64,000 nt of DNA from Desulfarculus sp. (GTDB lineage Bacteria > Desulfobacterota > Desulfarculia > Desulfarculales > Desulfarculaceae). The notes beneath the pieces are model-generated. The model saw only the letters and a list, made by a program, of their open reading frames with translations, was not told the DNA's origin and searched no databases. Both the position numbers and the translations under genes were made by a program. Within the stretch, counting starts at the first letter, position 1; each line of letters starts with the position of its first letter. Below, piece by piece: positions 1 to 64,000 of the stretch. The stretch covers positions 62,001 to 126,000 of the forward strand of contig QZKP01000041.1 in the NCBI GenBank assembly GCA_003605055.1. Direction: 5' to 3'.

Positions 1-404
1 CGCAGGCGGCGCAGGGCTGGGTCCACCACCTTCATATTGGAGGTGTGGCCGGTGGCGAAGACGATCTTGTTGAAGCCGTTGTGGATCAGGCAGCGGGCCA
101 CGTCGTAGAGCAGGTTCTGGTAGATGGTGGCCCGGATGGTGACGGTGCCCGAAGCCAAGCCGGCCGGATGCAGGTGCTGGGGCGAGTAGCCGAACCAGAT
201 GAGGGGCATGTGGGGCACGTTGGCCAGGCGGGCGGCGCGCTGCACCGGAATGTCGGTGGCCACGCCGTCGGTGCACACCGGAAGGTGACGGCCGTGCTGC
301 TCACAGCTTCCCAGAGGCACCAGCACGATGTCGGTCTCCTTGAGCCACTCGCGCACATCCAGGTAGCCGCAGTGATACAAGTTGTAAACTTTTTCTTTGG
401 CCAT
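1..404 (-). CDS. Creatininase-family amidohydrolase (C-terminus beyond window)
   Basis: The first 134 residues of a creatininase-family (PF02633) protein are visible; the rest lies left of base 1. Starting at the ATG at 402-404, the translation carries the family signature LGSCEQHGRHLP around residues 31-42, followed by TDG. In characterised members Glu, His and Asp of this segment bind the metals. A later GHTSN (residues 118-122) matches the usual GHGGN region but lacks its double glycine. The family hydrolyses cyclic or linear amides such as creatinine, or formamides in cofactor synthesis. It is the last visible gene of the GntR-DegT-HisD operon, 37 bases after the dehydrogenase, so a C-N hydrolysis step in that pathway is likely. 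The substrate is unknown. Confidence 0.82.
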   Translation of the reverse strand, partial: MAKEKVYNLYHCGYLDVREWLKETDIVLVPLGSCEQHGRHLPVCTDGVATDIPVQRAARLANVPHMPLIWFGYSPQHLHPAGLASGTVTIRATIYQNLLYDVARCLIHNGFNKIVFATGHTSNMKVVDPALRRL

Positions 405-441
405 GACGCTCTCTCCTTTGCTGAGGGCGAAAAAGTTCGTC

Positions 442-1710
442 CTAGAGTTTGTTGGTCAAACGTATCAGGGCCGCCCGGCGATGGGCGTCCATGGTCTCGA
501 ACTCGGCCTGGCGCACGGAATAGGGGGCCAGCACCTTGGCGCCCCGCTCGTCCACCCACTGGTGGGTGATAACCTTGAGGAAGTGACCCACCCACAGGCC
601 GCCGGTATAGCGGGCCCCGCGGCCGGTGGGCAGGATGTGATTGGTGCCGGCCACCTTGTCCGCGAAGACCTCGGCCGCGGCCTGGCCTAGGAACAGCGAG
701 CCGTAGGCGTTCAACTGGGGCAGCAGGACCCGCGGGTTTTCGGTGTGCACCTCCAGGTGCTCGGGGCCGTAGTCGTTGGCATAAGCCGCGGCTTCCTCCA
801 GGCTGTCCACCAGCACCACCACCCCGTGCTCCTCCCAGGAGGTCCGGGCCACCTCCTCGGTGGTCAGGTTCTTGAGCTGACGCTGTATCTCAGCCAGCAC
901 CGCCCGGCCCAGCTCCGGCGAGGTGGTTACCACCGCCCCGCGGGCCATGGGATCGTGCTCGCACTGGGCCAAGATGTCGGCGGCGATGTAGTCGGCCCGG
1001 CCGCTGTGGTCGGCGATGACCATGCACTCGCTGGGGCCGGCCAGGAAGTCAATGCCCACGGCGCCGAAAACCTGGCGCTTGGCCTCCATGACGTACTGGT
1101 TGCCGGGCCCCACGATCAGGTCCACCGGCTTGATGCTCTCGGTGCCGTAGGCCATGGCCGCGATGGCCTGGGCGCCGCCCAGGCAGTAGATCTCGTCGGC
1201 GCCCAGGGCGTCCATGGTGTAGAGGATGGCCGGGTTGATGCGCCCCTCCCGGCCCGGCGAGGAGCAGGCCACCAGCCGGGGCACGCCGGCCACCTTGGCC
1301 GGGGCCAGGGACATCACCGCCGAGGTCAGGCAGGGGTAGCGGCCGGCGGGTACGTAGGCCGCGGCCGAGTTCACCGGCACCAGCCGGTGGCCCATGCGCA
1401 CGCCGGGGATCATCTCCTGCTCGAACTCCTGGATGCGCTCTCGCTGGGCGCGGGCAAAGGCCGTGACCCGCTCGATGGCGAAGTCCAGGCCCTCGATGAT
1501 CTGGGCAGGCAGCTCGGCCGTGGCCGCGGCGATCTTCTCCGGTCCCACCCGGAAGGGCCCGGGGAACTTGTCGAAGGTCTGGGAGTAGTGCAGCAGGGCC
1601 GCGTCGCCCTCGGTCTTGACCCGTTCCAGTATCTCCTCCACACGCTGGCGCAGGGCCTTTATGTCTTCGGGCCGGGCGGGTTTGGCGCTCTTGAGTTCCT
1701 TTATGGCCAT
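442..1710 (-). CDS. HisD-family NAD-dependent dehydrogenase (histidinol/sulfopropanediol dehydrogenase-like)
   Basis: A 422-residue full-length histidinol-dehydrogenase-family enzyme. Start chosen at the ATG at 1708-1710 because GGAGG lies just upstream and the open frame further upstream is only the shadow of the aminotransferase gene. Residues equivalent to the zinc ligands are all present (Gln249, His252, Asp351, His410), as are the catalytic Glu317-His318 pair in YGPEHLE and the GTNHILPT motif. No histidine biosynthesis genes are nearby, and the neighbours are a GntR regulator, a DegT aminotransferase and a creatininase. A catabolic role oxidising a primary alcohol to a carboxylate, as HpsN does with dihydroxypropanesulfonate, is therefore more likely than histidine synthesis. 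A paralogue with the same residue numbering lies at 23176-24447. Confidence 0.88.
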   Translation of the reverse strand: MAIKELKSAKPARPEDIKALRQRVEEILERVKTEGDAALLHYSQTFDKFPGPFRVGPEKIAAATAELPAQIIEGLDFAIERVTAFARAQRERIQEFEQEMIPGVRMGHRLVPVNSAAAYVPAGRYPCLTSAVMSLAPAKVAGVPRLVACSSPGREGRINPAILYTMDALGADEIYCLGGAQAIAAMAYGTESIKPVDLIVGPGNQYVMEAKRQVFGAVGIDFLAGPSECMVIADHSGRADYIAADILAQCEHDPMARGAVVTTSPELGRAVLAEIQRQLKNLTTEEVARTSWEEHGVVVLVDSLEEAAAYANDYGPEHLEVHTENPRVLLPQLNAYGSLFLGQAAAEVFADKVAGTNHILPTGRGARYTGGLWVGHFLKVITHQWVDERGAKVLAPYSVRQAEFETMDAHRRAALIRLTNKL

Positions 1711-1724
1711 GGCGGGTAGCCTCC

Positions 1725-2999
1725 TCAGATTAGTTCCTGGACGTGCCGCTGCACCTTGCTCAGGGCCTCCAGGATGTGGTCCATGTCTTCGCGCTGGGCC
1801 AGGAGCACCTGGTGCCGTAGGATCAGGGTGCGGCGGCAGGCCTCCTCGGCCTGCGGGCAACCAGGGTCGTTGGGATCCACGGCCTGCCGGTATCGCTCCA
1901 GCACCTGCGGGCACAGCGCGCCGGCCAGGTTGGCCGGCTGAAACACCGGCTGGCGGTAGATGGGATGGGCGTCGCCAGGCACAAAGGGCGCGCCCTCGGC
2001 GTTCAGGGCCCGGCAAAGCTCCGCCGGCGCCAGCCCGCCGAAGCACGCGGGCTCGTAGCGCAGCAGGTAATAGTAATAGCCGTGCTCCAACTCCGGGTCC
2101 TGGCGGCGTACGTGGGTCAGCCCCGGTATCTGCCCCAGGCCCTGGCTGAGATAGGCCGCGTTGGCCAGGCGGCGCTCCTGCTGGGCCGGGAACTTCTCCA
2201 TCTGGGCCAGGAGTACCGCGGCCTGCAGCTCACTGAGCCGGTAGTTGCTGGACAGCCGCAGGGAATTCAGAGCCGACGAGCGGCCGGCGGCCGAGCCCTG
2301 GCCCGCGATGCGGCCAAAGGCGGTCATCTCCCGCACCCGCTCGGCCAGCTCTTCGTCGTCGCTGGCGATTAAGCCGCCCTCGCCGGAGGTGATGGTCTTG
2401 TTGGCCTGGAAGGAGAAGGAGCCCAACTGGCCCCAGGCCCCGGCCTTGCGTCCCTGCCAGGCCGCGCCGATGGACTGGGCCGCGTCCTCCAAGATCAGCA
2501 GGCCGTGCTGGCGGGCCAACGAGCCCAGGGCCACCATGTCCGCCAGGTGTCCGCCCAGGTGCACGGGCAGCAGCACCTTGGTGTGGGCGCTGATGCGCCG
2601 GACCGCGTCGGCCGGGTCCAGGCAGTAGGTGCGGGAGTCGATATCGGCGAACACCGGCACCCCCCCGGCCATAAACACCGCGGTGGCCGTGGAGACGAAG
2701 GTGTAGGCCGGCACGATCACCTCTTGTCCCTGTTCCAGGCCCAGGGCCTTGAGGGCGATTTCCAGGGACACGCTGCCGTTTGACACGGGCATGCCGAAGC
2801 GCAGCCCGTGCATCTGGGCGAAGCGCCGGCCGAACTCCGCGCCCAGGGAATCGGGGTCGTCGCCCCGGGGGCCGGCGAACCAGCGGTTGCTGCTCAGGAC
2901 CTGCTGCAGGCGGGCCATCTCCTGGGGCCCGCCCTGGGGCCAGGAGGGGTAGGGCCGGGTTCGCACCGGTTGTCCGCCTTTGAGGGCCAAATGGGCCAT
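1725..2999 (-). CDS. DegT/DnrJ/EryC1/StrS-family PLP aminotransferase
   Basis: A 424-residue aspartate-aminotransferase-fold enzyme of the DegT family. The PLP-binding lysine is Lys201 in FSFQANKTITSGEGG, and the EDAAQSIGA segment holds the Asp that contacts the pyridine nitrogen. The start is the ATG at 2997-2999, 16 bases after the GntR stop; the longer open frame upstream overlaps the regulator and is rejected. Family members usually aminate ketosugars or cyclitols using glutamate or glutamine. Here there are no sugar-nucleotide genes, so a small keto-polyol or cyclitol substrate is possible, reminiscent by eye of the scyllo-inosose aminotransferase subgroup. It ends 14 bases before the HisD-like gene and is probably co-transcribed with it. 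Confidence 0.85.
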   Translation of the reverse strand: MAHLALKGGQPVRTRPYPSWPQGGPQEMARLQQVLSSNRWFAGPRGDDPDSLGAEFGRRFAQMHGLRFGMPVSNGSVSLEIALKALGLEQGQEVIVPAYTFVSTATAVFMAGGVPVFADIDSRTYCLDPADAVRRISAHTKVLLPVHLGGHLADMVALGSLARQHGLLILEDAAQSIGAAWQGRKAGAWGQLGSFSFQANKTITSGEGGLIASDDEELAERVREMTAFGRIAGQGSAAGRSSALNSLRLSSNYRLSELQAAVLLAQMEKFPAQQERRLANAAYLSQGLGQIPGLTHVRRQDPELEHGYYYYLLRYEPACFGGLAPAELCRALNAEGAPFVPGDAHPIYRQPVFQPANLAGALCPQVLERYRQAVDPNDPGCPQAEEACRRTLILRHQVLLAQREDMDHILEALSKVQRHVQELI

Positions 3000-3015
3000 G
3001 TCGTCCGATCCTATG

Positions 3016-3717
3016 CTAGGGGGCCTGGCTGGCCCGGGCCCCCTGCGGCTCTTGTTCTTCCCAGGGATAGTCCGCAATGATCTTGTGCATGCGCTGGAAA
3101 TGCCGGCGCACGGCCTTCTCGGTGCGGTCCGGGTCCCGGCGGCGCAGGCCGGTAAGTATCTCCCGGTGAAAGCCCAGAAACTCGCTGAAAAAGGGGTTGA
3201 GGCCAAAGGCCAGGGGCAGGGCCTTATAGCGCAGGCTGTCGAGCATCTCGCTGAGCAACTGATTGCCGCTGGCCTGGTAGATAAGCTTGTGGAACTGGTA
3301 GTCGGTCTTGGAGTAGCCCACCGCGTCGCCCTTTTCGATCACCTTGGCCTGGCGCTCCAGACACTGCTCCAGGCGGACCAGGGCCTCGTCGCTCACCCTC
3401 TCCGCGGCCAGGCGGGCCGCCATCACCTCCAGGGCCTCGCGCACCAGGTACAGCTCCACGGCCATCTCTCTGGTGAACTCGCGCACCCGCACCCCCTTGT
3501 GCGGGGTGTGCACCACGATGCCCTCCTGCTCCAGGCGGCGGATGGCCTCCCAGATGGGGGTGCGGCTCACGCCCAGCTCGTGGGTGAGCCCTTCCACGTT
3601 GATGTAGGTGCCAGGGCTGAAGCGCTGGTCTGCGATCATCTCCTTGAGCACGCCGTAGATCTGGCTGTTGAGGTTGGTCTTGACCAGACGGTATTTCTTT
3701 TCGGCCACGGCGACCAT
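3016..3717 (-). CDS. GntR-family regulator, FadR/FCD subfamily
   Basis: A 233-residue regulator. An N-terminal winged helix-turn-helix (about residues 15-80, with LGVSRTPIWEAIRRLEQEGIV) precedes an all-helical FCD ligand domain. The FCD metal-binding pattern is visible as DYQFHKLIYQASGN and the later FHREIL and RRHFQRMH histidines. These domains typically bind a small carboxylate through a metal ion. It is the first gene of the minus-strand operon with the aminotransferase, HisD-like dehydrogenase and creatininase, and probably represses it and perhaps the divergent aldolase gene. TTGACA on the minus strand (complement of 3767-3772) is a plausible -35 for its promoter. Confidence 0.9.
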   Translation of the reverse strand: MVAVAEKKYRLVKTNLNSQIYGVLKEMIADQRFSPGTYINVEGLTHELGVSRTPIWEAIRRLEQEGIVVHTPHKGVRVREFTREMAVELYLVREALEVMAARLAAERVSDEALVRLEQCLERQAKVIEKGDAVGYSKTDYQFHKLIYQASGNQLLSEMLDSLRYKALPLAFGLNPFFSEFLGFHREILTGLRRRDPDRTEKAVRRHFQRMHKIIADYPWEEQEPQGARASQAP

Positions 3718-3778
3718 CCTGGCTTGAGGGGAGATGCGAGATTATTCTGGCCGCCGGTCGGGGCGCTGTCAAGAAATA

Positions 3779-3788
3779 TTTCATGAAA
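3779..3788. promoter_or_regulatory. Candidate operator, TTTCATGAAA palindrome in divergent intergenic region
   Basis: A perfect 10-base palindrome (TTTCATGAAA) lies in the 220-base gap between the GntR gene and the divergent class II aldolase gene, six bases from a TTGACA -35-like element of the minus strand. FCD-type GntR proteins bind short palindromes near their own promoters, so this is a reasonable but unproven operator. Confidence 0.35.
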
Positions 3789-3937
3789 CGGGAAACATGA
3801 TAAAAATTTAGGCTGGCCGGCTCCTCCGCGGCCGTATTCTGTTTACAGGGCCATACCCAACGGCTATAAATCCCCAGGAGACTATGGATGGAGGCGGGGC
3901 TTGAATATGAGTTGGCCCTCAACGCAAGGTGATTCCC

Positions 3938-4531
3938 ATGCAGCGAGTGGATGTAGCCAAGGCCGCCGATAGCTTTCTGTGGGCGGTGGAGCGCGCCTTC
4001 CGGCTGGGCATGCAGGCCAGCACCGGCGGCAACATCAGCCTGCGCCTGGCCCAGGGGGGCTTTTTGACCAAGCCCACCGGCCTGGCCCTGACCGAGTGCA
4101 CGCCTCAGGACCTGGTCCTGCTGGGGCCGGACGGCAAGGTGCTGGATTCCCGGCGCCGGCCCACCAAGGAGGTGCACGCCCACCTGGCCGTGTATGGCCA
4201 GCGGCCGGAGGTGGGCGGCATCGTCCACTACCACGCTCCCCATGCCACGGCCTACGCGGTGCGCGGGCTGCCGCTGCCCCAGCCCACGGTGCACGCCCGG
4301 CGCCAGTTGGGACCAGTACCCTTGGTGCCGGAGCATCCCGACGGCTCGGCCGAACTGGCCCAGGCCGTGGGCCAGGCCTGCCGGGACCCGCAGGTCAAGG
4401 GCCTTTTACTGGCGGGCCACGGCCTGCTGGCCCTGGGCGCCAGCCTGGAGCAGGCCCAGTACACGGCCGAGCTCATGGAGGAGTCGGCCCGCGTCGGCCT
4501 GCTGGCTGCTATGTTAGAAGGCCGGCATTAG
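3938..4531 (+). CDS. Class II aldolase/adducin-family protein
   Basis: A 197-residue single-domain class II aldolase fold protein. Motifs: STGGNISLR (phosphate/substrate loop, about residues 27-35), the acid TKEVHAHL (Glu about 70), HYHAPHA carrying two zinc histidines and LLAGHGLLALG carrying the third. The family includes fuculose-1-phosphate and rhamnulose-1-phosphate aldolases, ribulose-5-phosphate 4-epimerases and 3-oxo-tetronate-4-phosphate decarboxylases; sequence alone does not separate these. The ATG at 3938 is preferred because AAGGTG sits about seven bases upstream; an in-frame GTG at 3929 is the alternative. It diverges from the GntR operon and may share its control. Confidence 0.85.
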   Translation: MQRVDVAKAADSFLWAVERAFRLGMQASTGGNISLRLAQGGFLTKPTGLALTECTPQDLVLLGPDGKVLDSRRRPTKEVHAHLAVYGQRPEVGGIVHYHAPHATAYAVRGLPLPQPTVHARRQLGPVPLVPEHPDGSAELAQAVGQACRDPQVKGLLLAGHGLLALGASLEQAQYTAELMEESARVGLLAAMLEGRH

Positions 4532-4589
4532 GCGGTCGTCCCGAACCTGCCAGCCAACCTGTCGCTTGGGTTCTCCCGCGTTATTAGCC

Positions 4590-5804
4590 TCATGGTGCTT
4601 GGATAAAAGGCGCGCCGGATGCCCCGGCCGGTGGTCCGGCCTGGGCCTCGCGGTTGGCCCGCCGGTAAAGAAAGCCTGCCGGCGCCAGCCCCCCCAGGGA
4701 CAGAATCATCAGGAAGACGAAGCCCCAGGCGAAACTGGCGGTCTGGTCCAGAATTAAGCCGAAGGCCACCGGGAACAGCAGGGCCCCCAGGCTGGCGATG
4801 GAGTTCACCAGGCCGATGGAGGTGCCGGCCAGCTCCCGGGGTGCCAGGGTGTAGGCCAGCCAAAAGACCGAGGCGAAGGTCAGCGAGCTGCTCAGGTAAA
4901 CCAGCACGAACAAGAAAACCGACCAGCCCACCTGGGAAGAGGCCACCAACAGGGCGAAGGCCAGGGCCAGCATGAATACGGAGCCCAGTATCAATCGCTG
5001 GGGCGCCACCAGCCGCAGGGTGAAGCCGCCGACGAAGCGGCCCAGGGCGCTGAAGCCGGTGGCCAGGCTGCCCCACAGGCCGGCCGCGGCCAAGAGCATC
5101 CCCTCCGGCGACAGGGAGACCAGGTAGCTGGCGATCCAGGTGGCCACGGTCATGGTGACGCCGAAGTACAGACAATGGCACAGGCCCAGGGCCCAGACCG
5201 GCCCCTGCTTGAGCACCCGGCCCAGGGAAAGTCCGGTCTCGGCGCGGCCGCCGGCCGGCTCCTGGCCCCAAATCAGCAGCGCCAGCAAGGGCAGCAGGAA
5301 GAGCAGGGCGGAAAAGAGAAACACCAGCCGCCAGTCAATGGACAGGAGCAGGGGACTGATCAGAAAGGGGATGATGCAGCCGACGTTGATCAGACCGCCG
5401 AAAAAACCCTGGGTCAGGCCTGCCCGCTGGGCCGCGGAGTGGGCGGTGACGTACTTCAGGCTGGCCACGAATCCCAGTCCGGTGCCCAGGCCCACCACCA
5501 CTCTCGCGGCCAGCACCAGCGGGTAGCTCTGGTTCAGGTAGGGCAGGGCCGAGCCCACGAAGGCCAGGGTCAGGGCCAGGGTCAGGCTCCAGCGCGCGCC
5601 CAGCCGATCCACGACGACGCCGCCGGGTATCTGCACCAGGGCATGAGTCAGGACCAGGGCCGTGACCAGCATGCCCAACAGGGCGTTGCTGACGCCGTAG
5701 AACTCCTTGAGCGCGGGCAGGATGGGGCTGAGGATCAGCAGGGCGGCCCCCATGCCGGTGGCCGCGGCCAGGGCAATGACTACGTGGCGGTTCAACAGAC
5801 GCAT
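4590..5804 (-). CDS. Major facilitator superfamily transporter
   Basis: A protein of about 404 residues with twelve predicted membrane helices in two six-helix halves and the MFS loop motif GGVVVDRLGARWS between helices 2 and 3. An in-frame GTG ten codons upstream (5834) is possible, but the ATG at 5802-5804 puts the first helix (residues about 6-30) at the usual distance. It looks like an organic-anion or sugar-acid proton symporter of the NarK/ACS-like type; substrate unknown. It is the last gene of the M24, metallo-beta-lactamase, ComB-like operon and is the obvious uptake or export partner for that pathway. Confidence 0.85.
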   Translation of the reverse strand: MRLLNRHVVIALAAATGMGAALLILSPILPALKEFYGVSNALLGMLVTALVLTHALVQIPGGVVVDRLGARWSLTLALTLAFVGSALPYLNQSYPLVLAARVVVGLGTGLGFVASLKYVTAHSAAQRAGLTQGFFGGLINVGCIIPFLISPLLLSIDWRLVFLFSALLFLLPLLALLIWGQEPAGGRAETGLSLGRVLKQGPVWALGLCHCLYFGVTMTVATWIASYLVSLSPEGMLLAAAGLWGSLATGFSALGRFVGGFTLRLVAPQRLILGSVFMLALAFALLVASSQVGWSVFLFVLVYLSSSLTFASVFWLAYTLAPRELAGTSIGLVNSIASLGALLFPVAFGLILDQTASFAWGFVFLMILSLGGLAPAGFLYRRANREAQAGPPAGASGAPFIQAP

Positions 5805-5874
5805 GCCAACCGCACCGGCCCGATCAATTCCCACCTCATTCTAGGCGCCCGACACCTGGGCAGGCAGGCTGGGC

Positions 5875-6576
5875 CTAAAGCGCCACCTTGCGCACCACCA
5901 CCTGCTCGCCTTCCCGGGCCGCCCGCAGGACGAAATCGTATAGGTCAGGCTGCAGGCACAGGATGGGATCTTCGGCCGGATAATAGGCCTTTTCCCGGCG
6001 CAGGAACTTCTGCGTGGTGTGGTCGGCCAGTATCTCGCGCATGGCCTGGTGATAGTCGTAGTCGCCGGCCCCCAGCAGATGGGCCAGATAACGGGCGCAC
6101 CACTCGTCCTCCGGGGCCGGCCGCTCCAGTTGCACGCCCATGGCCACGATGCTCACCTGCTTCGGCGGCCTGCGGCGCAGGTACTCGGCGGTGGCCCGGG
6201 CCAGGCCGAAGCTGCCCAAGAGCACCTCCTCTGCCGCCTCCAGGGCGGCCAGGGCGCCCTGCACCCCGGCGGAGGTGCGCTGCACGGCAACGCGCCCGGC
6301 GAAGAAGTCCGGCGGCTTGGTTAGTATTTGACTGGGGGAGTTGCCCAGGTCAAAGCCCGCGATGGGCTCGCCGCCCACCTCGCCCACCAAGACCAGATCC
6401 GGGTCCTGCTGCTTCAGGGCCAGGGCCTGTTCCGGCTTGGCCACCAGGATGGAGGCCTTGATCCCCAGGGAGAACATCAGGGGGGCGCAGGTGAAGGCCC
6501 GGAAAACGTCCACCACCACGGCCGTGCCCCGGGCCTGCTGGGCCCCGGCCAGCAGACTGGCCAGCGTGACCCGCAT
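5875..6576 (-). CDS. ComB-like (2-phosphosulfolactate phosphatase family) protein
   Basis: A 233-residue protein recognisable as the ComB family (PF04029) by VVVDVFRAFTCAP near residues 20-32, the GFDLGNSPSQI segment around 74-84, the QRTSAGVQGAL segment around 99-109 (in place of the common TTNGT) and EDEWCARYLAHLL near 150-162. In methanogens ComB dephosphorylates 2-phosphosulfolactate during coenzyme M synthesis. Bacterial homologues often lack a known role. No other coenzyme M genes are seen. It starts two bases after the metallo-beta-lactamase gene stops, so the two are translationally close. A sulfonate-related role is an inference supported only by the HpsN-like genes elsewhere in the window. 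Confidence 0.72.
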   Translation of the reverse strand: MRVTLASLLAGAQQARGTAVVVDVFRAFTCAPLMFSLGIKASILVAKPEQALALKQQDPDLVLVGEVGGEPIAGFDLGNSPSQILTKPPDFFAGRVAVQRTSAGVQGALAALEAAEEVLLGSFGLARATAEYLRRRPPKQVSIVAMGVQLERPAPEDEWCARYLAHLLGAGDYDYHQAMREILADHTTQKFLRREKAYYPAEDPILCLQPDLYDFVLRAAREGEQVVVRKVAL

Positions 6577-6578
6577 GG

Positions 6579-7343
6579 CTAGGCTCCTTGCCGGGGATAG
6601 ACCGGGGAGTCGAACACGGCCATGTCGTGGCCGGGCAGCACTACGTCGGCCCGGCGGGTTATTTCCTCCAGGCTGTGCCAGGAGGCCACGATGTCCGCGA
6701 AGCGTCCCATGATGTTGAAGGGCAGGTGCGGGCCGGCCGGCTGCAGGTTTACATAGGCGAACACCGCGTCGCCGGTGATGACGTGCACGCCGCCGCTGGT
6801 GCTGACGGCCACTGACTGGTGGCCCGGCGAGTGGCCGGGCGTGGGGAAGATGGTCAGGCCGGGCAGGACGTCCACCTCGCCGTTGATCTGCTCGAAGTTC
6901 CGGTTCAAGAAAGGCGCCCGCTTGCCCAGGGCGGAGTATTCATAAGACTTGTAATAAGGGGGGATGGGTTCGAGGGCAAAGGCCAGCTCGGTCTGGCTGA
7001 CCACCATGCGGGCGCGGGGAAACTGATCCAGGTTGTGGCAGTGGTCCCAGTGCAGGTGGGTGAAGATGATCAGCTCAATGTCCGCCGGGTCCACGCCCAG
7101 CCGGGCCAGGCACTTGTGCACCGCCTGGTCCGGCCCTTGCTGGGAGCCGCCGTGGTGCCAATGGGCCAGGTCGGTGTGGCACATGCCGGTGTCCACCAGC
7201 ACCTTATGCTGTCCGTCGCTGAGGTACCAGGCGGTGGCCGGTATCTCCACCTCGATGCCCAGGCCCTGGCCGCGGGTGATGTAGCCGCCCTTGTCCACGA
7301 TGATAGTGCCGGTGTTCAGGGGCCAAATGCGGTAGTCACTCAT
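6579..7343 (-). CDS. Metallo-beta-lactamase-fold hydrolase (N-acyl-homoserine-lactonase-like)
   Basis: A 254-residue MBL-fold hydrolase. The binuclear zinc site is intact: THLHWDH (His96, His98, Asp100, His101), PGHSPGHQ (His171, His175), the GDA aspartate and the C-terminal LPGHD histidine. Length and motif spacing resemble the AttM/AiiB lactonase group, but such proteins also hydrolyse other lactones and esters. Its place between an M24 creatinase-fold gene and a ComB-like gene suggests hydrolysis of a lactone or cyclic intermediate of a catabolic pathway rather than quorum quenching. No signal peptide is visible, so it is probably cytoplasmic. Confidence 0.85.
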   Translation of the reverse strand: MSDYRIWPLNTGTIIVDKGGYITRGQGLGIEVEIPATAWYLSDGQHKVLVDTGMCHTDLAHWHHGGSQQGPDQAVHKCLARLGVDPADIELIIFTHLHWDHCHNLDQFPRARMVVSQTELAFALEPIPPYYKSYEYSALGKRAPFLNRNFEQINGEVDVLPGLTIFPTPGHSPGHQSVAVSTSGGVHVITGDAVFAYVNLQPAGPHLPFNIMGRFADIVASWHSLEEITRRADVVLPGHDMAVFDSPVYPRQGA

Positions 7344-7364
7344 GATCAGACGCCTCGCGTGAAT

Positions 7365-7394
7365 GGGGGGCCCCGCCCCTGGCTGGGGCCCCCC
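7365..7394 (-). terminator. Intercistronic GC hairpin between M24 and MBL genes
   Basis: A perfect 10-bp inverted repeat (7365-7374 with 7385-7394, G6C4 arms, 10-base loop) lies in the 61-base gap between the M24 gene stop and the MBL gene start. No T-tract follows on the minus strand, so it is more likely an mRNA-processing or stability element, or a weak terminator, than a full terminator. Confidence 0.5.
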
Positions 7395-7404
7395 GCGGTG
7401 TCAG

Positions 7405-8697
7405 TTAGGACTCACAGACGGTGATATGGTCAATGGGCCAGCGGCTGAGGATCTCGCAGCCGGTCTTGGTGACCCGCAGCATCTCCTCGATGCGCACGCC
7501 CTGGCCGCGGCCGTCGCCCTCCTGGGTTTCGATGGCGAAGGTCATGTTCTCCTTGATGGGCAGAGGGTGATCCAGGGAGACCGCCCGCCACACGATGGGG
7601 CGCTCGTACAGCGACAGCCCGATGCCGTGGGCCCAGTTGTTGCCGGCGGTCTTGTCCTCGTTGTCCACGCCGATGTCGGACCAAATCTTGGTGGAATCCG
7701 GCCAGCGGTCGGCGATGTCCTTGGTGGTGATGCCATCTTTGATCACGTCAATGGAATCGTAGAGCCAGTCCACGGCCCGGTTGTAAGCATCCACCGTGGC
7801 CTGGTGCGGTTTGCCGCAGGAAAAAGTGCGATAGTAGCAGATCTTGTACTCTAAAAACGCGGTCTTGTAAACGTCGGCGTAGACCACGTCTCCGGGGCGC
7901 ACGATGCGGTCGCCGAAGTGGCGGATATTGGGCCAGGTCATGGGTCCGGAAGCGGCAAAGGAGCCGCCGGCCCAGTTGGCGCCCAGGCGGTAGGCCTCCC
8001 CGATCATGACCCCCATCATTTCGCTCTCGCGCACGCCGGGCTTGATGGACTCTTTGAGCTTTTGGAACATGCCCTCGCCGATGGCGCAGCCGATGCGCAG
8101 GCACTCCACCTCGTCCTCGGTCTTGCACTCGCGGGCATCGTACATGGCCGGCCAGGCGTTGGCCACCTTGATGCCCTCTTTTTCCAGGGCCCCGATAACG
8201 GCCAGGTCCCAGTGATCGATGCCCAGGGGCAGCTTGAGGTCGGCGCCGTCGGCCTTCAGTTGGGCCTTGATCTGCTTGGCCATCTTCTTGGACTGGGCCT
8301 CCTGGGCGGCGGGGCCCATGATGAAGCCTGTCCAGCCGGCGCCGGTGATGGCCGATTCCACGCGGTCTTCCAGCCAAGGGACGTTGCGCCTGGTGTGGTA
8401 GCCGATGTCGCCTTGCTCATACATGAAGGGCTTGCCGCCGGTGGGCAGCAGGCTGTAGCGCAGGCCCGAGTTCTCACGGGTCCAGGCGGCGGTGTTGGTG
8501 CCCGTGATGTAGCGGGTGTTGTACTCGTTGATGGACAGGATGCCGCACAGTTTGTGTTTGGCCAGGGCGGCGTTGGCCTTGGCCAGACGGTCACTGCGCA
8601 TGCGGTGCACGTCCAAGCGCTCCTGCCAGTCCTTGATGCTGGTTCCGAAGGAACCCTGGCTGTAGTCGTTTACATAGTATTTTTCGCTTCTACTCAT
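7405..8697 (-). CDS. M24-family (creatinase/prolidase fold) protein with altered metal site
   Basis: A 430-residue protein with an N-terminal creatinase-type domain (about 1-190) and a C-terminal pita-bread domain. Of the five classical M24 metal ligands, the first Asp (Asp275 in YADVYK), the His (His357 in WAHGIGLS) and both Glu (Glu390 and Glu404) are recognisable. The second Asp of the usual DxTRT motif is replaced by Cys287 (KICYYRT). The family includes Xaa-Pro peptidases, creatinase and the DMSP lyase DddP. Domain layout recalls DddP, but two of its three Asp ligands are missing, so that function is not claimed. It heads an operon with MBL, ComB-like and MFS genes; GAGGAAG upstream is the ribosome site. 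Confidence 0.8.
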   Translation of the reverse strand: MSRSEKYYVNDYSQGSFGTSIKDWQERLDVHRMRSDRLAKANAALAKHKLCGILSINEYNTRYITGTNTAAWTRENSGLRYSLLPTGGKPFMYEQGDIGYHTRRNVPWLEDRVESAITGAGWTGFIMGPAAQEAQSKKMAKQIKAQLKADGADLKLPLGIDHWDLAVIGALEKEGIKVANAWPAMYDARECKTEDEVECLRIGCAIGEGMFQKLKESIKPGVRESEMMGVMIGEAYRLGANWAGGSFAASGPMTWPNIRHFGDRIVRPGDVVYADVYKTAFLEYKICYYRTFSCGKPHQATVDAYNRAVDWLYDSIDVIKDGITTKDIADRWPDSTKIWSDIGVDNEDKTAGNNWAHGIGLSLYERPIVWRAVSLDHPLPIKENMTFAIETQEGDGRGQGVRIEEMLRVTKTGCEILSRWPIDHITVCES

Positions 8698-8712
8698 CTC
8701 TTCTTCCTCCTT

Positions 8713-8725
8713 TGGAACGTTTCCA
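8713..8725. promoter_or_regulatory. Candidate operator TGGAA-CGT-TTCCA
   Basis: A 5-3-5 inverted repeat lies 15 bases upstream of the M24 gene start, overlapping its leader. The form is like LacI-family sites (TGGAAACGTTTCCA) with one base missing from the centre. A LacI-type regulator is encoded at 16732-17784, so cross-control is possible; this is inference. Confidence 0.3.
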
Positions 8726-8740
8726 GTGAACGGACTATCA

Positions 8741-8760
8741 ATATATCGTATACGATATAT
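8741..8760. promoter_or_regulatory. Perfect 20-bp palindrome upstream of M24 operon
   Basis: Twenty bases (ATATATCGTA and its exact reverse complement) form an uninterrupted palindrome 44-63 bases before the M24 start codon, in otherwise GC-rich DNA. The location fits an operator overlapping the operon promoter. Length and AT-richness suit a GntR- or TetR-type dimer, but no dedicated regulator gene is attached to this operon; the nearest GntR gene is at 13724-14398. Confidence 0.6.
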
Positions 8761-8871
8761 CTTTCCCGGAACCCCTTTCGCCCCGCGCCGCCGTTGCCCG
8801 GATAAAAACGGTGTTCAGGGAATGTTCCCAGGGCCCGCTGGAGCTAGGCCCCTAATTCTCGGCTCCCCACC

Positions 8872-9579
8872 TTAGACCGAAAGATAGCGCCTCTGTATCT
8901 CCTCGTCGGCCAAAATATCCTGTGAGAGGCCGGAGGTCTGGATGCGCCCCTCGTCTATTACGTAGGCCCGGTGGGAGATGCTCAGGGCCATCTCGATATT
9001 CTGCTCCACCAGCAGCACCGTGACCCCCGAACGGTTGATCTCCAGTACGATCTCGGCGATGGACTCCACCAGCAGGGGCATCAGGCCCTCGGTGGGCTCG
9101 TCAATGAGCATCACCTTGGGGTCGGTCACCAGCGCGCGGGCGATGGCCAGCATCTGCTGCTCGCCGCCGCTGAGGCTGGTGCCGTCCTGGTTCAGGCGCT
9201 CCTTGAGCACCGGGAAGTACTGGGCCACCCGCTCGATCATCTCCTCTTCGCGCTCACGGTTGTGACTCTTTAAGAGGGCCAGCTTGATGTTTTCCCGCAC
9301 GCTCAGGCCAGGGATTATGCGGCGCTCCTCGGGCACGTAGGATATGCCCCGCAGGATCACCTGGTGGGTGGGCAGCCGGCTGATGTCCTGGCCGTCGAAC
9401 TCGATGGACCCCGCGCGCACCTGGGCCAGCCCCAAGATGCTCTTGAGGGTGGTGGTCTTGCCGGCGCCGTTGCGCCCCACCAGGGTCACGATCTCTTTTT
9501 CCTTTACCTCCAGGGAGACCCCTTGCAGAATGTGGCTCAGCCCATAGTAGGTGTCTATGTTATTCACTTTCAGCAGCAT
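8872..9579 (-). CDS. livF: Branched-chain amino acid-type ABC transporter ATPase, LivF-like
   Basis: A 235-residue ATPase with Walker A GRNGAGKTT (about 36-44), Q-loop, signature LSGGEQQ (about 138-144), Walker B VMLIDEPTEG and the switch histidine region. Length and the characteristic LLVEQN after the D-loop identify the LivF half of a hydrophobic amino acid/amide (HAAT) importer. It follows the LivG gene by 9 bases and closes the minus-strand operon. Substrate specificity is set by the binding protein at 12331-13611, not by this subunit. Confidence 0.95.
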   Translation of the reverse strand: MLLKVNNIDTYYGLSHILQGVSLEVKEKEIVTLVGRNGAGKTTTLKSILGLAQVRAGSIEFDGQDISRLPTHQVILRGISYVPEERRIIPGLSVRENIKLALLKSHNREREEEMIERVAQYFPVLKERLNQDGTSLSGGEQQMLAIARALVTDPKVMLIDEPTEGLMPLLVESIAEIVLEINRSGVTVLLVEQNIEMALSISHRAYVIDEGRIQTSGLSQDILADEEIQRRYLSV

Positions 9580-9588
9580 GGCCCGCCT

Positions 9589-10335
9589 CTACATCTTCAC
9601 GCCGCCCAAATAGACGCGGCGCACTTCTTCATTGTTGCGAATGTCCTCCGGGCTGCCCTGGGCCAGGAGGCTGCCGTAGTGCAAGACGGTTATCTTGTCC
9701 GAGACCTCCATGACCACGGTCATCTTGTGCTCCACCAGGATGATAGTCAGGTGTTCAGAGATATTTTTGATCAACTCGATGGTTTGCCTGGTCTCGGTGG
9801 GGGACAGGCCGGCGGTGGGCTCGTCGAGCAAAAGCAGCTCGGGCTTGGTAGCCAAGGCGATGCCGATCTCCAGCCGCTTCTGGTCGCCGTGGGACAGGTT
9901 GGCCGCGATGTCGTGCCGGAACTGGATCAGACCGATCTCCTCCAGGATGTGCAGCGCTTGGTCGGATATCTCGCTGTGGGATTCGGCCTTGCTCCAGAAG
10001 TTGAAGGTTGTCTTGCGGGACTGAGCCGCCACCCGCACGTTCTCAAAGACCGTCAGCAGGGGGAAGATGTTGGTGATCTGGTAGGCCACCGCGATCCCCC
10101 GGTGGGAAACCTTGGTCTGGGGCAGCTTGGTGATGTCCTTGCCGTTGAACATGATTTTCCCACGGCTAGGCTTGATCTCTCCGGAGATGAGCTTGAAGAA
10201 GGTGCTCTTGCCCGCACCGTTGGGCCCGATGATGGACTGCGCGTCCCCCGGGTAGATGGAGAAGTTGACGTTGTTGACGGCGGTCAGGCCGCCGAAGTTC
10301 TTGGTGAGACCAATGGTAGTCAGCATCGGCTCCAT
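9589..10335 (-). CDS. livG: Branched-chain amino acid-type ABC transporter ATPase, LivG-like
   Basis: A 248-residue ATPase with Walker A GPNGAGKST, signature LSHGDQKR (the LivG-typical variant of LSGGQ) and Walker B LLLLDEPTAGLSPTET, then LVEHKM. The start is the ATG at 10333-10335; the long open frame continuing upstream into livM is a shadow. It starts 8 bases after livM stops and is translated just before livF, giving the heterodimeric motor of the importer. Confidence 0.94.
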   Translation of the reverse strand: MEPMLTTIGLTKNFGGLTAVNNVNFSIYPGDAQSIIGPNGAGKSTFFKLISGEIKPSRGKIMFNGKDITKLPQTKVSHRGIAVAYQITNIFPLLTVFENVRVAAQSRKTTFNFWSKAESHSEISDQALHILEEIGLIQFRHDIAANLSHGDQKRLEIGIALATKPELLLLDEPTAGLSPTETRQTIELIKNISEHLTIILVEHKMTVVMEVSDKITVLHYGSLLAQGSPEDIRNNEEVRRVYLGGVKM

Positions 10336-10343
10336 GAGGACCC

Positions 10344-11366
10344 CTACCTTTTCAGCGCCGATTTGCGGCCAATCAGCTTCACGAAGGTGCCCCATATCCC
10401 GTCGGGGAAGAACAGCACGCACAGGATGAACACGGTGCCCAGGAAGATCATCCAGTTGACGGTTATGGCGCTGAGCACGTCTTCCAGGAAGAGAAACACC
10501 CCGGCGCCTATGAAGGGGCCTATGAAGCTGCCCATGCCGCCCAGCAGGGTGATCATCAGTATCTGCCCCGAGGTCACCCAGTACAGGGACTCGATGCCCA
10601 CGAAATGCAGGTACAAGGCGTAGAGGCCGCCGGCCAGCCCGCTGATGGCCCCGGAAACGATGAAGGCCAGCCAGCGCACGTTGGAGGTCTCGTAGCCACA
10701 GGAGCGCGCCCGGGGGTCGTTTTCGCGCACCGCCTCCAACACCCGGCCGAAGGGCGATTGCAAAATCCGCTGCAGCAAGAGCAGGGCCAGGACCACGAAG
10801 AACAACACGAAGAAATAGAAGCGCAGCGGGTCGTGGATGTCCACGGAGAAGCCGGGCAGGGCCAGGGGCACCGCCGGTATGTTGCGCAGGCCGTTGTCGC
10901 CGCCGGTGAGGTTCACCCACTGGAAGGCGACGAAGTACAGCAGTTGGGCGAAGGCCAAGGTCAGCAGGGCGAAGTAGATGCCCCGGCGCTTGATGCACAG
11001 ATACCCCAGCACCAGGGCGGTGATCCCGCCCATGAAGGTGGCGCAGGCCAGGCCGAACCAGACGTTCTCCCAAAGCCTGATGAGAACGATGCCCAGGGTG
11101 TAGGACCCCACCCCGAAGTAGGCGGCGTGGCCAAAGGAGAGCATCCCCGTGTAGCCTAGGCAGACGTTGTAGCCCAGGGCGAAAAGCCCCCAGATGATGA
11201 TCTGAGTGGCCAGCGCCTGGTAGGGGACCACAAAGGGGAAGAGGATGAAGAACAAGGTCATGAAGGCCACTGGGTAGCGGGAAACCAGGTTCACCACCTT
11301 GTCCCAGGGGCTCATGACCGCCGGTGTCGTGGCAGCATGGGCCGCTTGTGATTGCAACTCAGCCAT
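10344..11366 (-). CDS. livM: Branched-chain amino acid-type ABC permease, LivM-like
   Basis: A 340-residue membrane protein of about nine to ten helices with the LivM core GYNVCLGYTGMLSFGHAAYFGVGSYT region (residues about 64-90) and the EAA-like cytoplasmic loop VRENDPRARSCGYET. An extra 25-residue hydrophilic N-terminus precedes the first helix. It pairs with the LivH-like permease 22 bases upstream to form the channel of the HAAT importer. Confidence 0.93.
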   Translation of the reverse strand: MAELQSQAAHAATTPAVMSPWDKVVNLVSRYPVAFMTLFFILFPFVVPYQALATQIIIWGLFALGYNVCLGYTGMLSFGHAAYFGVGSYTLGIVLIRLWENVWFGLACATFMGGITALVLGYLCIKRRGIYFALLTLAFAQLLYFVAFQWVNLTGGDNGLRNIPAVPLALPGFSVDIHDPLRFYFFVLFFVVLALLLLQRILQSPFGRVLEAVRENDPRARSCGYETSNVRWLAFIVSGAISGLAGGLYALYLHFVGIESLYWVTSGQILMITLLGGMGSFIGPFIGAGVFLFLEDVLSAITVNWMIFLGTVFILCVLFFPDGIWGTFVKLIGRKSALKR

Positions 11367-11388
11367 CCCTTTCCTCGTAGGCCCCTTG

Positions 11389-12267
11389 CTATTCCAGGAG
11401 GCCGGCTTTGCCGAACAGGCCGCTGGGGCGCACCAAGAGCACCACGGCCATCACCAGGAAGATGACTATGTCCGCCATCTGGGGATAGACCAGGGTGGTC
11501 AGGGAGCTGACGATGCCCAGCAGGATGCCAGCCACGATGGCCCCCGGCAGGCTGCCCATGCCGCCCACCACGGTGACCACGAAGCACTCCACAAGCATGG
11601 CGATGCCCATCTCCGGATACACGCTGCGGATGGGCGCGGCCAGGATGCCCGCAAGGCCGGCCAGGGCCGAGCCGATGCCGAAGACCAGCCACCAGATCAG
11701 GTTCATGTCGATGCCCAGGGCGCGCACCATCAAGGGGTCACGGGTGCCGGCGCGTATGATCAGCCCCAGGTCGGTCTTTTCCAGGAAAAACCAGAGCACA
11801 AAACAGATGACCGCCGTGAAGACGATCAGAAAGACCCGGTAGGCCGGGAAGTAGAAGATGCCCATGACCTCCAGGGGCATGCTGAGCAGCGCCGGCGCGG
11901 AAAAGGGATGATCCGAGGTGCCGAAGAAGATGCGCACCACCTCGATCATGATCAACTGCAGGCCGAAGGTGAGCAAAAGGGGATAGTTGATATCCCGGCC
12001 ATAGAGCGGGCGTATCAACCATCTTTCGATCACCAGGCCGTACAGGCCCACGCCTAGGGGCGCCAGGACCAGGGCGGCCCAGAAGTTGCCGGTCCAGGCC
12101 ACGGTGAACACGCCGACGAAGGCGCCCCACATATACATGGAACCGTGGGCGAAGTTGACCACGGTGAGCAGACCGAAGATGATGGACAGCCCCAGGGCCA
12201 GCAGGACATAAAGCATGCCCAGCGACAGGCCGGTGAAAAGCTGCATTATGATTACGTTGAAATCCAT
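11389..12267 (-). CDS. livH: Branched-chain amino acid-type ABC permease, LivH-like
   Basis: A 292-residue permease with about eight helices. The family pattern GLSLGMLYVLLALGLSIIFGLL and VNFAHGSMYMWGAF (residues about 13-50) is clear, as is the C-terminal VVGGMGSLPGAIVAG loop that contacts the ATPase. It follows the binding-protein gene after a strong hairpin (12287-12317) and precedes livM. Confidence 0.94.
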   Translation of the reverse strand: MDFNVIIMQLFTGLSLGMLYVLLALGLSIIFGLLTVVNFAHGSMYMWGAFVGVFTVAWTGNFWAALVLAPLGVGLYGLVIERWLIRPLYGRDINYPLLLTFGLQLIMIEVVRIFFGTSDHPFSAPALLSMPLEVMGIFYFPAYRVFLIVFTAVICFVLWFFLEKTDLGLIIRAGTRDPLMVRALGIDMNLIWWLVFGIGSALAGLAGILAAPIRSVYPEMGIAMLVECFVVTVVGGMGSLPGAIVAGILLGIVSSLTTLVYPQMADIVIFLVMAVVLLVRPSGLFGKAGLLE

Positions 12268-12286
12268 GCGCCGCCGCCACCTTTTG

Positions 12287-12317
12287 CTTCCCCCGCCCCG
12301 TGGCGGGGCGGGGGAAG
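12287..12317 (-). terminator. Very strong hairpin between SBP gene and livH
   Basis: A perfect 14-bp stem (12287-12300 with 12304-12317) closed by a 3-base loop fills most of the 63-base gap between the binding-protein stop and livH start. No T-run follows on the minus strand. The probable role is to protect the 3' end of the binding-protein message or to limit read-through so the binding protein is made in excess over the permeases. Confidence 0.7.
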
Positions 12318-12330
12318 GTTTCTAGAACAG

Positions 12331-13611
12331 CTACTTCTTCAGGCCCGTCCGGTTGGGCACCCCGGGCTTGTGGCCCAGCTCCACGCAGGTGCGTAGCAGC
12401 GCCTCGTTGGCGCCGGAGACCGTGTCGATGATCTCGAACACGTCGTACTTCTTCTTGGGGGTCTTGGAGCGCAGGATAAACACGTCCTGCTGGGACTGAT
12501 GGTCGCAGGGGCGCCACCACTGCTTGCCCTTGTAGTTGTCGTAGTTGCGGTTTTCAATGGCCGTGGCCAGGGCCAACGCGTCCAGCTTGCCGGCCCGGTT
12601 CACGCCGTTGAGCAGCTCCAGCACGCCGCTGTAGGCGTAGCCGGCGTAATCAATGGGCGGCCGGCCGTTGGCCTTCTGGAAGGCCGCCACGAACTTCTTG
12701 GCGGTGGGGTGGTTCTGTTCCCAGTAGAAGGAGGTGCCGCCCACCACGCCCTCGTAGGCCGCAGTGCCCGCGCCCAGCCGGGCCGAGGCCAGCAGCACCG
12801 GGCAGAGGAGCTGGATCTTCTTCTTGAGGCCGAAGGAAGTGGCCTGCTTGATGGTGTTGAGCTGGTCCTTGCCGAAGTTGTCAATGATCAACACGTCGGG
12901 CTTGGCGGCCATGATGCGCGGGAAGTAGGAGGAAAAGTCGGCGGTGCCCAGGGGGTGCTTGGTCTCGCCCACGTCTTGGACGCCGAACATCTTGCCCACC
13001 CGCCGGAAGCCGTCGGTGAGCTGCCAGCCGAAGGCGTAGTCCGAGGTCAGGAAGTACCAACGTTTGCCGAACTTTTGCGCCGCCCACTTGCCCACCGCCT
13101 GGGTGGTCGTGTGCGGGTCCAGGGCCTCGTGGTAGGTGTACACCGAGGCGTCGCGCCGCTCGGTGATCTCGTTGGACTGGCTGATGGACATATAGGGCAT
13201 GCCCACCAGCTTGCACTGCTCGTTGACCGCCAACTGGTTGGCGGCCGACAGGCAGCCGGTCATCAGCTCGACCTTTACGCTTTCGATGAGCTCCTTGGCC
13301 CGGCGGGCGGCCTCGTCGGCCTTGAGCTTGGTGTCGCGCACCACCAACTCCACCTTGCGGCCCAGCACGCCTCCGTTCTTGTTGACCTCGGCCACGGCCA
13401 GGGCGGCGCCGGCCTGCTGGTCCAGGGCCTCGGTCCCGTAGGGGCCGGTCAGGGGAAGCGGGCAGCCCAGCTTCAGGGGTCCTGACGCCGCCTGGGACTT
13501 GCGTACGAAGTGGAAGCCTCCCAAGGCCGCCGCCCCGGCGGCCACGCCAGTGGTTTTGAAGAATGTGCGTCGACTAACTCCTTTGCCCTTTCCTTTCTGG
13601 TGCTCAGGCAT
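12331..13611 (-). CDS. ABC transporter substrate-binding protein, Liv/amide type, Tat-exported
   Basis: A 426-residue periplasmic type I binding protein (Peripla_BP_6). The N-terminus has a twin-arginine signal, SRRTFFK at residues 13-19, followed by an Ala-rich hydrophobic stretch and a probable cleavage after KSQA near residue 41. The mature part starts LKLGCPLPLTGPYGTEA, typical of the urea/amide/branched-chain amino acid receptors. Tat export suggests folding or cofactor binding before secretion and is less usual than Sec for this family. It is the first transporter gene of the operon, behind the GntR gene. The ligand is not predictable; amides or amino acids are the family norm. Confidence 0.92.
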   Translation of the reverse strand: MPEHQKGKGKGVSRRTFFKTTGVAAGAAALGGFHFVRKSQAASGPLKLGCPLPLTGPYGTEALDQQAGAALAVAEVNKNGGVLGRKVELVVRDTKLKADEAARRAKELIESVKVELMTGCLSAANQLAVNEQCKLVGMPYMSISQSNEITERRDASVYTYHEALDPHTTTQAVGKWAAQKFGKRWYFLTSDYAFGWQLTDGFRRVGKMFGVQDVGETKHPLGTADFSSYFPRIMAAKPDVLIIDNFGKDQLNTIKQATSFGLKKKIQLLCPVLLASARLGAGTAAYEGVVGGTSFYWEQNHPTAKKFVAAFQKANGRPPIDYAGYAYSGVLELLNGVNRAGKLDALALATAIENRNYDNYKGKQWWRPCDHQSQQDVFILRSKTPKKKYDVFEIIDTVSGANEALLRTCVELGHKPGVPNRTGLKK

Positions 13612-13723
13612 GACTTCCCTCCCTTGTTAAGTTGTCAAAGCCTTTAATCCACACCATCGTATTGTCTCGGCGGACGCTCGCTGGCGCCCGGCCGTTATAC
13701 GCAGGGGTCCTCTGAGTTGTTGC

Positions 13724-14398
13724 CTAGCGATCGACGCTGTTGTATTCGGCCTCCAAGATGACTCTAACGGATTTGAGCCCGTTGCGCAGATGGCTGCGCA
13801 GGTGCAATTTGGCCTTTTTGGGGTCGCGGGACCGCAGGGCCTCCAGGATGCCGGCGTGCTCCTGGTTGGCGCGGGTCACCGCCTTGGGGTTGCCCGAGAA
13901 GATGCGCAGATAGGGGCCGGTGCTGTTCCACAGCCCCTGCAGGATCTGAGAAAGGCGGGGCGAACCGGACATATCATGCAGTTGCATGTGGAAGGCCCGG
14001 TTCAAGTCAAACCACTGGGCGGCGCTGATGCGCGGCCGGCACATTCGCTGGTGGAGGGATTCCAGCACCTCCAACCCCGCCAGGTCCTCTAGCTCCAGGC
14101 ACATGAGCAGAGCCAGCTCTTCCAGGGGCATCCTTATAATATAGATATCTTCCAGGTCCTGCGGCGAAAGCTTGTGGACCAGAATGCGCTTGTTGGAGTT
14201 GAAGGTGACCAGCCCCTCTGCCTCCAAGCGGCGCAGGGCCTCGCGCACCGGCATGGTGCTCACGTTGAGCATTTTTGCCAGCTTGGCGATGTTCAGCTGC
14301 TCACCCGGCTCGATTTCCCGCTGCACCAGGGCCTGCCGCAGGCTTTCGTAAACCATGCTCTGGAGGGACTGTTTCTTGATGGGGTTTTCTAAAACCAT
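13724..14398 (-). CDS. GntR-family regulator, FCD subfamily
   Basis: About 224 residues: winged helix-turn-helix with LNVSTMPVREALRRLEAEGLV (about 41-61) and an FCD domain with AFHMQLHDMSGSP and the later HAGILEALRSRD and HLRSHL histidines. The start ATG at 14396-14398 gives the usual length; an ATG at 14422 and a further upstream start are also in frame and cannot be excluded. It lies directly upstream of the Liv-type operon on the same strand and is its probable ligand-responsive repressor. Confidence 0.88.
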   Translation of the reverse strand: MVLENPIKKQSLQSMVYESLRQALVQREIEPGEQLNIAKLAKMLNVSTMPVREALRRLEAEGLVTFNSNKRILVHKLSPQDLEDIYIIRMPLEELALLMCLELEDLAGLEVLESLHQRMCRPRISAAQWFDLNRAFHMQLHDMSGSPRLSQILQGLWNSTGPYLRIFSGNPKAVTRANQEHAGILEALRSRDPKKAKLHLRSHLRNGLKSVRVILEAEYNSVDR

Positions 14399-14489
14399 AT
14401 GCTTTGTTTTCCGCGTCTCCATCGGCTGCCGGGGACAACAGGGCCCGCCCTGGCAGGCCCACCGCCTCTGAGACAAGCGCTACACCAAC

Positions 14490-14541
14490 TCACATGTGAC
14501 GTATCTGAGATATCATATATTTTCTTGCCGCCAAATCTCAA
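14490..14541 (-). promoter_or_regulatory. Probable promoter and operator of the GntR/Liv operon
   Basis: Read on the minus strand, TTGAGA (complement of 14536-14541) and TATGAT (complement of 14512-14517) are spaced by 18 bases. Just downstream lies the perfect palindrome TCACATGTGA (14490-14499), well placed for repression of transcription. Confidence 0.45.
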
Positions 14542-14594
14542 CCCCTTAACTGGTATTTTTTTACGCCGGTTCTTTTATTCACAACCTTGCGGTC

Positions 14595-16436
14595 CTAGCC
14601 CTGGCCCAGACCCAACTCTTGCCGCTTTTCCGGCGAAGGCACGCCCGTTTCGTCCCAGCCCCGGTACTGGTAATAGTCGGCCAGCAGCCGGCCCAAGGGG
14701 GGGAGTTGGTTGGTCAGGTCCGGGCCTTGACGGTTGAGGGTCATAAAGCGGGGCGGCAGGAAGTCGTCCTTGCGGCTGATGCCCAGGCGGGTGTTGTAGA
14801 GCCGCTTGAGGTTGAACACCCGCTGGCCGATCCGCATGAACTGGTCCAGGTCCCACTCCCGGCCGGTGATGAGGCTCAGCCAGCGCACCATGTTGCTCAC
14901 GTTGACCGCTTTGCCGATCTGGGCGAAGCGGCAGAGAATCAGGCTGTCCAGGGCGCACATCAGGTCCTGCAGATTGGCGGTGAACTCGGCCTTGCCCTCC
15001 ACCTGGTAGGGGTCCTGGGGCTCGGGGATGCCGATCTCGGGCATGCTCAAGCCGATCTCGTAGGGATGGCTCCAACTGGCGTTGTGGCAGGCGCCGCGGG
15101 CGGCGGTGGCGTAGGACAGGGCCTGGCTGAAGAAGCGCCGCGGGTCATGGGCCGAGGGCTCCAGACCCTTGACCTGAATGGCGAACTCCACGGCGTTGCG
15201 GCCCAGGGCCTGGGCCATCTTCAGCGAGCCCTGGCCCATCAGCTCGCCGAGGCCCTCTCGCCGGCCGATCTTGTGCACCATGGCCACCAGGGCCTGGGCG
15301 TTGCCCCAAGTCAGCTCCACGCCCTCGGTGTCGGCGGTGGTGATGATCCCCTTCTCAAAGGCCTCCATGGCAAAGGCGATCACCGCGCCGGTGGAGATGG
15401 TGTCCAGGCCGTAGAGATTACAGAGCTGGTTGGCCTTGCACACGGCGCCCAGGTCCTCCACCAGGCACTCGCCGCCCAGGGTGCCCAGGCTCTCGTACTC
15501 CGGCCCCTCGCAGTCCAGGGGCCCCCAGGGACCTTCGTCTATCTTGATGTGCCGGCCGCAGGCGATGGGGCAGTGCAGACAGGCCTTGCGGCCGCTGAGG
15601 ATCGTGTCGTGCATGACCACGCCGGAGATCTTGGCCGCGCCCGGCCAGCGCCCGCGGCGCCAGTTTTCTAGGGGGAAGTTGCCCACCTTCTCGTAGTTGT
15701 CTATGCCGCCGGAGGTGCCGTACTTGCCGAAAGTCTCGGTGGCCTTGGCGATGTGGGGCAGGAGCTGCTTCACGTCCTGGCGCAGGCCCTCGGGGTCGGC
15801 GATCTCCCAATCCCGCTGGCCGTAGGCCACCATGGCCTTTAGGTTCTTGGAGCCCATCACCGCGCCCAGGCCGGTGCGGGCCGCGGCGCGCACGATCTCC
15901 CCTACGTGGGGCACGCCGGCGATGAGCACCTGCCTCTCGCCGGCCTGGCCGATCACCGCGCAGGTGGCCTTGTCCGCGGTCTGGGCCTTGAGCCAGGCGG
16001 CGGACTGGGAGGAGTCCTGGCCCCAGATGGGGGCCGCGTCGCGGATCTCCGCGCCGCCCTCGTGTATCCACAGATACACCGGCGTCTCGGCCCGGCCCCG
16101 CACCGCCACGCCGTCGTAGCCGGCCCGCTTCAGGTGCACGGCCCAGGAGCCGCCCACGTTGGATTCGCCGAAGATGCTGGTCAGCGGGGAGCGGGCCACC
16201 ATATGATGGCGGCTGCTGGAGGGCACCGCGGTGCCGGTGAAGGGCCCGGTGCAGGCGATGAGCAGGTTGTCCGGGCCCAGGGGGTCGGTGTCGGTCGTGG
16301 TCTCGTCATAGAGCAGGCGGGCGCCCACGCCGGCCCCGCCCAGGTACTGCTCGAGCATCCCCCCGTCCAAATCCTGGCTTTGGACCTTGCGGGTGCTCAG
16401 ATCCACGCGCAGCAGCCTGCCCTGGTAGCCTTTCAT
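14595..16436 (-). CDS. aor: Aldehyde:ferredoxin oxidoreductase (tungsten-pterin)
   Basis: A 613-residue AOR-family enzyme, full length for the family. It has the N-terminal pterin-binding domain (GYQGRLLRVDLST, YLGGAGVGARLL) and the [4Fe-4S] ligands Cys286, Cys289 and Cys293 in ACLHCPIACGR, with Cys502 in LDSLILCRF. These enzymes interconvert aldehydes and carboxylates using ferredoxin, with tungsten bound by two pyranopterins; they are cytoplasmic and oxygen-sensitive. A MoaD-like gene lies 17 bases upstream and a LacI regulator before that, so the three form one unit. It may oxidise aldehydes released by the aminotransferase encoded upstream, or reduce carboxylates; the direction is not determinable. 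Confidence 0.93.
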   Translation of the reverse strand: MKGYQGRLLRVDLSTRKVQSQDLDGGMLEQYLGGAGVGARLLYDETTTDTDPLGPDNLLIACTGPFTGTAVPSSSRHHMVARSPLTSIFGESNVGGSWAVHLKRAGYDGVAVRGRAETPVYLWIHEGGAEIRDAAPIWGQDSSQSAAWLKAQTADKATCAVIGQAGERQVLIAGVPHVGEIVRAAARTGLGAVMGSKNLKAMVAYGQRDWEIADPEGLRQDVKQLLPHIAKATETFGKYGTSGGIDNYEKVGNFPLENWRRGRWPGAAKISGVVMHDTILSGRKACLHCPIACGRHIKIDEGPWGPLDCEGPEYESLGTLGGECLVEDLGAVCKANQLCNLYGLDTISTGAVIAFAMEAFEKGIITTADTEGVELTWGNAQALVAMVHKIGRREGLGELMGQGSLKMAQALGRNAVEFAIQVKGLEPSAHDPRRFFSQALSYATAARGACHNASWSHPYEIGLSMPEIGIPEPQDPYQVEGKAEFTANLQDLMCALDSLILCRFAQIGKAVNVSNMVRWLSLITGREWDLDQFMRIGQRVFNLKRLYNTRLGISRKDDFLPPRFMTLNRQGPDLTNQLPPLGRLLADYYQYRGWDETGVPSPEKRQELGLGQG

Positions 16437-16453
16437 GACCCCCTCCTGTCTGC

Positions 16454-16717
16454 TCAGCCGCCGGTCACCGGCAGCAGCACCTGTATCTGGTCTTGGTCCT
16501 GCACGCGCTCAGCCAGCTTCAGCGGCCGCCCCTGGCGCAGAAAGCACACGTGGGCCGAGAGGCCGTGGTCGCTGTCCAGGGCGGCGTAGCGGGCGAAGCC
16601 GGGAAACCGGACGGCCAACTCCGCGATGAGTTCACGCAGGCTGATGGACCCGGGCAGCGCCAGCTCCAACTCGCTGCCGGCCAGCTCGGCGAACGGTCCC
16701 AAGAAGCTGATGCGCAT
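16454..16717 (-). CDS. MoaD/ThiS-family sulfur-carrier protein
   Basis: An 87-residue ubiquitin-like protein ending in the di-glycine tail VTGG required for thiocarboxylate formation. The sequence runs MRISFLGPFAEL through a QIQVLLPVTGG end, standard for MoaD-like carriers that donate sulfur to molybdopterin. It sits between the LacI regulator and the aldehyde:ferredoxin oxidoreductase gene, as commonly seen for AOR loci, and probably supports tungstopterin synthesis for that enzyme. Confidence 0.9.
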   Translation of the reverse strand: MRISFLGPFAELAGSELELALPGSISLRELIAELAVRFPGFARYAALDSDHGLSAHVCFLRQGRPLKLAERVQDQDQIQVLLPVTGG

Positions 16718-16731
16718 GGGCCGGCCCCCGC

Positions 16732-17784
16732 TCAGGTGGCCAGGCCGGCCTGGGGCTGCGGCTGCGAGCGCAGCTTGTAGCCGCAGGACTCCCGGATCAC
16801 CAAGTGCGGCTCCAGCAGTATGTGCTGCGGCTCAGGCAGCTTGCCTGCGATGGCCTGCAAAAGAATCCGGGTGGCCCGCCGGCCCATCTCCTGGGCGTCC
16901 TGGCTCACGGTGGTGAGCTGAATCTGGGGATGCGAGGATATCTCCGCGTCGTCAAAGCCCACCAGGCCCACGTCCTCGGGCACCTTGAGCTCCATTTCGG
17001 CCAGGGCCTTCATGGCCCCCAGGGCCATGTAGTCGTCGCCGCAGAATATGGCCTCTGGCGGCTGGCGCAGGCGCATCAGGCGGCGGGTGAAGGTGTAACC
17101 GGTCTCCTGAGAGAAGAACGGCCCCTCCTTGACCAGCTCCCGGTCAATCTCCAGGCCCTTCTCCTGCATGGCCTCCAGATAGCCCTGGTAGCGGTCCGCG
17201 CTGGTGGAGAGGCCATGGGGCCCCCGGATCATGGCGATGCGGCGGTAGCCCAGGCGGATGAGGTGGTTCACCACCAGGTAAGCCCCATACACGTTGTCCA
17301 TCACCACGTAGTTGCCCCGGTCCTTCCTAAGCCGGCGGTTGGCCAGCATCAGGGGGAAGCCCTGGTCCAGCAAAGCTTCCACCAGGGGGTCCTCCAACTG
17401 GCAGGAGGCGAAAATGAGCCCCTCCACCCCCACCCGCATCATGGAGTCCACCAGCAGGCGGGACTTGTCCGGGTCGTCGTCGGTGCTGGACTGGATCAGC
17501 CAGAAGCCGTGCTCCTCGGCCGTGTCCTGGATGGAGCGGGTGAGCTCGGCGTAGAAGGGGTTGCGGAAGTCATAGACCAAAAGGCCCAGCAGAAAGTTCT
17601 TCTGGGTGACCAGCCCCCGGGCCAGCAGGTTGGGGGTGTAGCCCATGCTGCGGGCCAGCTTCTGCACCCGCTTTTTGGTCTTGGCGCCGATGCGGGGATG
17701 GTCGTTGAGCGCGCGCGAAACTGTGGAGGGCGACAGCTTGGCCGCCTTGGCCAGGTCCTTGATGGTAGTTCGCTTTTGGCTCAC
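16732..17784 (-). CDS. LacI-family transcriptional regulator
   Basis: A 350-residue LacI-type repressor. The DNA-binding headpiece TIKDLAKAAKLSPSTVSRALN (residues about 7-27) and hinge SMGYTPNLLARGL are followed by a type I periplasmic-binding-protein-like sensor domain. It ends 14 bases before the MoaD gene and is probably the control gene of the AOR unit. Upstream is a perfect GGCGATCGCC palindrome (17821-17830), and a better LacI-like site precedes the aminotransferase gene (19364-19377). The effector is probably a sugar-like or polyol-like small molecule; it cannot be named. Confidence 0.92.
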   Translation of the reverse strand: MSQKRTTIKDLAKAAKLSPSTVSRALNDHPRIGAKTKKRVQKLARSMGYTPNLLARGLVTQKNFLLGLLVYDFRNPFYAELTRSIQDTAEEHGFWLIQSSTDDDPDKSRLLVDSMMRVGVEGLIFASCQLEDPLVEALLDQGFPLMLANRRLRKDRGNYVVMDNVYGAYLVVNHLIRLGYRRIAMIRGPHGLSTSADRYQGYLEAMQEKGLEIDRELVKEGPFFSQETGYTFTRRLMRLRQPPEAIFCGDDYMALGAMKALAEMELKVPEDVGLVGFDDAEISSHPQIQLTTVSQDAQEMGRRATRILLQAIAGKLPEPQHILLEPHLVIRESCGYKLRSQPQPQAGLAT

Positions 17785-17885
17785 GCGCGCCCCGCTCCTG
17801 AAGACATATAATTTAGCTTAGGCGATCGCCCCCCGCGGCGGCAAGGCCCGCGCCCGCCGCCCCCAGGCGTCCTCTGGTGCGTCCC

Positions 17886-19283
17886 TTATCCCTTATATCC
17901 CTGCTCCAGGGCTTTCAACTCCCGGGCGAAGATGTCAATGCTCTGCATGAGCAGGGCTTCGGTGATGACCAGGGCCGGCATCATGCGCCCCACATTGTTC
18001 CAGCGGCCGGACTTCCAGACCATGCAGCCTTTCTGGAAGCAACGGGCCACCACCTCCTGCAGGATGTCCGGGGCCGGCTCTTTGCTCTGTTTGTCCTTGA
18101 CGAACTCCATGCCGATGAACAGGCCCCGGCCGCGCACCTCGCCGATGAAGCGGCTGTCTTGGCCGATGACCCGCAGCCGCTCCAGGGCCGCCTGGCCCAG
18201 CTTCCGGGATCGGTCCACCAGGCCGTCGCGCTCGATGGTCTGGACGGCCGCCAAACCCGAGGCGCAGGAGAGCAGGTTGCCCCGGAAGGTGCCCACGTGG
18301 GCGCCGGGCCCCCAGGTGTCGAACTGCTCCTGGATCACCACCGCGGCCAGGGGCAGGCCGCCGCCCATGGTCTTGGAGACCAGCATGATGTCCGGGGTGA
18401 CGCCCCACAGCTCCGAGGCGAACATGGCCCCGCTGCGGCCGAAGCCGGTCTGAATCTCGTCCATGATCAGGATCAGGCCGTATTGGTCGCAGATGCGCCG
18501 CACCTCCTGGAGGTAGCCCTCTGGCGGCACCACGATGCCGCCCTCGCCCTGGATGGGCTCGATGAGGATGCAGCCGGGGTTGGTGGCCAGGGAGTCCGGG
18601 TCGCGCACCACGTGCTCCAGGAACTTGGCGCACTGCAACCCGCAGGACGGATACGTCAGGCCGAAGCGGCAGCGGTAACAGTAGGCGTAGGGCACGATAT
18701 AGACCTCGGGCATCACCGGCAGGCAGTTCTGGCGGACGCCCCGCTTGCCGGTGGCGGCCAGGCCGGTCCCGCTCACCCCATGCCAGCCGCCCTCGAAGGA
18801 GATGACCCCCGGCTTGACCGAGTGCATCTTGGCCAGCTTTACGCCAGCCTCCACCGCGTCGGAGCCGGTGGGGCCGCAGAGGAACACCCGGGAGCGGCCG
18901 CGCATGTTGCCGGGCGCGATTTGCACCAGCTTCTCCGAGAGCCGCACCCGGGCCTCGGCCGGGAAGTCCAGGCCGTGCACGAATTGATCGGCCTGGGCCT
19001 TGATGGCCGCCACTACGTCCGGGTGGGAGTGGCCCAGGTTCAACACCCCGATGCCCCCGCTGAGGTCAATATAGTAGTTGCCGTCCGCGTCCTTGACCGT
19101 GGCGCCCAGACCCTCGGCCGGGGCCAGGGGGATCATGTGGGGGTAGGCCAGGGCGTTGGAGTCCACCTTGGCCTGGCGGGCCAGCAGGGCCTGGGCCTGG
19201 GGGCCGGGCGGCGGCACGGTGATGGAAGGCGCCTGAGGGAAGTTGAGCTTGGCGAAGTCCGCCTCTGTTTTATAGGCTGGCAT
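17886..19283 (-). CDS. Class III PLP aminotransferase with four-cysteine insert
   Basis: A 465-residue class III (omega/4-aminobutyrate-type) aminotransferase. Start ATG at 19281-19283 with AGGAGA upstream; the longer frame is rejected. The PLP lysine is Lys304 in LVSKTMGGGLP, and IMDEIQTGFGR supplies the Asp. An insert at residues 202-218 contains Cys202, Cys205, Cys214 and Cys218, spaced C-x2-C-x8-C-x3-C, which could bind a metal. It would convert an omega-amino acid or diamine to a semialdehyde, which fits the aldehyde:ferredoxin oxidoreductase encoded downstream. The LacI gene follows after about 100 bases, and a LacI-like operator sits upstream. Confidence 0.9.
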   Translation of the reverse strand: MPAYKTEADFAKLNFPQAPSITVPPPGPQAQALLARQAKVDSNALAYPHMIPLAPAEGLGATVKDADGNYYIDLSGGIGVLNLGHSHPDVVAAIKAQADQFVHGLDFPAEARVRLSEKLVQIAPGNMRGRSRVFLCGPTGSDAVEAGVKLAKMHSVKPGVISFEGGWHGVSGTGLAATGKRGVRQNCLPVMPEVYIVPYAYCYRCRFGLTYPSCGLQCAKFLEHVVRDPDSLATNPGCILIEPIQGEGGIVVPPEGYLQEVRRICDQYGLILIMDEIQTGFGRSGAMFASELWGVTPDIMLVSKTMGGGLPLAAVVIQEQFDTWGPGAHVGTFRGNLLSCASGLAAVQTIERDGLVDRSRKLGQAALERLRVIGQDSRFIGEVRGRGLFIGMEFVKDKQSKEPAPDILQEVVARCFQKGCMVWKSGRWNNVGRMMPALVITEALLMQSIDIFARELKALEQGYKG

Positions 19284-19363
19284 GAATCTTTCTCCTTGCC
19301 CGCTGGTCCTGGCCTCTGCCCGGGCGTCTCGTCCGGTGGGCGGAGCGGCCGGGTGATATTTTG

Positions 19364-19377
19364 TGGAAACGTTAGCA
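19364..19377. promoter_or_regulatory. LacI-type operator candidate upstream of the aminotransferase
   Basis: TGGAAACGTTAGCA lies about 81 bases before the aminotransferase start. The pattern TG-x2-AACGTT-x2-CA is perfectly dyad symmetric and carries the AACGTT core typical of LacI-family operators. The LacI gene two positions downstream is the likely cognate regulator. Confidence 0.5.
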
Positions 19378-19617
19378 TATTTTAAGTCCCGTCCCGGCCG
19401 CGCTGTCAAGCCAGAAAGTAGTTGACACCCTAAACGGCAACCATTTAATATCACAGCATAAGACCAAGCAACCTGCGGATTGGACAGGCTATTGCCATAT
19501 TTATTAATGGCTTGCGCATAGTGTTTTGTCTGGGAGCAGCCCAGCCGCCCAGCCAATGGCCGGGCCGGAAACCGCGGGGACGGGATGCTGTGGGGCACCA
19601 GGAAGCCTGCTGTTGTG

Positions 19618-19671
19618 CATACGATTGTATGAAATGGTTCCCTTGATCCTATGCAGGGATAATTTTATATA
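19618..19671 (+). promoter_or_regulatory. Probable promoter with upstream inverted repeat for SDR-pxpABC operon
   Basis: TTGATC (19643-19648) and TATATA (19666-19671) are 17 bases apart, a good sigma-70 layout; TATAAT at 19668-19673 is an alternative -10. Just upstream of the -35 is CATAC-GATT-GTATG (19618-19631), a perfect 5-bp dyad that could bind an activator or repressor. Confidence 0.45.
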
Positions 19672-19716
19672 ATCATCGCGTATTCAGGACGCAAAGGCTG
19701 GTCAAGGAGGAGGCAG

Positions 19717-20466
19717 ATGAGACTCAAGGACAAGGTGGCCATCGTCACCGGCAGCGGGCAGGGAATCGGCGAGGCCATCGCCCTGGAGTTCGCCCGCCAG
19801 GGAGCCAAGGTGGCGGTGATGGGCCGGCGCCAGGGGGCCCTGGACCAGGTGGCGGCCAAGATCAAGGCCGCGGGCGGCACGGGTCTGGCCCTGGCCGGCG
19901 ATGTGCGCCAGCCGGCGGACATAGACCGGGTGGTGAGCGATACGGTCAAGGCCTACGGCAAGCTGGACATACTGGTGAACGTGGCCGGCATCCTGATCTC
20001 CACTGATGTGCCCGGACACACGGAGAAGATCTGGGACGACACCATGGACACCAACGTCAAGGGCACCTTCCTCATGATCCAGCGGGCCCTGCCCGAGATG
20101 CTCAAGCAAGGCAGGGGCAAGATCATCAACATCGCCTCCATCGCCGGCGAGATCGGCTTCCCCAACGCCGCGGCCTACTGCGCCTCCAAGGCGGCCATCC
20201 AGGGGCTGACCAAGGCCCTGGCCATGGAGCTGGCGCCCAAGGGCATCAACGTCAATTGCATCGGCCCCGGCGACGTAGAGACGCCGCTGAACCGCCACCT
20301 GTTGCAGGACCCGGTATATCTCAAAAGCCGCATTGACCAGACCCCGGCCGGCCGGGTGGGCCAGCCCAAGGACATCGCCCCCGGCGCGGTGTACCTGGCC
20401 TCGGACGAGGCGGAGTGGGTGCACGGCATCACCCTGTTCATTGACGGCGGGCTGATCATCAACTAG
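19717..20466 (+). CDS. Short-chain dehydrogenase/reductase (classical SDR)
   Basis: A 249-residue classical SDR: cofactor loop TGSGQGIGEA (residues 11-20), NVAG near 88 in place of NNAG, catalytic Ser in INIASIAG and YCASK holding the Tyr and Lys. The C-terminal FIDGGLIIN is typical. It probably oxidises or reduces a hydroxy/keto group with NAD(P). It is the first gene of an operon that continues with pxpABC 42 bases downstream, so it may act on the ring-opened or hydroxylated product; substrate unknown. Confidence 0.92.
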   Translation: MRLKDKVAIVTGSGQGIGEAIALEFARQGAKVAVMGRRQGALDQVAAKIKAAGGTGLALAGDVRQPADIDRVVSDTVKAYGKLDILVNVAGILISTDVPGHTEKIWDDTMDTNVKGTFLMIQRALPEMLKQGRGKIINIASIAGEIGFPNAAAYCASKAAIQGLTKALAMELAPKGINVNCIGPGDVETPLNRHLLQDPVYLKSRIDQTPAGRVGQPKDIAPGAVYLASDEAEWVHGITLFIDGGLIIN

Positions 20467-20508
20467 CCGGGCGCGGGCTCTTAGCCCTGGGGGTGAAAGG
20501 GGGAGCAC

Positions 20509-21279
20509 ATGGCCCTGGAGATTGACCTGCACTGCGACATGGGCGAGAGCTTCGGCATCTACAGCCTGGGCAACGACCAGGCCATGATGCCCCACGTCAC
20601 CTCCATCAGCGTGGGCTGCGGCTTCCACGCCGGCGACCCCCACGTGATGCGCCAGACCGTGGCCCTGGCCAAGGAGCATGGCGTGGCCGTGGGCTCCCAC
20701 CCCGGCTTTCCGGACCTGATCGGCTTCGGCCGGCGCAAGATGCACATCAGCCGGCAGGAGGCGGCCGACTACATCATCTACCAGACCGGCGCGCTGAAGG
20801 CCTTCTGCGACCAGGCGGGGGTGGCCCTGCAGCACATCAAGCCCCACGGCGAGCTGTATCAGATGGCCTGGCACGACGACGATCTGGCCCGGGGCATCCT
20901 GGAGGGCCTGGCGGTGTTCAGGCCCACGCCGATCTTCCTGGCCCTGTACAACACCCTGCCTTACAACCTGGCCCGGCAGATGGGCGTGCGCGTGGCCGGC
21001 GAACTGTACGCGGACCTGGACTATCTGCCCGACGGCACCACCACCATCAAGAAGAAGCACGGCGCGGTGAACGTGGCGGCCACGGTGGACAAGGTGCTCA
21101 AGATGGTGCTGGAGAACAAGGTCGCCACCTTGGACGGACAGGAGATCACGGTCCAGGGCCGCAGCATCTGTCTGCACGGCGACAACCCCCGGGCGCCGGA
21201 GCTGGCCCAGGCCCTGCGCCGGGAGTTGGAGGCCCGCGGCGTGAAGATACTGCCCCTGCACGCGCAGAGCTTTGCTTGA
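20509..21279 (+). CDS. pxpA: 5-oxoprolinase subunit A (LamB/YcsF family)
   Basis: A 256-residue LamB/YcsF protein with the diagnostic start DLHCDMGESFG, VGCGFHAGDPHVMRQTV near residues 44-58 and GSHPGFPDLIGFGRR, and an HGDNP motif near the C-terminus. With PxpB and PxpC it forms the ATP-dependent bacterial 5-oxoprolinase that opens pyroglutamate to glutamate. All three subunits are consecutive here in the order A, B, C. The presence of dehydrogenases in the same operon leaves open a related lactam substrate. Confidence 0.93.
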   Translation: MALEIDLHCDMGESFGIYSLGNDQAMMPHVTSISVGCGFHAGDPHVMRQTVALAKEHGVAVGSHPGFPDLIGFGRRKMHISRQEAADYIIYQTGALKAFCDQAGVALQHIKPHGELYQMAWHDDDLARGILEGLAVFRPTPIFLALYNTLPYNLARQMGVRVAGELYADLDYLPDGTTTIKKKHGAVNVAATVDKVLKMVLENKVATLDGQEITVQGRSICLHGDNPRAPELAQALRRELEARGVKILPLHAQSFA

Positions 21280-21315
21280 GAGCCGGCCGCGGGGACCCCG
21301 GCCAGGAGAAGTGCC

Positions 21316-22086
21316 ATGATCTACCCCGAGCCGCGCTTTCTCTACTCTGGCGACGAGTACCTGACCATCGAGCTGGGCGACGAGATGACCCTCCGGGCCA
21401 ACTTCATGGTCGTCGCCCTGAACGAGGCCATCCGCCAGGCTCGGATCACCGGCTTCCGCGAGACCTTTCCCGGTTGGCGCTCGCTCCTGCTCTCCTACGA
21501 CTCCCTGGCCGTCAAGACCGCGGACCTGATCGCTGAGCTCAAGGGCCTGCTCCGGCAGATACCGCCGGTCAAGGAGGTGCCCTCCCGGCTCATCGAGCTG
21601 CCCTGCAAATACGGGTCGCCCTGGGGCAAGGACTTGGACTTCGTGGCCCGGCAGAACAATATGCCGCCCGCGGAGGTGGTGCGCATCCACTCCGAGACCA
21701 TCCACTGGACCGGCATGGTGGGCTTCACGCCCGGCTCGCCCCAGCTCATGCAGCTCAACCCGGAGGTGCTGCTCTCCACGCCCAAGTACGTTTCGCCCCG
21801 CCTGTACACCCCTACCGGCGCCGTCGCCCTGGGGGGCAGCATCACCGCCCACTACCCGGTGGTGAGCCCGGGCGGGTACCAGCTCATCGGCCTGTGCCCG
21901 GTGCCCATTTACGACCGCTTCCAGACCCTGGCCCAGTTCGAGGAGTCGCCGGTGCTGTTGCGCATAGGCGACCGCATCAAGTACCAGCGGGTGGAGGGCG
22001 AGGAATTCGACCACATTCGCCAACTGGTCATCGAGTACCGTTACCAGTACCGTATAACCCAGGGCGCCTACCGTTTGCCGGATTAG
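21316..22086 (+). CDS. pxpB: 5-oxoprolinase subunit B (KipI/allophanate hydrolase subunit 1 family)
   Basis: A 256-residue protein of the KipI (AHS1, PF02682) family, recognised by the cyclophilin-like core including LPCKYGSPWGKDLDFVA, GFTPGSPQLM near residues 136-145 and TPTGAVALGGS. It pairs with PxpC in the 5-oxoprolinase complex. It starts 37 bases after pxpA and ends 11 bases before pxpC. The protein is slightly longer than B. subtilis PxpB, mainly at the C-terminus. Confidence 0.92.
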   Translation: MIYPEPRFLYSGDEYLTIELGDEMTLRANFMVVALNEAIRQARITGFRETFPGWRSLLLSYDSLAVKTADLIAELKGLLRQIPPVKEVPSRLIELPCKYGSPWGKDLDFVARQNNMPPAEVVRIHSETIHWTGMVGFTPGSPQLMQLNPEVLLSTPKYVSPRLYTPTGAVALGGSITAHYPVVSPGGYQLIGLCPVPIYDRFQTLAQFEESPVLLRIGDRIKYQRVEGEEFDHIRQLVIEYRYQYRITQGAYRLPD

Positions 22087-22097
22087 AGGAGCCGACC

Positions 22098-23081
22098 ATG
22101 GCCGCCACCTTTGCCGTAATCCATCCGGGCGTGTTCAGCACGGTCCAGGCCGCGCCCCGCCGGGGGTTCCTGGACAGCGGCATACCCCCCTCCGGGCCCA
22201 TGGACCGCTTCGCCCTGGCCATGGGCAACCTGCTGCTGAAAAACCCCTTGGATGAGGCGGGCCTGGAGATGACCGGCCAGGGGGTGAAGCTGGAGGTCCT
22301 GGCCGAGACGGTGGTGGCCCTCACCGGCGCGGACATGGACGCCCGGCTCAACGGCGCCGAGGCCCCGCTCTGGCAGAGTTTTTTGGTCAAGCCCGGTGAC
22401 GTGCTCAGCCTGGGCCTGGCCAAGCAGGGCTGGCGGGGCTACCTCTGCGTGGCCGGGGGCCTGGAGGTTCCGCCGGTGCTGGGCTCCAAGTCCACCTACA
22501 CCCTGGGCGGCCTGGGCGGGGTGCGCGGCCGCATTCTGAAAAAGGGCGACCATCTGTCAGTTGGCGCGGCGGCGGAGCCCCTGGCCGGGCTGGCCGGCCG
22601 GCGGGCCAAGGGCTCGCTGCTGCCCGCCCCGGAGTCGCAGTACGAACTGCGCGTGGTGCCGGGCCCCCAGGACGACCACGTCAGGGACGAGAGCGTGGAG
22701 ACCTTCCTCGGTCAGCCTTACCGCGTGAGCCACAACTCCAACCGGGTGGGCTACCGCTTCGAGGGGCCCCAGCTTTTCTTTGAGGAGCGGGCCGAGTCCA
22801 AGGACGCCGGCGCCGACCCCAGCAACATCGTGGACGACGGCAACGCGGTGGGAGCCATCCAGATACCAGCCGGCAAGGAGCCAATCTGCCTGGGCCCGGA
22901 CGCGGTGACCATGGGCGGCTACGTGAAGATCGCCTGCCTGATCAGCGCGGACATGGACCGCCTGGCCCAGTGCCGCCTGCGCCATGAGGCGCACTTCCAG
23001 GCCGTGAGCGTGGAGCGCGCCCGGGAGATTCTCATCGCCTCCCTGGGCCGCCTCAAGGAAGAGAACGTCTTGACGGCCTGA
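22098..23081 (+). CDS. pxpC: 5-oxoprolinase subunit C (KipA/biotin-dependent carboxyltransferase family)
   Basis: A 327-residue AHS2/KipA-family (PF02626) protein. The start is the ATG at 22098 with AGAGGAGC before it. It shows the family markers GIPPSGPMDRFALAMGN near residues 28-44, GYLCVAGGLEVPPVLGSKSTY and the C-terminal GDAVGAIQIP-type segment (here DGNAVGAIQIPAGKEPICLGPDA). It has no biotin domain of its own. It completes the pxpABC set. Confidence 0.92.
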   Translation: MAATFAVIHPGVFSTVQAAPRRGFLDSGIPPSGPMDRFALAMGNLLLKNPLDEAGLEMTGQGVKLEVLAETVVALTGADMDARLNGAEAPLWQSFLVKPGDVLSLGLAKQGWRGYLCVAGGLEVPPVLGSKSTYTLGGLGGVRGRILKKGDHLSVGAAAEPLAGLAGRRAKGSLLPAPESQYELRVVPGPQDDHVRDESVETFLGQPYRVSHNSNRVGYRFEGPQLFFEERAESKDAGADPSNIVDDGNAVGAIQIPAGKEPICLGPDAVTMGGYVKIACLISADMDRLAQCRLRHEAHFQAVSVERAREILIASLGRLKEENVLTA

Positions 23082-23175
23082 GCCGTGGACGGGATGATCT
23101 TAGAACAACGGGCCGGCCCAGGCCGGGCCAGCATTTGTACACGCACTTTCGATGTCAGCCAGGGAGAAGCATTCA

Positions 23176-24447
23176 ATGGCCAAGTATCTCAAACAGGCAA
23201 AACCGCGCCCCAAGGAGGACCTCTCCGCGGTGCGCGAGACGGTTCGCCAGATCATCGAAAAGGTCCGCGAGGAGGGCGAGGCGGCCGTGCGCCACTACTC
23301 ACAGAAGTTCGACAACTGGTCGCCCAAGAGCTTCCGTCTCTCGGCCGAGGATATCCGGGCCGCGGAAAAGAAGCTCTCGCCCACCATGAAGTCCGATATT
23401 GACTTCAGCCAGGCCCAGATCCGCTCCTTTGCCCAGGCCCAGATGGACCACTACCAGGGCTTCGAGGTGGAGACCGTACCCGGCGTGCACCTGGGGCAGA
23501 AGGTGATCCCGGTGGCCTCCAGCGGCTCTTACGTGCCCGGCGGCCGCTACCCCATGCTGGCCTCGGCGCACATGACCGTGCTCACGCCCAAGGTGGCCGG
23601 CGTGAAGCGGGTGGTGGCCTGCTCGCCGCCGGTCAAGGGCGAGGGCCCCTTCTACGGCACCATCTACTCCATGGCCGCCGCCGGCGCGGACGAGATCTAC
23701 TGCATGGGCGGGGTGCACGCCCTGGCGGCCATGGCCTACGGCATGGAGGGGCTGGCCCCGGTGGACATGGTGGTGGGCGCGGGCAACAAATTCGTGGCCG
23801 AGGCCAAGCGCCAGATCTTCGGCGACGTGGGCATTGACCTGCTGGCCGGACCCACCGAGATTCTCATCATCGCCGACGACACGGCGGATCCCTTCATCGT
23901 GGCCGCGGACCTGCTGGGCCAGGCCGAGCACGACCCCAATGCCCGCCAGGCCCTGGTGGCCTTGTCGCGCAAGACGGCCGAGGCCGCCATGGCCGAGGTG
24001 GAGCGCCAGCTCAGGGACCTGCCCACCCGGGAGATAGCCGCGGTGGCCTGGCGGGACAACGGCGAGGTGATCGTGGTGGATTCGCCCGAGGAGGCGGTGG
24101 CGGTCAGCGACGCCTGGGCCCCGGAGCACCTGGAGGTGCAGACCGCCGACTGGCGCTACTACCTGGACCACTGCATCAACTACGGCTCGGCCTTCCTGGG
24201 CGAGGAGACCACGGTGGCCTACGGCGACAAGACCATCGGCACCAACCACGTGCTGCCCACCATGCGCGCGGCCCGCTACACCGGCGGCCTGTCCGTGGGC
24301 AAGTTCGTCAAGTTCGTCACCTACCAGTACGCCACCAAGGAGGCCTCGGCCAAGATCGGGGCGGTCTGCGCCCGGGCCTGCGACTACGAGGGCATGCTGG
24401 CCCACGGCATAACTTGCAAGATCAGGACCGAGCGGTGGGGTTCGTAA
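23176..24447 (+). CDS. HisD-family dehydrogenase, HpsN-like
   Basis: A 423-residue histidinol-dehydrogenase-family enzyme with AGGGAGAAG before the ATG at 23176. Zinc-ligand equivalents Gln249, His252, Asp351 and His410 and the catalytic Glu317-His318 pair are all present, at the same positions as in the paralogue at 442-1710. The ending GMLAHGITCKIRTERWG resembles the sulfopropanediol 3-dehydrogenase (HpsN) branch more than biosynthetic HisD. It follows pxpC by about 94 bases and overlaps the next gene. A role in oxidising an alcohol to an acid in this operon is likely; the substrate is not assigned. Confidence 0.87.
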   Translation: MAKYLKQAKPRPKEDLSAVRETVRQIIEKVREEGEAAVRHYSQKFDNWSPKSFRLSAEDIRAAEKKLSPTMKSDIDFSQAQIRSFAQAQMDHYQGFEVETVPGVHLGQKVIPVASSGSYVPGGRYPMLASAHMTVLTPKVAGVKRVVACSPPVKGEGPFYGTIYSMAAAGADEIYCMGGVHALAAMAYGMEGLAPVDMVVGAGNKFVAEAKRQIFGDVGIDLLAGPTEILIIADDTADPFIVAADLLGQAEHDPNARQALVALSRKTAEAAMAEVERQLRDLPTREIAAVAWRDNGEVIVVDSPEEAVAVSDAWAPEHLEVQTADWRYYLDHCINYGSAFLGEETTVAYGDKTIGTNHVLPTMRAARYTGGLSVGKFVKFVTYQYATKEASAKIGAVCARACDYEGMLAHGITCKIRTERWGS

Positions 24448-25229
24448 GAGTCCCCCAGCTTTCCCTGGAAGGCAAGACGGCCCTGATCACCGGCGCCGGC
24501 GGCGGTCTCGGCCTGGCCGTCAGTCAGCTCTTCGGCAGGGCCGGGGCCGGCCTTTTTCTCAGCGCGCGCAGCGAGGAGCAGTTGCGCATCAACGTGCAGG
24601 AGTTCGCGCGCTGGGGGGTGCAGGCCTCCTGCCTGGGGCTTGACCTGGCCGCGCCCAACGCCGGCCAGGAGCTGGTGGAATACGCCCAGCAGAGCATGGA
24701 CGGGGTGGATATCCTGGTCCACTGCCTGGAAAGCGGCCAGCCCCGGCCGGCCGCCGAGGCCAGCCCGGAGGAATGGGAAGCCGTCCTGGAGGCCAACCTG
24801 CGGGCGGCGCGCCAGCTCAGCCAGGCCCTGGGCCGCCACCTGGCCGAGCGCGGCTGGGGCCGCATCATCCACGTCTCCTGGCACGACGGGTTGATGGCCC
24901 TGCTTCAGCGGACGCAAAGCTGCCCCAGCCAGGGAGGCCTGCGGCAGCTCACGCGGGAGCTGGCCCTGGAGTGGGCCCCGCACAATGTCACGGTCAACGC
25001 CGTGGCCCCGGTGCTAGTGGAGACGCCCCTGTTGGATGAATCGCTGGCCGACCCGGCCTTCGAGCCATACGTGCGGGACAGCGTCCCCCTGGGCGGCCTG
25101 GCCTCGGCGGCGGAGGTGGCCTGGGCGGCGCTTTATCTGGCCAGCGAAGAGGCCGACATGATCACCGGCCAGGTGCTGCGGCTGGACGGCGGCTGGGCTA
25201 TGAAGCAACCCGCGCCAGGGTCTCCTTGA
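24435..25229 (+). CDS. SDR-fold protein lacking the catalytic residues
   Basis: About 264 residues with an SDR Rossmann fold: the nucleotide loop TGAGGGLGLA (19-28) and the C-terminal LRLDGGWAM are intact. Aligned with the SDR at 19717, the active-site positions differ: NNAG becomes HCLES, the catalytic Ser position is Trp149, and YxxxK becomes Ser162-x3-Gln166. It may be a binding or scaffold protein, or use other chemistry. The GTG at 24435 is preferred, overlapping the HisD-like gene by 13 bases; a TTG at 24414 is also in frame. It overlaps the converging Kor gene by 32 bases at its 3' end. Confidence 0.78.
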   Translation: MGFVRVPQLSLEGKTALITGAGGGLGLAVSQLFGRAGAGLFLSARSEEQLRINVQEFARWGVQASCLGLDLAAPNAGQELVEYAQQSMDGVDILVHCLESGQPRPAAEASPEEWEAVLEANLRAARQLSQALGRHLAERGWGRIIHVSWHDGLMALLQRTQSCPSQGGLRQLTRELALEWAPHNVTVNAVAPVLVETPLLDESLADPAFEPYVRDSVPLGGLASAAEVAWAALYLASEEADMITGQVLRLDGGWAMKQPAPGSP

Positions 25230-26496
25230 CCGCGGCCAGGGTCTTGTCCTGGAAGCGGGCCTCTAGGGCGGCCACGAGCATCTGCTGGTTCAGCACCTGG
25301 TTCTGGCGGGCCAGCACGGCCAAAGAGGCCAGGGCCCAGTCCGCAGCCTTGATCCCCATGCCCTTGAAGTCCATGGCCAGCACCCGGCCGGCGCTGGGAG
25401 GCAGCTCCACGCCCGGGGCCTGCAGGATCAGCACCTCGGGGCCCAGCCCGGCGAACCCTCCCCGGCGGCGTTCCACGCCTTCATGGGACAGGGCGATGAC
25501 CACCGACGGGCGCTGAGCGCCGTTGTAGGCGATGGGCTCCGGCGAGAGGATCAGGTCGCTGATGGAGGGGCCGCGCAGCACGGTGACGTTGTATTCGTTC
25601 TTCTGGGAGGCGTGCAGGCCGGCGGCCAGGCCGGCCAGGGCCAGCACCTCGCCGGCGGTGATGATGCGCTGGCCGGCCGCGCCCAGGATGACCACCTCCT
25701 GGCGGGTCTGCTGCGGGGCCTGGCAGAGGGGCTCAATGCCCAGGGGTCGGGGCAAAGCGGGCTGGGCTGCGGCCTCCCGGCCATAGGCCAGGCCGTACTC
25801 CTGGCGCTGGTTGGCGGCCACCTCGCCGCAGACCTGCTCCTTGGCGGCCAGGTCCTGGGCGATGCTCTGGGGCGTGATCTTGTTGCGCTTGGTGAAGCGC
25901 CCCGGGCAGATGCCGTGTATCTCCACCACCGAGAACCCCTTGTAGGTTATGGCCCGCTCCAAGGTTTCGGTCAGGTCCTTCTGGTAGGTGGAGCAGCGGC
26001 AGACAAAGGGCGCGCCGGCGGCCGCGGCCAGGGCGGGCAGGTCCAGGGGCTTGTCCAGCTTGTTCAGGAAGCCGGAGCCCACCACGGCCTCATTGGGCGT
26101 GGTGGCCGAGTACTGCCCGCCGGTCATGCCGAAGTTGTAGTTGTTCAAGACCAGCAGGGTCAGGTCCAGATTGCGCCGGCAGGCAGCGATGACGTGCGCC
26201 GCGCCGATGCCCAGGCCGCCGTCGCCCATGGTCACCACCACATTCAGCTCGGGCTGGCACAGCTTGATGCCCGCGGCATAGGTCAGGGCCCGGCCGTGCA
26301 CTCCGTGCATGGCGTGGGTGTTGAAAAACACGTCGAAGAATCCCGAACAGCCGATGTCGCTGACCATGCAGATCTGGTGGCCGGCCAGACCCAGGTTAAG
26401 AAAGGCCTTGTCCAGGGAGCGCAGCACCTGGTCGTGGGAGCAGCCCGGGCAGAAGATGGGCGGGCGGCTGTGGTTGAGCAGCGTCTTCTCAGGCAC
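25198..26496 (-). CDS. 2-oxoacid:ferredoxin oxidoreductase, fused beta (TPP) and gamma subunits
   Basis: A 432-residue protein. Residues about 1-240 are the KorB/PorB-like thiamine diphosphate domain, with FCPGCSH (Cys16, Cys19), DIGCSG (Cys50) and the TPP motif GDGGLGIGAAH through NNYNFGMTGGQYS. Residues about 255-432 are a gamma (KorC-like) domain starting VVILGAAGQRIITAGEVLALAG. The GTG start at 26494-26496 overlaps the end of the alpha gene by 8 bases. With the alpha subunit it would oxidatively decarboxylate a 2-oxoacid to acyl-CoA, reducing ferredoxin. No separate delta ferredoxin subunit is adjacent. Substrate (2-oxoglutarate, pyruvate, branched or aryl) is not resolved. Confidence 0.88.
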   Translation of the reverse strand: MPEKTLLNHSRPPIFCPGCSHDQVLRSLDKAFLNLGLAGHQICMVSDIGCSGFFDVFFNTHAMHGVHGRALTYAAGIKLCQPELNVVVTMGDGGLGIGAAHVIAACRRNLDLTLLVLNNYNFGMTGGQYSATTPNEAVVGSGFLNKLDKPLDLPALAAAAGAPFVCRCSTYQKDLTETLERAITYKGFSVVEIHGICPGRFTKRNKITPQSIAQDLAAKEQVCGEVAANQRQEYGLAYGREAAAQPALPRPLGIEPLCQAPQQTRQEVVILGAAGQRIITAGEVLALAGLAAGLHASQKNEYNVTVLRGPSISDLILSPEPIAYNGAQRPSVVIALSHEGVERRRGGFAGLGPEVLILQAPGVELPPSAGRVLAMDFKGMGIKAADWALASLAVLARQNQVLNQQMLVAALEARFQDKTLAAVKETLARVAS

Positions 26497-27607
26497 GGAC
26501 CGCCTCCTTGATCTCGGCCGGCGAGATAAGCTTGCCGTCCATCCTGCCGAAGAACTCCACCTGCTTCTGAGGCAGCACCCGCTGCACCTCCCGCACGTAC
26601 TGGCCCAGGTTGGCCTCCACCACCAGCACCCGGGCGTAGTCCGCGGCCGCGGCCCGCAGCAGCTCCTCGGGCACCGGCCACAGGGTCTTGAGCACCAGGT
26701 GCGCCACCGGCCGGCCACCGGCGGCCAGCTCCCGGCAGGCATGGCGCGCGGCCCGGCTGGTGACGCCGTAGGTGATCAGCAGGGTTTCGCCGCCTGGCGC
26801 CGGCCAGAGGCGGTGATAGCTGAAGCTCTCCACCGCGCCGGTCAGCTTGCGGTCCAGACGCTCCACCAGGGCCTGGACCTCCTTGGGGTCGGCGGTGATG
26901 TAGCCATTCTCGCCGTGGGTGGAGGAGGTCTGGCGCGAGAGCACCCGGCCGCCGATGGGCGCGAAGTAGGGCACCTGGCCGCCCGGCGCCGGCCGGAAGG
27001 GCAGATACTCGCTCTCCGCTGGCTGCATGCTGCGCTCCTGCAAGGGCGGGCGCTTCAGGGCAGACAGGTCCAGGGACTCCCGGGTCTGACCGATCTCCTT
27101 GCTGGAGGCCAGGAACACCGGGCAGCGGTAGGTTTCGGCCAGGTTGAAGGCCTGCATGGTCAGGGTGTAGCAGTCGGCTGCGTCCACGGGGGCCAGCACG
27201 ATGGCCGGCGCGCCGCCGGAGTTGCTCCAGCGCAGGAACTGCACGTCGCCGTCGGCGCCCTTGGTGGCGTAGCCGGTGCTGGGCCCCAGGCGCTGCACGT
27301 CCACGATCACCACCGGAATCTCCGAGGCGATGGCAAAGGAGATGTGCTCGCTGTAGAGGCTGATGCCCGGGCCCGAGGTGGCGGTCATGGCCTTGTAGCC
27401 GGCCATGGAGGCGCCCAGGCAGTAGCCCAGGGAGGCGATCTCGTCCTCGCCCTGCAAGACGATGCCGCCGGCCGGCGGCAGCAGGGCCAGCATGGTGTTG
27501 TAGATGGTGGTGGCCGGCGTGATGGGATAGCCCGCGAAGAAGCGGCATCCCGCGTCAAAGGCCCCCCAGGCCACCGCCTCGTTGCCTTCTAAAAGACTCA
27601 GCGTCAT
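26489..27607 (-). CDS. korA: 2-oxoacid:ferredoxin oxidoreductase alpha subunit
   Basis: A 372-residue KorA/PorA-like subunit: LLEGNEAVAWGAFDAGCRFFAGYPITPATTI is the domain I signature, EDEIASLGYCLGASMAG the following helix and TATSGPGISLYSEHI the pyrimidine-binding region. It joins the downstream beta-gamma fusion in an overlapping two-gene unit, 67 bases after the BKACE gene. The set could oxidise a 2-oxoacid produced by amino acid deamination. Confidence 0.9.
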   Translation of the reverse strand: MTLSLLEGNEAVAWGAFDAGCRFFAGYPITPATTIYNTMLALLPPAGGIVLQGEDEIASLGYCLGASMAGYKAMTATSGPGISLYSEHISFAIASEIPVVIVDVQRLGPSTGYATKGADGDVQFLRWSNSGGAPAIVLAPVDAADCYTLTMQAFNLAETYRCPVFLASSKEIGQTRESLDLSALKRPPLQERSMQPAESEYLPFRPAPGGQVPYFAPIGGRVLSRQTSSTHGENGYITADPKEVQALVERLDRKLTGAVESFSYHRLWPAPGGETLLITYGVTSRAARHACRELAAGGRPVAHLVLKTLWPVPEELLRAAAADYARVLVVEANLGQYVREVQRVLPQKQVEFFGRMDGKLISPAEIKEAVRA

Positions 27608-27674
27608 CAGGCTCCTCTTTGCGGGTCGGATATTGTGGACGCGTTTGCCGGCCCAACCGCCGCACGCCTCCAGG

Positions 27675-28508
27675 CTACGGCTTGGGCGGAATGCCCAGTA
27701 TCTGCCGGGCCTCGGCGCAGGTGGCCACCTCGCGCTGCAGCAGGCGGGCCAACTGCGCCACGCGCTCCACGAACTGGGCGTTGCTGGCGGCCAGCTCCCC
27801 GCGGCTCAGGTACAGGTTGTCCTCGAAGCCCACCCGCACGTGGCCGCCCATGAGCAGGGCGTGGGTGGTGATGGGCAACTGCCGCGGCCCCACCCCCAGC
27901 ACCGACCACTGACTGCCCGCCGGCAGGCGGTTGTGCATGGCCAGCAGCATGTCCAGGTCCGCCGGCGCGCCCCAGGGCACGCCCAGGCAGACCTGGAAAT
28001 AGGGCGGGGCGGCCAAGAGTCCCCGGCTGGCCAGATCCGCGGCCTGCCGCAAATGGCCCAGGTCGAACACCTCCAGCTCGGGCTTGACCCCGAACTGGCG
28101 CATGCGCTCGGAGGCCTTTTCCACCCACTCCGGCGGGTTGATGAACACCCGCCCACGGAAGTTCAAAGAGCCAACGTCCAGGGAGCAGAGGTCCGGCCTG
28201 AGAGACACAGGCATCAGGCGGGCCTCGCCCACGTCCTCGGCCACGATGTTGAAGCCGCTGGTGGTCAGATTGACCAGCATGTCGCTTTCGGCGCGCACCC
28301 GCTCCAGCACCTCGGCGAAATAGGCGCGCTCAAAGGCCGGGGCCCCGGTTTGGGGATCGCGCACGTGCACGTGCACCACGCTGGCCCCGGCCCGCCAGCA
28401 GCGCAGGGCCTCGGCGGCGATCTCGGCCGGGCTGTAGGGCACGTTGGGGTTCTGCTGACGGGTGGGGGCCGAGCCGCTGACGGCCGCGGTGATGATCAGC
28501 TTGTCCAT
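27675..28508 (-). CDS. BKACE-family beta-keto acid cleavage enzyme (DUF849)
   Basis: A 277-residue TIM-barrel enzyme of the BKACE family (PF05853). The zinc-binding HVHVRDPQTG motif is at residues 46-55, followed by VNLTTSG around 79-85 and the C-terminal GGHVRVGFEDNLYL. Family members condense a beta-keto acid with acetyl-CoA to give acetoacetate and a new acyl-CoA; the type enzyme acts on 3-keto-5-aminohexanoate in lysine fermentation. Start ATG at 28506-28508; the upstream open frame is a shadow. Grouping with a 2-oxoacid:ferredoxin oxidoreductase suggests an amino- or keto-acid degradation step. Confidence 0.92.
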   Translation of the reverse strand: MDKLIITAAVSGSAPTRQQNPNVPYSPAEIAAEALRCWRAGASVVHVHVRDPQTGAPAFERAYFAEVLERVRAESDMLVNLTTSGFNIVAEDVGEARLMPVSLRPDLCSLDVGSLNFRGRVFINPPEWVEKASERMRQFGVKPELEVFDLGHLRQAADLASRGLLAAPPYFQVCLGVPWGAPADLDMLLAMHNRLPAGSQWSVLGVGPRQLPITTHALLMGGHVRVGFEDNLYLSRGELAASNAQFVERVAQLARLLQREVATCAEARQILGIPPKP

Positions 28509-28724
28509 ACCGGATTCCTTCCCTGAAGCCCCGTCTGCCCCGCGGCGGCCATCGGAATGCACCCCGGCCCAGGCCTGCGCCCAACCGGACTGCGGCAGGC
28601 GTGAGGCCCGTTGGGGGGCAGGCCGGGTCAAAAGCCAAACCAGCGCCCGGACCCAGGCGCCCTGCGGCCCTCCGGGGCCGGCCGCGCATACACCTCCCCC
28701 CGCCGCCCTTGGGAAAGAGAGCCC

Positions 28725-28753
28725 TTGACAGGGTTCCCTATAATAAATTATTA
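28725..28753 (+). promoter_or_regulatory. Promoter and overlapping operator of the GntR/TAXI operon
   Basis: TTGACA (28725-28730) is followed after 17 bases by TTATTA (28748-28753). The -10 lies inside the dyad TAATAA-a-TTATTA (28741-28753), so a dimeric repressor bound there would block RNA polymerase. The rest of the 302-base gap 28509-28810 shows no gene: its left part is GC-rich leader of the minus-strand BKACE gene and its right part is AT-rich. Confidence 0.5.
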
Positions 28754-28810
28754 GAAACCTAATATCATTTTTTGTAAAAAGCAATATCTCGTTACAGGAG
28801 AGGCCCGTAT

Positions 28811-29545
28811 ATGGCACAGGCCGCGACCAAGCGGGAGGCCAGGCCGGCCAGCAGAAAAGAATCCGGCAAAAACTCAGTCTCCTTGGTGGAGAAGGCCTAT
28901 CAGCAGATCAAGCGCATGCTTTTCTTGAGCGAGCTGGTGGCGGGCCAGAGGCTGCGCTATCAGGACATAGCACAGAAGCTCGCGGTGAGTCAGACCCCGG
29001 TCATTCTGGCCCTGACCCGCCTGGAAAACGAGGGCCTGGTTCGCTCCGAGGCCAACAAGGGCTTTTACGTACCGCAAGCCAGTTTGGATGAAGCCCGCGA
29101 GCTGTACGAGATGCGGGCCCTGATCGAGGTCTTCCTGGTGCAGCGCACGGCCCGCAGCATCAGCCAGAAGCAGTTGGACAAGCTGGCGGCCCTGCAGAAG
29201 GAGCACGCCTCCATCCAGGGGGCCTCCTACCCGCGCGAGCGGCTATGGTGCGACGCACGCCTGCATCTGACTCTGGCCGGATTCAGCGATCACCAGGTGG
29301 GGGAGATATTCCTCCGCCAGCTTTTTGACCGCCTCTACTTGATGTACCGCCCCGAGCGCTTGGCCCTGGAGCGCATGCAGGAAACCGAACGGGAGCACCA
29401 GGCCCTATGGGAGGCCCTGCGGGCGCACAACCCGGAGCAGGCTGCGAAGATCTTGCGGGGCCACATTCAGCGCGGCCAAAAGCATATACTAGAAGGGTTG
29501 CAGCGAGAGGTGAAGTACCGCAACTCTTTTGAGCCCTGGGTCTGA
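28811..29545 (+). CDS. GntR-family regulator, FCD subfamily
   Basis: A 244-residue regulator. A basic 25-residue N-terminus precedes the winged helix (LAVSQTPVILALTRLENEGLV, about residues 57-77), then an FCD domain with RLWCDARLHLTLAGFSDH and later EREHQALWEALRAHN and LRGHIQRGQKH histidines. It starts 57 bases after the palindrome-bearing promoter and lies directly upstream of the TAXI transporter genes, which it probably controls in response to the transported acid. Confidence 0.9.
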   Translation: MAQAATKREARPASRKESGKNSVSLVEKAYQQIKRMLFLSELVAGQRLRYQDIAQKLAVSQTPVILALTRLENEGLVRSEANKGFYVPQASLDEARELYEMRALIEVFLVQRTARSISQKQLDKLAALQKEHASIQGASYPRERLWCDARLHLTLAGFSDHQVGEIFLRQLFDRLYLMYRPERLALERMQETEREHQALWEALRAHNPEQAAKILRGHIQRGQKHILEGLQREVKYRNSFEPWV

Positions 29546-29635
29546 GGCGGCCGGTTGGCGCCAATTAGCTAATTGCGATCAGGGATCGAGTTAGACGGAC
29601 TACTACTCAACTAACAAGAGGTGAAGGAGGGAGAA

Positions 29636-30604
29636 ATGTACAAAAAATTGGCGATCATTGGTCTGGCCCTGGCGTTGGTGGTCTGCCTGACGGCGCCGGC
29701 CGCTCCCGCCGAGAAGAAGTTTCTGCGCATGTTCTCGGGCCCCGAGGGAGGCTCCTGGTATCCCTTGGGCGCGGCCATGATGGGCATCATCGAGAAGAAG
29801 CTGGGTATCTCCAGCTCCAACGGCCCCGGCGGCGGCGTGGGCAACTGCAAGGCGGTCAACGCCGGCCAGGCGGACCTGGGCTGGAGCTACACCCACACGG
29901 CCTACGACGCCTATAGCGGCCGCGGCAAGTTCGAAAAGAAGAACACCAACCTGCGCCACCTGATGTCCCTGTACCCTGGCGTGTTCCAGATGGTTTCGCC
30001 CAAGAGCAGCAAGATCATGACGCCGGGCGATCTGTACAACAAGCGCATCGTGCCCGGCAAGATCGGCTTCACCGGCACCGTCATCGCCGAGAGCGTGCTC
30101 AAGGCCTACGGCATCACCTTTGACAGCATCAAGAAGAACGGCGGCTCAGTGAGCTACGTGGGCTACGCCGACTCGGCGGCCCTGATGAAGGACGGGCACA
30201 GCGACAGCTACATGGCTGTCACCTCCTGCCCCCAGTCCACCATCATTGACCTGAACTTCCGGCCCGGCGTGCGCTTCCTGCCCATTGACAAGGCGCACAT
30301 GGACAAGATCCTCCAGGTCGAACCGGGCTTGATGCCCACGGTGATCCCCAAGACCGCCTACAAGGGCCTGGACAAGGACGTGCCCGCCGTGGGTACGGTG
30401 ACCTGCATCGTGATCAATAAGGACGTGTCCGACGAGCTGGCCTACAAGATCGTCAAGACCCTGTACGCCTCCTGGCCGGAGCTGGCCAAGGTCAAGAAGC
30501 AGGCTATCGAGGAGTCCAAGCCGGACAAGGCAGCCGAGGGAGCCCGCATCCCCATTCACCCCGGCGCCTTGAAGTATTACAAGGAAATGGGCTACGTGAA
30601 GTAA
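29636..30604 (+). CDS. TAXI-type TRAP transporter solute-binding protein
   Basis: A 322-residue periplasmic protein with a Sec signal peptide (about residues 1-25, AAPA before EKKFL). The TAXI signature is present: SGPEGGSWYPLGAAMMGII near the N-terminus, the SSNGPGGGVGNCKAVNAGQADLGW segment and GFTGTVIAESVLKAYGI. TAXI proteins capture carboxylates such as 2-oxoglutarate and feed a fused QM permease. Start ATG at 29636 has GGAGGGAGAA directly upstream. A terminator-like hairpin separates it from the permease gene. Confidence 0.93.
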   Translation: MYKKLAIIGLALALVVCLTAPAAPAEKKFLRMFSGPEGGSWYPLGAAMMGIIEKKLGISSSNGPGGGVGNCKAVNAGQADLGWSYTHTAYDAYSGRGKFEKKNTNLRHLMSLYPGVFQMVSPKSSKIMTPGDLYNKRIVPGKIGFTGTVIAESVLKAYGITFDSIKKNGGSVSYVGYADSAALMKDGHSDSYMAVTSCPQSTIIDLNFRPGVRFLPIDKAHMDKILQVEPGLMPTVIPKTAYKGLDKDVPAVGTVTCIVINKDVSDELAYKIVKTLYASWPELAKVKKQAIEESKPDKAAEGARIPIHPGALKYYKEMGYVK

Positions 30605-30608
30605 CCGC

Positions 30609-30646
30609 CTTGAGGCCCGGCCGGGCCTCAAGGCCGGGCCTTTTTT
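30609..30646 (+). terminator. Rho-independent (probably partial) terminator after TAXI SBP gene
   Basis: Nine-bp GC arms (30613-30621 and 30633-30641) are followed by a six-T run (30641-30646). A competing 24-base palindrome occupies 30609-30632. Because the cognate permease starts at 30704 on the same strand without an obvious new promoter, read-through must occur; the element likely lowers permease mRNA relative to the binding protein. Confidence 0.8.
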
Positions 30647-30703
30647 CCCAGACCGCACCCGCCTGCTAGATCCAGCGGCGACTAACACGCAAGGAGCGGA
30701 GCT

Positions 30704-32704
30704 TTGGCCGCACAAACAAAGAAAATTGGCATCCAAAATGTGATCAAGGAAAGTGTGCTGGAGTGGCTGCTGCGCCAGAAAAAGGGACTGTTCAGTTATC
30801 CCCTGGAACTCGCGGTATGCCTGCTCTCCATCAGCCTGAGCGTTTACCACATGTACGTGGCCTACGCCGGCTCCCTGGAGGCCCACGCCTTCCGCTCCAC
30901 CCACCTGGCCTTCGTGCTGGTGCTGTGTTTCCTGCTGCGGCCCCTGGGCCGCCCGACCTGGAACGGACCCAAGAACGCCTGGTTCGGGGTGGACCTGCTG
31001 CTGGTGGGTCTGGTCATCGCCGTGCAGGTGTACACCTTGTGGGACCTGGATGCGTTCATCCTGCGCCAAGGCGACCTAACCGATTGGGATGTATACGCCG
31101 GCACGGTAATGATCTTTCTGCTCCTGGAGGCCACCCGGCGCGCGGTGGGCTGGGCCATGGTCTGCATCGCCGGCTTCTTTTTGTTGCAGACGGCGCTGTC
31201 GGACCACTTTTTCTGGATATTCTACGGCCCGCCCAGCTCCTGGTTCACCATGATCGACTATCTGTTCATGCGCGAAAACGGCATCTACTCCATCCCTTTG
31301 ATGGTGATGGCCACCTATATCTTTTTGTTCATCCTCTTCGGGGCCATCCTGGTGCGCTCCGGCGCCGGCCGCTTCTTCATCAACGTGGCCCTGGCCCTGA
31401 CCGGCTCGCGGGTGGGCGGCCCGGCCAAGGCCGCCGTGGTCAGCTCCTGCCTGATGGCCTCGGTTTCGGGCTCGGCGGTGGCCAACGTGGTCACCACCGG
31501 CAGTTTCACCATCCCCCTGATGAAGCGCATCGGCTACCGGCCCTATTTCGCCGGGGCGGTGGAGGCCTGCTCCTCCTCGGGCGGGCAGATCATGCCGCCG
31601 GTCATGGGCGCGGCCGCCTTCGTCATCGCCGAGTTTTTGAACAGGCCGTACCTTGAGGTGGCCCTGGCCAGCCTGTTCCCGGCGGTCATTTACTTTTTCT
31701 CCATCTTCGTGATGGTGCACTTCGAAGCCCGCAAGCGCGGTCTGAGCACCATCTCCGCGGCGGAGTTGCCCAGCCTCAAGGAGGAGCTAAAGCAGGGGGG
31801 CCACCTGTTCTTGTCCATCCTGGTGATCGTGGTGCTGATGGTCGCGGGCTACACCCCCATGTTCGCCGCCTTCTGGGCCATCATCTCCATCCTGGTGCTC
31901 AGCGCCCTGCGCAAGGAGACCCGCATGACCCCCGGGGACATCCTCAGCGCCTTGGAGGAGGGGGCCCGCATGGCGGTGTCGGTGTCGGTGGCCTGCGCGG
32001 CGGCCGGCGTCATCATCGGCTGCGTTTTCGTCTCGGGCCTGGGGCTTAAGTTCACCACCGTCATCGTCAGCCTGGCTGGCGGCAACCTTTGGATCGCCCT
32101 TATCCTGACCATGTTCGCCTCCCTGATCCTGGGCATGGGCCTGACCACCACCGCGGTGTACATCACCCTGGCGGCCCTGGTCATTCCGGCCCTGATCAAG
32201 ATGGGGGTGGTGCCCATGGCGGCCCATCTGTTCGCCTTCTACTTCGGCCTGGTCTCGGCCATCACCCCGCCGGTGGCCTTGGCTTCCTTCGCTGCGGCGG
32301 GCATCGCCAACTCCAACCCCATGCAGACCGGCTGGACCTCCATGCGGCTGGGCATAGCCAAATTTGTGCTGCCCTTCGTCTTCGTATTCGCACCGGGCCT
32401 GGTGTTCGTGGGCAGTTGGGATCAGATAATCCTGGCCATCATCGGCGGCTTTGCCGGCATCTACAGCCTGACCATCACCACCGAGGGCTGGCTGGTGGCC
32501 CGGGTGGGCTGGCCGCTGCGCATATTGATGGCCTTGACTGGGGTGATGTTCTTCGTGCCGGGGCTGGACCTGGCCCTGGGCGGCAGCCTCTTGAATCTGC
32601 CCCAGTGGCTCACCCAGGCCATAGCCTGGGTCGTCCTGGGCGTGGTCTACTTCATGCACCGGAACAAGTACCGTGACCTGTTGATTAAGGAGGCGGCGGC
32701 ATGA
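30704..32704 (+). CDS. TAXI-TRAP fused membrane permease (TRAP-QM fusion)
   Basis: A 666-residue polytopic protein with about 16-18 membrane helices: an N-terminal small (Q-like) domain fused to the large 12-helix M-like domain (DctM superfamily, PF06808). The large domain shows GSRVGGPAKAAVVSS, the SGGQIMPPVMGAAAF motif near residues 294-308 and the repeated GMGLTTTAVYI and SAITPPVALASFAAAG elements, typical of sodium-coupled substrate gates. The TTG at 30704 is chosen because AAGGAG lies seven bases upstream. The stop overlaps the next start (ATGA). Confidence 0.92.
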   Translation: MAAQTKKIGIQNVIKESVLEWLLRQKKGLFSYPLELAVCLLSISLSVYHMYVAYAGSLEAHAFRSTHLAFVLVLCFLLRPLGRPTWNGPKNAWFGVDLLLVGLVIAVQVYTLWDLDAFILRQGDLTDWDVYAGTVMIFLLLEATRRAVGWAMVCIAGFFLLQTALSDHFFWIFYGPPSSWFTMIDYLFMRENGIYSIPLMVMATYIFLFILFGAILVRSGAGRFFINVALALTGSRVGGPAKAAVVSSCLMASVSGSAVANVVTTGSFTIPLMKRIGYRPYFAGAVEACSSSGGQIMPPVMGAAAFVIAEFLNRPYLEVALASLFPAVIYFFSIFVMVHFEARKRGLSTISAAELPSLKEELKQGGHLFLSILVIVVLMVAGYTPMFAAFWAIISILVLSALRKETRMTPGDILSALEEGARMAVSVSVACAAAGVIIGCVFVSGLGLKFTTVIVSLAGGNLWIALILTMFASLILGMGLTTTAVYITLAALVIPALIKMGVVPMAAHLFAFYFGLVSAITPPVALASFAAAGIANSNPMQTGWTSMRLGIAKFVLPFVFVFAPGLVFVGSWDQIILAIIGGFAGIYSLTITTEGWLVARVGWPLRILMALTGVMFFVPGLDLALGGSLLNLPQWLTQAIAWVVLGVVYFMHRNKYRDLLIKEAAA

Positions 32705-32913
32705 GCAAAGAACGCTGGTTGCAATGGCTGCTGCTGGCCCTGACCGCGGGCCTGTTGCTTTTCCTGAAGTGGCTGCACTACGGGGTGACCCATTACAACA
32801 TCTTCCTGCTGATCCTCCTGGCCTGGACCCTGCTACTGCTGGTGGCCTTCCGCGCCCTGGGGGGTTCCCGCGCCGCCCAAAAGGACGAACCGGCCACGCC
32901 GAGTGAAGGCTGA
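32701..32913 (+). CDS. Small two-helix membrane protein
   Basis: Seventy residues: MSKERWLQ, two hydrophobic helices (about 8-22 and 33-50) and a polar charged C-terminus. It starts inside the permease stop codon (ATGA overlap, 32701-32704), so it is translationally coupled. No homologue is recognised; a subunit or stability factor of the TAXI permease is the simplest idea. A strong terminator follows 20 bases later. Confidence 0.7.
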   Translation: MSKERWLQWLLLALTAGLLLFLKWLHYGVTHYNIFLLILLAWTLLLLVAFRALGGSRAAQKDEPATPSEG

Positions 32914-32932
32914 GGACGCAGCCGGCAAAGAA

Positions 32933-32961
32933 AAGGGCGGCCGACACGGCCGCCCTTGATC
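32933..32961. terminator. Bidirectional intrinsic terminator
   Basis: An 11-bp perfect stem (32933-32943 with 32947-32957), three-base loop ACA, A-rich on the left and GATCTTTTC on the right. It ends the TAXI operon on the plus strand and could also stop the converging alcohol dehydrogenase message on the minus strand. Confidence 0.85.
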
Positions 32962-32977
32962 TTTTCCGGGGGGGCGG

Positions 32978-34078
32978 TTACAGGGAGGGGTCCAACACCA
33001 CCTTCAGCGGCATCTCCCCGGGCCTCTCGCCGCCCACCAGGCGCACCGCCTCCTCGGCCCGCTCCAGGGGGAAGCGCTGGGAGATCATCTGCTCCAGGGG
33101 GCAGGCGCCCCGCCGGGCGATGGCGATGGCCGCCTCCACGGACTCGAAATCCTGGGAGTAGGCCCCCTTAAGCCGCAGCTCATTGACCACCACCTTGTCC
33201 AGCGGCAGCGGCACCTCCACCCCCGCGCCGTACAGGCCCGGCAGCACCACCGTGGCCCCCAGGCCGGCCAGGGACAGGACCTGGCCCGCGCCCGAGGGAT
33301 GGCCGCTGACGTCCATGACCACCTCGGCCATCTTGCCCCCGGTGGCCTGGGAGAGGACTCGGGCCGGGTCCTCGCGGTCCGCGTCCACCACCAGATCCGC
33401 GCCGAAGCGCTGGGCCATTTCCAGGCGGGCGTGGTCGCGGGACTTACCCACCACCATGATGGGGCCGGCTCCGGACTCCTTGGCCACCACCGTGGCCGCC
33501 AGCCCCTGCTGGCCCGGCCCCACGATGGCCACGGCCTGGCCCACCTTCACCTGGCCGATGCGGCTGAGCCAGCGCACCGCGTTGCCCAGCACGGCGCCCA
33601 CCAGCACCGCCCTCTCCGGCGACATCTCCTCGCCGACCTTGTGCACCATGGCCCGCGGATGGATGTAGAGGTAATCGGCGTAGGCGCCGTAGAGGTGGGG
33701 CGGGTCCTGGCAGGAGACCATGGAGCCGTAGGTGTAGAAATTGGCGCACAGGGTATAGCGCCCGTCCCGGCAGGGGCCGCAGCGGCCGCAGCCGAAGGCG
33801 TACTCCACGATGACCCGGTCCCCCTCGCTGACCCCGTGGCGCCGCTTGGCCTGTGCGCCCATGGCCCACACCCGGCCCACGATCTCGTGCCCCATGATCA
33901 GGGGATAGGGACGCGGCGCCCGCGAGGCCTTGCCCCGGAATATGCCCGGGTCCGAGCCGCAGACGCCCACCAGCTCCACCTTGAGGATGCCGTCGTCCTC
34001 CCCCAGGGCGGGCAGGGGATAGCGGCGCATTTCCATGCGGCCGGGCTCGGTCACCACCATGGCTCTGGAATCGGTCAT
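32978..34078 (-). CDS. Zinc-dependent alcohol dehydrogenase (MDR superfamily)
   Basis: A 366-residue medium-chain dehydrogenase. Catalytic zinc ligands: Cys40 in GVCGSD and His64-Glu65 in MGHEIVG. Structural zinc: four Cys in GCGRCGPCRDGRYTLC (about 95-112). The cofactor loop is AIVGPGQQGLAAT rather than GxGxxG, with a GPGQQG variant. It is clearly paralogous to the enzyme at 57253-58350, sharing GSM(V/I)S(C/S)Q(D/N)PPHLYG and many other stretches. Standing alone and convergent with the TAXI operon, it diverges from the IclR gene and may oxidise a hydroxyacid or polyol; substrate unknown. Confidence 0.9.
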   Translation of the reverse strand: MTDSRAMVVTEPGRMEMRRYPLPALGEDDGILKVELVGVCGSDPGIFRGKASRAPRPYPLIMGHEIVGRVWAMGAQAKRRHGVSEGDRVIVEYAFGCGRCGPCRDGRYTLCANFYTYGSMVSCQDPPHLYGAYADYLYIHPRAMVHKVGEEMSPERAVLVGAVLGNAVRWLSRIGQVKVGQAVAIVGPGQQGLAATVVAKESGAGPIMVVGKSRDHARLEMAQRFGADLVVDADREDPARVLSQATGGKMAEVVMDVSGHPSGAGQVLSLAGLGATVVLPGLYGAGVEVPLPLDKVVVNELRLKGAYSQDFESVEAAIAIARRGACPLEQMISQRFPLERAEEAVRLVGGERPGEMPLKVVLDPSL

Positions 34079-34174
34079 AGCCTCTCCTCTACTGGAAAAC
34101 CTTGCCTGGGGAAGCGGTCCCCACTATAGACCAAACCCAAGGCCATTAGAAGCGCAGGCGCGGCCAAGAATCGC

Positions 34175-34224
34175 TTGACCCCCAAGCAAGCCCCACGTAT
34201 ATTGCAATACGCCGTTAATTAACG
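34175..34224 (+). promoter_or_regulatory. Promoter of the IclR/CoA operon with two palindromes
   Basis: TTGACC (34175-34180), 17-base spacer, TATATT (34198-34203). The palindrome TATTGCAATA (34200-34209) overlaps the -10 and a second, CGTTAATTAACG (34213-34224), lies over the expected start point. Both are well placed as operators for the IclR protein encoded from 34240. Confidence 0.6.
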
Positions 34225-34239
34225 TAAAGCGATAAATAC

Positions 34240-35058
34240 GTGTCCAGCCCTGAACTACATCCCCTTTTCATCAAGTCCCTTGCCAGAGGCCTATCGGTGC
34301 TGGAGGCTTTTTCCTCCCAACGTTCCCGCCTGACCCTCACCGAGCTGGCCCAGGCCACCGGCCTGAACCTGGCCGCGGTGCAGCGCTGCGCGCACACCCT
34401 GCTGGCCCTGGGCTATCTGCAGCGGGGGGAGCGCAAGGAATACTCCCTGGGCGGACGGGTGCTCTCCCTGGGCTATAGCTGCTTGCAGGGCTCGGAGCTG
34501 AGGAAGATGGCCGAGTCCCACTTGCGCCGCTTTTCCGAGCGGATCAAGGCCACGGTGAACCTGTCGGTGCTGGACGACACCGAGGTGCTGGTGCTGTTCC
34601 GCAACGAGGTGCAGCGCTTCTTCAAGTTCGACCTGCGGCCGGGCTCCAAGCTGCCCAGCTACTGCACCTCCATGGGCAAGGTGCTGCTGGCCTCCCTGCC
34701 CGAGCCGGAGCTCAGGGCGCGCATCGCGCGCATCAAGCTGGAGCGCATGACCCCCTACACCATCACCGACCCGCGTAAGCTGTTGCGGGAGGTGCTGCGG
34801 GTCAGGCGCCAAGGCATGGCCGAGAGCGATAAGGAGGCCTCACTGGCCTTGTATTCCCTGGCGGTGCCGCTGCTGGACCACCGGCGGGAGGTGGTGGCGG
34901 CGGTGAACATCTCCCTGCCCCTGGTCCAGAACGGCAAGCAGGCCAGCACCAGGCTGAGCCGCCTGTTGGTGGAGCAGGGCCGCAATCTTTCCTCCCTGCT
35001 GGGCTACGACGGGCCCTATCCCCTGATACCCGCCCAGGCGGCGGCAGAGGAGCGCTAG
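34240..35058 (+). CDS. IclR-family transcriptional regulator
   Basis: A 272-residue IclR-type regulator: winged helix (about residues 10-70, with LTLTELAQATGLNLAAVQRCAHTLLALGYL) and a GAF-like effector domain with SKLPSYCTSMGKVLLA near residues 137-152, the typical site before the effector pocket. Start is the GTG at 34240, only about 16 bases after the second palindrome. The CoA-ligase gene starts two bases after its stop, so regulator and pathway genes form one operon, probably autoregulated. Effectors in this family are usually aromatic or small carboxylic acids. Confidence 0.92.
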   Translation: MSSPELHPLFIKSLARGLSVLEAFSSQRSRLTLTELAQATGLNLAAVQRCAHTLLALGYLQRGERKEYSLGGRVLSLGYSCLQGSELRKMAESHLRRFSERIKATVNLSVLDDTEVLVLFRNEVQRFFKFDLRPGSKLPSYCTSMGKVLLASLPEPELRARIARIKLERMTPYTITDPRKLLREVLRVRRQGMAESDKEASLALYSLAVPLLDHRREVVAAVNISLPLVQNGKQASTRLSRLLVEQGRNLSSLLGYDGPYPLIPAQAAAEER

Positions 35059-35059
35059 C

Positions 35060-36646
35060 ATGCTGGTCAACATGGGCAGGGTATTCCGGCAGCACGTGCA
35101 GCGTTTTCCCGAGCGCGCGGCCCTGGTCAACGTGGAGCGCGGCCGCCGCTTCACCTACGCCCAGATGCACTTGCTTTCCAACCAGGTCAGCAACCTCCTG
35201 GCCGGCCGTTTCGGCCTGGGCGAGGGCGACTTCTACGCAACCATCCTGGAAAACGACAACATGGGGCTGTTCCACCCCTGGATGCTCAAGTGTCCGGTGG
35301 GCGCGGTATGGATCGACATCCGCGAGTTTCTGGGCCAGAAGCTGGTGCAACTGGATTACGTCCAGCCCCGCCTAGTCTTTTTGGAGGCCCATTTCCTGCC
35401 CCAGCTTTATCAGCCCCTGCGCGAGCGGGGCATGGCCATGGTCTGTATGGACCATCCCGGCCCGGAGTTCCCCGGCGTTCACGACTTCTGGCGCCTGGTG
35501 GAGCAGGCCTCGCCGGCCGAGGCGGCGGCCGAGTTCGTGGCCGACGACGCCGCGCGGCACATCAGCGTGCTGCGCTTCACCGGCGGCACCACCGGCCAGG
35601 CCAAGTGCGCCATGTACACCCTGTCCAACCTCTGGACCTGGGGCTGCAACCCGGCCCATTACATAGAGGCCTTTCCCTACGACCACCCCCGGGCCCTGCT
35701 GTTTTCGCCCTTGAACCACGCCGCTTCGGGCTCGGTGGTGATTCCCATCCACATCAAGGGCGGCGCGGTGGTCACCCTGAACAAGGCCGACCTGGAGCAG
35801 ATCGGGCAAGTGATGGCCGCCGAGAAGATCCAGATGATCTACACGGTGCCCACCGTGGCCTACCGCATGCTGGACGCGAAACTGCACCAGCGCTACGACC
35901 TGAGCAGCCTCAAGACCATCCGCTACGGCGCCGCCCCCATATCTCCGGCCAAGCTGGAGGCCTTGGTGGAGGCCTTCGGCCCCATCTTCGTGCACGGCTA
36001 CGGCTCCACCGAGTGCTGGCCCTCCTGCACCATCCTGGGCCGCGCCGAACACAGCCTGGAGCTGCCCGAGCAGATCCAGCGCCTGTCTTCCATCGGGCGG
36101 CCCTTCCCGGGCCAGGAGCTGATAATCTGCGACGAACAGGGCCGCGAGATGCCCGTCGGCGAGAGGGGCGAGTTGTGGATCCGCGGGGCCAACACCATCC
36201 AGGGCTATTACCGGGACCCGGAGCTGACCCGGCAGAACTTCTCCGCCGGCGGCTTCTGGAAGTCGGGGGACATCGGCTACGTGGATGGCCAGGGCTATGT
36301 TTACCTGGTGGACCGCAAAAAGGATATGATCATCAGCGGCGGCTACAACGTGTACGCCACGGAGGTGGAGAACTGCCTCAACAGCCACCCGGCCGTGCAG
36401 AACTCGGCCGTGGTGGGCCTGCCAGACGAGCAGTGGGGCGAGGCGGTCTGCGCGGTGGTGGTGCTCAACGAGGGCCAGCGGGCCCAGGCCGCGGAGCTGA
36501 TCGCCTATTGCAAGGAAAACCTGGCGCGCTACAAGGCGCCCAAGAAGCTGGAGATCGTCTCGGAACTGCCTCTGAGCCCGGCGGGCAAGGTGCTGCGCCG
36601 CCGGGTGCGGGAGCGGCTGCTAGGAAGCGGCCAAGGCTCCAACTGA
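35060..36646 (+). CDS. AMP-dependent acyl-CoA synthetase (ANL family)
   Basis: A 528-residue adenylating enzyme: P-loop RFTGGTTGQAK (about 173-183), A5 motif GYGSTECWPS, A7 SGDIGYVDGQGY, hinge DRKKDMIISGGYNVYATEVE and the C-terminal catalytic lysine in LSPAGKVLRR. It would convert a carboxylate to its CoA thioester with ATP giving AMP and PPi. The first gene after the IclR regulator, it should activate the substrate of the downstream dehydrogenase and thiolase. The acyl substrate cannot be assigned; FTGGTTG instead of TSGTTG marks a distinct subgroup. Confidence 0.92.
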   Translation: MLVNMGRVFRQHVQRFPERAALVNVERGRRFTYAQMHLLSNQVSNLLAGRFGLGEGDFYATILENDNMGLFHPWMLKCPVGAVWIDIREFLGQKLVQLDYVQPRLVFLEAHFLPQLYQPLRERGMAMVCMDHPGPEFPGVHDFWRLVEQASPAEAAAEFVADDAARHISVLRFTGGTTGQAKCAMYTLSNLWTWGCNPAHYIEAFPYDHPRALLFSPLNHAASGSVVIPIHIKGGAVVTLNKADLEQIGQVMAAEKIQMIYTVPTVAYRMLDAKLHQRYDLSSLKTIRYGAAPISPAKLEALVEAFGPIFVHGYGSTECWPSCTILGRAEHSLELPEQIQRLSSIGRPFPGQELIICDEQGREMPVGERGELWIRGANTIQGYYRDPELTRQNFSAGGFWKSGDIGYVDGQGYVYLVDRKKDMIISGGYNVYATEVENCLNSHPAVQNSAVVGLPDEQWGEAVCAVVVLNEGQRAQAAELIAYCKENLARYKAPKKLEIVSELPLSPAGKVLRRRVRERLLGSGQGSN

Positions 36647-36729
36647 GCGGGGTCTAGCGAAGCATCAGCGGGTGGTATTTAATAACGGCGTCCAGCGGGG
36701 GGCGCTAGAGCTTGTTAAGGAGCGAGGGA

Positions 36730-37614
36730 GTGGATATCAGGAAGGTGTTCATAGCGGGCTCCGGGCTCATGGGTTCGGGCATCGGCCAAGTCTGCGCCCA
36801 GGCGGGCCTGGGCGTGACGCTGTACGACGTTAACCAGCCAGCCCTGGAAAAGGCGCTCAAGAACATCGCCTGGTCCGTGGGCAAGTTCATTGAGAAGGGC
36901 CAGGTGCCCGGCACCTTGGGAGAGGTCATGGGCCGCGTGTCCACGGCCATCGACCTGGGCCCGGCCGCCGAGGCCGACCTGATCATCGAGGCGGTCTTCG
37001 AGGACCTGGAGGTCAAGCACCAGCTTTACCGGCAGTTGTGCCCCCAGGTTCCGGCCACCACGCTCATCGCCTCCAACACCAGCGCCATCCCCACTACCGA
37101 GTTGGCCGCGGCCGTGGAGAAACCCGAGCGCTTTCTGGGGCTGCACTTCTTCAGCCCGGTGCCCATGATGGCCGCGGTGGAGGTGATCCGGGGCATGGTA
37201 ACCAGCGAGGAGGCCTTCGCCGCCGGGGAGCAGTTCGTGCGGGCCATCGGCAAGGAGCCGATCATGGTGAAAAGGGACGTGGCCGGCTTCGTGATCAACC
37301 GCATCAACTTCATGGCCAACGTGGAGGCCATGCGGCTGGTGGAGGCGGGGGTGGCCACGGTGGAGGATATCGACAAGGGCCTGCGCCTGGCCAGCGGCCG
37401 CCGCATGGGCATCTTCGAGACCGGCGACATGGTGGGCCTGGACATCACCTACGGCGCCCTCACCGCGGCCTACAACGACACCAAGAACCCGGCCTTCGCC
37501 CCGCCCACCATCCTCAAGCGCAAGATCAGGGCCGGGCAGTTGGGCAAAAAGACCGGCGTGGGTTGGTATGAGTACGACGCCCAGGGCAACCGCCTGGGTC
37601 CGGCGAAAATCTGA
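36730..37614 (+). CDS. 3-hydroxyacyl-CoA dehydrogenase (3-hydroxybutyryl-CoA type)
   Basis: A 294-residue single-function dehydrogenase. The N-terminal Rossmann fold begins GSGLMGSGIGQVCAQAG, catalytic His lies in LHFFSPVPMM (about residue 140), Asn in IASNTSA, and the C-terminal helical domain includes VKRDVAGFVINRI. It oxidises a 3-hydroxyacyl-CoA with NAD. Start is the GTG at 36730, seven bases after AAGGAG; the frame extends to a TTG at 36712. Followed by thiolase, it provides the third step of beta-oxidation. Confidence 0.93.
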   Translation: MDIRKVFIAGSGLMGSGIGQVCAQAGLGVTLYDVNQPALEKALKNIAWSVGKFIEKGQVPGTLGEVMGRVSTAIDLGPAAEADLIIEAVFEDLEVKHQLYRQLCPQVPATTLIASNTSAIPTTELAAAVEKPERFLGLHFFSPVPMMAAVEVIRGMVTSEEAFAAGEQFVRAIGKEPIMVKRDVAGFVINRINFMANVEAMRLVEAGVATVEDIDKGLRLASGRRMGIFETGDMVGLDITYGALTAAYNDTKNPAFAPPTILKRKIRAGQLGKKTGVGWYEYDAQGNRLGPAKI

Positions 37615-37642
37615 ATCCTCTAGCCAAGGAAAGGGTGGCAAT

Positions 37643-38821
37643 ATGTCCGAGCCAGTCATCTTGAGCGCGGCGCGCACTCCGGTGGGCCGTTTCGGTGGCG
37701 CCCTCAAGCCCCTCACCGACCGCGAACTGGGCGCCCTGGTCATCAAGGAAGCCATGTCGCGGGCGGGCGTGCCGCCCGACCAGGTGGAGGAGGTGGTCTT
37801 CTCACAGCAGTACCGCACCGGCGTGCTGCCGGCCAACATGGCCCGGCCCATCGCCGTGGACGCGGGCATCCCCATTCCGGTGCCCGAATACACGGTGGCC
37901 AAGGCCTGCGGCGGCTCCATCAAGACCACCATGCTGGCGGCCCAGGCCATCAAGGCCGGCGACGCCCAGCTTTTGGTGGCCGGCGGGGTGGAGCACATGT
38001 CCAACGCGGCCTATCTGCTGCCTACCGGCCGCTGGGGCGCCCGCCTGGGCCACGCCCAGTTGCAGGACCAGTTGGTGCTTTACGATCCCATCAGCCAGAA
38101 CACTATGGGCCAGACCGCCGAGAACGTGGCCGAGAAGTACAAGATCAACCGGCGGGACCAAGACGCCTTCGCCTTCGCCAGCCAGCAAAAGGCGGCCGCG
38201 GCCCTGAAGGATAACCGCTTCGCCGAGCAGATCGTGCCGGTGCCCATCCCCCAGCGCAAGGGCGCGCCCAAGATGTTCAGCGTGGACGAGCACCCCCGGC
38301 CGGAGACCACCCTGGAGGGCCTGGCCCAGCTCAAGCCGGTGTTCAAGAAGGACGGCACGGTGACTGCGGGCAACTCCTCGGGCATGAACGACGCCTCGGC
38401 GGCCCTGGTGATCGCTTCGCGGCAGCGGGCAAAGGGCCTGGGGCTGAAGCCGCTGGTGTCCATCGTGGGCTACGCCTCGGTGGGCGTGGAGCCCTCGCTG
38501 ATGGGCATCGGCCCGGTGGACGCCACCAAGCTGGTGTTGCGAAAGACCGGTCTGGCCATCGAGGACCTGGACCTGGTCGAACTCAACGAGGCCTTTGCTT
38601 CCCAGTCCTTGGCCTGCATCCGCGAGCTGGGCCTGGACGAGTCCAAGGTCAACGTTAACGGCGGGGCCATCGCCCTGGGGCATCCCATCAGCGCCAGCGG
38701 GGCGGTGATCACCATTAAGCTGATCTACGAGATGAAGCGCCGCGGCGCGGAGCTGGGCCTGGCCACCATGTGCCTGGGCGGCGGCCAGGGCGTGGCCCTG
38801 GTGCTCCGGAACGAGGGCTAA
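37643..38821 (+). CDS. Thiolase (acetyl-CoA C-acyltransferase)
   Basis: A 392-residue thiolase with all catalytic elements: nucleophile Cys89 in [18 protein letters not shown], the His of GHPISASGA and the second Cys in [10 protein letters not shown]. It cleaves a 3-ketoacyl-CoA with CoA to acetyl-CoA and a shortened acyl-CoA. The spacing to the preceding dehydrogenase is 28 bases. The complete set CoA ligase, dehydrogenase, thiolase supports a short-chain acyl degradation pathway, though no acyl-CoA dehydrogenase or enoyl hydratase gene is in the operon. Confidence 0.94.
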
Positions 38822-38874
38822 CCTCCGCGGACCCCGGCGCCTCTGCCGGGGGCCGCGTCATTTGCGAGGCCGCC

Positions 38875-40377
38875 GTGAATATAGCCGAGCTGCTTAGCAA
38901 GAGCGCCCAGCGCCGACCGGAGCACCCGGCCGTTATCTTCGCCGGTCAGAGCCTGACCTACGCCCAACTGAACCGTCGCTGCGACCAGATGGCCTGGGGG
39001 CTGCAGCAGGCCGGGCTGCGGCCGGGGGATGTCTGCGTGCTGATGATGCCCAACTCCCTGAGTTGGGTCATCGTCTATTACGCCCTGGCCAAGGTGGGTG
39101 CGGTGGTGCTGCCGGTGAACTTCCTCTACCGCAGCGAGGAACTGCGCCACATATTCGGCGACTCCGGGGCCCGGGCCTTCATCGGCCACGGCGAGCACCT
39201 GACCTACGCCGGCCCCTTGCTGGCGCAGATGCCGGTCATCGACCTGCGCATCGCCGAGGGCCAGGCGCCGGCGGGCTTCCGGCCCCTGAGCGAACTCTAC
39301 CAGGAACGGGGGCCTTTCCCGGCACACCCGGCCCAGGACGATGACACCTGGGCCATCATCTACACCAGCGGCACCACCGGCCTGGCCAAGGGCGCTATGC
39401 TCACCCACGGCAACCTGGCCAGCAACGCGATCACCGTGGGCGACATGCGCCACACCGAGCCCCAGGACGTGGTGCTGGGCGTGTTGCCCCTGTTTCACAT
39501 CTACGGCCAGACCAGCGCGCTGAACGCCGGGATACACCTGGGCCTGACCATCCGGCTGTGGGAGCACTTCGAGGCCTCGGAGGTGCGGGCGGCCATCGAG
39601 GAGCTGGAGAGCACCGTCTTTATCGGCGTGCCCACCATGTACAACCGCCTGGCCGAGCTGGCCGGGGAGAGGCCGCTGCGGCGCTCCTCCCTGCGCTTTG
39701 GCATCTCCGGCGGGGCCTCCCTGCCGGTGGAGGTGCTGCGCCGTTTTGAGGGGGCCTTTAGCACCACCATCTACGAGGGCTATGGCCTGACCGAGTGCTC
39801 GCCGGTGGCGGTGGAGAACCCCTACGGCCGGCGCACCAAGCCCGGCTCCATCGGCGTGCCCATCCCCGGTTTCAAGGCCAAGGTGGTGGACGACCAGGAC
39901 CAGGAGCTGCCCAGCGGCCGGGTAGGCGAGATCCTGGTCCAGGGGCCGGGGGTGATGAAGGGCTACCTGAACCAACCAGAGGCCACGGCCCTGGCCCTCA
40001 AAGGGGGCTGGCTGCACACCGGCGACCTGGGCCGGCGGGACGAGGACGGCTACCTGTACGTGGTGGACCGCAAGAAGGAGATGATCATCCGGGGCGGCTA
40101 CAACGTCTATCCCCGCGAGATCGAGGAGGTGCTCTATCAGCACCCGGCGGTGCTGGAGGCGGCGGTGCTGGGCGCGCCCCACCAGGACCTGGGCGAGGAG
40201 GTGGCCGCGGTGATCGCCCTGCGGCCGGGCGCGGCCGCCAGCGCCGAAGATCTGCGCGGCTTCGTCAAGGAGCGGGTGGCGCCCTACAAGTACCCCCGCA
40301 TCATCAACCTGGTGCCGGAGCTGCCCAAGACCAGCACCGGCAAGATTCTCAAGCGGGGCATAAAGGTGCAGGTTTAA
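38875..40377 (+). CDS. Long/medium-chain-type acyl-CoA synthetase (ANL family)
   Basis: A 500-residue ANL enzyme: IIYTSGTTGLAKGAMLTH P-loop (about 161-177), YEGYGLTECSP, TGDLGRRDEDGY, the hinge DRKKEMIIRGGYNVYPREIEE and catalytic Lys in KTSTGKILKR. GTG start at 38875 follows GCGAGGCC; the upstream open frame overlaps the thiolase gene in another frame and is rejected. A second ligase in the same operon suggests either two acids enter the pathway or one acts on a later intermediate. Confidence 0.9.
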   Translation: MNIAELLSKSAQRRPEHPAVIFAGQSLTYAQLNRRCDQMAWGLQQAGLRPGDVCVLMMPNSLSWVIVYYALAKVGAVVLPVNFLYRSEELRHIFGDSGARAFIGHGEHLTYAGPLLAQMPVIDLRIAEGQAPAGFRPLSELYQERGPFPAHPAQDDDTWAIIYTSGTTGLAKGAMLTHGNLASNAITVGDMRHTEPQDVVLGVLPLFHIYGQTSALNAGIHLGLTIRLWEHFEASEVRAAIEELESTVFIGVPTMYNRLAELAGERPLRRSSLRFGISGGASLPVEVLRRFEGAFSTTIYEGYGLTECSPVAVENPYGRRTKPGSIGVPIPGFKAKVVDDQDQELPSGRVGEILVQGPGVMKGYLNQPEATALALKGGWLHTGDLGRRDEDGYLYVVDRKKEMIIRGGYNVYPREIEEVLYQHPAVLEAAVLGAPHQDLGEEVAAVIALRPGAAASAEDLRGFVKERVAPYKYPRIINLVPELPKTSTGKILKRGIKVQV

Positions 40378-40427
40378 CGCCTGTGCGCCGCTGCTGAGCG
40401 GACATCTCGGCGGAAAGGATCGCCCAC

Positions 40428-40949
40428 GTGTCGGAGCTCATCACCCCCTATGGCGGCCACCAACCGCACATCGCCGCGGGCGTGTTTGTGGACCGCTCGG
40501 CCCGGCTCATCGGGCGCATCACCCTGGCAGGGGGGGTCAGCATCTGGCCCGGCGCCGTGCTGCGGGCCGACGACGCCGAGATCGTGATCAAGGCCGGCAG
40601 CGCGGTGCTGGACCTGGCCCTGGTGGAGGCGCCCCTGGGCAAGCCGGTGGTGGTGGAGGCCGGCGCCCTGATCAGCCACCAGGTCTGCCTGCACGGGGCC
40701 ACGGTCAAGAGCGGGGCCCTGGTGGGCATCGGGGCCATCGTGCTGGACAAGGCGGTGGTGGGCGAGGGCGCCATCGTGGGGGCCGGCGCCGTGGTGCCGC
40801 CGGGCATGCAGGTGCCGCCCGGCGTGTTGGTGCTGGGCCAGCCGGCCAAGGCGGTGCGCGAACTCAAGCCGTCCGAGCAGGGGATGGTGAGTGAGCAGTT
40901 GGCCGAGCTGCACCATAAGGCCCGGGTCTACCTGAAGCAAGGCGCTTGA
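40428..40949 (+). CDS. Gamma-carbonic-anhydrase-like left-handed beta-helix protein
   Basis: A 173-residue hexapeptide-repeat protein of the gamma-CA/YrdA/PaaY group, with repeats through residues 18-130 and the closing PPGVLVLGQPAKAVREL. Two zinc histidines are present (His84 and His89 in LISHQVCLHG), but the first His of the family motif is Glu67 (LDLALVEAP). PaaY-type members act as thioesterases that release CoA during CoA-dependent degradation, which would fit between CoA ligases and a dehydratase. Start GTG at 40428. Confidence 0.88.
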   Translation: MSELITPYGGHQPHIAAGVFVDRSARLIGRITLAGGVSIWPGAVLRADDAEIVIKAGSAVLDLALVEAPLGKPVVVEAGALISHQVCLHGATVKSGALVGIGAIVLDKAVVGEGAIVGAGAVVPPGMQVPPGVLVLGQPAKAVRELKPSEQGMVSEQLAELHHKARVYLKQGA

Positions 40950-40984
40950 TCCGGCGGGGAGGTCCGTCGGCGGGGAGCGAACAT

Positions 40985-42658
40985 ATGAGCTGGCGGAGCA
41001 AGGACATCCTGCAGCGGCCGCGCTGGACCAAGGTGCGGGCCCTGTTCAAGTCCATGGGCTACAGCGACTACGACTTGGAACGGCCCCTGATCGGGGTGGC
41101 CAACTCCTTCAACACCATCGTGCCCGGGCACGCCAACCTGCGCCAGGTGGCCGAGTCGGTCAAGCAGGGCATCTACCAGGCCGGGGGCACCCCGGTGGAG
41201 TTCGGCCTGATCGCCTGCTGCGACGGCGTGGCCAACGGCCATTTGGGCATGCGATACATCCTGCCCTCGCGGGAGGTGATCGCCAATTCCCTGGAGGTGA
41301 TGGCCCAGGCCCACCGCCTGGACGGCCTGGTGCTCCTGGGCTCCTGCGACAAGATCGTGCCCGGCCTGCTCATGGGCGCCGCCCGCCTGGACCTGCCGGC
41401 CATCCTGGTGGCCGGCGGCCCCTCCCTGGGCGGTTGCCAGTTCGACGGCCGCTCGGCGGACATCACCTCCTTGGCCGAGGGCCTGGGCATGCTGGCCGCG
41501 GGCCGGTTGGCCCCGGAGGATTTCGCCCGCCTGGAAGAGGAGGTGATGCCCACCTGCGGCTCCTGCTCCTTCCTGGGCACGGCCAACTCCATGTGCTCCA
41601 TGGCCGAGGGCCTGGGCATGAGCCTGCCGGGCAGCGCCACCATCCCGGCGGTGTTCGCCGAGCGCTTCCGCGCGGCCCAGGCCTCGGGCCGGCGCATTGT
41701 GCAGATGGTCCAGGATGGCCTCAGCGCCCGCAGGATCATCAACCGCCAGGGCCTGGAGAACGCGGTACGCCTGGGCATGGCCATGGGCGGCTCCACCAAC
41801 CTGGTGCTGCATCTGTTGGCCATCGCCTACGAGGCCGGCGTGGGTCTGGGCATCGAGACCTTCGAGGAGCTCTCGGCCAGCACCCCGCACATCGCGCGCA
41901 TCTATCCGGCCGCGCCGCCCAACCTGCCCGACTTTCACCAGGCCGGCGGGGTGCCGGCGGTGCTGAAGGAGCTGCTGCCCCTGCTGCACGGCCAGGCCCT
42001 CACGGTGACCGGACGCAGCGTGGCCCAGAACGTGGCCGGGGCCCGCAAGACCGGCCAGGAGATCATCCGCAGTCTGGTAGACCCCTGGCGGGCCACCGGC
42101 GGCCTGGCCATCCTGCGGGGGAACCTGGCCCCGGACTCGGCGGTGACCAAGCCCGCGGCCATCCATCCGGACATGCACTTGTTCCAGGGCGCCGCCCGCT
42201 GCTTCGACTCCGAGGAGGCGGCCAACCAGGCCATTCAGGAGCGAAGGATTCAGGCCGGCGAGGTGGTGGTGATCCGTTACGAGGGTCCCAAGGGCGGGCC
42301 GGGCATGCCCGAGATGGCCACGGCCATGAAGATGCTCTACGGCCAGGGCCTGGCCCTGAAGACCGCCCTGATCACCGACGGCCGCTTCTCGGGCACCAAC
42401 AACGGCTGCTTCGTGGGCCACATATCGCCCGAGGCCGCCGAGGGCGGACCCCTCGCCGCGGTGCAGGAAGGCGACCGCGTCACCATTGACATCCCCGGCC
42501 GTCAGGTGAACCTGGAGGTGAGCGCCCAGGAGATGGCCCGGCGCCTGGCCGCCTGGCAGCGGCCGGCGCGTAAGTTCGCGGGCGGCTACCTGGGCCTGTA
42601 CTCGCGCCTGGCCGCCTCGGCCGCCCAGGGCGCGGTCATGCGGCCGCCAGCGGATTAG
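40985..42658 (+). CDS. IlvD/Edd-family dehydratase
   Basis: A 557-residue Fe-S dehydratase. The cluster region shows GSCDKIVPGLLM near residues 120-131 and MPTCGSCSFLGTANSMCSMAEGLGMSLPG near 189-217; a C-terminal DGRFSGTNNGCFVGHISPEA completes the family pattern. Members dehydrate 2,3-dihydroxy acids (IlvD) or sugar acids (Edd, xylonate, arabonate). No other branched-chain biosynthesis genes are adjacent, so a catabolic sugar- or dihydroxy-acid role is favoured but IlvD function is not excluded. Its stop overlaps the converging aldolase gene by four bases. Confidence 0.9.
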   Translation: MSWRSKDILQRPRWTKVRALFKSMGYSDYDLERPLIGVANSFNTIVPGHANLRQVAESVKQGIYQAGGTPVEFGLIACCDGVANGHLGMRYILPSREVIANSLEVMAQAHRLDGLVLLGSCDKIVPGLLMGAARLDLPAILVAGGPSLGGCQFDGRSADITSLAEGLGMLAAGRLAPEDFARLEEEVMPTCGSCSFLGTANSMCSMAEGLGMSLPGSATIPAVFAERFRAAQASGRRIVQMVQDGLSARRIINRQGLENAVRLGMAMGGSTNLVLHLLAIAYEAGVGLGIETFEELSASTPHIARIYPAAPPNLPDFHQAGGVPAVLKELLPLLHGQALTVTGRSVAQNVAGARKTGQEIIRSLVDPWRATGGLAILRGNLAPDSAVTKPAAIHPDMHLFQGAARCFDSEEAANQAIQERRIQAGEVVVIRYEGPKGGPGMPEMATAMKMLYGQGLALKTALITDGRFSGTNNGCFVGHISPEAAEGGPLAAVQEGDRVTIDIPGRQVNLEVSAQEMARRLAAWQRPARKFAGGYLGLYSRLAASAAQGAVMRPPAD

Positions 42659-43428
42659 ACCGTGGTTTTGACCTCTCGCAGGAAGTTTTGGAGGCACTGT
42701 CCCAGGGCGCTGCCCATGATGGCCAGGGCCGAGACGGTGAAGTAGCGCACCCCCAGTTGCAGCATGGGGGCGATGGCCTTCCAGTCCACCACGTGTACGC
42801 CGCAGACCTTGCCCGCGGCAGCCACCTGGCGGGTGATGGTCTTCAGCTGCGGCATCATCTCCGGCGCGGAAGGCGACTGATAGCCGTACTCCAGGGACAG
42901 GTCGCTGGTGCCGATGAAGACCGCGTCCACGCCTTCCACGGCCAGGATCGAAGCCAGGTTCTCCACCCCCAGGCGGGTTTCTATCTGGATGATGACCGCG
43001 GTTTCCGCCGCGGCCTTGGCTGTCACCTGCGGACGCGGGAGGAAGCCGTAGCCGGACGCCCGAGTGGTGGAGCCGTACCCCCGGCCGCCGCGGGGCGGAA
43101 ACCGGCTGGCGGCCACCGCCTCGCTGGCCTGCGGCGCCGTTTCCACCGCGGGAATCTGCACCCCCTGCGCGCCGGCGTCCAGAGCGGCTTGAATCCGTCC
43201 GGCATTCAGCTCGCGCACCCGGACGATGGCCGGCAGCCCCACCATGTCCGCCGCCCGCAGACATTCCTCCAGCTCGCGGCCGCTGAAGCTGCCGTGCTCG
43301 CCGTCCAGAATGATGAAGTCATAACCGGCCCGGCCCACCAACTCAACCAAGGCAGGCTCGGACAGGCCCAAAAATGACCCCAGCAGAACCCGGCTTCCGG
43401 TTGCTGACAAAGTTTCTTTCAGCGACAT
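42655..43428 (-). CDS. HpcH/HpaI-family aldolase
   Basis: A 257-residue class II pyruvate aldolase of the HpaI type: ILDGEHGSFSG (His about 45), GAQGVQIPAVET, the RG(R)GYGS segment near 114-119, IQIETRLGVEN with the metal-binding Glu and VFIGTSDLSLEYG with the Asp. It would split a 4-hydroxy-2-oxo acid (or malyl-type compound) to pyruvate and an aldehyde. It is the last gene of the minus-strand operon that contains a TAXI transporter and cupin. A second paralogue lies at 53361-54134. Confidence 0.9.
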   Translation of the reverse strand: MSLKETLSATGSRVLLGSFLGLSEPALVELVGRAGYDFIILDGEHGSFSGRELEECLRAADMVGLPAIVRVRELNAGRIQAALDAGAQGVQIPAVETAPQASEAVAASRFPPRGGRGYGSTTRASGYGFLPRPQVTAKAAAETAVIIQIETRLGVENLASILAVEGVDAVFIGTSDLSLEYGYQSPSAPEMMPQLKTITRQVAAAGKVCGVHVVDWKAIAPMLQLGVRYFTVSALAIMGSALGQCLQNFLREVKTTV

Positions 43429-43463
43429 CTCGTTGCCCGCGGCAGGCGAAGTTTGCTCCTTTT

Positions 43464-43793
43464 TTAAAGGTAATCATCCCGGATAGGTGTGAACACATCC
43501 AGGTTGATGATGGTTTCCTGGCCCAAAGGCGTGAGGGTGTGGGGCACGTCAGGGGGCACCAGGATCACGTCCCCCGGCCCCAGGCGCACCAAATCCTCCC
43601 CCAGGGTGAAGTCGCATTCTCCGGCCAGGATGTAGGTTATTTGCTCGTGGGGGTGCTGGTGTAAGGCGGGCTTGGCGAAGGCCTTGATGGTGTTGAGAAC
43701 CATCATGCTTTTCTCTCCGCTGAAGACCCGGCGGGTCACGCCCTCCCGGGCGACCTTTTCCTTGATTTGGCTGAAGTTGGCTTTTTTCACCAC
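43464..43793 (-). CDS. Single-domain cupin protein
   Basis: A 109-residue cupin. Motif 1 is HQHPHEQITYILAGE (residues about 45-59) and motif 2 PGDVILVPPDVPH, giving three histidines and a glutamine or glutamate for metal binding. It resembles small isomerases or demethylating/mucoid cupins, often annotated only as cupin. Located between the TAXI permease and HpaI aldolase genes, it may isomerise or sense the transported acid. The function is not known. Confidence 0.87.
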   Translation of the reverse strand: MVKKANFSQIKEKVAREGVTRRVFSGEKSMMVLNTIKAFAKPALHQHPHEQITYILAGECDFTLGEDLVRLGPGDVILVPPDVPHTLTPLGQETIINLDVFTPIRDDYL

Positions 43794-43824
43794 CGACTGA
43801 ACCTCCGCGGCGTTGGTGCAAGCT

Positions 43825-45705
43825 CTAGGCGCTCTTCAACTTGGCTTGCTTTTTAACCATCAGATGGCTGGCCGCCATAATGGCTACCCCCAGGCCAAAG
43901 CCGATTATATCGGTTATCAGGCTTCCGTGAACCAGAGCCGCGCCGGCCACGGTCATCAAGGCGCGCTCCCAGAGTCGCAGCTTGCGTTTGAAGAAGCCGG
44001 CGATGGCCACCGACAGGAACAAGACCCCGAAGATCGCCGTGACGGTCACTTGCGATATCTGCCCCCAGCTCCCATTGAGCAACAGCGCCGGCCAGTAGAC
44101 GAAGATGAAGGGCAGGATAAATCCGGGCAAGGCTATCTTCCAGGCCACGTAGCCGGTGTAAAGCGGCGGCGAACCCGAGAGTCCCGAGGCCGCATATGCC
44201 CCCAGGGCCACGGGCGGAGTGATGAAGGAATACATGCCGTAGTAGAACACGAACATGTGCGCGGCCATGGGCTCCACCCCCATCTTGACCAGCGCCGGCG
44301 CCACCAGCACCGCCAGAATTACGTAGCAGGCGGTGGTGGTCAGCCCCATGCCCAGCACCAGCGAGACCAGCATGGTCAGGACCAGCAGCAGCAGCAGGTT
44401 GCCGCCGGCCAGGGTGGTGAGGATGTTGGATAGCTGCAGGCCCAGCCCGGTGAGCGAGAGCATGCCGATGACTATGCCCGCGCAGGCGCAGGCGGTCACC
44501 ACCTCCAACATGGCCCGGCCGGCTTTTTCGAACATCTGGATCAACGCGCGCAGGTTCAGGCGGCCCTGGCGCCGCAGGAAGCCTATGGCCAGGGTGAGCA
44601 TGGCCGCGAAGAAAGCTGAGCGCATCGGCGACCAGCGCAGGAAGATCATCAAGATCAGCAGCAACACCAGCGGGGCCAGGAGGTAATACTTGCCCTGCTT
44701 GCCCTCGCGGTACTGCTGCACCTCCTGCTTGCTGAGTCCGGCCAGCCCGGCCCGGGCCGCCTCCAGGTCCACGAAGACGAACAGGGCTACGTAGTAGAGG
44801 ATGGCGGGCATCAACGCCGCCTTGATGACCTCCAGATAGGGCACCTGCAAAAACTCGGCGATGATAAAGGCCGCCGCGCCCATGACCGGCGGCATGATCT
44901 GCCCGCCGGTGGAGGTGCAGGCCTCCACCGCCCCGGCAACCTCGGGCTTGTAGCCTGCGTTTTTCATCAGGGGGATGGTGAAGGTGCCGGTGCTCATCAC
45001 GTTGGCGATGACGCTGCCGGTCAGGGTGCCCATCATGGCGCTGCCGATCACCGCCGCCTTGGCTGGCCCCCCCCGTGAGCGGCCGAAGGAGGCCATCACC
45101 ACGTCAATGAAATACTGCCCCACCCCGGTGCTGTTGAGGAAGGTGGCGAAGATGATGAAGATCACCACCACCGTGGCCGAGACGCCCAGGGGGACGGTGA
45201 AGATTCCTTCGGTAGTGAGGGTTAGGTGGCTGATGATGCGCCCAGTGTCGAATCCGCTGTGGGCCAGGACGCCCGGCAGATGGTTGCCCAAGAAGCCGTA
45301 AAGCAGCGCGGCCAAGGCGATGATGGGCAGCGGCCAGCCCAGCACCCGGCGGGTCGCCTCCAGGAGCAGGATTATGACCACGGCCCCGGAGATCAGGTCC
45401 CCCTGGTTGGGGATGCCCAGGCGGAAGGCGATGTCGTCGGCAAATACATATAGGTAGGTCCCGGCGGCCAGGGCGCCCAGGCAAAACAGCCAGTCCGCCA
45501 GCTTCCACAGGCCGTCGGCGTGCTTGCGGGGCGCCGTGGCCAGGAATACCATCATCAGCCCAAAGGTGAGGTGGATCACCCTTTGTTCGATGGCGGTCAA
45601 GGGACCGGTGGCGGAGGTGTAGAGATGAAAGAGGCAGAAGATCACAGCCACCACGGTGATGGTGTGCGAAGTGAAGGCGTCCAGGGCGCGTTTAATTGTA
45701 TCCAT
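43825..45705 (-). CDS. TAXI-TRAP fused membrane permease (TRAP-QM fusion)
   Basis: A 626-residue permease with a small N-terminal domain (helices from about residue 15 to 130) and a large DctM-like domain carrying GRSRGGPAKAAVIGS, TSTGGQIMPPVMGAAAF, GMGLTTTACYV and SFITPPVALGAYAASG. It works with the TAXI binding protein at 46350-47312 to import a carboxylate with sodium or protons. Its start overlaps the end of the DUF1850 gene by 14 bases, showing tight coupling. Confidence 0.92.
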   Translation of the reverse strand: MDTIKRALDAFTSHTITVVAVIFCLFHLYTSATGPLTAIEQRVIHLTFGLMMVFLATAPRKHADGLWKLADWLFCLGALAAGTYLYVFADDIAFRLGIPNQGDLISGAVVIILLLEATRRVLGWPLPIIALAALLYGFLGNHLPGVLAHSGFDTGRIISHLTLTTEGIFTVPLGVSATVVVIFIIFATFLNSTGVGQYFIDVVMASFGRSRGGPAKAAVIGSAMMGTLTGSVIANVMSTGTFTIPLMKNAGYKPEVAGAVEACTSTGGQIMPPVMGAAAFIIAEFLQVPYLEVIKAALMPAILYYVALFVFVDLEAARAGLAGLSKQEVQQYREGKQGKYYLLAPLVLLLILMIFLRWSPMRSAFFAAMLTLAIGFLRRQGRLNLRALIQMFEKAGRAMLEVVTACACAGIVIGMLSLTGLGLQLSNILTTLAGGNLLLLLVLTMLVSLVLGMGLTTTACYVILAVLVAPALVKMGVEPMAAHMFVFYYGMYSFITPPVALGAYAASGLSGSPPLYTGYVAWKIALPGFILPFIFVYWPALLLNGSWGQISQVTVTAIFGVLFLSVAIAGFFKRKLRLWERALMTVAGAALVHGSLITDIIGFGLGVAIMAASHLMVKKQAKLKSA

Positions 45706-46222
45706 GCGTCTTTTCCACGAACCAGGCCGCGGCCCTCGGTAGGTGGGCCACCTGTAGGGCGAACCCCTGGTTAGCTTTCAGCAGTTGGTCCAGCCGAACA
45801 GAATCCGCCTGGTGCAGGCGAAGCCAAATCGGCGTGCTGTGGGCCAGTGCGAAGTGCACGGGCAGGCGGCGCGGCGGGTCCATGACCACCTCATAACCGC
45901 CCTGCCTGGCCCGGTGCGGGAGCAGCCCCAGGGGGTCGTAGTAGTTCAGGGCGTCAAAGGAGCCGAAGAAAACCGAGGCCAGTTGCAGGTCTCCGTCTCG
46001 CAGCACGTAGCGCTCCTCTTGGACCACCCTGTACAAGGAGTGCACAAATCCCACCGCTATCCGTTGGCCCGGCGACAGGGGCAGGGCCAGGCTTAATCGG
46101 CTGTCCGGCGGGCCGGTGCGCACCTGCAACAAAGGCACCGGCCAGGCCAGATAAGTGGCCGCCAGGCACGCCAGCGCGGCCATGGCCGCCAGGCCCCGCT
46201 TTTTGCCGCCGTGTATGCGCAT
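45692..46222 (-). CDS. DUF1850-family membrane-anchored protein
   Basis: A 176-residue protein with one N-terminal signal-anchor helix (about residues 11-32) and an exported domain. The hallmarks of DUF1850 are visible: FVHSLYRVVQEERYVLRDGDLQL, then SFDALNYYD and a later LAHSTPIWLRL. This family almost always accompanies TAXI-TRAP permeases, and a part in substrate delivery or permease assembly is inferred. The start ATG at 46220-46222 is chosen over an upstream frame because it places the helix at the N-terminus. Confidence 0.85.
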   Translation of the reverse strand: MRIHGGKKRGLAAMAALACLAATYLAWPVPLLQVRTGPPDSRLSLALPLSPGQRIAVGFVHSLYRVVQEERYVLRDGDLQLASVFFGSFDALNYYDPLGLLPHRARQGGYEVVMDPPRRLPVHFALAHSTPIWLRLHQADSVRLDQLLKANQGFALQVAHLPRAAAWFVEKTHGYN

Positions 46223-46301
46223 GCCCACCCGCCGGCCGGAGGATTGGCCTGGCTTACGCCTCCCCCCGGCCGCAGCGCGGGCGGGAAGCACAAGCAGCTT
46301 G

Positions 46302-46338
46302 CCGCCCGGGGGCTCTCCCCTAAAGCGCCCCCGGGCGG
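46302..46338 (-). terminator. Strong hairpin between TAXI SBP and DUF1850 genes
   Basis: A perfect 12-bp stem (46302-46313 with 46327-46338) with a 13-base loop follows the binding-protein stop at 46350 on the minus strand. No T-tract follows, so it resembles an mRNA-stabilising or partial-stop element like those at 12287 and 63090. Confidence 0.65.
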
Positions 46339-46349
46339 TTGCCTGGGTC

Positions 46350-47312
46350 CTACTTCAGCTTGCCCTTCTCCTTCAGGTACTTTTCCGCCCCGGGGTGGAA
46401 GGGTATGGCGATGCCCTCCACGGCGTCCTGCAGATTCCAGGCGTTGCCGGCCTTGTGGATTTTGCCCAGCTCCGCGGTGTGCTCCACGATGGTTTTCAGC
46501 AGGTCATAGACCGCCTGGGCGGGCACGTCGCTGTTGGTGATCAGCACCGCCGGCGCGGAGATGGTGGGCAAGGGCTTATCCTGGCCGCTGTAAGTGTTGG
46601 CCGGGATGACCGCCTTGGCGTAGTACGGGTAATGCTTTTTGACGTAGGCGTAGTTGGACACCTCCACCGGCAGGAGGTTGATCTTCACGGTGGCGGAGAG
46701 GTCGAGCATGGAGGAGGTGGGTATGCCGGCAAAGACCATGGAGGCGTCGATGGTGCCGTCCTTGACCGCCTGGATCATCTCGGCGTAGGTCAGGTAGGTG
46801 GCGTTGTAATCAGACGGCTTGAGGCCGTAGGCCGCCAGGGCCGCCATGCTCACGAACTTGGAGGGGCTGCCCGGCGCGCTGAGGGCCACCTTCTTGCCCT
46901 TGAGGCCGGCGAAGCTCTTGACGCCCGAGGACTTCAGGGCGGCGCCTTGCAGCAAGGAGGCGTGGCCGGCCATCACCGCGCGCAGGTTGGGATACTTGGC
47001 CTTGCCCTTGAATTCGCGGCCGCCGGTGTAGCCAAAATAAGTTGCGTCGGGCATGACGATGGCGAAGTTCACCTTCTTGTTGGCCACCAGGTGGATGTTC
47101 TCGATGCTGGCCCCGGTGGACTGCACCACCAGCTTGTATTTGGGCAGGTACTGGGCCACCAGCTTGGAGATGCCGCCGCCGATGGCGTAGTAGGTGCCGC
47201 CGGTGCCGCCGGTGGCGATGGACAGGACCGTTTGGTCGGCGGCCAGCCCGCCCCCCGCGACTGCGAGAACCAGGCTCAGGGCGGCCAACACCGTCAGCAT
47301 TTTTTTAGGCAT
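46350..47312 (-). CDS. TAXI-type TRAP transporter solute-binding protein
   Basis: A 320-residue exported protein: Sec signal peptide (cleavage near residue 25, GGGLAA before DQTV), then LSIATGGTGGTYYAIGGGISKLVAQ, the TAXI name-giving segment, STGASIENIHLVANKKVNFAIV and KKVALSAPGSPSKF. It captures the substrate for the permease encoded downstream. It differs clearly from the TAXI protein at 29636, so the ligand may differ. It lies 64 bases after the LarA-like gene in the same orientation, so transporter and enzyme are probably co-transcribed. Confidence 0.93.
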   Translation of the reverse strand: MPKKMLTVLAALSLVLAVAGGGLAADQTVLSIATGGTGGTYYAIGGGISKLVAQYLPKYKLVVQSTGASIENIHLVANKKVNFAIVMPDATYFGYTGGREFKGKAKYPNLRAVMAGHASLLQGAALKSSGVKSFAGLKGKKVALSAPGSPSKFVSMAALAAYGLKPSDYNATYLTYAEMIQAVKDGTIDASMVFAGIPTSSMLDLSATVKINLLPVEVSNYAYVKKHYPYYAKAVIPANTYSGQDKPLPTISAPAVLITNSDVPAQAVYDLLKTIVEHTAELGKIHKAGNAWNLQDAVEGIAIPFHPGAEKYLKEKGKLK

Positions 47313-47376
47313 AACTTTTCCTCCCGATTAGATGGCGAGACCAGAAAACCAAGATGCAAACCAGAGCCGCTGTGGG

Positions 47377-48813
47377 TCAGGCGGCCAGGCGCTCTATTCC
47401 CCGCTGCTTGAGCCACATGGGCATAAGCTCTTGATCCACCTTGCGCGATACCTGGGCGGCCAGCCGCTGCATGGTTTCCAGCAGGGCCTGGCTGACGTTG
47501 AAGCCACCCACGGCGCCGTCGAATATCAGGATGTTGTCGGTGCGCCCGCACTTGCGGGCAAAGGCCACGGCCTTGGGCAGGTTCTCCACCTTCACCGCGT
47601 ACTCCATGAAGCGGGCGTTCTGCTCGTCGTTGGCCAGCAGGTCGGCCTGGGCCCCCACGATCAGGGTGGGAAGCTGCTGGGCAAAGAAGGTGGAGGGGTA
47701 GCCCTTGGAGCAATAGTTGAGAATCAGGCACTTGATGGCCGGGTTGGGCGGCGGGACCTCGCCCTCCACCAGGGGCTTCACGTCCGGGTAGAGCATGTCG
47801 GTGTAGCGGGTGAAGGCGGTGAAGGGCTTGTCCAGGTCGAACTCGTCGATGTTGGCGTTGAGAAAATTGCCGAAGAGGATGCCGCCGGTGGTGGTGTAGG
47901 GGATGGGGCCTGGGTAGTCGATGATCAGGATGGCCGAGTCTATGGAGCTGAGCAGGGTGATCACCTTGCCGTACCAATCCAGGTTCAGGCGGGTGAACTC
48001 CTTGTCCTGCGCGGCCAGGTCCTCGCTGGCGTCCACGCCCATGATGCCCGCTGGGGCCACCTGCAAGAAGCAGGAGCAGACGAATTTCTCCCGCACGAAA
48101 TCCGACTCGTAGATCATGCGGGGCAGGATGTTGCAGGCCCGGGGGCCCATGCTCTGGTGATAGGAGGAGCGGGTCTCTATGGTGGCGTAGGACATGGCGA
48201 AGGGTTTGAAGAGGCGGCCGATCTGCCGGTGATAGTGCAGTTCGCGCAGGTCGTTGTTGTGGGCGTGGATGATCCAGCGGGCCGAGTAGGCGTCGGCCAG
48301 GCCATAGAGGGTGCCGATGGCGGTGGGGATGGCCACGCCCCGGTCCACGGGGGCTATGCCCTTGGCCTTGCCCTGGAAATAATCCTTGAGGCCGAACTTG
48401 GCGATGTACTCCTCGGTCTCGCGGAAGCGCAGCCCCACCCCCGCCCGCAGGCGGATGTCGCTGGCCCCGCTGCGCCGGACCACCTCGTCCTTGATGGTCT
48501 TGATCATCTCCACGTAGGCTTCGCCGCCGTAAATGGAGAAACCGTGGTGCGAGGCCAGGATGTTGACCGAGTCCCCGGGCTGGATTTTCTCCAGGTTGAC
48601 GCCGGCCAGGGTGGCGAGGGTTCTCTGCCGGATCTCTTTTTTCAGTTGCTCGGCGCTGGTCCAGGGCACGGCCTGGTATTGGCTCGGGAACAGATCGTTG
48701 ATCCGGACCGAGGTGAGCCCTGGCAGGTCCTTGGCCCGCATGCCCAACTGGTCAGGGCCGATGTTGTAATAGGAGGCTCTGGCCGGCGCGGGTTCCAGCG
48801 TACGCGCATTCAT
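47377..48813 (-). CDS. Divergent LarA/DUF2088-like protein
   Basis: A 478-residue soluble protein not firmly recognised. Its first half follows the order of LarA (nickel-pincer lactate racemase, PF09861) secondary structure: PGDSVNILASHHG at 79-91, DIRLRAGVGLRFRETEEYIAKFG at 119-141 and ADAYSARWIIHAHNNDLRELHYH at 173-195. The LarA DDxTR motif is replaced by SHHGFS. Histidines 89, 90, 183, 185, 193, 195 and 219 offer a metal site. Its neighbours are a ferredoxin-BFD protein four bases upstream and a TAXI transporter downstream. It may be an isomerase or racemase of the imported hydroxy acid; the family link is tentative. Confidence 0.6.
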   Translation of the reverse strand: MNARTLEPAPARASYYNIGPDQLGMRAKDLPGLTSVRINDLFPSQYQAVPWTSAEQLKKEIRQRTLATLAGVNLEKIQPGDSVNILASHHGFSIYGGEAYVEMIKTIKDEVVRRSGASDIRLRAGVGLRFRETEEYIAKFGLKDYFQGKAKGIAPVDRGVAIPTAIGTLYGLADAYSARWIIHAHNNDLRELHYHRQIGRLFKPFAMSYATIETRSSYHQSMGPRACNILPRMIYESDFVREKFVCSCFLQVAPAGIMGVDASEDLAAQDKEFTRLNLDWYGKVITLLSSIDSAILIIDYPGPIPYTTTGGILFGNFLNANIDEFDLDKPFTAFTRYTDMLYPDVKPLVEGEVPPPNPAIKCLILNYCSKGYPSTFFAQQLPTLIVGAQADLLANDEQNARFMEYAVKVENLPKAVAFARKCGRTDNILIFDGAVGGFNVSQALLETMQRLAAQVSRKVDQELMPMWLKQRGIERLAA

Positions 48814-48816
48814 GTC

Positions 48817-49422
48817 CTAATCTCCCTTGGGGAACACTTGGTTCATGGCCGCCAGGTCTTCAGGCAGGAAGTACTCCGGGTATTTGGCGATTATCTCCGG
48901 GGGCAGGTCCCAGATGGTGAGATATGCGTTGTACCACTGCCAGCCCGGCGCCTTGTCCAGCTCCACCCCGGCCGCCTTGAGCAGGCGCAGCACCGAGGTG
49001 ATGCACAGCACCCCGCAGCCGGTGCGGACGCCGGTGGCCCGGGAGAGGGCCTCTGGGGTGTGGTGGCCCAGGAGGATGACCGCCGCCACCTCCCGGGCCT
49101 GGGTGCGGCGGCAGTAACAGATGATCTGCTCGGGGTACATGTGGGCGGCACGGCAGAGCCGCTCCACCTGGCCCGCGTCGGCCTGACGGTGGTCGATCCC
49201 GAAATAGAGCGGCTCGGCGCGGGCGATCATGCGGATGGCCTGCTCCGGGCAGCGGGTCATGCAGATGGTGCAGGCCAGGCATTGCTGGTCATCCACCTGG
49301 GACACCGGCTTGGGGCCGGACTTATCCAGACTAACCGCCTCCACGGGGCACACGCGGATGCAGTTCATGCAGGCGGTGCATTTTTCGCGGTCCACCACCG
49401 CGACCTTGTCTACGAACTGCAT
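48817..49422 (-). CDS. Two-cluster ferredoxin fused to a BFD-like [2Fe-2S] domain
   Basis: A 201-residue protein. Residues 15-25 (Cys15, 18, 21, 25) and 48-58 (Cys48, 51, 54, 58) are two classical [4Fe-4S] motifs. Residues about 98-150 look like a BFD/NirB-type [2Fe-2S] domain with CYC (Cys102, Cys104) and CGVLC (Cys136, Cys140), the last pair spaced by three rather than the usual two residues. A 50-residue tail follows. The ATG at 49420-49422 is preferred (AAGGAG upstream) over a start at 49452. An electron carrier for an enzyme of this operon is likely; its partner is unknown. Confidence 0.83.
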   Translation of the reverse strand: MQFVDKVAVVDREKCTACMNCIRVCPVEAVSLDKSGPKPVSQVDDQQCLACTICMTRCPEQAIRMIARAEPLYFGIDHRQADAGQVERLCRAAHMYPEQIICYCRRTQAREVAAVILLGHHTPEALSRATGVRTGCGVLCITSVLRLLKAAGVELDKAPGWQWYNAYLTIWDLPPEIIAKYPEYFLPEDLAAMNQVFPKGD

Positions 49423-49479
49423 GTATGCGTACTCCTTTGCCGCCCTCGGCAAGAGGGGCGTAGTCCTCGCGCCGCCTGG

Positions 49480-50157
49480 CTAGTTGGCGACTTCCAGATT
49501 TTGTTCGTAATTAACCAATAAGTCGTAAGAGCGCTGCTTGTGCCGCAGCAGGGCCTCCCGGGCCCTTTCCGCGTCGCCGTTTTTGAGTGCCTTATAGATT
49601 TCTTCGTGCTCCGGCAGGACCGAAAAGGCACGTTCGGGAATCATGATAAAAATGGACCTGGTGCGGGGATAGATGGCCCAGACCTGTTCAATCAGACGGG
49701 TGAGAACGCCGTTGCCGCACGAGGAATAGATGATGTGATGGAATTGGTAATTGAGCTTGGTGAGGGCGTCCATGTCGTTTTGCCGGGTGGTCTCGCCCAT
49801 GAAATCCAGCAGCCGGGCCATTTCTTGCAAGGCCTCAGGGGCTATGTTCTTGGCGGCAAGGGCCGCGGCCTGTCCCTCCAGCAACTGCCGGACCTCGAAC
49901 ACCTCGATAAATTTATCGAATTCAGGGTGGGTCACCTTGTAGCCCACGTGCGGCGTGTTTTCCACCAGTCCCTCCGACTCCAGGCGGTTGAGGGCCTCAC
50001 GCACGGGGATGTCGCTGATGTGCAACTCTTTGGAAATCTGTGATATTGTTAGTTTTTCCCCTGGACGATACTTGCCGTCGGCAATGTCCCGCTTGAGGGA
50101 TTCATAGGCCACGCCGGTCTTGGTGTTGAATTTATTGACCCTTATCACTTCGCTCAT
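49480..50157 (-). CDS. GntR-family regulator, FCD subfamily
   Basis: A 225-residue regulator with winged helix (LHISDIPVREALNRLESEGLVENTPH, about 47-72) and an FCD domain including LNYQFHHIIYSSCGN and ALLRHKQRSYD histidines. It heads the minus-strand operon ferredoxin-BFD, LarA-like, TAXI-TRAP, cupin, aldolase. The core promoter upstream contains a 16-bp palindrome, consistent with autorepression released by the transported acid. Confidence 0.9.
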   Translation of the reverse strand: MSEVIRVNKFNTKTGVAYESLKRDIADGKYRPGEKLTISQISKELHISDIPVREALNRLESEGLVENTPHVGYKVTHPEFDKFIEVFEVRQLLEGQAAALAAKNIAPEALQEMARLLDFMGETTRQNDMDALTKLNYQFHHIIYSSCGNGVLTRLIEQVWAIYPRTRSIFIMIPERAFSVLPEHEEIYKALKNGDAERAREALLRHKQRSYDLLVNYEQNLEVAN

Positions 50158-50494
50158 ATTCAGGCTCCATTTTTATATATTATATATAATATGTAAAAAA
50201 CGTTGTCAACGATAGATGCTGTTCAGCTTTTTGCGCGCGAGTGCGCAATAGGGAAAACTCGAACCGAAGGGAAGCAGTTATCAAGAAATTGATAATTAGG
50301 TAATTGATATTAGAGGATTATGTGCACAGGTCCTGTGATGGGAATGCCCAAGCCTTCCAGCAACCCAGTCGCTCAATTTGTTAGACCCGGCCGCGCAGTG
50401 CTCCGGCGGGCTCACTCGCCGACGACCCCTGACACCGCCACCGGGGCCTCTCCTGCCCAGGCGCGCGTGCGGTTGCAAGGCGAACCAGGCCGCG
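50158..50494. other. 337-base intergenic region
   Basis: Apart from the GntR promoter and palindrome at 50177-50209 no gene is supported. Its central part (about 50210-50330) is unusually AT-rich for this window, and the right part is the 3' flank of the VOC gene. Two short open frames across 50296-50541 lack ribosome sites and are rejected. Confidence 0.5.
50177..50209 (-). promoter_or_regulatory. Promoter with overlapping 16-bp palindrome, GntR operon
   Basis: On the minus strand TTGACA (complement of 50204-50209) and TATATA (complement of 50181-50186) are spaced by 17 bases. A perfect palindrome, ATATTATATATAATAT (50177-50192), covers the -10 region. This is a strong candidate for the GntR autoregulatory operator. 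Confidence 0.6.
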
Positions 50495-50872
50495 CTAGTC
50501 GCGCTGCACCAGCTCGATCTGCATGTCGTCGGGCGCCTTGAGAAAGGCCACGGTCACCCCGGAGCGCACCTTCAGGGGCCCCTCGATGAATTCGGCGCCC
50601 TTGGCCTTGAGCTCCTGGCAGACCCGCTGGATGTCCTGCACTAGAAAGCCCAATTCGTAGGCGCCCCAATTGGGTCCGTCGCTGGGCTGAGGGTCGCCCT
50701 CCCGCAGGGGCGACAGGGCCAGGAAGGTGTCTCCGATGGCCATGCGCACCAGGGTCAGGCCCCGCGGCTGCAGGCGGGCCACGACCTCCCCCCCGAACAT
50801 CTCCTGGTAGTATTTGATACTGGCCTCCAGGTCCCGGCAGCGCAGGTGGATGTGGTCGTGCTTGAAGGTCAT
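50495..50872 (-). CDS. VOC-superfamily (glyoxalase-fold) protein
   Basis: A 125-residue single glyoxalase/bleomycin-resistance fold domain with two beta-alpha-beta3 modules: HDHIHLRCRDLEASIKYYQEMFG at the start and the YELGFLVQDIQRVCQELKAKG repeat. Metal ligand candidates are His7 or His9, the central Glu and the C-terminal Glu in MQIELVQ. It may be a lactoylglutathione-lyase-like or methylmalonyl-CoA-epimerase-like enzyme; the adjacent MatB-like synthetase makes an epimerase-type role attractive but unproven. It follows that gene on the same strand after 61 bases. Confidence 0.87.
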   Translation of the reverse strand: MTFKHDHIHLRCRDLEASIKYYQEMFGGEVVARLQPRGLTLVRMAIGDTFLALSPLREGDPQPSDGPNWGAYELGFLVQDIQRVCQELKAKGAEFIEGPLKVRSGVTVAFLKAPDDMQIELVQRD

Positions 50873-50933
50873 CGTTTTCTCCAGCTTAATAGGCGGTTAA
50901 TAGGGTAGGGCCGGGCAGGGGCCTTGCCTGGGT

Positions 50934-52439
50934 TCAGATCTGTTGGGTTTGGAACAACCTTTTCACCGCGGGTTTGGTGACCTTGCCCATGGCGTTGCGC
51001 GGCAGCTCCTCCACGAACAGGGCCAGGCTGGGCACCTTGTAGGGGGCCAGGCGCTCCTTGCCCCAGGCCCGCAGCTCCTCCAGGGTCAGGTTCTGTGAGG
51101 GCCGCAGGATCAGGGCCGCGGCCACGCGCTCGCCCCACTCCGGGTCCTCCAGCCCCACCACCGCGCACTCGGCCACAGCCGGATGGGTGCGCAGCACCTC
51201 CTCGATCTCCAGGGCCGAAACCTTGTAGCCGCCGGTCTTGATGATGTCCGCGCTCTTGCGGCCCAGGATGCGCCAGGCCCCGTCCTCCACCACGGCCACG
51301 TCTCCGGTGAGGAACCAGCCGTCCCGGAAGGCGTCCCGTGTCTCCGCGGGCCGCTGCCAATACTCGCCGAACACCGCCGGCCCGCGCACCAGTATCTCGC
51401 CGGGCTCGCCGGAGGGCGCTTCGCGGCCGGCCTCGTCCAGCAGGCGCAGCTCCACCCCGGGCAGGGCCGCGCCCACGAAGCCGGGCCGCCGCTCCCCCTG
51501 CACCGGGTTGGACAGGGCCATGCCGATCTCGGTCATGCCGTAGCGCTCCAGCAGCCGGTGTCCGCTGATGGCCTGCCATTTCTCCAGCACGCTCACCGGC
51601 AGCGCGGCTGAGCCCGAGACCATCAGGCGCAGCTTGGCGCAGGCGGCGGACAGGCGCGCCTGCTCCGGGGCCGGGGCCGCCTCCCAGGCCGCGATGAGCT
51701 TGGCGTAAATGGTGGGCACGGCCATAAACAGGGTCAAGGGCCGCTCGGCGAACTTTTGCCAGACCAGTTCGGCCTCAAAGCGGGGCAGGAACTCGCAGCG
51801 GGCGCCGGCGAACAGGGCGCAGAGCAGCACGTTGACGATGCCGTGCACGTGGTGCAGGGGCAGCACGTGCAGGATGTAATCCTCAGGCGACCACTGCCAG
51901 GCCTGCACCAGCATCTCGACCTGGGCCTCCAGGTTAGCGTGGGTGTGCACCACGCCCTTGGGCGCGCCGGTGGTGCCGCTGGTGTAGAGGATCATGGCCC
52001 GGCGGCCGGGGTCCAGGGCGGGCAGGGGGCCGGGCGGAGCGGCCAGCAGCTCGTCGCTGGTGAAAAAGCGGCTGCCCGCGGCCTGGGCCAAGGGCCGCAG
52101 GCGGTCGGCGTACTCAGGGTGGGCCGCCGCCAGGCCGGCCTGGCTGTCGGCCAGGGCATAGGCCAGCTCCGCGGCCGGGTGCAGCTCCGATAGAGGCACC
52201 GCCACCCCGCCGGCCCGCCAGATGCCCCACAGCAGGGCGGTCCAGGTGAACCCCCGCGGCGCCAGGAAGGCCACCCGCTCCTGCGCCAGGTCGGCCCGGC
52301 CCTGCAACAACCCCGCGGCCACCCGGGCCGAGGCCTCCAGTAACTGGGCATAGGTGAACTCGCCCCGTGGGCTGACCACCGCGACCCTGGGGCCGAAACC
52401 CGCGGCCCGTTCTATGAGAGCAATGCTAGGCCCAATCAT
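50934..52439 (-). CDS. Malonyl/methylmalonyl-CoA synthetase-like (MatB/ACSF3 family)
   Basis: A 501-residue ANL enzyme whose sequence follows mammalian ACSF3 and bacterial MatB closely: MILYTSGTTGAPKGVVHTHANL, HVLPLHHVHGIVN (about 214-226), LFMAVPTIYAKLI, RLMVSGSAALPVSVLEKW, LLERYGMTEIGMALS, ADIIKTGGYKVSALEIEEV and catalytic Lys in RNAMGKVTKPA. It would activate malonate or methylmalonate to the CoA thioester. Start ATG at 52437-52439 with GGAGG upstream. It is one of four CoA ligases in the window and the only one whose substrate can be suggested. Confidence 0.88.
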   Translation of the reverse strand: MIGPSIALIERAAGFGPRVAVVSPRGEFTYAQLLEASARVAAGLLQGRADLAQERVAFLAPRGFTWTALLWGIWRAGGVAVPLSELHPAAELAYALADSQAGLAAAHPEYADRLRPLAQAAGSRFFTSDELLAAPPGPLPALDPGRRAMILYTSGTTGAPKGVVHTHANLEAQVEMLVQAWQWSPEDYILHVLPLHHVHGIVNVLLCALFAGARCEFLPRFEAELVWQKFAERPLTLFMAVPTIYAKLIAAWEAAPAPEQARLSAACAKLRLMVSGSAALPVSVLEKWQAISGHRLLERYGMTEIGMALSNPVQGERRPGFVGAALPGVELRLLDEAGREAPSGEPGEILVRGPAVFGEYWQRPAETRDAFRDGWFLTGDVAVVEDGAWRILGRKSADIIKTGGYKVSALEIEEVLRTHPAVAECAVVGLEDPEWGERVAAALILRPSQNLTLEELRAWGKERLAPYKVPSLALFVEELPRNAMGKVTKPAVKRLFQTQQI

Positions 52440-52672
52440 GTTTGGTGATCCTCCGCTGGCCTGGGGACGAGCCCAATTATAGCCGCTCGGCCGCGCGGCC
52501 CAAGTAAATTCAGACGCTCCGGGCAAAGCCGTCCTGGCATTAAGCGCCGTCTTTTGTCAGAATTGGGTGGGAGGAGGCAGGGGGCTTCCCTAACTATGCC
52601 TGCCAGCGCCGCCCGCGGCGCGATCAACAGCCATACGCGTGAGCCAAGCACACCGCAGCAAGGAGGGTAGTG

Positions 52673-53275
52673 ATGGATGTTCGCAAGGCCATATATAAGC
52701 GGCGTTCGGTGCGCAGCTTCAAGCAGAAACCCCTTGACCAGCAGGTGCTGCGGGAGCTCATCGACGCGGCGCGGGTGGGCCCCTCGGCGGCCAACCGCCA
52801 ACCCTTGCAGTACGTAGTGGTCACCGAGCCCGGCCTCTGCCAACAGGTGTTCGATTGCCTCAAGTGGGCCGCCTACACCGCCCCCCGCGGCGTCCCTCAG
52901 CCGGGCTTCACCCCCACCGCCTATGTGGCCATTTGCGTGAAGAAAGACCTGGCCCTGGCCGTGGGAGCCAAGTACGACCTGGGCGCGGCCGCCCAGACCA
53001 TCCTGCTGCTGGCCACGGCCCAGGGCCTGGGCACCTGCTGGATCAAGACCATGGACGCTCCCCGGCTCAGTCAGATTCTGGCCGTGCCCGAGGGCGTCGA
53101 GCTGGACTCGGTGGTGGCCTTGGGCCTGCCGGCCGAGGAGCCCGAGCAGGTGGACTTGGAGCCCGGCCAGGAGGGCCTGGAGGCGATCAAGTACTGGCGC
53201 GACGACAAAGACCAGCAGTTCGTGCCCAAGCGCAACCTGGCGGATATCCTCTTCTGGAACAAGTACAGCGGTTGA
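52673..53275 (+). CDS. Nitroreductase-family flavoprotein
   Basis: A 200-residue FMN-dependent nitroreductase-fold enzyme: KAIYKRRSVRSFKQKPL at the start binds FMN phosphate, followed by ARVGPSAANRQPLQYVVV and LGAAAQTILLLATAQGLGTCWIK in the dimer core. Start at ATG 52673 following AAGGAGGG. It reduces quinones, nitro compounds or enones using NAD(P)H; the physiological substrate is unknown. It is followed by a terminator-like hairpin and an HpaI aldolase gene on the same strand. Confidence 0.92.
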   Translation: MDVRKAIYKRRSVRSFKQKPLDQQVLRELIDAARVGPSAANRQPLQYVVVTEPGLCQQVFDCLKWAAYTAPRGVPQPGFTPTAYVAICVKKDLALAVGAKYDLGAAAQTILLLATAQGLGTCWIKTMDAPRLSQILAVPEGVELDSVVALGLPAEEPEQVDLEPGQEGLEAIKYWRDDKDQQFVPKRNLADILFWNKYSG

Positions 53276-53291
53276 GCAGCGCGGCCCAGGT

Positions 53292-53317
53292 CAGGGGCGC
53301 CCGCGGCGGCGCCCCTG
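53292..53317 (+). terminator. Probable terminator after nitroreductase gene
   Basis: A perfect 10-bp stem (53292-53301 with 53308-53317) and a six-base loop lie 17 bases after the nitroreductase stop. The following ATTTTCC at about 53328 is only a weak T-run, so termination may be partial; the aldolase gene starts at 53361. Confidence 0.6.
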
Positions 53318-53360
53318 GGCCGCGCCGATTTTCCTGTTACGTCAGCAGCGGAGATGCTTA

Positions 53361-54134
53361 ATGAGCCGGCTCAAACAGATCCTGGCCCATGGCGCAGTGG
53401 CCGTGGGCACCTTCGTATCCGAGGTGCGCAACCCCAACCTGAGCCACCTGCTGGCCCAGAGCGGCTTTGACTTCTTCATCCTGGACAACGAGCACGGCGC
53501 CTTCTCCTGGGAAACCATGGCGGCCATGATCGCCGGGGCCCGTGGCGCGAACATCGACGTGGTGGTGCGGGTGCCGGAGATTCGGCGGGAGGCGATCCTC
53601 AAGCCCCTGGACCTGGGCGCGGCCGGCTTGCTGGTGCCCATGGTGGATGAGCCCGCGCAGGCCCGGGAGGTGCTGCGCCACGCCAAGTACCCGCCCCAGG
53701 GCAACCGGGGGTTGGCCCTGCGCCGGGCCCACAGCCTCTTCCGCAAGGTCTCGGCGGCCGAATACCTGGCCCAGGCCAATGCCGAGACCTTCATCGCGGT
53801 GCAGGCCGAGACCGCCCAGGCGGTGGAAAACGCCGCCGCCATCGCGGCGGTGGAGGGCGTGGACGCCATTTTCGTGGGGCCCATGGACCTGTCGGTCAAC
53901 CTGGGCCTGTCTGGTCAGACCGGGCATCCGCGGCTGGTGGAGGCGGTGCAAAAGGTGGCGGCCGGCTGCGCGAAGACCGGCGTGGCCCCGGGGTTGCTGA
54001 CCGCCAGCGCGCCGGAGACCGTGGCCTGGATTCAAAAGGGAATTCGCTTCATCGCCTACGGCTCGGACGTCACCCTGTTGGCCGACGGCGCGGCCGCGGC
54101 CATCAGCGCCATCAAGGAGGCCTCGCCAGTTTAG
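53361..54134 (+). CDS. HpcH/HpaI-family aldolase
   Basis: A 257-residue class II pyruvate aldolase: FFILDNEHGAFSWE (His about 46), DLGAAGLLVPMVD, NRGLALRRAHSLF, VQAETAQAVEN with the metal Glu and IFVGPMDLSVNLG with the Asp. The RGYG-type loop typical of substrate binding is altered (NRGLAL), so substrate choice probably differs from the paralogue at 42655. It likely cleaves a 4-hydroxy-2-oxo acid or a citramalyl/malyl-like compound. It ends ten bases before the converging aminotransferase gene. Confidence 0.9.
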   Translation: MSRLKQILAHGAVAVGTFVSEVRNPNLSHLLAQSGFDFFILDNEHGAFSWETMAAMIAGARGANIDVVVRVPEIRREAILKPLDLGAAGLLVPMVDEPAQAREVLRHAKYPPQGNRGLALRRAHSLFRKVSAAEYLAQANAETFIAVQAETAQAVENAAAIAAVEGVDAIFVGPMDLSVNLGLSGQTGHPRLVEAVQKVAAGCAKTGVAPGLLTASAPETVAWIQKGIRFIAYGSDVTLLADGAAAAISAIKEASPV

Positions 54135-54143
54135 AGGCCAGGC

Positions 54144-55484
54144 TCAGAGACCGGCTAGGGCCTCATTGAGCACCACCAGGGCGAAGTCCACGTCGGCTCG
54201 GGTGAGGCACATGGGCGGCTTGATGCGCAGCACGTTGCCGGAGAAGCCGCCCTTGCCCAAGAGCAGCCCCAGGTCCTTGGCCCGCTCGAAGACGCGCAGG
54301 CACTCCTGGGCGGCGGGCTCCTTGGTTTGGCGGTCCTTGACCAGCTCCACGCCCAGCATCAGGCCGCGGCCCCGCACCTCGCCGATGATTTGGTGCCGCT
54401 CCTGGAGCCCGCGCAGGCCGGCGCGGAAGTAGCCGCCCACCTCGAAGCAGTTGTTCTGCAACTTCTCTTGGTCGATCACCTCCAACACCGCCTTGCCCGC
54501 CGCGCAGGAGATGGGGTTGCCGCCGAAGGTGTTGAAGTGGATGCGCTCCTTGAGGCTGGCCGCGATGGCCGGGGTGGTGACCACCGCCGCCAGGGGCAGG
54601 CCGTTGCCGATGCCCTTGGCCATGGTCACGATGTCCGGGATCACGCCCTGGGTGGCAAAGCCCCAGTAGTGGTCGCCGGTGCGGCCGAAGCCGGTCTGCA
54701 CCTCGTCGGCGATGCACACCCCGCCCGCCTGACGCACGATGCGGTAGACCTCGGCCAGATAGCCCGGCGGGCACTCCACCGCCCCACCCACGCCCTGGAT
54801 GGTCTCGGCGAAGAAGGCGGCCACCCGTCCCGGCGTGGCGAAGCGGATCAGCTCGGCCACGTCGGCGGCGTATTTGGCGCCGGCTTGGGGGTCGTCCGGG
54901 CCCCAGGGACCCCGGTAAGGGTAAGGCGCGATGGCGTGGTGCACGCCGAAGCTGTGGGGGTAGTTGTACTTCCAGGTGCTGTGGGCGGTGAGGCCCATGG
55001 TGGAGGCGCTGCCGCCGTGATAGCCGTTGCGCAGGGCCACCACGTCAAAGTTGCCGGTGTACAGGCGGGCCATCAAAAGCGCCAGGTCGTTGGCCTCGGA
55101 GCCGGAGTTGACGAAGTAGCACACCGAAAGCTCGCCGGGCATGCGTTGGGCCAGCATCTGGGCGTAGGTGGCCACGGCCGGGTGCAGGTAGATGGGCGAG
55201 GTGTGCCAGAGCGTCTCCAACTGCTCGCGGGTCTTGGCCAGCACGTAGGGGTGGCAGTGACCCGCGCTGATGGTGACGATGCCGCCGATGCAGTCCAGGT
55301 AGCGCCGGCCGGTCTCGTCGTAGAGGTACTGCATGGAGCCCTCCACGATCATAAGCGGCTCTTGGTAATACAGCACCATGGCCGGCGAGAGGTGCCGTCG
55401 GCGCAGGGCCAGCACCTCCTGGCGCGAGGGGCCCGCATAGGGCCGCGGCCGGTGGTCGTAGGGCGGAAGCGGGGGGGCGGACAT
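54144..55484 (-). CDS. Class III aminotransferase, AGXT2-like
   Basis: A 446-residue PLP enzyme. PLP lysine Lys290 in [12 protein letters not shown], with [31 protein letters not shown] and the C-terminal [18 protein letters not shown]. These runs, together with the N-terminal [18 protein letters not shown], match alanine-glyoxylate/3-aminoisobutyrate aminotransferase 2 (AGXT2) rather than the GABA or ornithine groups. It would transfer an amino group from a beta- or omega-amino acid to pyruvate or glyoxylate. It is the last gene of the 54.1-59.3 kb operon, suggesting beta-amino acid degradation. Confidence 0.9.
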
Positions 55485-55509
55485 GATCGGCTCCTTGGTC
55501 CCGGAGGGC

Positions 55510-56283
55510 TCAGACCGAGAACATGCCTCCGTTTACGTCCAGGGTGACGCCGGTGATGAAGCCTGCCTCCTGGCTGCACAGAAACAAGACCGGCCCGGTG
55601 ATCTCCTCCACGGTGCCCAGGCGGCGCAGAGAGCTTCGTTTGAGAAAGGCGTCCTTTTCCTGCTCGCTGAGCCGCTCGTCCCACATCTTCCGCACCCGGG
55701 GGCCGGAGAGTATGACGCTGGGGGCCACGGCGTTGACGTTGATGCCATAGGGGCCCAGTTCCTGGGCCAGGTGGCGGGTGAAGGTGATGATGGCCGCCTT
55801 GCTGGAGCTGTACTGCAAGGGGGTTATAGTGCCGCCCAGGCGGGCCGCCATGGAGCTGAGGTTGACGATCTTGCCGGAGCGCTGAGCCTTCATCAGCGGC
55901 GCCACCGCCCGGCAGCAAAGGTACACCGCCCTGAGGTTCAAGGCCACCACCTTGTCCCAGTCATCGGGGGTGATCTCCTCGATGGCGGTCTTGGGCACGT
56001 CCATGCTGCCGCCGGCGTTGTTTATCAGTATGTCCACCCCGCCCCAGGCCTCGACGGTGGCCTGCACCAGGGCCGCCACCTGCTCCGGCTGGGTCACGTC
56101 GGTGGGCTGGTAGCGGCACTCCCCGCCGGCGGCCTGGATATCCGCGGCGGTGGCGGCCAGGTCCGCCTGGTCGCGGCCGGCGATCATCACCCGGCCGCCC
56201 TCGCCGGCCAGGCGGCTGGCAAAGGAGCGTCCCAGGCCCCGGTTGCCGCCGGTGACGATGGCCCGTTTGCCCTGGAACCGCAT
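55510..56283 (-). CDS. Short-chain dehydrogenase/reductase (classical SDR)
   Basis: A 257-residue classical [13 protein letters not shown] cofactor loop, NNAGGSMDV, catalytic Ser in [10 protein letters not shown] and Tyr/Lys in QYSSSKAAI. The ATG at 56281-56283 with AGGAGG five bases upstream is preferred over the GTG at 56289. It lies 10 bases after the 3-hydroxyacyl-CoA dehydrogenase gene and 25 before the aminotransferase gene. It could act as a 3-hydroxyacid or semialdehyde reductase/dehydrogenase in the same pathway. Confidence 0.92.
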
Positions 56284-56293
56284 AAGCACCTCC

Positions 56294-57238
56294 TTAGCCC
56301 AGCTCGCCCAGTTCCTCCAGGAACTTCCTGAGCTTCAAGAGCTTCAGGTCCCGTTCGTGCATGATCTCCTCGGACGAGCGGCCGCCGTAGTCGTAGAAGC
56401 CAGCCCCGTCCTTGACCCCGCGGCGGCCCTGGGCCACCAGGTCGTCCACGATCTGGCTGCGGCCCGGCACCTCGGGCGGCTGGTAGGATTTGTTCTTTAG
56501 CACATGCTGCACCAGGTCCAGGCCGGTGAAGTCCATGCGCTTGACCACGCCCAGGATGGGCAGGCGCAGCCCAAAGCCGGCCTTGGCCGCTTTGTCCAGG
56601 TCCTCGGGCGAGGCGTAGCCCCCCTCCAGCAGCCGGAAGACCTCCAGGCCCAAGGCCGCCTGCATGCGGTTGCCCACGAAGCCGGGCAGGAATTTCCGGA
56701 TGACGATGGTGGTCTTGCCCAGCTCGTCGTGCAGGCGCTTGACCGTCTGCACGGTCTGCTCCGAGGTCTGGGGCCCCACCACGATCTCCACCAGGGGCAC
56801 GATGTGCGGCGGCGCGAACCAGTGGGTGATGAGCACCTTGTCCGGCCGGCTGGTCTCCACGAACTTGAAGATGTCCAGGTAGGAGGTGTTGCTGGCCAGG
56901 ATGGCCTCGGGCGGGGCCAACCGGTCCAGCTCGGAGAACAGCTTCTTCTTGACCTCGACGTTTTCCACCACGGCCTCCACCACGAACCCGGTCCCGGCCA
57001 CGGCCTGGCCCAGGTCGTTGGTGTAGGTGATGCGCTTCTCGGCCACCTCTTCCCGCTGGGCTGGGTCGAACAGCTTCGCCTCGGCCAGGGTGTCCAGGTT
57101 GGCCTTGATCAGGCTGCGCGACTTTTCCAGAATCTCCGGGGACAGGTCGTTGAGCGCCACTTGGTAGCCGCCCAGGGCAAAGACCATGGCCAGGCTGTGG
57201 CCCATGGTGCCCGCGCCGATAACCGTTACTTTTTTCAT
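56294..57238 (-). CDS. 3-hydroxyacyl-CoA dehydrogenase-family protein
   Basis: A 314-residue member: IGAGTMGHSLAMVFALGG cofactor loop, LASNTSYLDI and the catalytic His in ITHWFAPPHIVPLVEIV. The THWFxPPH form, rather than HFFNPV, marks a subgroup that includes hydroxy-carboxylate and carnitine-like dehydrogenases. The substrate may therefore be a free 3-hydroxyacid or an unusual acyl-CoA. It differs from the beta-oxidation-type enzyme at 36730. It follows the alcohol dehydrogenase gene by 14 bases. Confidence 0.88.
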   Translation of the reverse strand: MKKVTVIGAGTMGHSLAMVFALGGYQVALNDLSPEILEKSRSLIKANLDTLAEAKLFDPAQREEVAEKRITYTNDLGQAVAGTGFVVEAVVENVEVKKKLFSELDRLAPPEAILASNTSYLDIFKFVETSRPDKVLITHWFAPPHIVPLVEIVVGPQTSEQTVQTVKRLHDELGKTTIVIRKFLPGFVGNRMQAALGLEVFRLLEGGYASPEDLDKAAKAGFGLRLPILGVVKRMDFTGLDLVQHVLKNKSYQPPEVPGRSQIVDDLVAQGRRGVKDGAGFYDYGGRSSEEIMHERDLKLLKLRKFLEELGELG

Positions 57239-57252
57239 GCCTAAAACTCCCG

Positions 57253-58350
57253 CTACAGCTTGGGGTCCAACACCACCTTCAGGGGCAGCTCGCCTTGCAC
57301 CTGGCCCGCCACCAGCTTTATACCGTACTCCGCCTGCTCCAGGGGCAGGCGGTGGGTGATCAATTCTTCCAGGGGATAGCGCCCCTGGCGGGCCATCTTG
57401 ATGGCCGGGCCCACGGCCTTGAAGTCCTGGGAGAACACGCCCTGCAGGCGTATCTCGTTGAGCACCGCCCGGTCCAGGTTGAGCGTCACCGGTCCTTTGT
57501 ACATGCCCGGCAACACCACCGTGGCCCGGCGGCCGGCCAGGGACAGCGCCAACTCCGGGCCCGAAGGGTGTCCGGTGGCGTCCATGACCACATTGGCCAA
57601 GCGGCCGCCCGTGGCCTGGCTGAGCACCTGCACCGGGTCCTGCTGGTCGGCCACGATGACCTCGTCGGCCCCGAAGCGCTTGGCCATGGCCAGGCGCGCG
57701 CTATCGCGGCTCAGGCCCACCACGAAGATGGGCCCGGCCCCGGACTCCTTGGCCACGGCCGTGGCGGCCAGGCCCTGCTGCCCCGGCCCCACGATGGCCA
57801 CCGTGTCGCCGATGGATACCCCGCCGATCTGGCGCAGCCAGCGCACGCCGTTGGCCAGCACCGCGCAGATCAAGACGCCCACCTCGGGGGAGATGTCCTC
57901 GCCGATCTTGTGTACCTTGGCCAGGGGGTCGATGTAGAGGTACTCGCTGTAGCCGCCGTAGAGGTGCGGCGGATTCTGGCTGGAGATCATGGAGCCGTAG
58001 AACCGCTTGTTCTCGCAGGTGGTGTAGTGTCCGCCCAGGCAGGCCTGGCAGGCGCCGCAGCCCATGGCGTACTCGATCACCACCCGGTCGCCGATCTCCA
58101 CTCCGTGGCGCTGGCGGGCGCCGGCGCCCATGACCGCCACCCGGCCCACGATCTCATGGCCCAAGATCAGGGGGAAGGGGCGGGGGCCGAAGGTGGTGGC
58201 GCCCTTGTAGATGCCCGGGTCCGAGCCACAGACCCCCACCAACTCCACCTCCAGCAGGCCGTCCTCCGAGCCGATCTCGGGCAATGGGTAGCTACGCATC
58301 TCCAGGGTTTGGGGGCCGGTGAGCACCACGGCCCGGCTTGTCTTCTGCAT
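57253..58350 (-). CDS. Zinc-dependent alcohol dehydrogenase (MDR superfamily)
   Basis: A 365-residue medium-chain dehydrogenase with catalytic zinc ligands Cys41 (GVCGSD) and His65-Glu66 (LGHEIVG), a structural zinc loop of four Cys (GCGACQACLGGHYTTC) and the variant cofactor loop VGPGQQGLAAT. It is a close paralogue of the enzyme at 32978-34078. The start ATG at 58348-58350 has GAGGCGAG upstream; the longer frame overlaps the lyase gene. It probably oxidises a hydroxyl intermediate produced in this operon. Confidence 0.91.
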   Translation of the reverse strand: MQKTSRAVVLTGPQTLEMRSYPLPEIGSEDGLLEVELVGVCGSDPGIYKGATTFGPRPFPLILGHEIVGRVAVMGAGARQRHGVEIGDRVVIEYAMGCGACQACLGGHYTTCENKRFYGSMISSQNPPHLYGGYSEYLYIDPLAKVHKIGEDISPEVGVLICAVLANGVRWLRQIGGVSIGDTVAIVGPGQQGLAATAVAKESGAGPIFVVGLSRDSARLAMAKRFGADEVIVADQQDPVQVLSQATGGRLANVVMDATGHPSGPELALSLAGRRATVVLPGMYKGPVTLNLDRAVLNEIRLQGVFSQDFKAVGPAIKMARQGRYPLEELITHRLPLEQAEYGIKLVAGQVQGELPLKVVLDPKL

Positions 58351-58399
58351 ATCTCGCCTCACTTTGCTTGCATCGGGCCTTGTTAAACGTGGCTGCGGC

Positions 58400-59341
58400 T
58401 CAGGCGGGCAGGCAGTGGCTCTCGCCCTGGCCGCCGGGGCTCCACCGGGGCCGGCCCACCCGCGAGGTGCCGCTGGCCAACTCGCGGCCCAGGACCTCGC
58501 GCACCAGGGCCGCTGCCTGGAGCAGCTTGTCAAAATCCACGCCGGTGTCCAGGCCCATCTCCTCGCAGAGGTTCACCGTGTCCTCGGTGGGCACGTTGCC
58601 CGCCGCCCCCTTGGCAAAGGGGCAGCCGCCCAGCCCGCCGATGGAGGAGTCAAAGACCCGGACCCCGGCCGCAAAGGCGGCGTAGGTGTTGACCAGGCCC
58701 GTGCCTCGGCTGTCGTGGAAGTGGGCGGCCAAGTTCACCTCCGGGAAGCCCCGGCGCAGCTCGGCCACCAGCCGCTGCACCTGGGGCGGGTTGGCCATGC
58801 CGGTGGTGTCGCCCAGGGAGGCCTCGCGCACCCCGAGGCGAGCGTACACCTCCATGATGCGCCGCACGTTGTCCAGGGAGACGGCGCCCTCGTAGGGGCA
58901 GCCAAAGGCGGTTATCACGTAGCCGCGCAGGCTCTTGCCGGCCTCACTGGCCAGCCGGGCGATCTCCGGGAAGCCGGCCAGGGAGTCGGCGATGGACATG
59001 CCCACGTTCTTGCGGTTGTGGGTGGGGCTGGCCGAGACGAACAGGGTGAACTCGTCGGCCCGGCTGGCCAGGGCCGCCTGGCAGCCCTTGAGGTTGGGCA
59101 CCAGCACGCTGTAGGTCACGCCGGCCTGCTTGTCTATGCGGGCCATGACCTCAGCCGCGTCCCGGAGCTGGGGCACTGCCTTGGGGTGCACGAAGGAGGT
59201 GGCCTCGATCTTTTTGAGCCCGCTGGCGGACAGCAGGTTGATCAGCTCGATCTTCCGGTCGGTGGGGAAGAATTGGCTCTCGAACTGCAGCCCGTCCCGG
59301 GGCCCCACTTCATAGATGGTCACTTGTTCGCGCTGATCCAT
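58400..59341 (-). CDS. HMG-CoA lyase-like protein
   Basis: A 313-residue DRE-TIM metallolyase. Catalytic Arg15-Asp16 in VGPRDGLQ, the metal-binding HFHDSRG and the GLGGCPFAKGAAGNVPTED loop carrying the active-site Cys are all present, as in 3-hydroxy-3-methylglutaryl-CoA lyase. It would cleave HMG-CoA or a related 3-hydroxy-3-alkyl acyl-CoA to acetyl-CoA and a keto acid. The C-terminal 25 residues (SGTSRVGRPRWSPGGQGESH) form a low-complexity tail. As the first gene of the operon it sets the theme of acyl-CoA carbon-skeleton cleavage. Confidence 0.9.
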   Translation of the reverse strand: MDQREQVTIYEVGPRDGLQFESQFFPTDRKIELINLLSASGLKKIEATSFVHPKAVPQLRDAAEVMARIDKQAGVTYSVLVPNLKGCQAALASRADEFTLFVSASPTHNRKNVGMSIADSLAGFPEIARLASEAGKSLRGYVITAFGCPYEGAVSLDNVRRIMEVYARLGVREASLGDTTGMANPPQVQRLVAELRRGFPEVNLAAHFHDSRGTGLVNTYAAFAAGVRVFDSSIGGLGGCPFAKGAAGNVPTEDTVNLCEEMGLDTGVDFDKLLQAAALVREVLGRELASGTSRVGRPRWSPGGQGESHCLPA

Positions 59342-59546
59342 GACAGTCGCACGCCCCTTTCTTTATTGGCCCTGGCGTATGGTGCCAAATGGCCCAGGGT
59401 CTGTCAATGCGACGGATCAACCGTCAAAGGCCAGCGCCCGCCTAGGTGTTTGCGCAGGGAATCATCTGGAGGCGGGCGCAGCCAGAGCCGGCTGCCGGCC
59501 GCGGACTGTGCTAACATTAGTCGCCAATTTCCACAAGGAGACGAAC

Positions 59547-61064
59547 TTGCAGGTCGGTGAACTCTTGAGCAATGCGGCGCGGCGCTCCCCGGACGCCACC
59601 GCGGTGGTGGCCGGCGGCGAGCGCTTCAGCTTTACCCAACTGGATGAGCGCTGCGGCCGCCTGGCCGGGGCCCTGCTGGCCCACGGGCTCAGGCCCGGGG
59701 ACCGGGTGGGCATACTTTTCTACAACACCCCCCGCTTCGTGGAGAGCTACTTCGCCTGCGTGCGGGCCGGGCTGGTGGCCACGCCGGTGAACTTCCGCCT
59801 GGTGGGGCCGGAGATGGCCTACATCTTGGAAGACTCCGGCGCCAAGGCCCTTTTGTACGGCCGGGACTTCGCGGCCACCATCGCCGAGATAGCCGCGGAC
59901 TTGCCAGGCGTCCAGTTCATGGTCACGCCGCAGCCCGATGGCTCCACCCAGGCCCTGGACTACCAGACCTTCCTGGAAAGCGGGCGCAACCTTCCCTGCG
60001 ACCCGGCGGTGGGGGAGGGCCATCCCTGCCAGTTGATGTACACCTCGGGCACCACCGGCCGGCCCAAGGGGGCGGTGCTCACCCACAGCAACATCCTCTG
60101 GAACCTGCACAACACCATCTGGGGGCGCGAGGACCGAGACGGCCAAGTCTCCATCATAGTGGGCCCGTTGTTCCACACCGCCGCCCTGAACAACCACCTG
60201 ACCATCCAGGTCGCTCTGGGCGGCACCAGCGTGCTGATCCGCCGCTTCGAGCCGGAGCTGCTGCTCAAGGTCATAGAGCAGGAGCGGGCCACGGTCATCT
60301 CCGGGGCGCCCACCATGTACAACCTGCTGCTGCAACACCCCCAGGCCCAGGACTATGACCTGAGCTCCATTACCAAGTGCACCCTGGGCTCGGCCAAGCT
60401 GGCCACGCAGATCAAACGGCGCTTGATTGACTTTTTTCCCAACATTACCGGCCTCTACGACGTGTACGGCTGCACCGAGTGCTCGCCCTGCATCACCATC
60501 CTCAAGCAGGCCGACTCCCTGCGCAAGAACGGCTCGGTGGGCCGGGCCCTGCCCTTCCTCACCGCCCGGGTGGTGGACAGCGAGGACCGGCCCCTGCCGC
60601 CAGGCGAAGTGGGCGAGCTGGTCTGCAAGGGGCCCAACGTCATGGCCGGCTATCACAACAATCCCCAGGCCACCCGCCAGACTCTCGTCAACGGCTGGTT
60701 CCACACCGGCGACCTGGCCCGGGTGGACGAGGAGGGCTTCTTCTACATCGTGGACCGCAGCAAGGATATGATCGTCAGCGGCGGGGAGAACATCTACCCC
60801 CGCGAGATCGAGGAGGTGCTCTTCAGCCATCCGGCGGTGGCCGACGCGGCGGTGGTGGGGGTGCCCGATCCGCTGTGGGGCGAGAGCGTGCTGGCCTTTG
60901 TGGCCGTCAAAGCCGGCCAGCGCCTGAGCGAGGAGGAAGTGACCGCCTTCTGCAAAAAGCGCCTGGCTTCCTACAAAAAGCCCCGGCAGGTGCGCTTCCT
61001 GCCCGAGATCCCCCGCAATCCCTCGGGCAAAGTGCTCAAATACAAACTGAGAGAGATGGGGTAG
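59547..61064 (+). CDS. Acyl-CoA synthetase (ANL family)
   Basis: A 505-residue ANL enzyme: LMYTSGTTGRPKGAVLTHSNI P-loop, YDVYGCTECSPCIT, TGDLARVDEEGF, hinge DRSKDMIVSGGENIYPREIEE and catalytic Lys in RNPSGKVLKYK. A TTG start at 59547 is chosen because AAGGAG sits six bases upstream and the translated N-terminus QVGELLSNAARRSP matches the family. It is a single plus-strand gene between two minus-strand operons. Its stop codon lies in the loop of the terminator hairpin. Confidence 0.9.
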   Translation: MQVGELLSNAARRSPDATAVVAGGERFSFTQLDERCGRLAGALLAHGLRPGDRVGILFYNTPRFVESYFACVRAGLVATPVNFRLVGPEMAYILEDSGAKALLYGRDFAATIAEIAADLPGVQFMVTPQPDGSTQALDYQTFLESGRNLPCDPAVGEGHPCQLMYTSGTTGRPKGAVLTHSNILWNLHNTIWGREDRDGQVSIIVGPLFHTAALNNHLTIQVALGGTSVLIRRFEPELLLKVIEQERATVISGAPTMYNLLLQHPQAQDYDLSSITKCTLGSAKLATQIKRRLIDFFPNITGLYDVYGCTECSPCITILKQADSLRKNGSVGRALPFLTARVVDSEDRPLPPGEVGELVCKGPNVMAGYHNNPQATRQTLVNGWFHTGDLARVDEEGFFYIVDRSKDMIVSGGENIYPREIEEVLFSHPAVADAAVVGVPDPLWGESVLAFVAVKAGQRLSEEEVTAFCKKRLASYKKPRQVRFLPEIPRNPSGKVLKYKLREMG

Positions 61065-61080
61065 GCCCCATCTCTCTCTT
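61049..61080 (+). terminator. Terminator hairpin enclosing the CoA-ligase stop codon
   Basis: A perfect 13-bp stem (61049-61061 with 61066-61078) and a four-base loop TAGG, followed by TTGATTTTG. The stop codon TAG (61062-61064) of the CoA ligase is in the loop, so the last five codons form the left arm. Confidence 0.85.
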
Positions 61081-61101
61081 GATTTTGAGGATAAGTCTAG
61101 T

Positions 61102-63054
61102 CTAGACGACGGCCGGCTCAGCCCCGCCCCCGCGCATCCTGCGCGAGAGGAAGATCACCAGGAAGCCCACCGCGGCAACGCCGGCGCCGAGGAAGTCCAT
61201 GCTCCAGCCGGGCAGTCCCATGATGAACCCACCACCGAAAAGCAGGACGCAGACAAAGGTTCCCGTAAAGGTGCCCAGGCCCAGCTTGCCAACACCCAAC
61301 ATGTAGTTCTCCAGGACCGAGGCGATCAGGAACACGCCGATGGTGGTGCTGATAGCCGCCTGTACCACCAGGGGCCAGGGAGCCTGGAACACCAGGGCCG
61401 GGTCCAAGACGAAGAACAGGGGCACGATGTACTTGACCCAGCCCAGCTTCATGGCCGTGAAGCCCACCCGCACTGGGTTGGCTCCGGCGATCACCGCGGC
61501 CGGGAAGGCGGCCAAAGCCACCGGCGGGGTGATGAAGGAGAGCATGCCCCAGTACATGACGTACAGGTTTACGGCGATCTCGTTGAGCCCGATCATCACC
61601 AGGGCCGGCACCAGGACCAGGGCCAGGAACACGTAGCAGGCGGTGATGGTCATGCCCATGCCCAGGATGAAGCTGGCCACGGCGCCGAACAGCAGCATCA
61701 GGTACATGCTGCCCCCGGCCAGGGCCACGATCTCGCGGGCGAAGGAGGCGGCCACGCCGGTCAGGGACAGAGAGCCCAGGATCATGCCCACGCCGGCCAG
61801 GATGGCGATCAGCTCGCAGAGCAGCTTGCCGGACTGCTGGATGAATTCCAGGAATGACCTCCAGGTGTAGCGGGTGGCCTTGCGGAACATGGCGCAGAAC
61901 AGCAGGGGCAGGATGGCCCAGAAAGGCGCCTGGCTCTCCAGGCGGATGATGAACAGCACGTAGAGCAGCACCGCGATGCCGAAGAGGTAGAACCAGCCTT
62001 CCTTCATGGACTCGCGGATGGTGGGCAGCTCGGACTTGGGCAGGCCCTTAAGGCCGTTGCGCCCGGCGTAGCCGTCCACCTGGATCAGAAGCCCCAGGTA
62101 GGCCAGCACCGAGGGGATGGCCGCGGCCAGGGCCACCGTGCCGTAGGATATGCCCAGGAAGGCGGCCATCACGAAGGCCGTGGCCCCCATGATGGGCGGC
62201 ATCAGGGTGCCGCCGGTGGAGGCGGCGCATTCGATGCCGCCGGCATAGTGCGGCGGGTAGCCGGTTTTCTTCATGGCCGGGATGGTGATGGCGCCGGTGG
62301 TGACCACGTTGGAGATCACGCTGCCCGATAGCGAACCGAACAGGGCGCTGGAGAGCACGGCCACTTTGGCGGTGCCGCCGCGGGTGCCGCCCAGGATGGC
62401 CGAGGATAGCTTGAGGAAGAAGCTGCCGCCGCCCGAGGATTGCAGGGCCACGCCGAAGACGATGAAGCCGATCAAGATGACGCCGAACACCGTCAAGGGA
62501 ATGCCCAGCAGGCTCTCCATGGACAGGGCGTGGAAGTTAGCCGTGGTGAAGAAGGAGCGGCTATGGCCTTCCATGAAGCCGGGCATGTAGGCGGCGTAGA
62601 GCGGGTAGAGGGAAAACACCAGGATCACGATGGCCAAGGTCGTGCCGGCGGTGCGGCGCACCGCCTCCAGGGCCAGGATCCACATGATGATAGCCATCGC
62701 TGTGATGTGAGCAGGCGCAAAGTAGCCCCAGCCCTTTTCGATGATGGTGTAACCCTGGTAGGCCAGATACAGCGTGATGACCATGGTCAGAAAACAGAGC
62801 ACGACGTCAATGGCCAATATCAGTTTTTGGGGTCCCCTCCTGGTCATGGGGAAGAACAGGAAGGCCATGGACAGGTATATGGCCATCAAAAGGTACAGGT
62901 AGGAGTTCTCCATGAACATGAAGCCTCCCACCGTGAAATAGAAGATGTGATAGATAGCCACCGCCAGGCCCAAGCTGGAAAAGACCACTGTAAACCACTT
63001 CCAAAATCCGGTGAGCTCCCTGTATCGCGAGGCTATGGGGCTTCTATGTTCCAT
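61102..63054 (-). CDS. TAXI-TRAP fused membrane permease (TRAP-QM fusion)
   Basis: A 650-residue polytopic protein with an N-terminal small domain (helices from about residue 17 to 140) and a large DctM-like domain: LGGTRGGTAKVAVLSS, ASTGGTLMPPIMGATAF, GMGMTITACYV and SFITPPVALAAFPAAV. A short final region beyond residue 590 adds two more helices (LGLGTFTGTFVCVLLFGGGFIMG). It belongs with the binding protein at 63153-64000, from which it is separated by a hairpin. It is the third TAXI permease of the window and is distinct in sequence from the other two. Confidence 0.92.
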   Translation of the reverse strand: MEHRSPIASRYRELTGFWKWFTVVFSSLGLAVAIYHIFYFTVGGFMFMENSYLYLLMAIYLSMAFLFFPMTRRGPQKLILAIDVVLCFLTMVITLYLAYQGYTIIEKGWGYFAPAHITAMAIIMWILALEAVRRTAGTTLAIVILVFSLYPLYAAYMPGFMEGHSRSFFTTANFHALSMESLLGIPLTVFGVILIGFIVFGVALQSSGGGSFFLKLSSAILGGTRGGTAKVAVLSSALFGSLSGSVISNVVTTGAITIPAMKKTGYPPHYAGGIECAASTGGTLMPPIMGATAFVMAAFLGISYGTVALAAAIPSVLAYLGLLIQVDGYAGRNGLKGLPKSELPTIRESMKEGWFYLFGIAVLLYVLFIIRLESQAPFWAILPLLFCAMFRKATRYTWRSFLEFIQQSGKLLCELIAILAGVGMILGSLSLTGVAASFAREIVALAGGSMYLMLLFGAVASFILGMGMTITACYVFLALVLVPALVMIGLNEIAVNLYVMYWGMLSFITPPVALAAFPAAVIAGANPVRVGFTAMKLGWVKYIVPLFFVLDPALVFQAPWPLVVQAAISTTIGVFLIASVLENYMLGVGKLGLGTFTGTFVCVLLFGGGFIMGLPGWSMDFLGAGVAAVGFLVIFLSRRMRGGGAEPAVV

Positions 63055-63089
63055 AATGCGTTCTACCCGTCAGGAGAGGGCTCTTGTGA

Positions 63090-63126
63090 GCAGGGAGGGC
63101 AAGACTGAGCGCCTAGCCCTCCCTGC
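63090..63126 (-). terminator. Hairpin between TAXI SBP and permease genes
   Basis: A perfect 11-bp stem (63090-63100 with 63116-63126) and a 15-base loop lie 26 bases after the binding-protein stop on the minus strand. No T-tract follows. It is the same arrangement as at 12287, 30609 and 46302. Confidence 0.65.
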
Positions 63127-63152
63127 CATGCCTAAAGAGAATCAGCCCGTCT

Positions 63153-64000
63153 CTAGAGACCGGCCTCCTTCTTCTTTTGCAGCCAGTACTTGGGGAAGTC
63201 CTTCATTTTCATCTTCTTGGCCAGGGCCTCGTCCATGCTCTTGGTCCACAGCGCCTTCAGCTTGGCCTGACGCTCCAGGCGCTCGGCCTGCATCTTGTCG
63301 TGCGCGGCCTTCCAGTAGCCGGCCTCCTTGAGGTACTTGATGCTGCCCTGGTGCATGGGAAGGGGGGTCTTCTCGAAGAGCTCCATGCTGCCCTTGGGGC
63401 TCCAGAAGGCATTCAGGGCCTTGTCCCGCTTGGCGTAGTCCGGGTAGGCCTCCACCAGGAGCTTGGTGATGGCGTAGGCCTTGTCATCAGACAGGAAGTC
63501 ATAGGCCAGGGCGATGGGATAGGAGTAGGACACCGTGTACAGCGGCTTGTCATTGGACAGGCCCGCGCCGATGGTGGCCTTGAATTTGTCATAGGGCGGC
63601 GCGAACTTCTTCACTCGCGCCCAGGCCTCCTTGTTGTCAAAGGGCAGCTCGACGTAGCGGACGCCGTAGGGCATGGACTGCATCTCATAGGCCAGCGACG
63701 CAGTGGGGTTGATGTGGGTGGCGTCTATTTTCTTGTCCATCACCATCTTGATGGCCGCGGCGTAGCCCGGGGTCATAACGCCCTGCACGTCGTTCCAGGT
63801 CAGGCCCGCGTAGACCAGGTGCACCTCGCTGATCAGAGTGAGCACGTGGGTGGGGAACTTGGCGATCTTCTTGCCCTTGAGGTCCTTGTAGGTCTTGATG
63901 GGCGAGTCGCCGCGCACGCCCAGGCAGAGGCCGGGGTGCTGGGCGAAGTACAGAGCCCGCACGGCCTGGGGGCCCCACTCCGGCGTGGAGTAGTCCCACT
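63153..64000 (-). CDS. TAXI-type TRAP transporter solute-binding protein (N-terminus beyond window)
   Basis: The C-terminal 281 residues of a TAXI binding protein are present; the frame stays open to base 64000. Visible features are the RALYFAQHPGLCLGVRGDSPIKTYKDLKGKKIA segment, MVMDKKIDATHINPTASLAYEM, and a long final helix-rich tail (AAHDKMQAERLERQAKLKALWTKSMDEALAKKMKMKDF) rich in Lys and Met that is unusual for the family. With the permease after it, this forms the third TAXI system. The substrate is unknown; the signal peptide is outside the window. Confidence 0.88.
   Translation of the reverse strand, partial: WDYSTPEWGPQAVRALYFAQHPGLCLGVRGDSPIKTYKDLKGKKIAKFPTHVLTLISEVHLVYAGLTWNDVQGVMTPGYAAAIKMVMDKKIDATHINPTASLAYEMQSMPYGVRYVELPFDNKEAWARVKKFAPPYDKFKATIGAGLSNDKPLYTVSYSYPIALAYDFLSDDKAYAITKLLVEAYPDYAKRDKALNAFWSPKGSMELFEKTPLPMHQGSIKYLKEAGYWKAAHDKMQAERLERQAKLKALWTKSMDEALAKKMKMKDFPKYWLQKKKEAGL

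Follow-up and report, generated by a model that had tools for sequence, protein, structure and literature searches.

A putative hidden branch of the lactate racemase family, paired with a ferredoxin, and a proposed oxygen-independent opening of furoic acid and similar small aromatic acids

What might a bacterium achieve with an operon that joins an iron-sulfur protein and a distant relative of lactate racemase to a TRAP transporter, a cupin and an aldolase? Such an operon lies in the window analyzed here (the whole stretch of 64,000 nucleotides from Desulfarculus sp., contig QZKP01000041.1), and an earlier note, made from the sequence alone, had described it as eight genes on one strand, separated by short gaps and preceded by a palindrome. 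Gene calls, fold, pairing, linkage and operator conservation, as given in the following, are computed. All eight open reading frames are found where the note had put them, on the minus strand; they span 42655-50157 and run from the promoter to the end in the order GntR/FCD, ferredoxin-BFD, LarA-like protein (termed LARX here), TAXI, DUF1850-like protein, fused TRAP permease, cupin and HpaI, with intergenic gaps of 27, 3, 64, 58, -14, 31 and 35 bp. The features are:

50170..50199, no strand: putative palindromic operator/promoter, an inverted repeat with core 50179-50190 ATTATATATAAT (pattern ATYATATATRAT)
49480..50157, minus strand: GntR/FCD transcriptional regulator (Pfam GntR 62.7 bits, FCD 108.9 bits)
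48817..49422, minus strand: ferredoxin with 2x[4Fe-4S] (CxxCxxCxxxCP) and BFD [2Fe-2S] (CxC ... CxxxC), from Pfam/NCBIfam and sequence
47377..48813, minus strand: LARX, LarA-fold protein and candidate nickel-pincer oxidoreductase with invariant K203 and H219, from fold and residues, no profile
46350..47312, minus strand: TAXI-type solute-binding protein of a TRAP transporter (TIGR02122, 294.5 bits; cut-off 84.35)
45692..46291, minus strand: DUF1850-like small protein adjoining the TAXI-TRAP genes (weak profile match, E 0.058, under cut-off)
43825..45705, minus strand: fused TRAP permease (TIGR02123, 685 bits; cut-off 320.65)
43464..43793, minus strand: small cupin (Cupin_2, 51.3 bits) with an HxH...H metal-site pattern seen in the sequence
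42655..43428, minus strand: HpcH/HpaI-family aldolase (PF03328, 121.5 bits; TIGR02311, 159.8 bits, below the equivalog cut-off of 368.8)

For the ferredoxin, ATG 49422, behind AAGGAG, is a more probable start than the ORF start TTG 49452; the first gap would then become 57 bp. Both the binding protein and the permease of the TAXI-TRAP transporter score over cut-off, the DUF1850-like protein is 43% and 40% identical to the proteins at the same position in two related loci (L047 and L048), and the HpaI aldolase would perform a retro-aldol step. The palindrome over the promoter was recovered by an inverted-repeat search, with 15-nt arms that are 93% complementary. Its 12-mer core pattern, which was derived from these loci themselves, occurs once in the window (0 matches in 100 shuffles) and once in the whole 3.6-Mb genome. 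The core is also found upstream of the orthologous GntR gene in three relatives (once in L046, twice each in L047 and L048) and, among 174 loci searched, elsewhere in two further ones (L070 and L094; L004 is the window site itself). The GntR/FCD protein is a probable autoregulator acting via this palindrome.

LARX matches no Pfam or NCBIfam profile at E<=1, and Lar_N (PF09861) matches none of 37 family members at the same threshold; the Lar_N matches of the own genome sit at other loci than LARX. The LarA assignment made in the earlier note was thus not profile-derived, and it is the fold that supports it. With the predicted structure (AF2, pLDDT 85.7), the top five Foldseek matches belong to the LarA superfamily (E 3.8e-8 to 5.2e-7, TM 0.38-0.49), while the first match after these five chains reaches only E 3.0e-3. 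The two-domain LarA fold of the protein is therefore supported, and a prediction devoid of it, which the earlier note would have taken as refutation, was not obtained. The Pfam and NCBIfam searches and a profile search of the PDB did not return LarA, and hhalign matches LARX to canonical LarA weakly in local mode (P 0.017-0.024, probability 2-3%). In global mode (P 0.075) the K203/H219 region is not aligned to that of LarA, and a deeper alignment did not improve the match. The modelled fold suggests that lactate racemase (LarA), a nickel enzyme, has in LARX an unrecognised relative, a hidden branch.

K203 and H219 are invariant in all 98 distinct LARX genes (121 of 121 rows with repeats) and are candidate nickel-pincer residues. 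They are 16 residues apart, which is the spacing of the pincer lysine K184 and the nickel-binding histidine H200 of LarA as given in PMC7583248, and they come into register with these in the weak local hhalign alignment only (P 0.017-0.024). In A2, D70, R73 and H107 are invariant. At the place of the DxTRPTP motif LARX has S-H-H-G-F, D72 and R75 are not kept, and the strong divergence that the earlier note had seen in the missing motif is thereby confirmed. The place of LarA H108 in the profile alignment is taken by R in 88 of 98 genes and by G, A or T in the others, never by histidine. H193 (86/98) falls on LarA's second catalytic histidine, H174, in the weak profile alignment, and H195 (96/98) lies two residues off.

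Relatives were surveyed at 96 loci with 98 distinct LARX genes; duplicate contigs (L079, L112, L101) and L044, which overlaps L039, were dropped before counting, and similar strains such as L060/L061 were retained. A match in G178 (E 8.7e-4) contains 8 internal stops and was treated as spurious. In 95 of 98 cases, the gene directly upstream of LARX encodes ferredoxin-BFD; the remaining three begin at contig edges. Within about 1.5 kb of flank per locus, where the contig allowed, it was found at 20 of 20 LARX loci versus none of 33 Lar_N loci. The pairing of the two proteins proposed earlier thus holds well beyond the window, and a loss of the pair in relatives, the other outcome that would have spoken against it, was not seen. 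In L037, L050 and L064 the ferredoxin is extended by an NAD(P)H-flavin module. The combination of LARX with aldolase and cupin, also pointed out in the note, recurs in 5 of 96 loci.

Indications of the substrate come from the neighbouring genes. An MhpD-like protein is encoded in 55, a 4-hydroxy-2-oxovalerate aldolase in 47, an acetaldehyde dehydrogenase in 46 and BenE in 35 of the 96 loci, with one representative of each family identified by profile. The MhpD-like representative stays below equivalog cut-offs (324 bits), and its scores for HpaH (286) and the decarboxylase DmpH (276) are so close that its reaction is only putative. UbiD is present in 15 loci, and the two UbiDs that were compared with the PDB are both nearest to 6h6v: that of the Moorella locus (L102) with 638 bits (next family 226 bits; PA0254, 4ip2, 117.5 bits), and that of a window-type relative (L048) with 283 versus 160 bits. 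According to the respective papers, 6H6V is PtHmfF (PMC8988006), HmfF converts furandicarboxylate to 2-furoate (PMC6644310), and its furan-specificity histidine is H297 (PMC7976604). UbiDs of nine loci share the EHLLLG motif of the Moorella protein, whose histidine, the candidate furan-specificity residue, is also His in the less similar UbiDs of L028, L039, L048, L050 and L051. That the substrate might be furoate, and UbiD possibly HmfF, had been proposed before this comparison was made.

Judged by gene content, the common partners (hydratase-like protein, aldolase, dehydrogenase, BenE and HmfF-like UbiD) point to a (hetero)aromatic acid that would end in a five-carbon dienoate. The suggestion of a hydroxy or keto acid that is isomerised therefore fares poorly, because these partners fit a (hetero)aromatic acid and the H108 place is not His; what stands of the earlier metal/redox reading is the idea of a LarA-type protein with an iron-sulfur partner. 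The window operon itself contains no MhpD, 4-hydroxy-2-oxovalerate aldolase, acetylating aldehyde dehydrogenase, UbiD or BenE. Its genome encodes no 4-hydroxy-2-oxovalerate aldolase over cut-off, and its MhpD-like genes (on C2 and C17) are below cut-off. An Alicyclobacillus locus (L086) ends in a lactate-permease-family gene, so that some LARX members may have a hydroxy-acid role.

LarB, LarC or LarE occur in 27 of 96 LARX loci, in L047 directly behind the same operon, and the own genome encodes all three, each over its curated cut-off. LarC was rejected as a genome-level marker, because 39 of 42 genomes without LARX have it as well, next to 13 of 14 with LARX; the presence of LarB, LarC and LarE in the own genome thus carries little weight. 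Genes for a QPRT-like (76/96) and a MoeA-like protein (75/96) are more frequent, and the two are fused in seven loci. The QPRT-like protein matches the profile of NadC-type phosphoribosyltransferases, but shows G-x-[WF]-K-K and D-K-N-Y where the compared NadC proteins have G-T-R-K-T and K-D-N-H. We take these motifs to be quinolinate-binding; their alteration disfavours a role in NaMN supply. The fold of the MoeA-like (MoCF-domain) partner matches metal insertases, and also CinA and MoaB/Mog; a His-rich tail is present in 39 of 68 of these proteins and in only one of the seven fused forms. Both genes are missing from the window operon and are present at the second LARX locus of its genome. In L047, the genes for LarE, LarB and LarC come straight after QPRT. 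AOR, found in 11 of 96 loci, is the only molybdenum/tungsten-type enzyme identified.

These data suggest that LARX/ferredoxin pairs open the ring of small aromatic acids, for example furoic acid, in an oxygen-independent way. For the window operon we consider it plausible, if short of probable, that it allows a small heteroaromatic acid to be taken up and degraded without oxygen via a ferredoxin-coupled pincer enzyme, the acid most likely being 2-furoate or a furoate substituted on the ring. We infer the cofactor, the redox direction, the substrate and each reaction step as follows. The TAXI-TRAP transporter would import the acid, and LARX, with a nickel-pincer nucleotide (or some variant thereof) bound to K203 and the metal ligated by H219, would take two electrons from its dedicated ferredoxin-BFD and pass them as hydride to the ring. 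The dihydrofuroate would open by elimination to a 2-hydroxy-2,4-dienoate; 2-furoate plus 2[H] has the exact formula of 2-hydroxypenta-2,4-dienoate. At about half of the relatives' loci, an MhpD-type enzyme would hydrate the dienoate, and 4-hydroxy-2-oxovalerate aldolase would yield pyruvate and acetaldehyde, whereas for the window variant hydration would fall to a hydratase encoded elsewhere in the genome, or to the cupin, and cleavage to the HpaI aldolase. GntR would repress the operon via the palindrome until the substrate is present. It is possible, though rather doubtful, that LARX is the first nickel-pincer oxidoreductase, fed by ferredoxin-BFD and opening furan-2-carboxylate in a Birch-like manner, with a cofactor that is a modified pincer nucleotide, completed by the diverged phosphoribosyltransferase together with the MoeA-like protein as His-tailed nickel insertase. 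Counted against the furoate reading were the weak hhalign match, the missing C5 lower pathway, UbiD and BenE in the window operon, and the 81 of 96 loci without UbiD nearby. The one described anaerobic furfural route that was found, that of Desulfovibrio furfuralis as quoted in PMC11384913, proceeds via 5-oxo-4,5-dihydrofuran-2-carboxylate, an oxidation and not a reduction, and counts against a reductive opening.

Alternatively, LARX might be a pincer enzyme of the orthodox type with a 2-hydroxy acid as substrate, working as a racemase, epimerase or 2-hydroxy-acid:ferredoxin dehydrogenase, with the acid imported by the TRAP transporter and a later 4-hydroxy-2-oxo acid cleaved by HpaI. The activities of LarA homologues reported in PMC7583248 (racemisations and epimerisations of 2-hydroxy acids), the cleavage of 4-hydroxy-2-oxo acids implied by the HpaI family name, the lactate-permease-family gene of L086 and the absence of a C5 lower pathway from the window operon agree with this. 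It appears unlikely to us nevertheless, as LARX does not keep the residues of the H108, D72 and R75 places, a redox partner, superfluous for a racemase, is present in 95 of 98 cases, and BenE, the MhpD-like protein and the HmfF-like UbiD better match an aromatic acid. This alternative is close to the view of the earlier note; a plain lactate-type racemase operon was ranked second.

The chemistry proposed for furoate might also apply to another acid, namely pyrrole-2-carboxylate (whose opening would give a 2-aminodienoate, with subsequent loss of ammonia), thiophene-2-carboxylate or a benzoate-like acid bearing a hydroxyl group. By formula, a two-electron reduction brings the pyrrole and thiophene acids to the same level, BenE indicates only a family of aromatic-acid importers, and another UbiD enzyme acts on pyrrole-2-carboxylate (PMC7976604). 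The Moorella UbiD, however, is HmfF-like, with 638 bits as against 117.5 bits to PA0254, and we regard this variant as quite unlikely. Distinctly improbable, finally, is a cofactor other than NPN, that is, another metal-nucleotide made by the phosphoribosyltransferase-like and MoeA-like proteins, with LarBCE serving other LarA proteins nearby. The greater frequency of these two genes compared with LarB/C/E, their fusion, the motifs that set the QPRT-like family apart from NadC, and the insertase-like fold and His-rich tails of the MoeA-like protein would favour it. Against it, the local profile alignment places K203 on the lysine that bears NPN and H219 on the nickel ligand, QPRT adjoins the Lar genes in L047, the window operon has neither partner, and fused forms mostly have no His-rich tail.

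Compared with the LarA superfamily (Lactobacillus plantarum LarA, Mar2, GntE2, and the single-histidine group 9q3j/9q3k), LARX shares the predicted fold, has candidates for the pincer lysine and the nickel-binding histidine that are spaced as in LarA, and is linked to LarB/C/E at 27 of 96 loci or in its own genome; it differs by having no Lar_N match, DxTRPTP motif or His at the H108 place, and by its iron-sulfur partner and aromatic-acid type gene context. The word 'ferredoxin' is absent from the main texts of three LarA papers (PMC7583248, PMC12611868, PMC11770544). Some LARX loci have the HmfF-type furandicarboxylate decarboxylase in common with the aerobic furoate (Trudgill) genes hmfABCDE and the HMF genes hmfFGH. 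The Trudgill route leads via furoyl-CoA synthetase and furoyl-CoA dehydrogenase to 2-oxoglutarate (PMC6604932); this furoyl-CoA set is not among the labelled neighbour families at LARX loci, a subset of all neighbours. The lower pathway of catechol meta-cleavage (MhpD/DmpE, DmpG/BphI, DmpF) is mirrored by hydratase-like protein, aldolase and acetylating aldehyde dehydrogenase at about half of the LARX loci, but no ring-cleaving dioxygenase is among the neighbour families identified, and five loci of the window's clade have HpaI and cupin instead. Many LARX hosts are presumably strict anaerobes. The LARX-locus partners share the MoCF fold with MoeA/gephyrin-E insertases and the QPRT profile with NadC, but differ by the frequent His-rich tail and the altered motifs, respectively.

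In biomass hydrolysates, furfural and hydroxymethylfurfural act as inhibitors of microbes. A 2018 review called the oxygen requirement of the known furan route an obvious limitation and expected other pathways, for example in anaerobes (PMC6604932). If true, the proposed route would supply an anaerobic furan pathway that has been missing, with acetogens, sulfate reducers and archaea among its hosts. It is directly testable in LARX organisms for which a strain is named (Moorella stamsii, Clostridium magnum, Sporomusa acidovorans, Desulfoscipio geothermicus, Thermovorax subterraneus, Aneurinibacillus danicus). In the papers examined, nickel-pincer enzymes are reported to racemise or epimerise 2-hydroxy acids; one that is fed externally with electrons would widen the range of the cofactor, and the diverged phosphoribosyltransferase and MoeA-like protein provide a testable lead on its assembly. 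In agreement with the earlier note, which knew of no system of this make-up, literature searches that covered few preprints and subscription papers, and some sources in part, returned no description of a LarA-ferredoxin pair or of a reductive furoate opening. For two of the three CoA-ligase-like genes of the window, the 25 best models listed include no furoate ligase. CoA-ligase-like genes are present in six loci including the window, where they lie on the flanks of the operon, so that a CoA-dependent route might operate there.

The protein encoded at 47377-48813 (-) of the window operon, which we call LARX together with its family in relatives, is almost invariably accompanied by a ferredoxin. 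The best matches to the LARX query and the class and phylum hits gave 96 distinct loci (numbered with L) with 98 LARX genes, and the pairing proposed in the earlier note was borne out: 95 LARX genes have a ferredoxin-BFD gene immediately upstream in the same orientation, the remaining three starting at a contig edge. A tblastn search covering some 1.5 kb of flanking sequence, where the contig extended that far, found ferredoxin-BFD at 20 of 20 LARX loci and at none of 33 Lar_N loci, some of the latter incomplete. One or a few representatives of each neighbouring family were identified by profiles, the others being assigned by BLAST hits and clustering.

Gene families at the 96 distinct LARX loci (not a random sample; many loci stop at contig edges, and partners past the edge are missed)
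QPRT-like (diverged phosphoribosyltransferase): 76
MoCF-domain (MoeA-like) protein: 75
MhpD-like: 55
IclR: 47
4-hydroxy-2-oxovalerate aldolase: 47
acetaldehyde dehydrogenase: 46
BenE (aromatic-acid importer family): 35
M24: 28
LarB, LarC, LarE: 22, 22 and 13 (at least one of the three: 27)
UbiD: 15
AOR: 11
FeADH: 10
HpaI: 6
cupin: 5

A Fer4_20/pyridine-nucleotide flavin module is part of the ferredoxin at three loci (with no BFD domain listed for L037 at the threshold used), which points to NAD(P)H as a possible electron source there. An NAD(P)H-binding GltD-like module is found in these ferredoxin genes upstream of LARX:
L037, 11071-13191
L050, 7954-9981
L064, 8046-10004

All eight genes of the window operon named earlier are present on the minus strand, with intergenic gaps of 27, 3, 64, 58, -14, 31 and 35 bp. 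Profiles support the identities of GntR/FCD, the TAXI binding protein, the fused TRAP permease, the cupin, the HpcH/HpaI aldolase and the ferredoxin (two [4Fe-4S] motifs and a BFD [2Fe-2S] domain), while the DUF1850 match stayed under its cut-off. The palindrome reported ahead of the operon was found at 50170-50199, and its core ATYATATATRAT, obtained by comparison of upstream regions, occurs once in the 3.6-Mb genome. The core also precedes the orthologous GntR gene in MAG contigs of Rhodopila (L046, a 3.8-kb contig showing the first three operon genes alone), Nitrospira (L047) and Rhodospirillales (L048), with two copies each in the latter two; the palindrome does not seem to be a mere by-product of AT-rich sequence. 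Outside the operon, an IlvD-family dihydroxy-acid dehydratase gene (40946-42658 (+); over the NCBIfam cut-off) converges on the HpaI gene and shares 4 bases with its end. A second HpaI-family aldolase (53361-54134 (+); 171 bits to TIGR02311, under the cut-off; 35% identity to the operon HpaI) is encoded 3 kb past the operon on the opposite strand.

No Pfam or NCBIfam model matches LARX at E<=1, a PDB sequence search gave no notable match, and Lar_N is listed for none of 37 family members. The relationship to LarA claimed earlier holds at the level of predicted fold: for an AlphaFold2 model from 21 input sequences (pLDDT 85.7, pTM 0.87), Foldseek against the PDB ranks five LarA-superfamily chains first (E 3.8e-8 to 5.2e-7; next match 3.0e-3), including malate racemase 7s91 and 6d6z as well as 9q3k and 9q3j, LarA-like enzymes of the single-histidine type, with modest TM-scores of 0.38-0.49. 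When the LARX profile was compared locally with that of 22 canonical LarA proteins (alignment A2), the two stayed in register over about 150 columns, but at weak significance (P 0.017-0.024); this aligns K203 of LARX with the pincer lysine of LarA and H219 with its nickel-binding histidine (positions from passages of PMC7583248). In global mode (P 0.075) the alignment was not recovered. Both residues are invariant in all 98 distinct genes. The divergence from LarA noted before is evident in S-[HEQR]-[HY]-G-F, which stands for DxTRPTP in nearly all LARX, and in an arginine at the place of H108 in 88 of 98 genes. Since K203 and H219 are invariant whereas DxTRPTP and H108 are replaced, LARX appears to be a protein of LarA fold in which cofactor attachment survives but the racemase acid/base set does not. 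We do not class it as a LarA racemase. Two other LarA-like proteins of the same genome (G000), L001 on contig C1 and L002 at C4:140750-141205, about 29 kb away from the window operon, match Lar_N only from around position 45 on.

Of 63 genomes in the class, 7 encode LARX, as do 11 of the 395 in the phylum sample (own genome included in both; one of the 11 is spurious). A scan of genome contigs gave 181 LARX-encoding stretches, and the titles of the best 80 of these include Clostridia, Moorella, Sporomusa, sulfate reducers, Archaeoglobus and other archaeal MAGs, Chloroflexi, Alicyclobacillus, Aneurinibacillus, Breznakiella and alphaproteobacterial MAGs. The own genome has a second copy at C2:41875 (48% identity), in a cluster (L026, G000:C2:32001-52000) of IclR, ferredoxin-BFD, LARX, QPRT-like, MoCF and MhpD-like genes followed by ABC-transporter and indolepyruvate-oxidoreductase-like genes. 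Locus L039 (G137:C141:34001-53900) has three LARX genes in 15 kb, each with ferredoxin-BFD, as well as UbiD, TAXI, QPRT-like and MoCF genes.

The QPRT-like family has G-x-[WF]-K-K and D-K-N-Y where the compared NadC proteins have G-T-R-K-T and K-D-N-H (nearly all of 69-70 sequences). A predicted model of the MoCF-domain protein (pLDDT 89.2) matches the metal insertases gephyrin-E, MoeA and Cnx1E best, with CinA and MoaB/Mog lower, and 39 of 68 such proteins carry at least three histidines in their final 30 residues, whereas none of nine other families has more than one such member. We suggest that the two proteins, fused in seven loci, may complete a nickel cofactor or load it, and that this cofactor could be a pincer nucleotide in modified form; a His-rich tail is present in only one of the seven fused forms, which speaks against the idea. 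In L047, QPRT-like, LarE, LarB and LarC genes continue directly after the window-type operon; LarC presence did not separate LARX genomes from others. Alicyclobacillus loci L086 and L088 show the run LarE-LarB-LarC-ferredoxin-LARX-QPRT-MoCF and then a second LarC-like gene, followed in L086 by a lactate-permease-family transporter gene.

As to the substrate, the lower pathway of about half of the loci would begin at 2-hydroxypenta-2,4-dienoate (C5H6O3) if the MhpD-like protein is 2-oxopent-4-enoate hydratase (a representative reaches 324 bits against that model, 286 against HpaH and 276 against DmpH, each under cut-off; representatives of the aldolase, acetaldehyde dehydrogenase and BenE exceed theirs). 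A two-electron reduction ending at C5H6O3 would have to start from C5H4O3, which among plausible aromatic acids is 2-furoate, and BenE import would be compatible with it. On this reading, LARX would reduce the ring of a furoate-type acid. Under Birch reduction, 2-furoic acid yields the 2,5-dihydro acid. The furoate proposal, in which the UbiD might be HmfF, was set down before the UbiDs were compared with the PDB. The UbiD encoded at the Moorella stamsii locus matches 6h6v with 638 bits and 6h6x with 618 (next family 226); 6H6V is HmfF of Pelotomaculum (passage in PMC8988006), which with HmfG converts furan-2,5-dicarboxylate to 2-furoate (passage in PMC6644310). The histidine of EHLLLG, a motif common to UbiDs of nine loci, may correspond to H297 of HmfF, described in part of PMC7976604 as key for furan specificity; less similar UbiDs (L028, L039, L048, L050, L051) also have histidine in this column, and the UbiD of L048, a locus closely related to the window operon, is likewise nearest HmfF (283 vs 160 bits). 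Oxidation of furfural and furfuryl alcohol is a conceivable role for AOR and FeADH, acetaldehyde being equally possible as substrate.

Several observations count against this reading: the sequence link between LARX and LarA is weak, 81 of 96 loci are without UbiD, the window operon is without a C5 lower pathway, and L086 has its lactate-permease-family gene. The furfural route of Desulfovibrio furfuralis, as quoted in a passage of PMC11384913, is oxidative. A CoA-dependent route at the window operon is conceivable, given the acyl-CoA-ligase-like genes that flank it on both sides (38770-40377 (+) and 50934-52526 (-); the closest models for the latter are those of acyl-CoA synthetase and malonyl-CoA synthase, under cut-off). 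Regarding reductive opening of furoate by LARX, our literature searches found no description of it or of a LarA-ferredoxin system. In passages of PMC7583248, PMC12611868 and PMC11770544, LarA-superfamily members are described as racemases or epimerases or else as homologues yet to be characterised, and none of the three main texts contains the word ferredoxin; a passage of the review PMC6604932 expects work on fungi or anaerobic bacteria to uncover further furan pathways.

In a tree of 98 LARX proteins, the window protein groups with L046-L048 (support 1.0), then with L050/L051 (0.988) and next with L080, L095 and L111 (0.997). HpaI and cupin occur together only within this nine-member clade, at five loci; L083 has HpaI alone. 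The Clostridium pair L095/L111 shares 48% identity with the window in the cupin but just 26-27% in HpaI, so the cupin-aldolase pairing is kept though the aldolase differs. Since the own genome has no 4-hydroxy-2-oxovalerate aldolase over cut-off but does have MhpD-like genes, one inside the second LARX cluster, HpaI is a probable aldolase of both clusters. The creatinase/prolidase-like M24 hydrolase, found at L066 (12819-13922) and 27 other loci, might serve to release the acid from an amide-linked conjugate.
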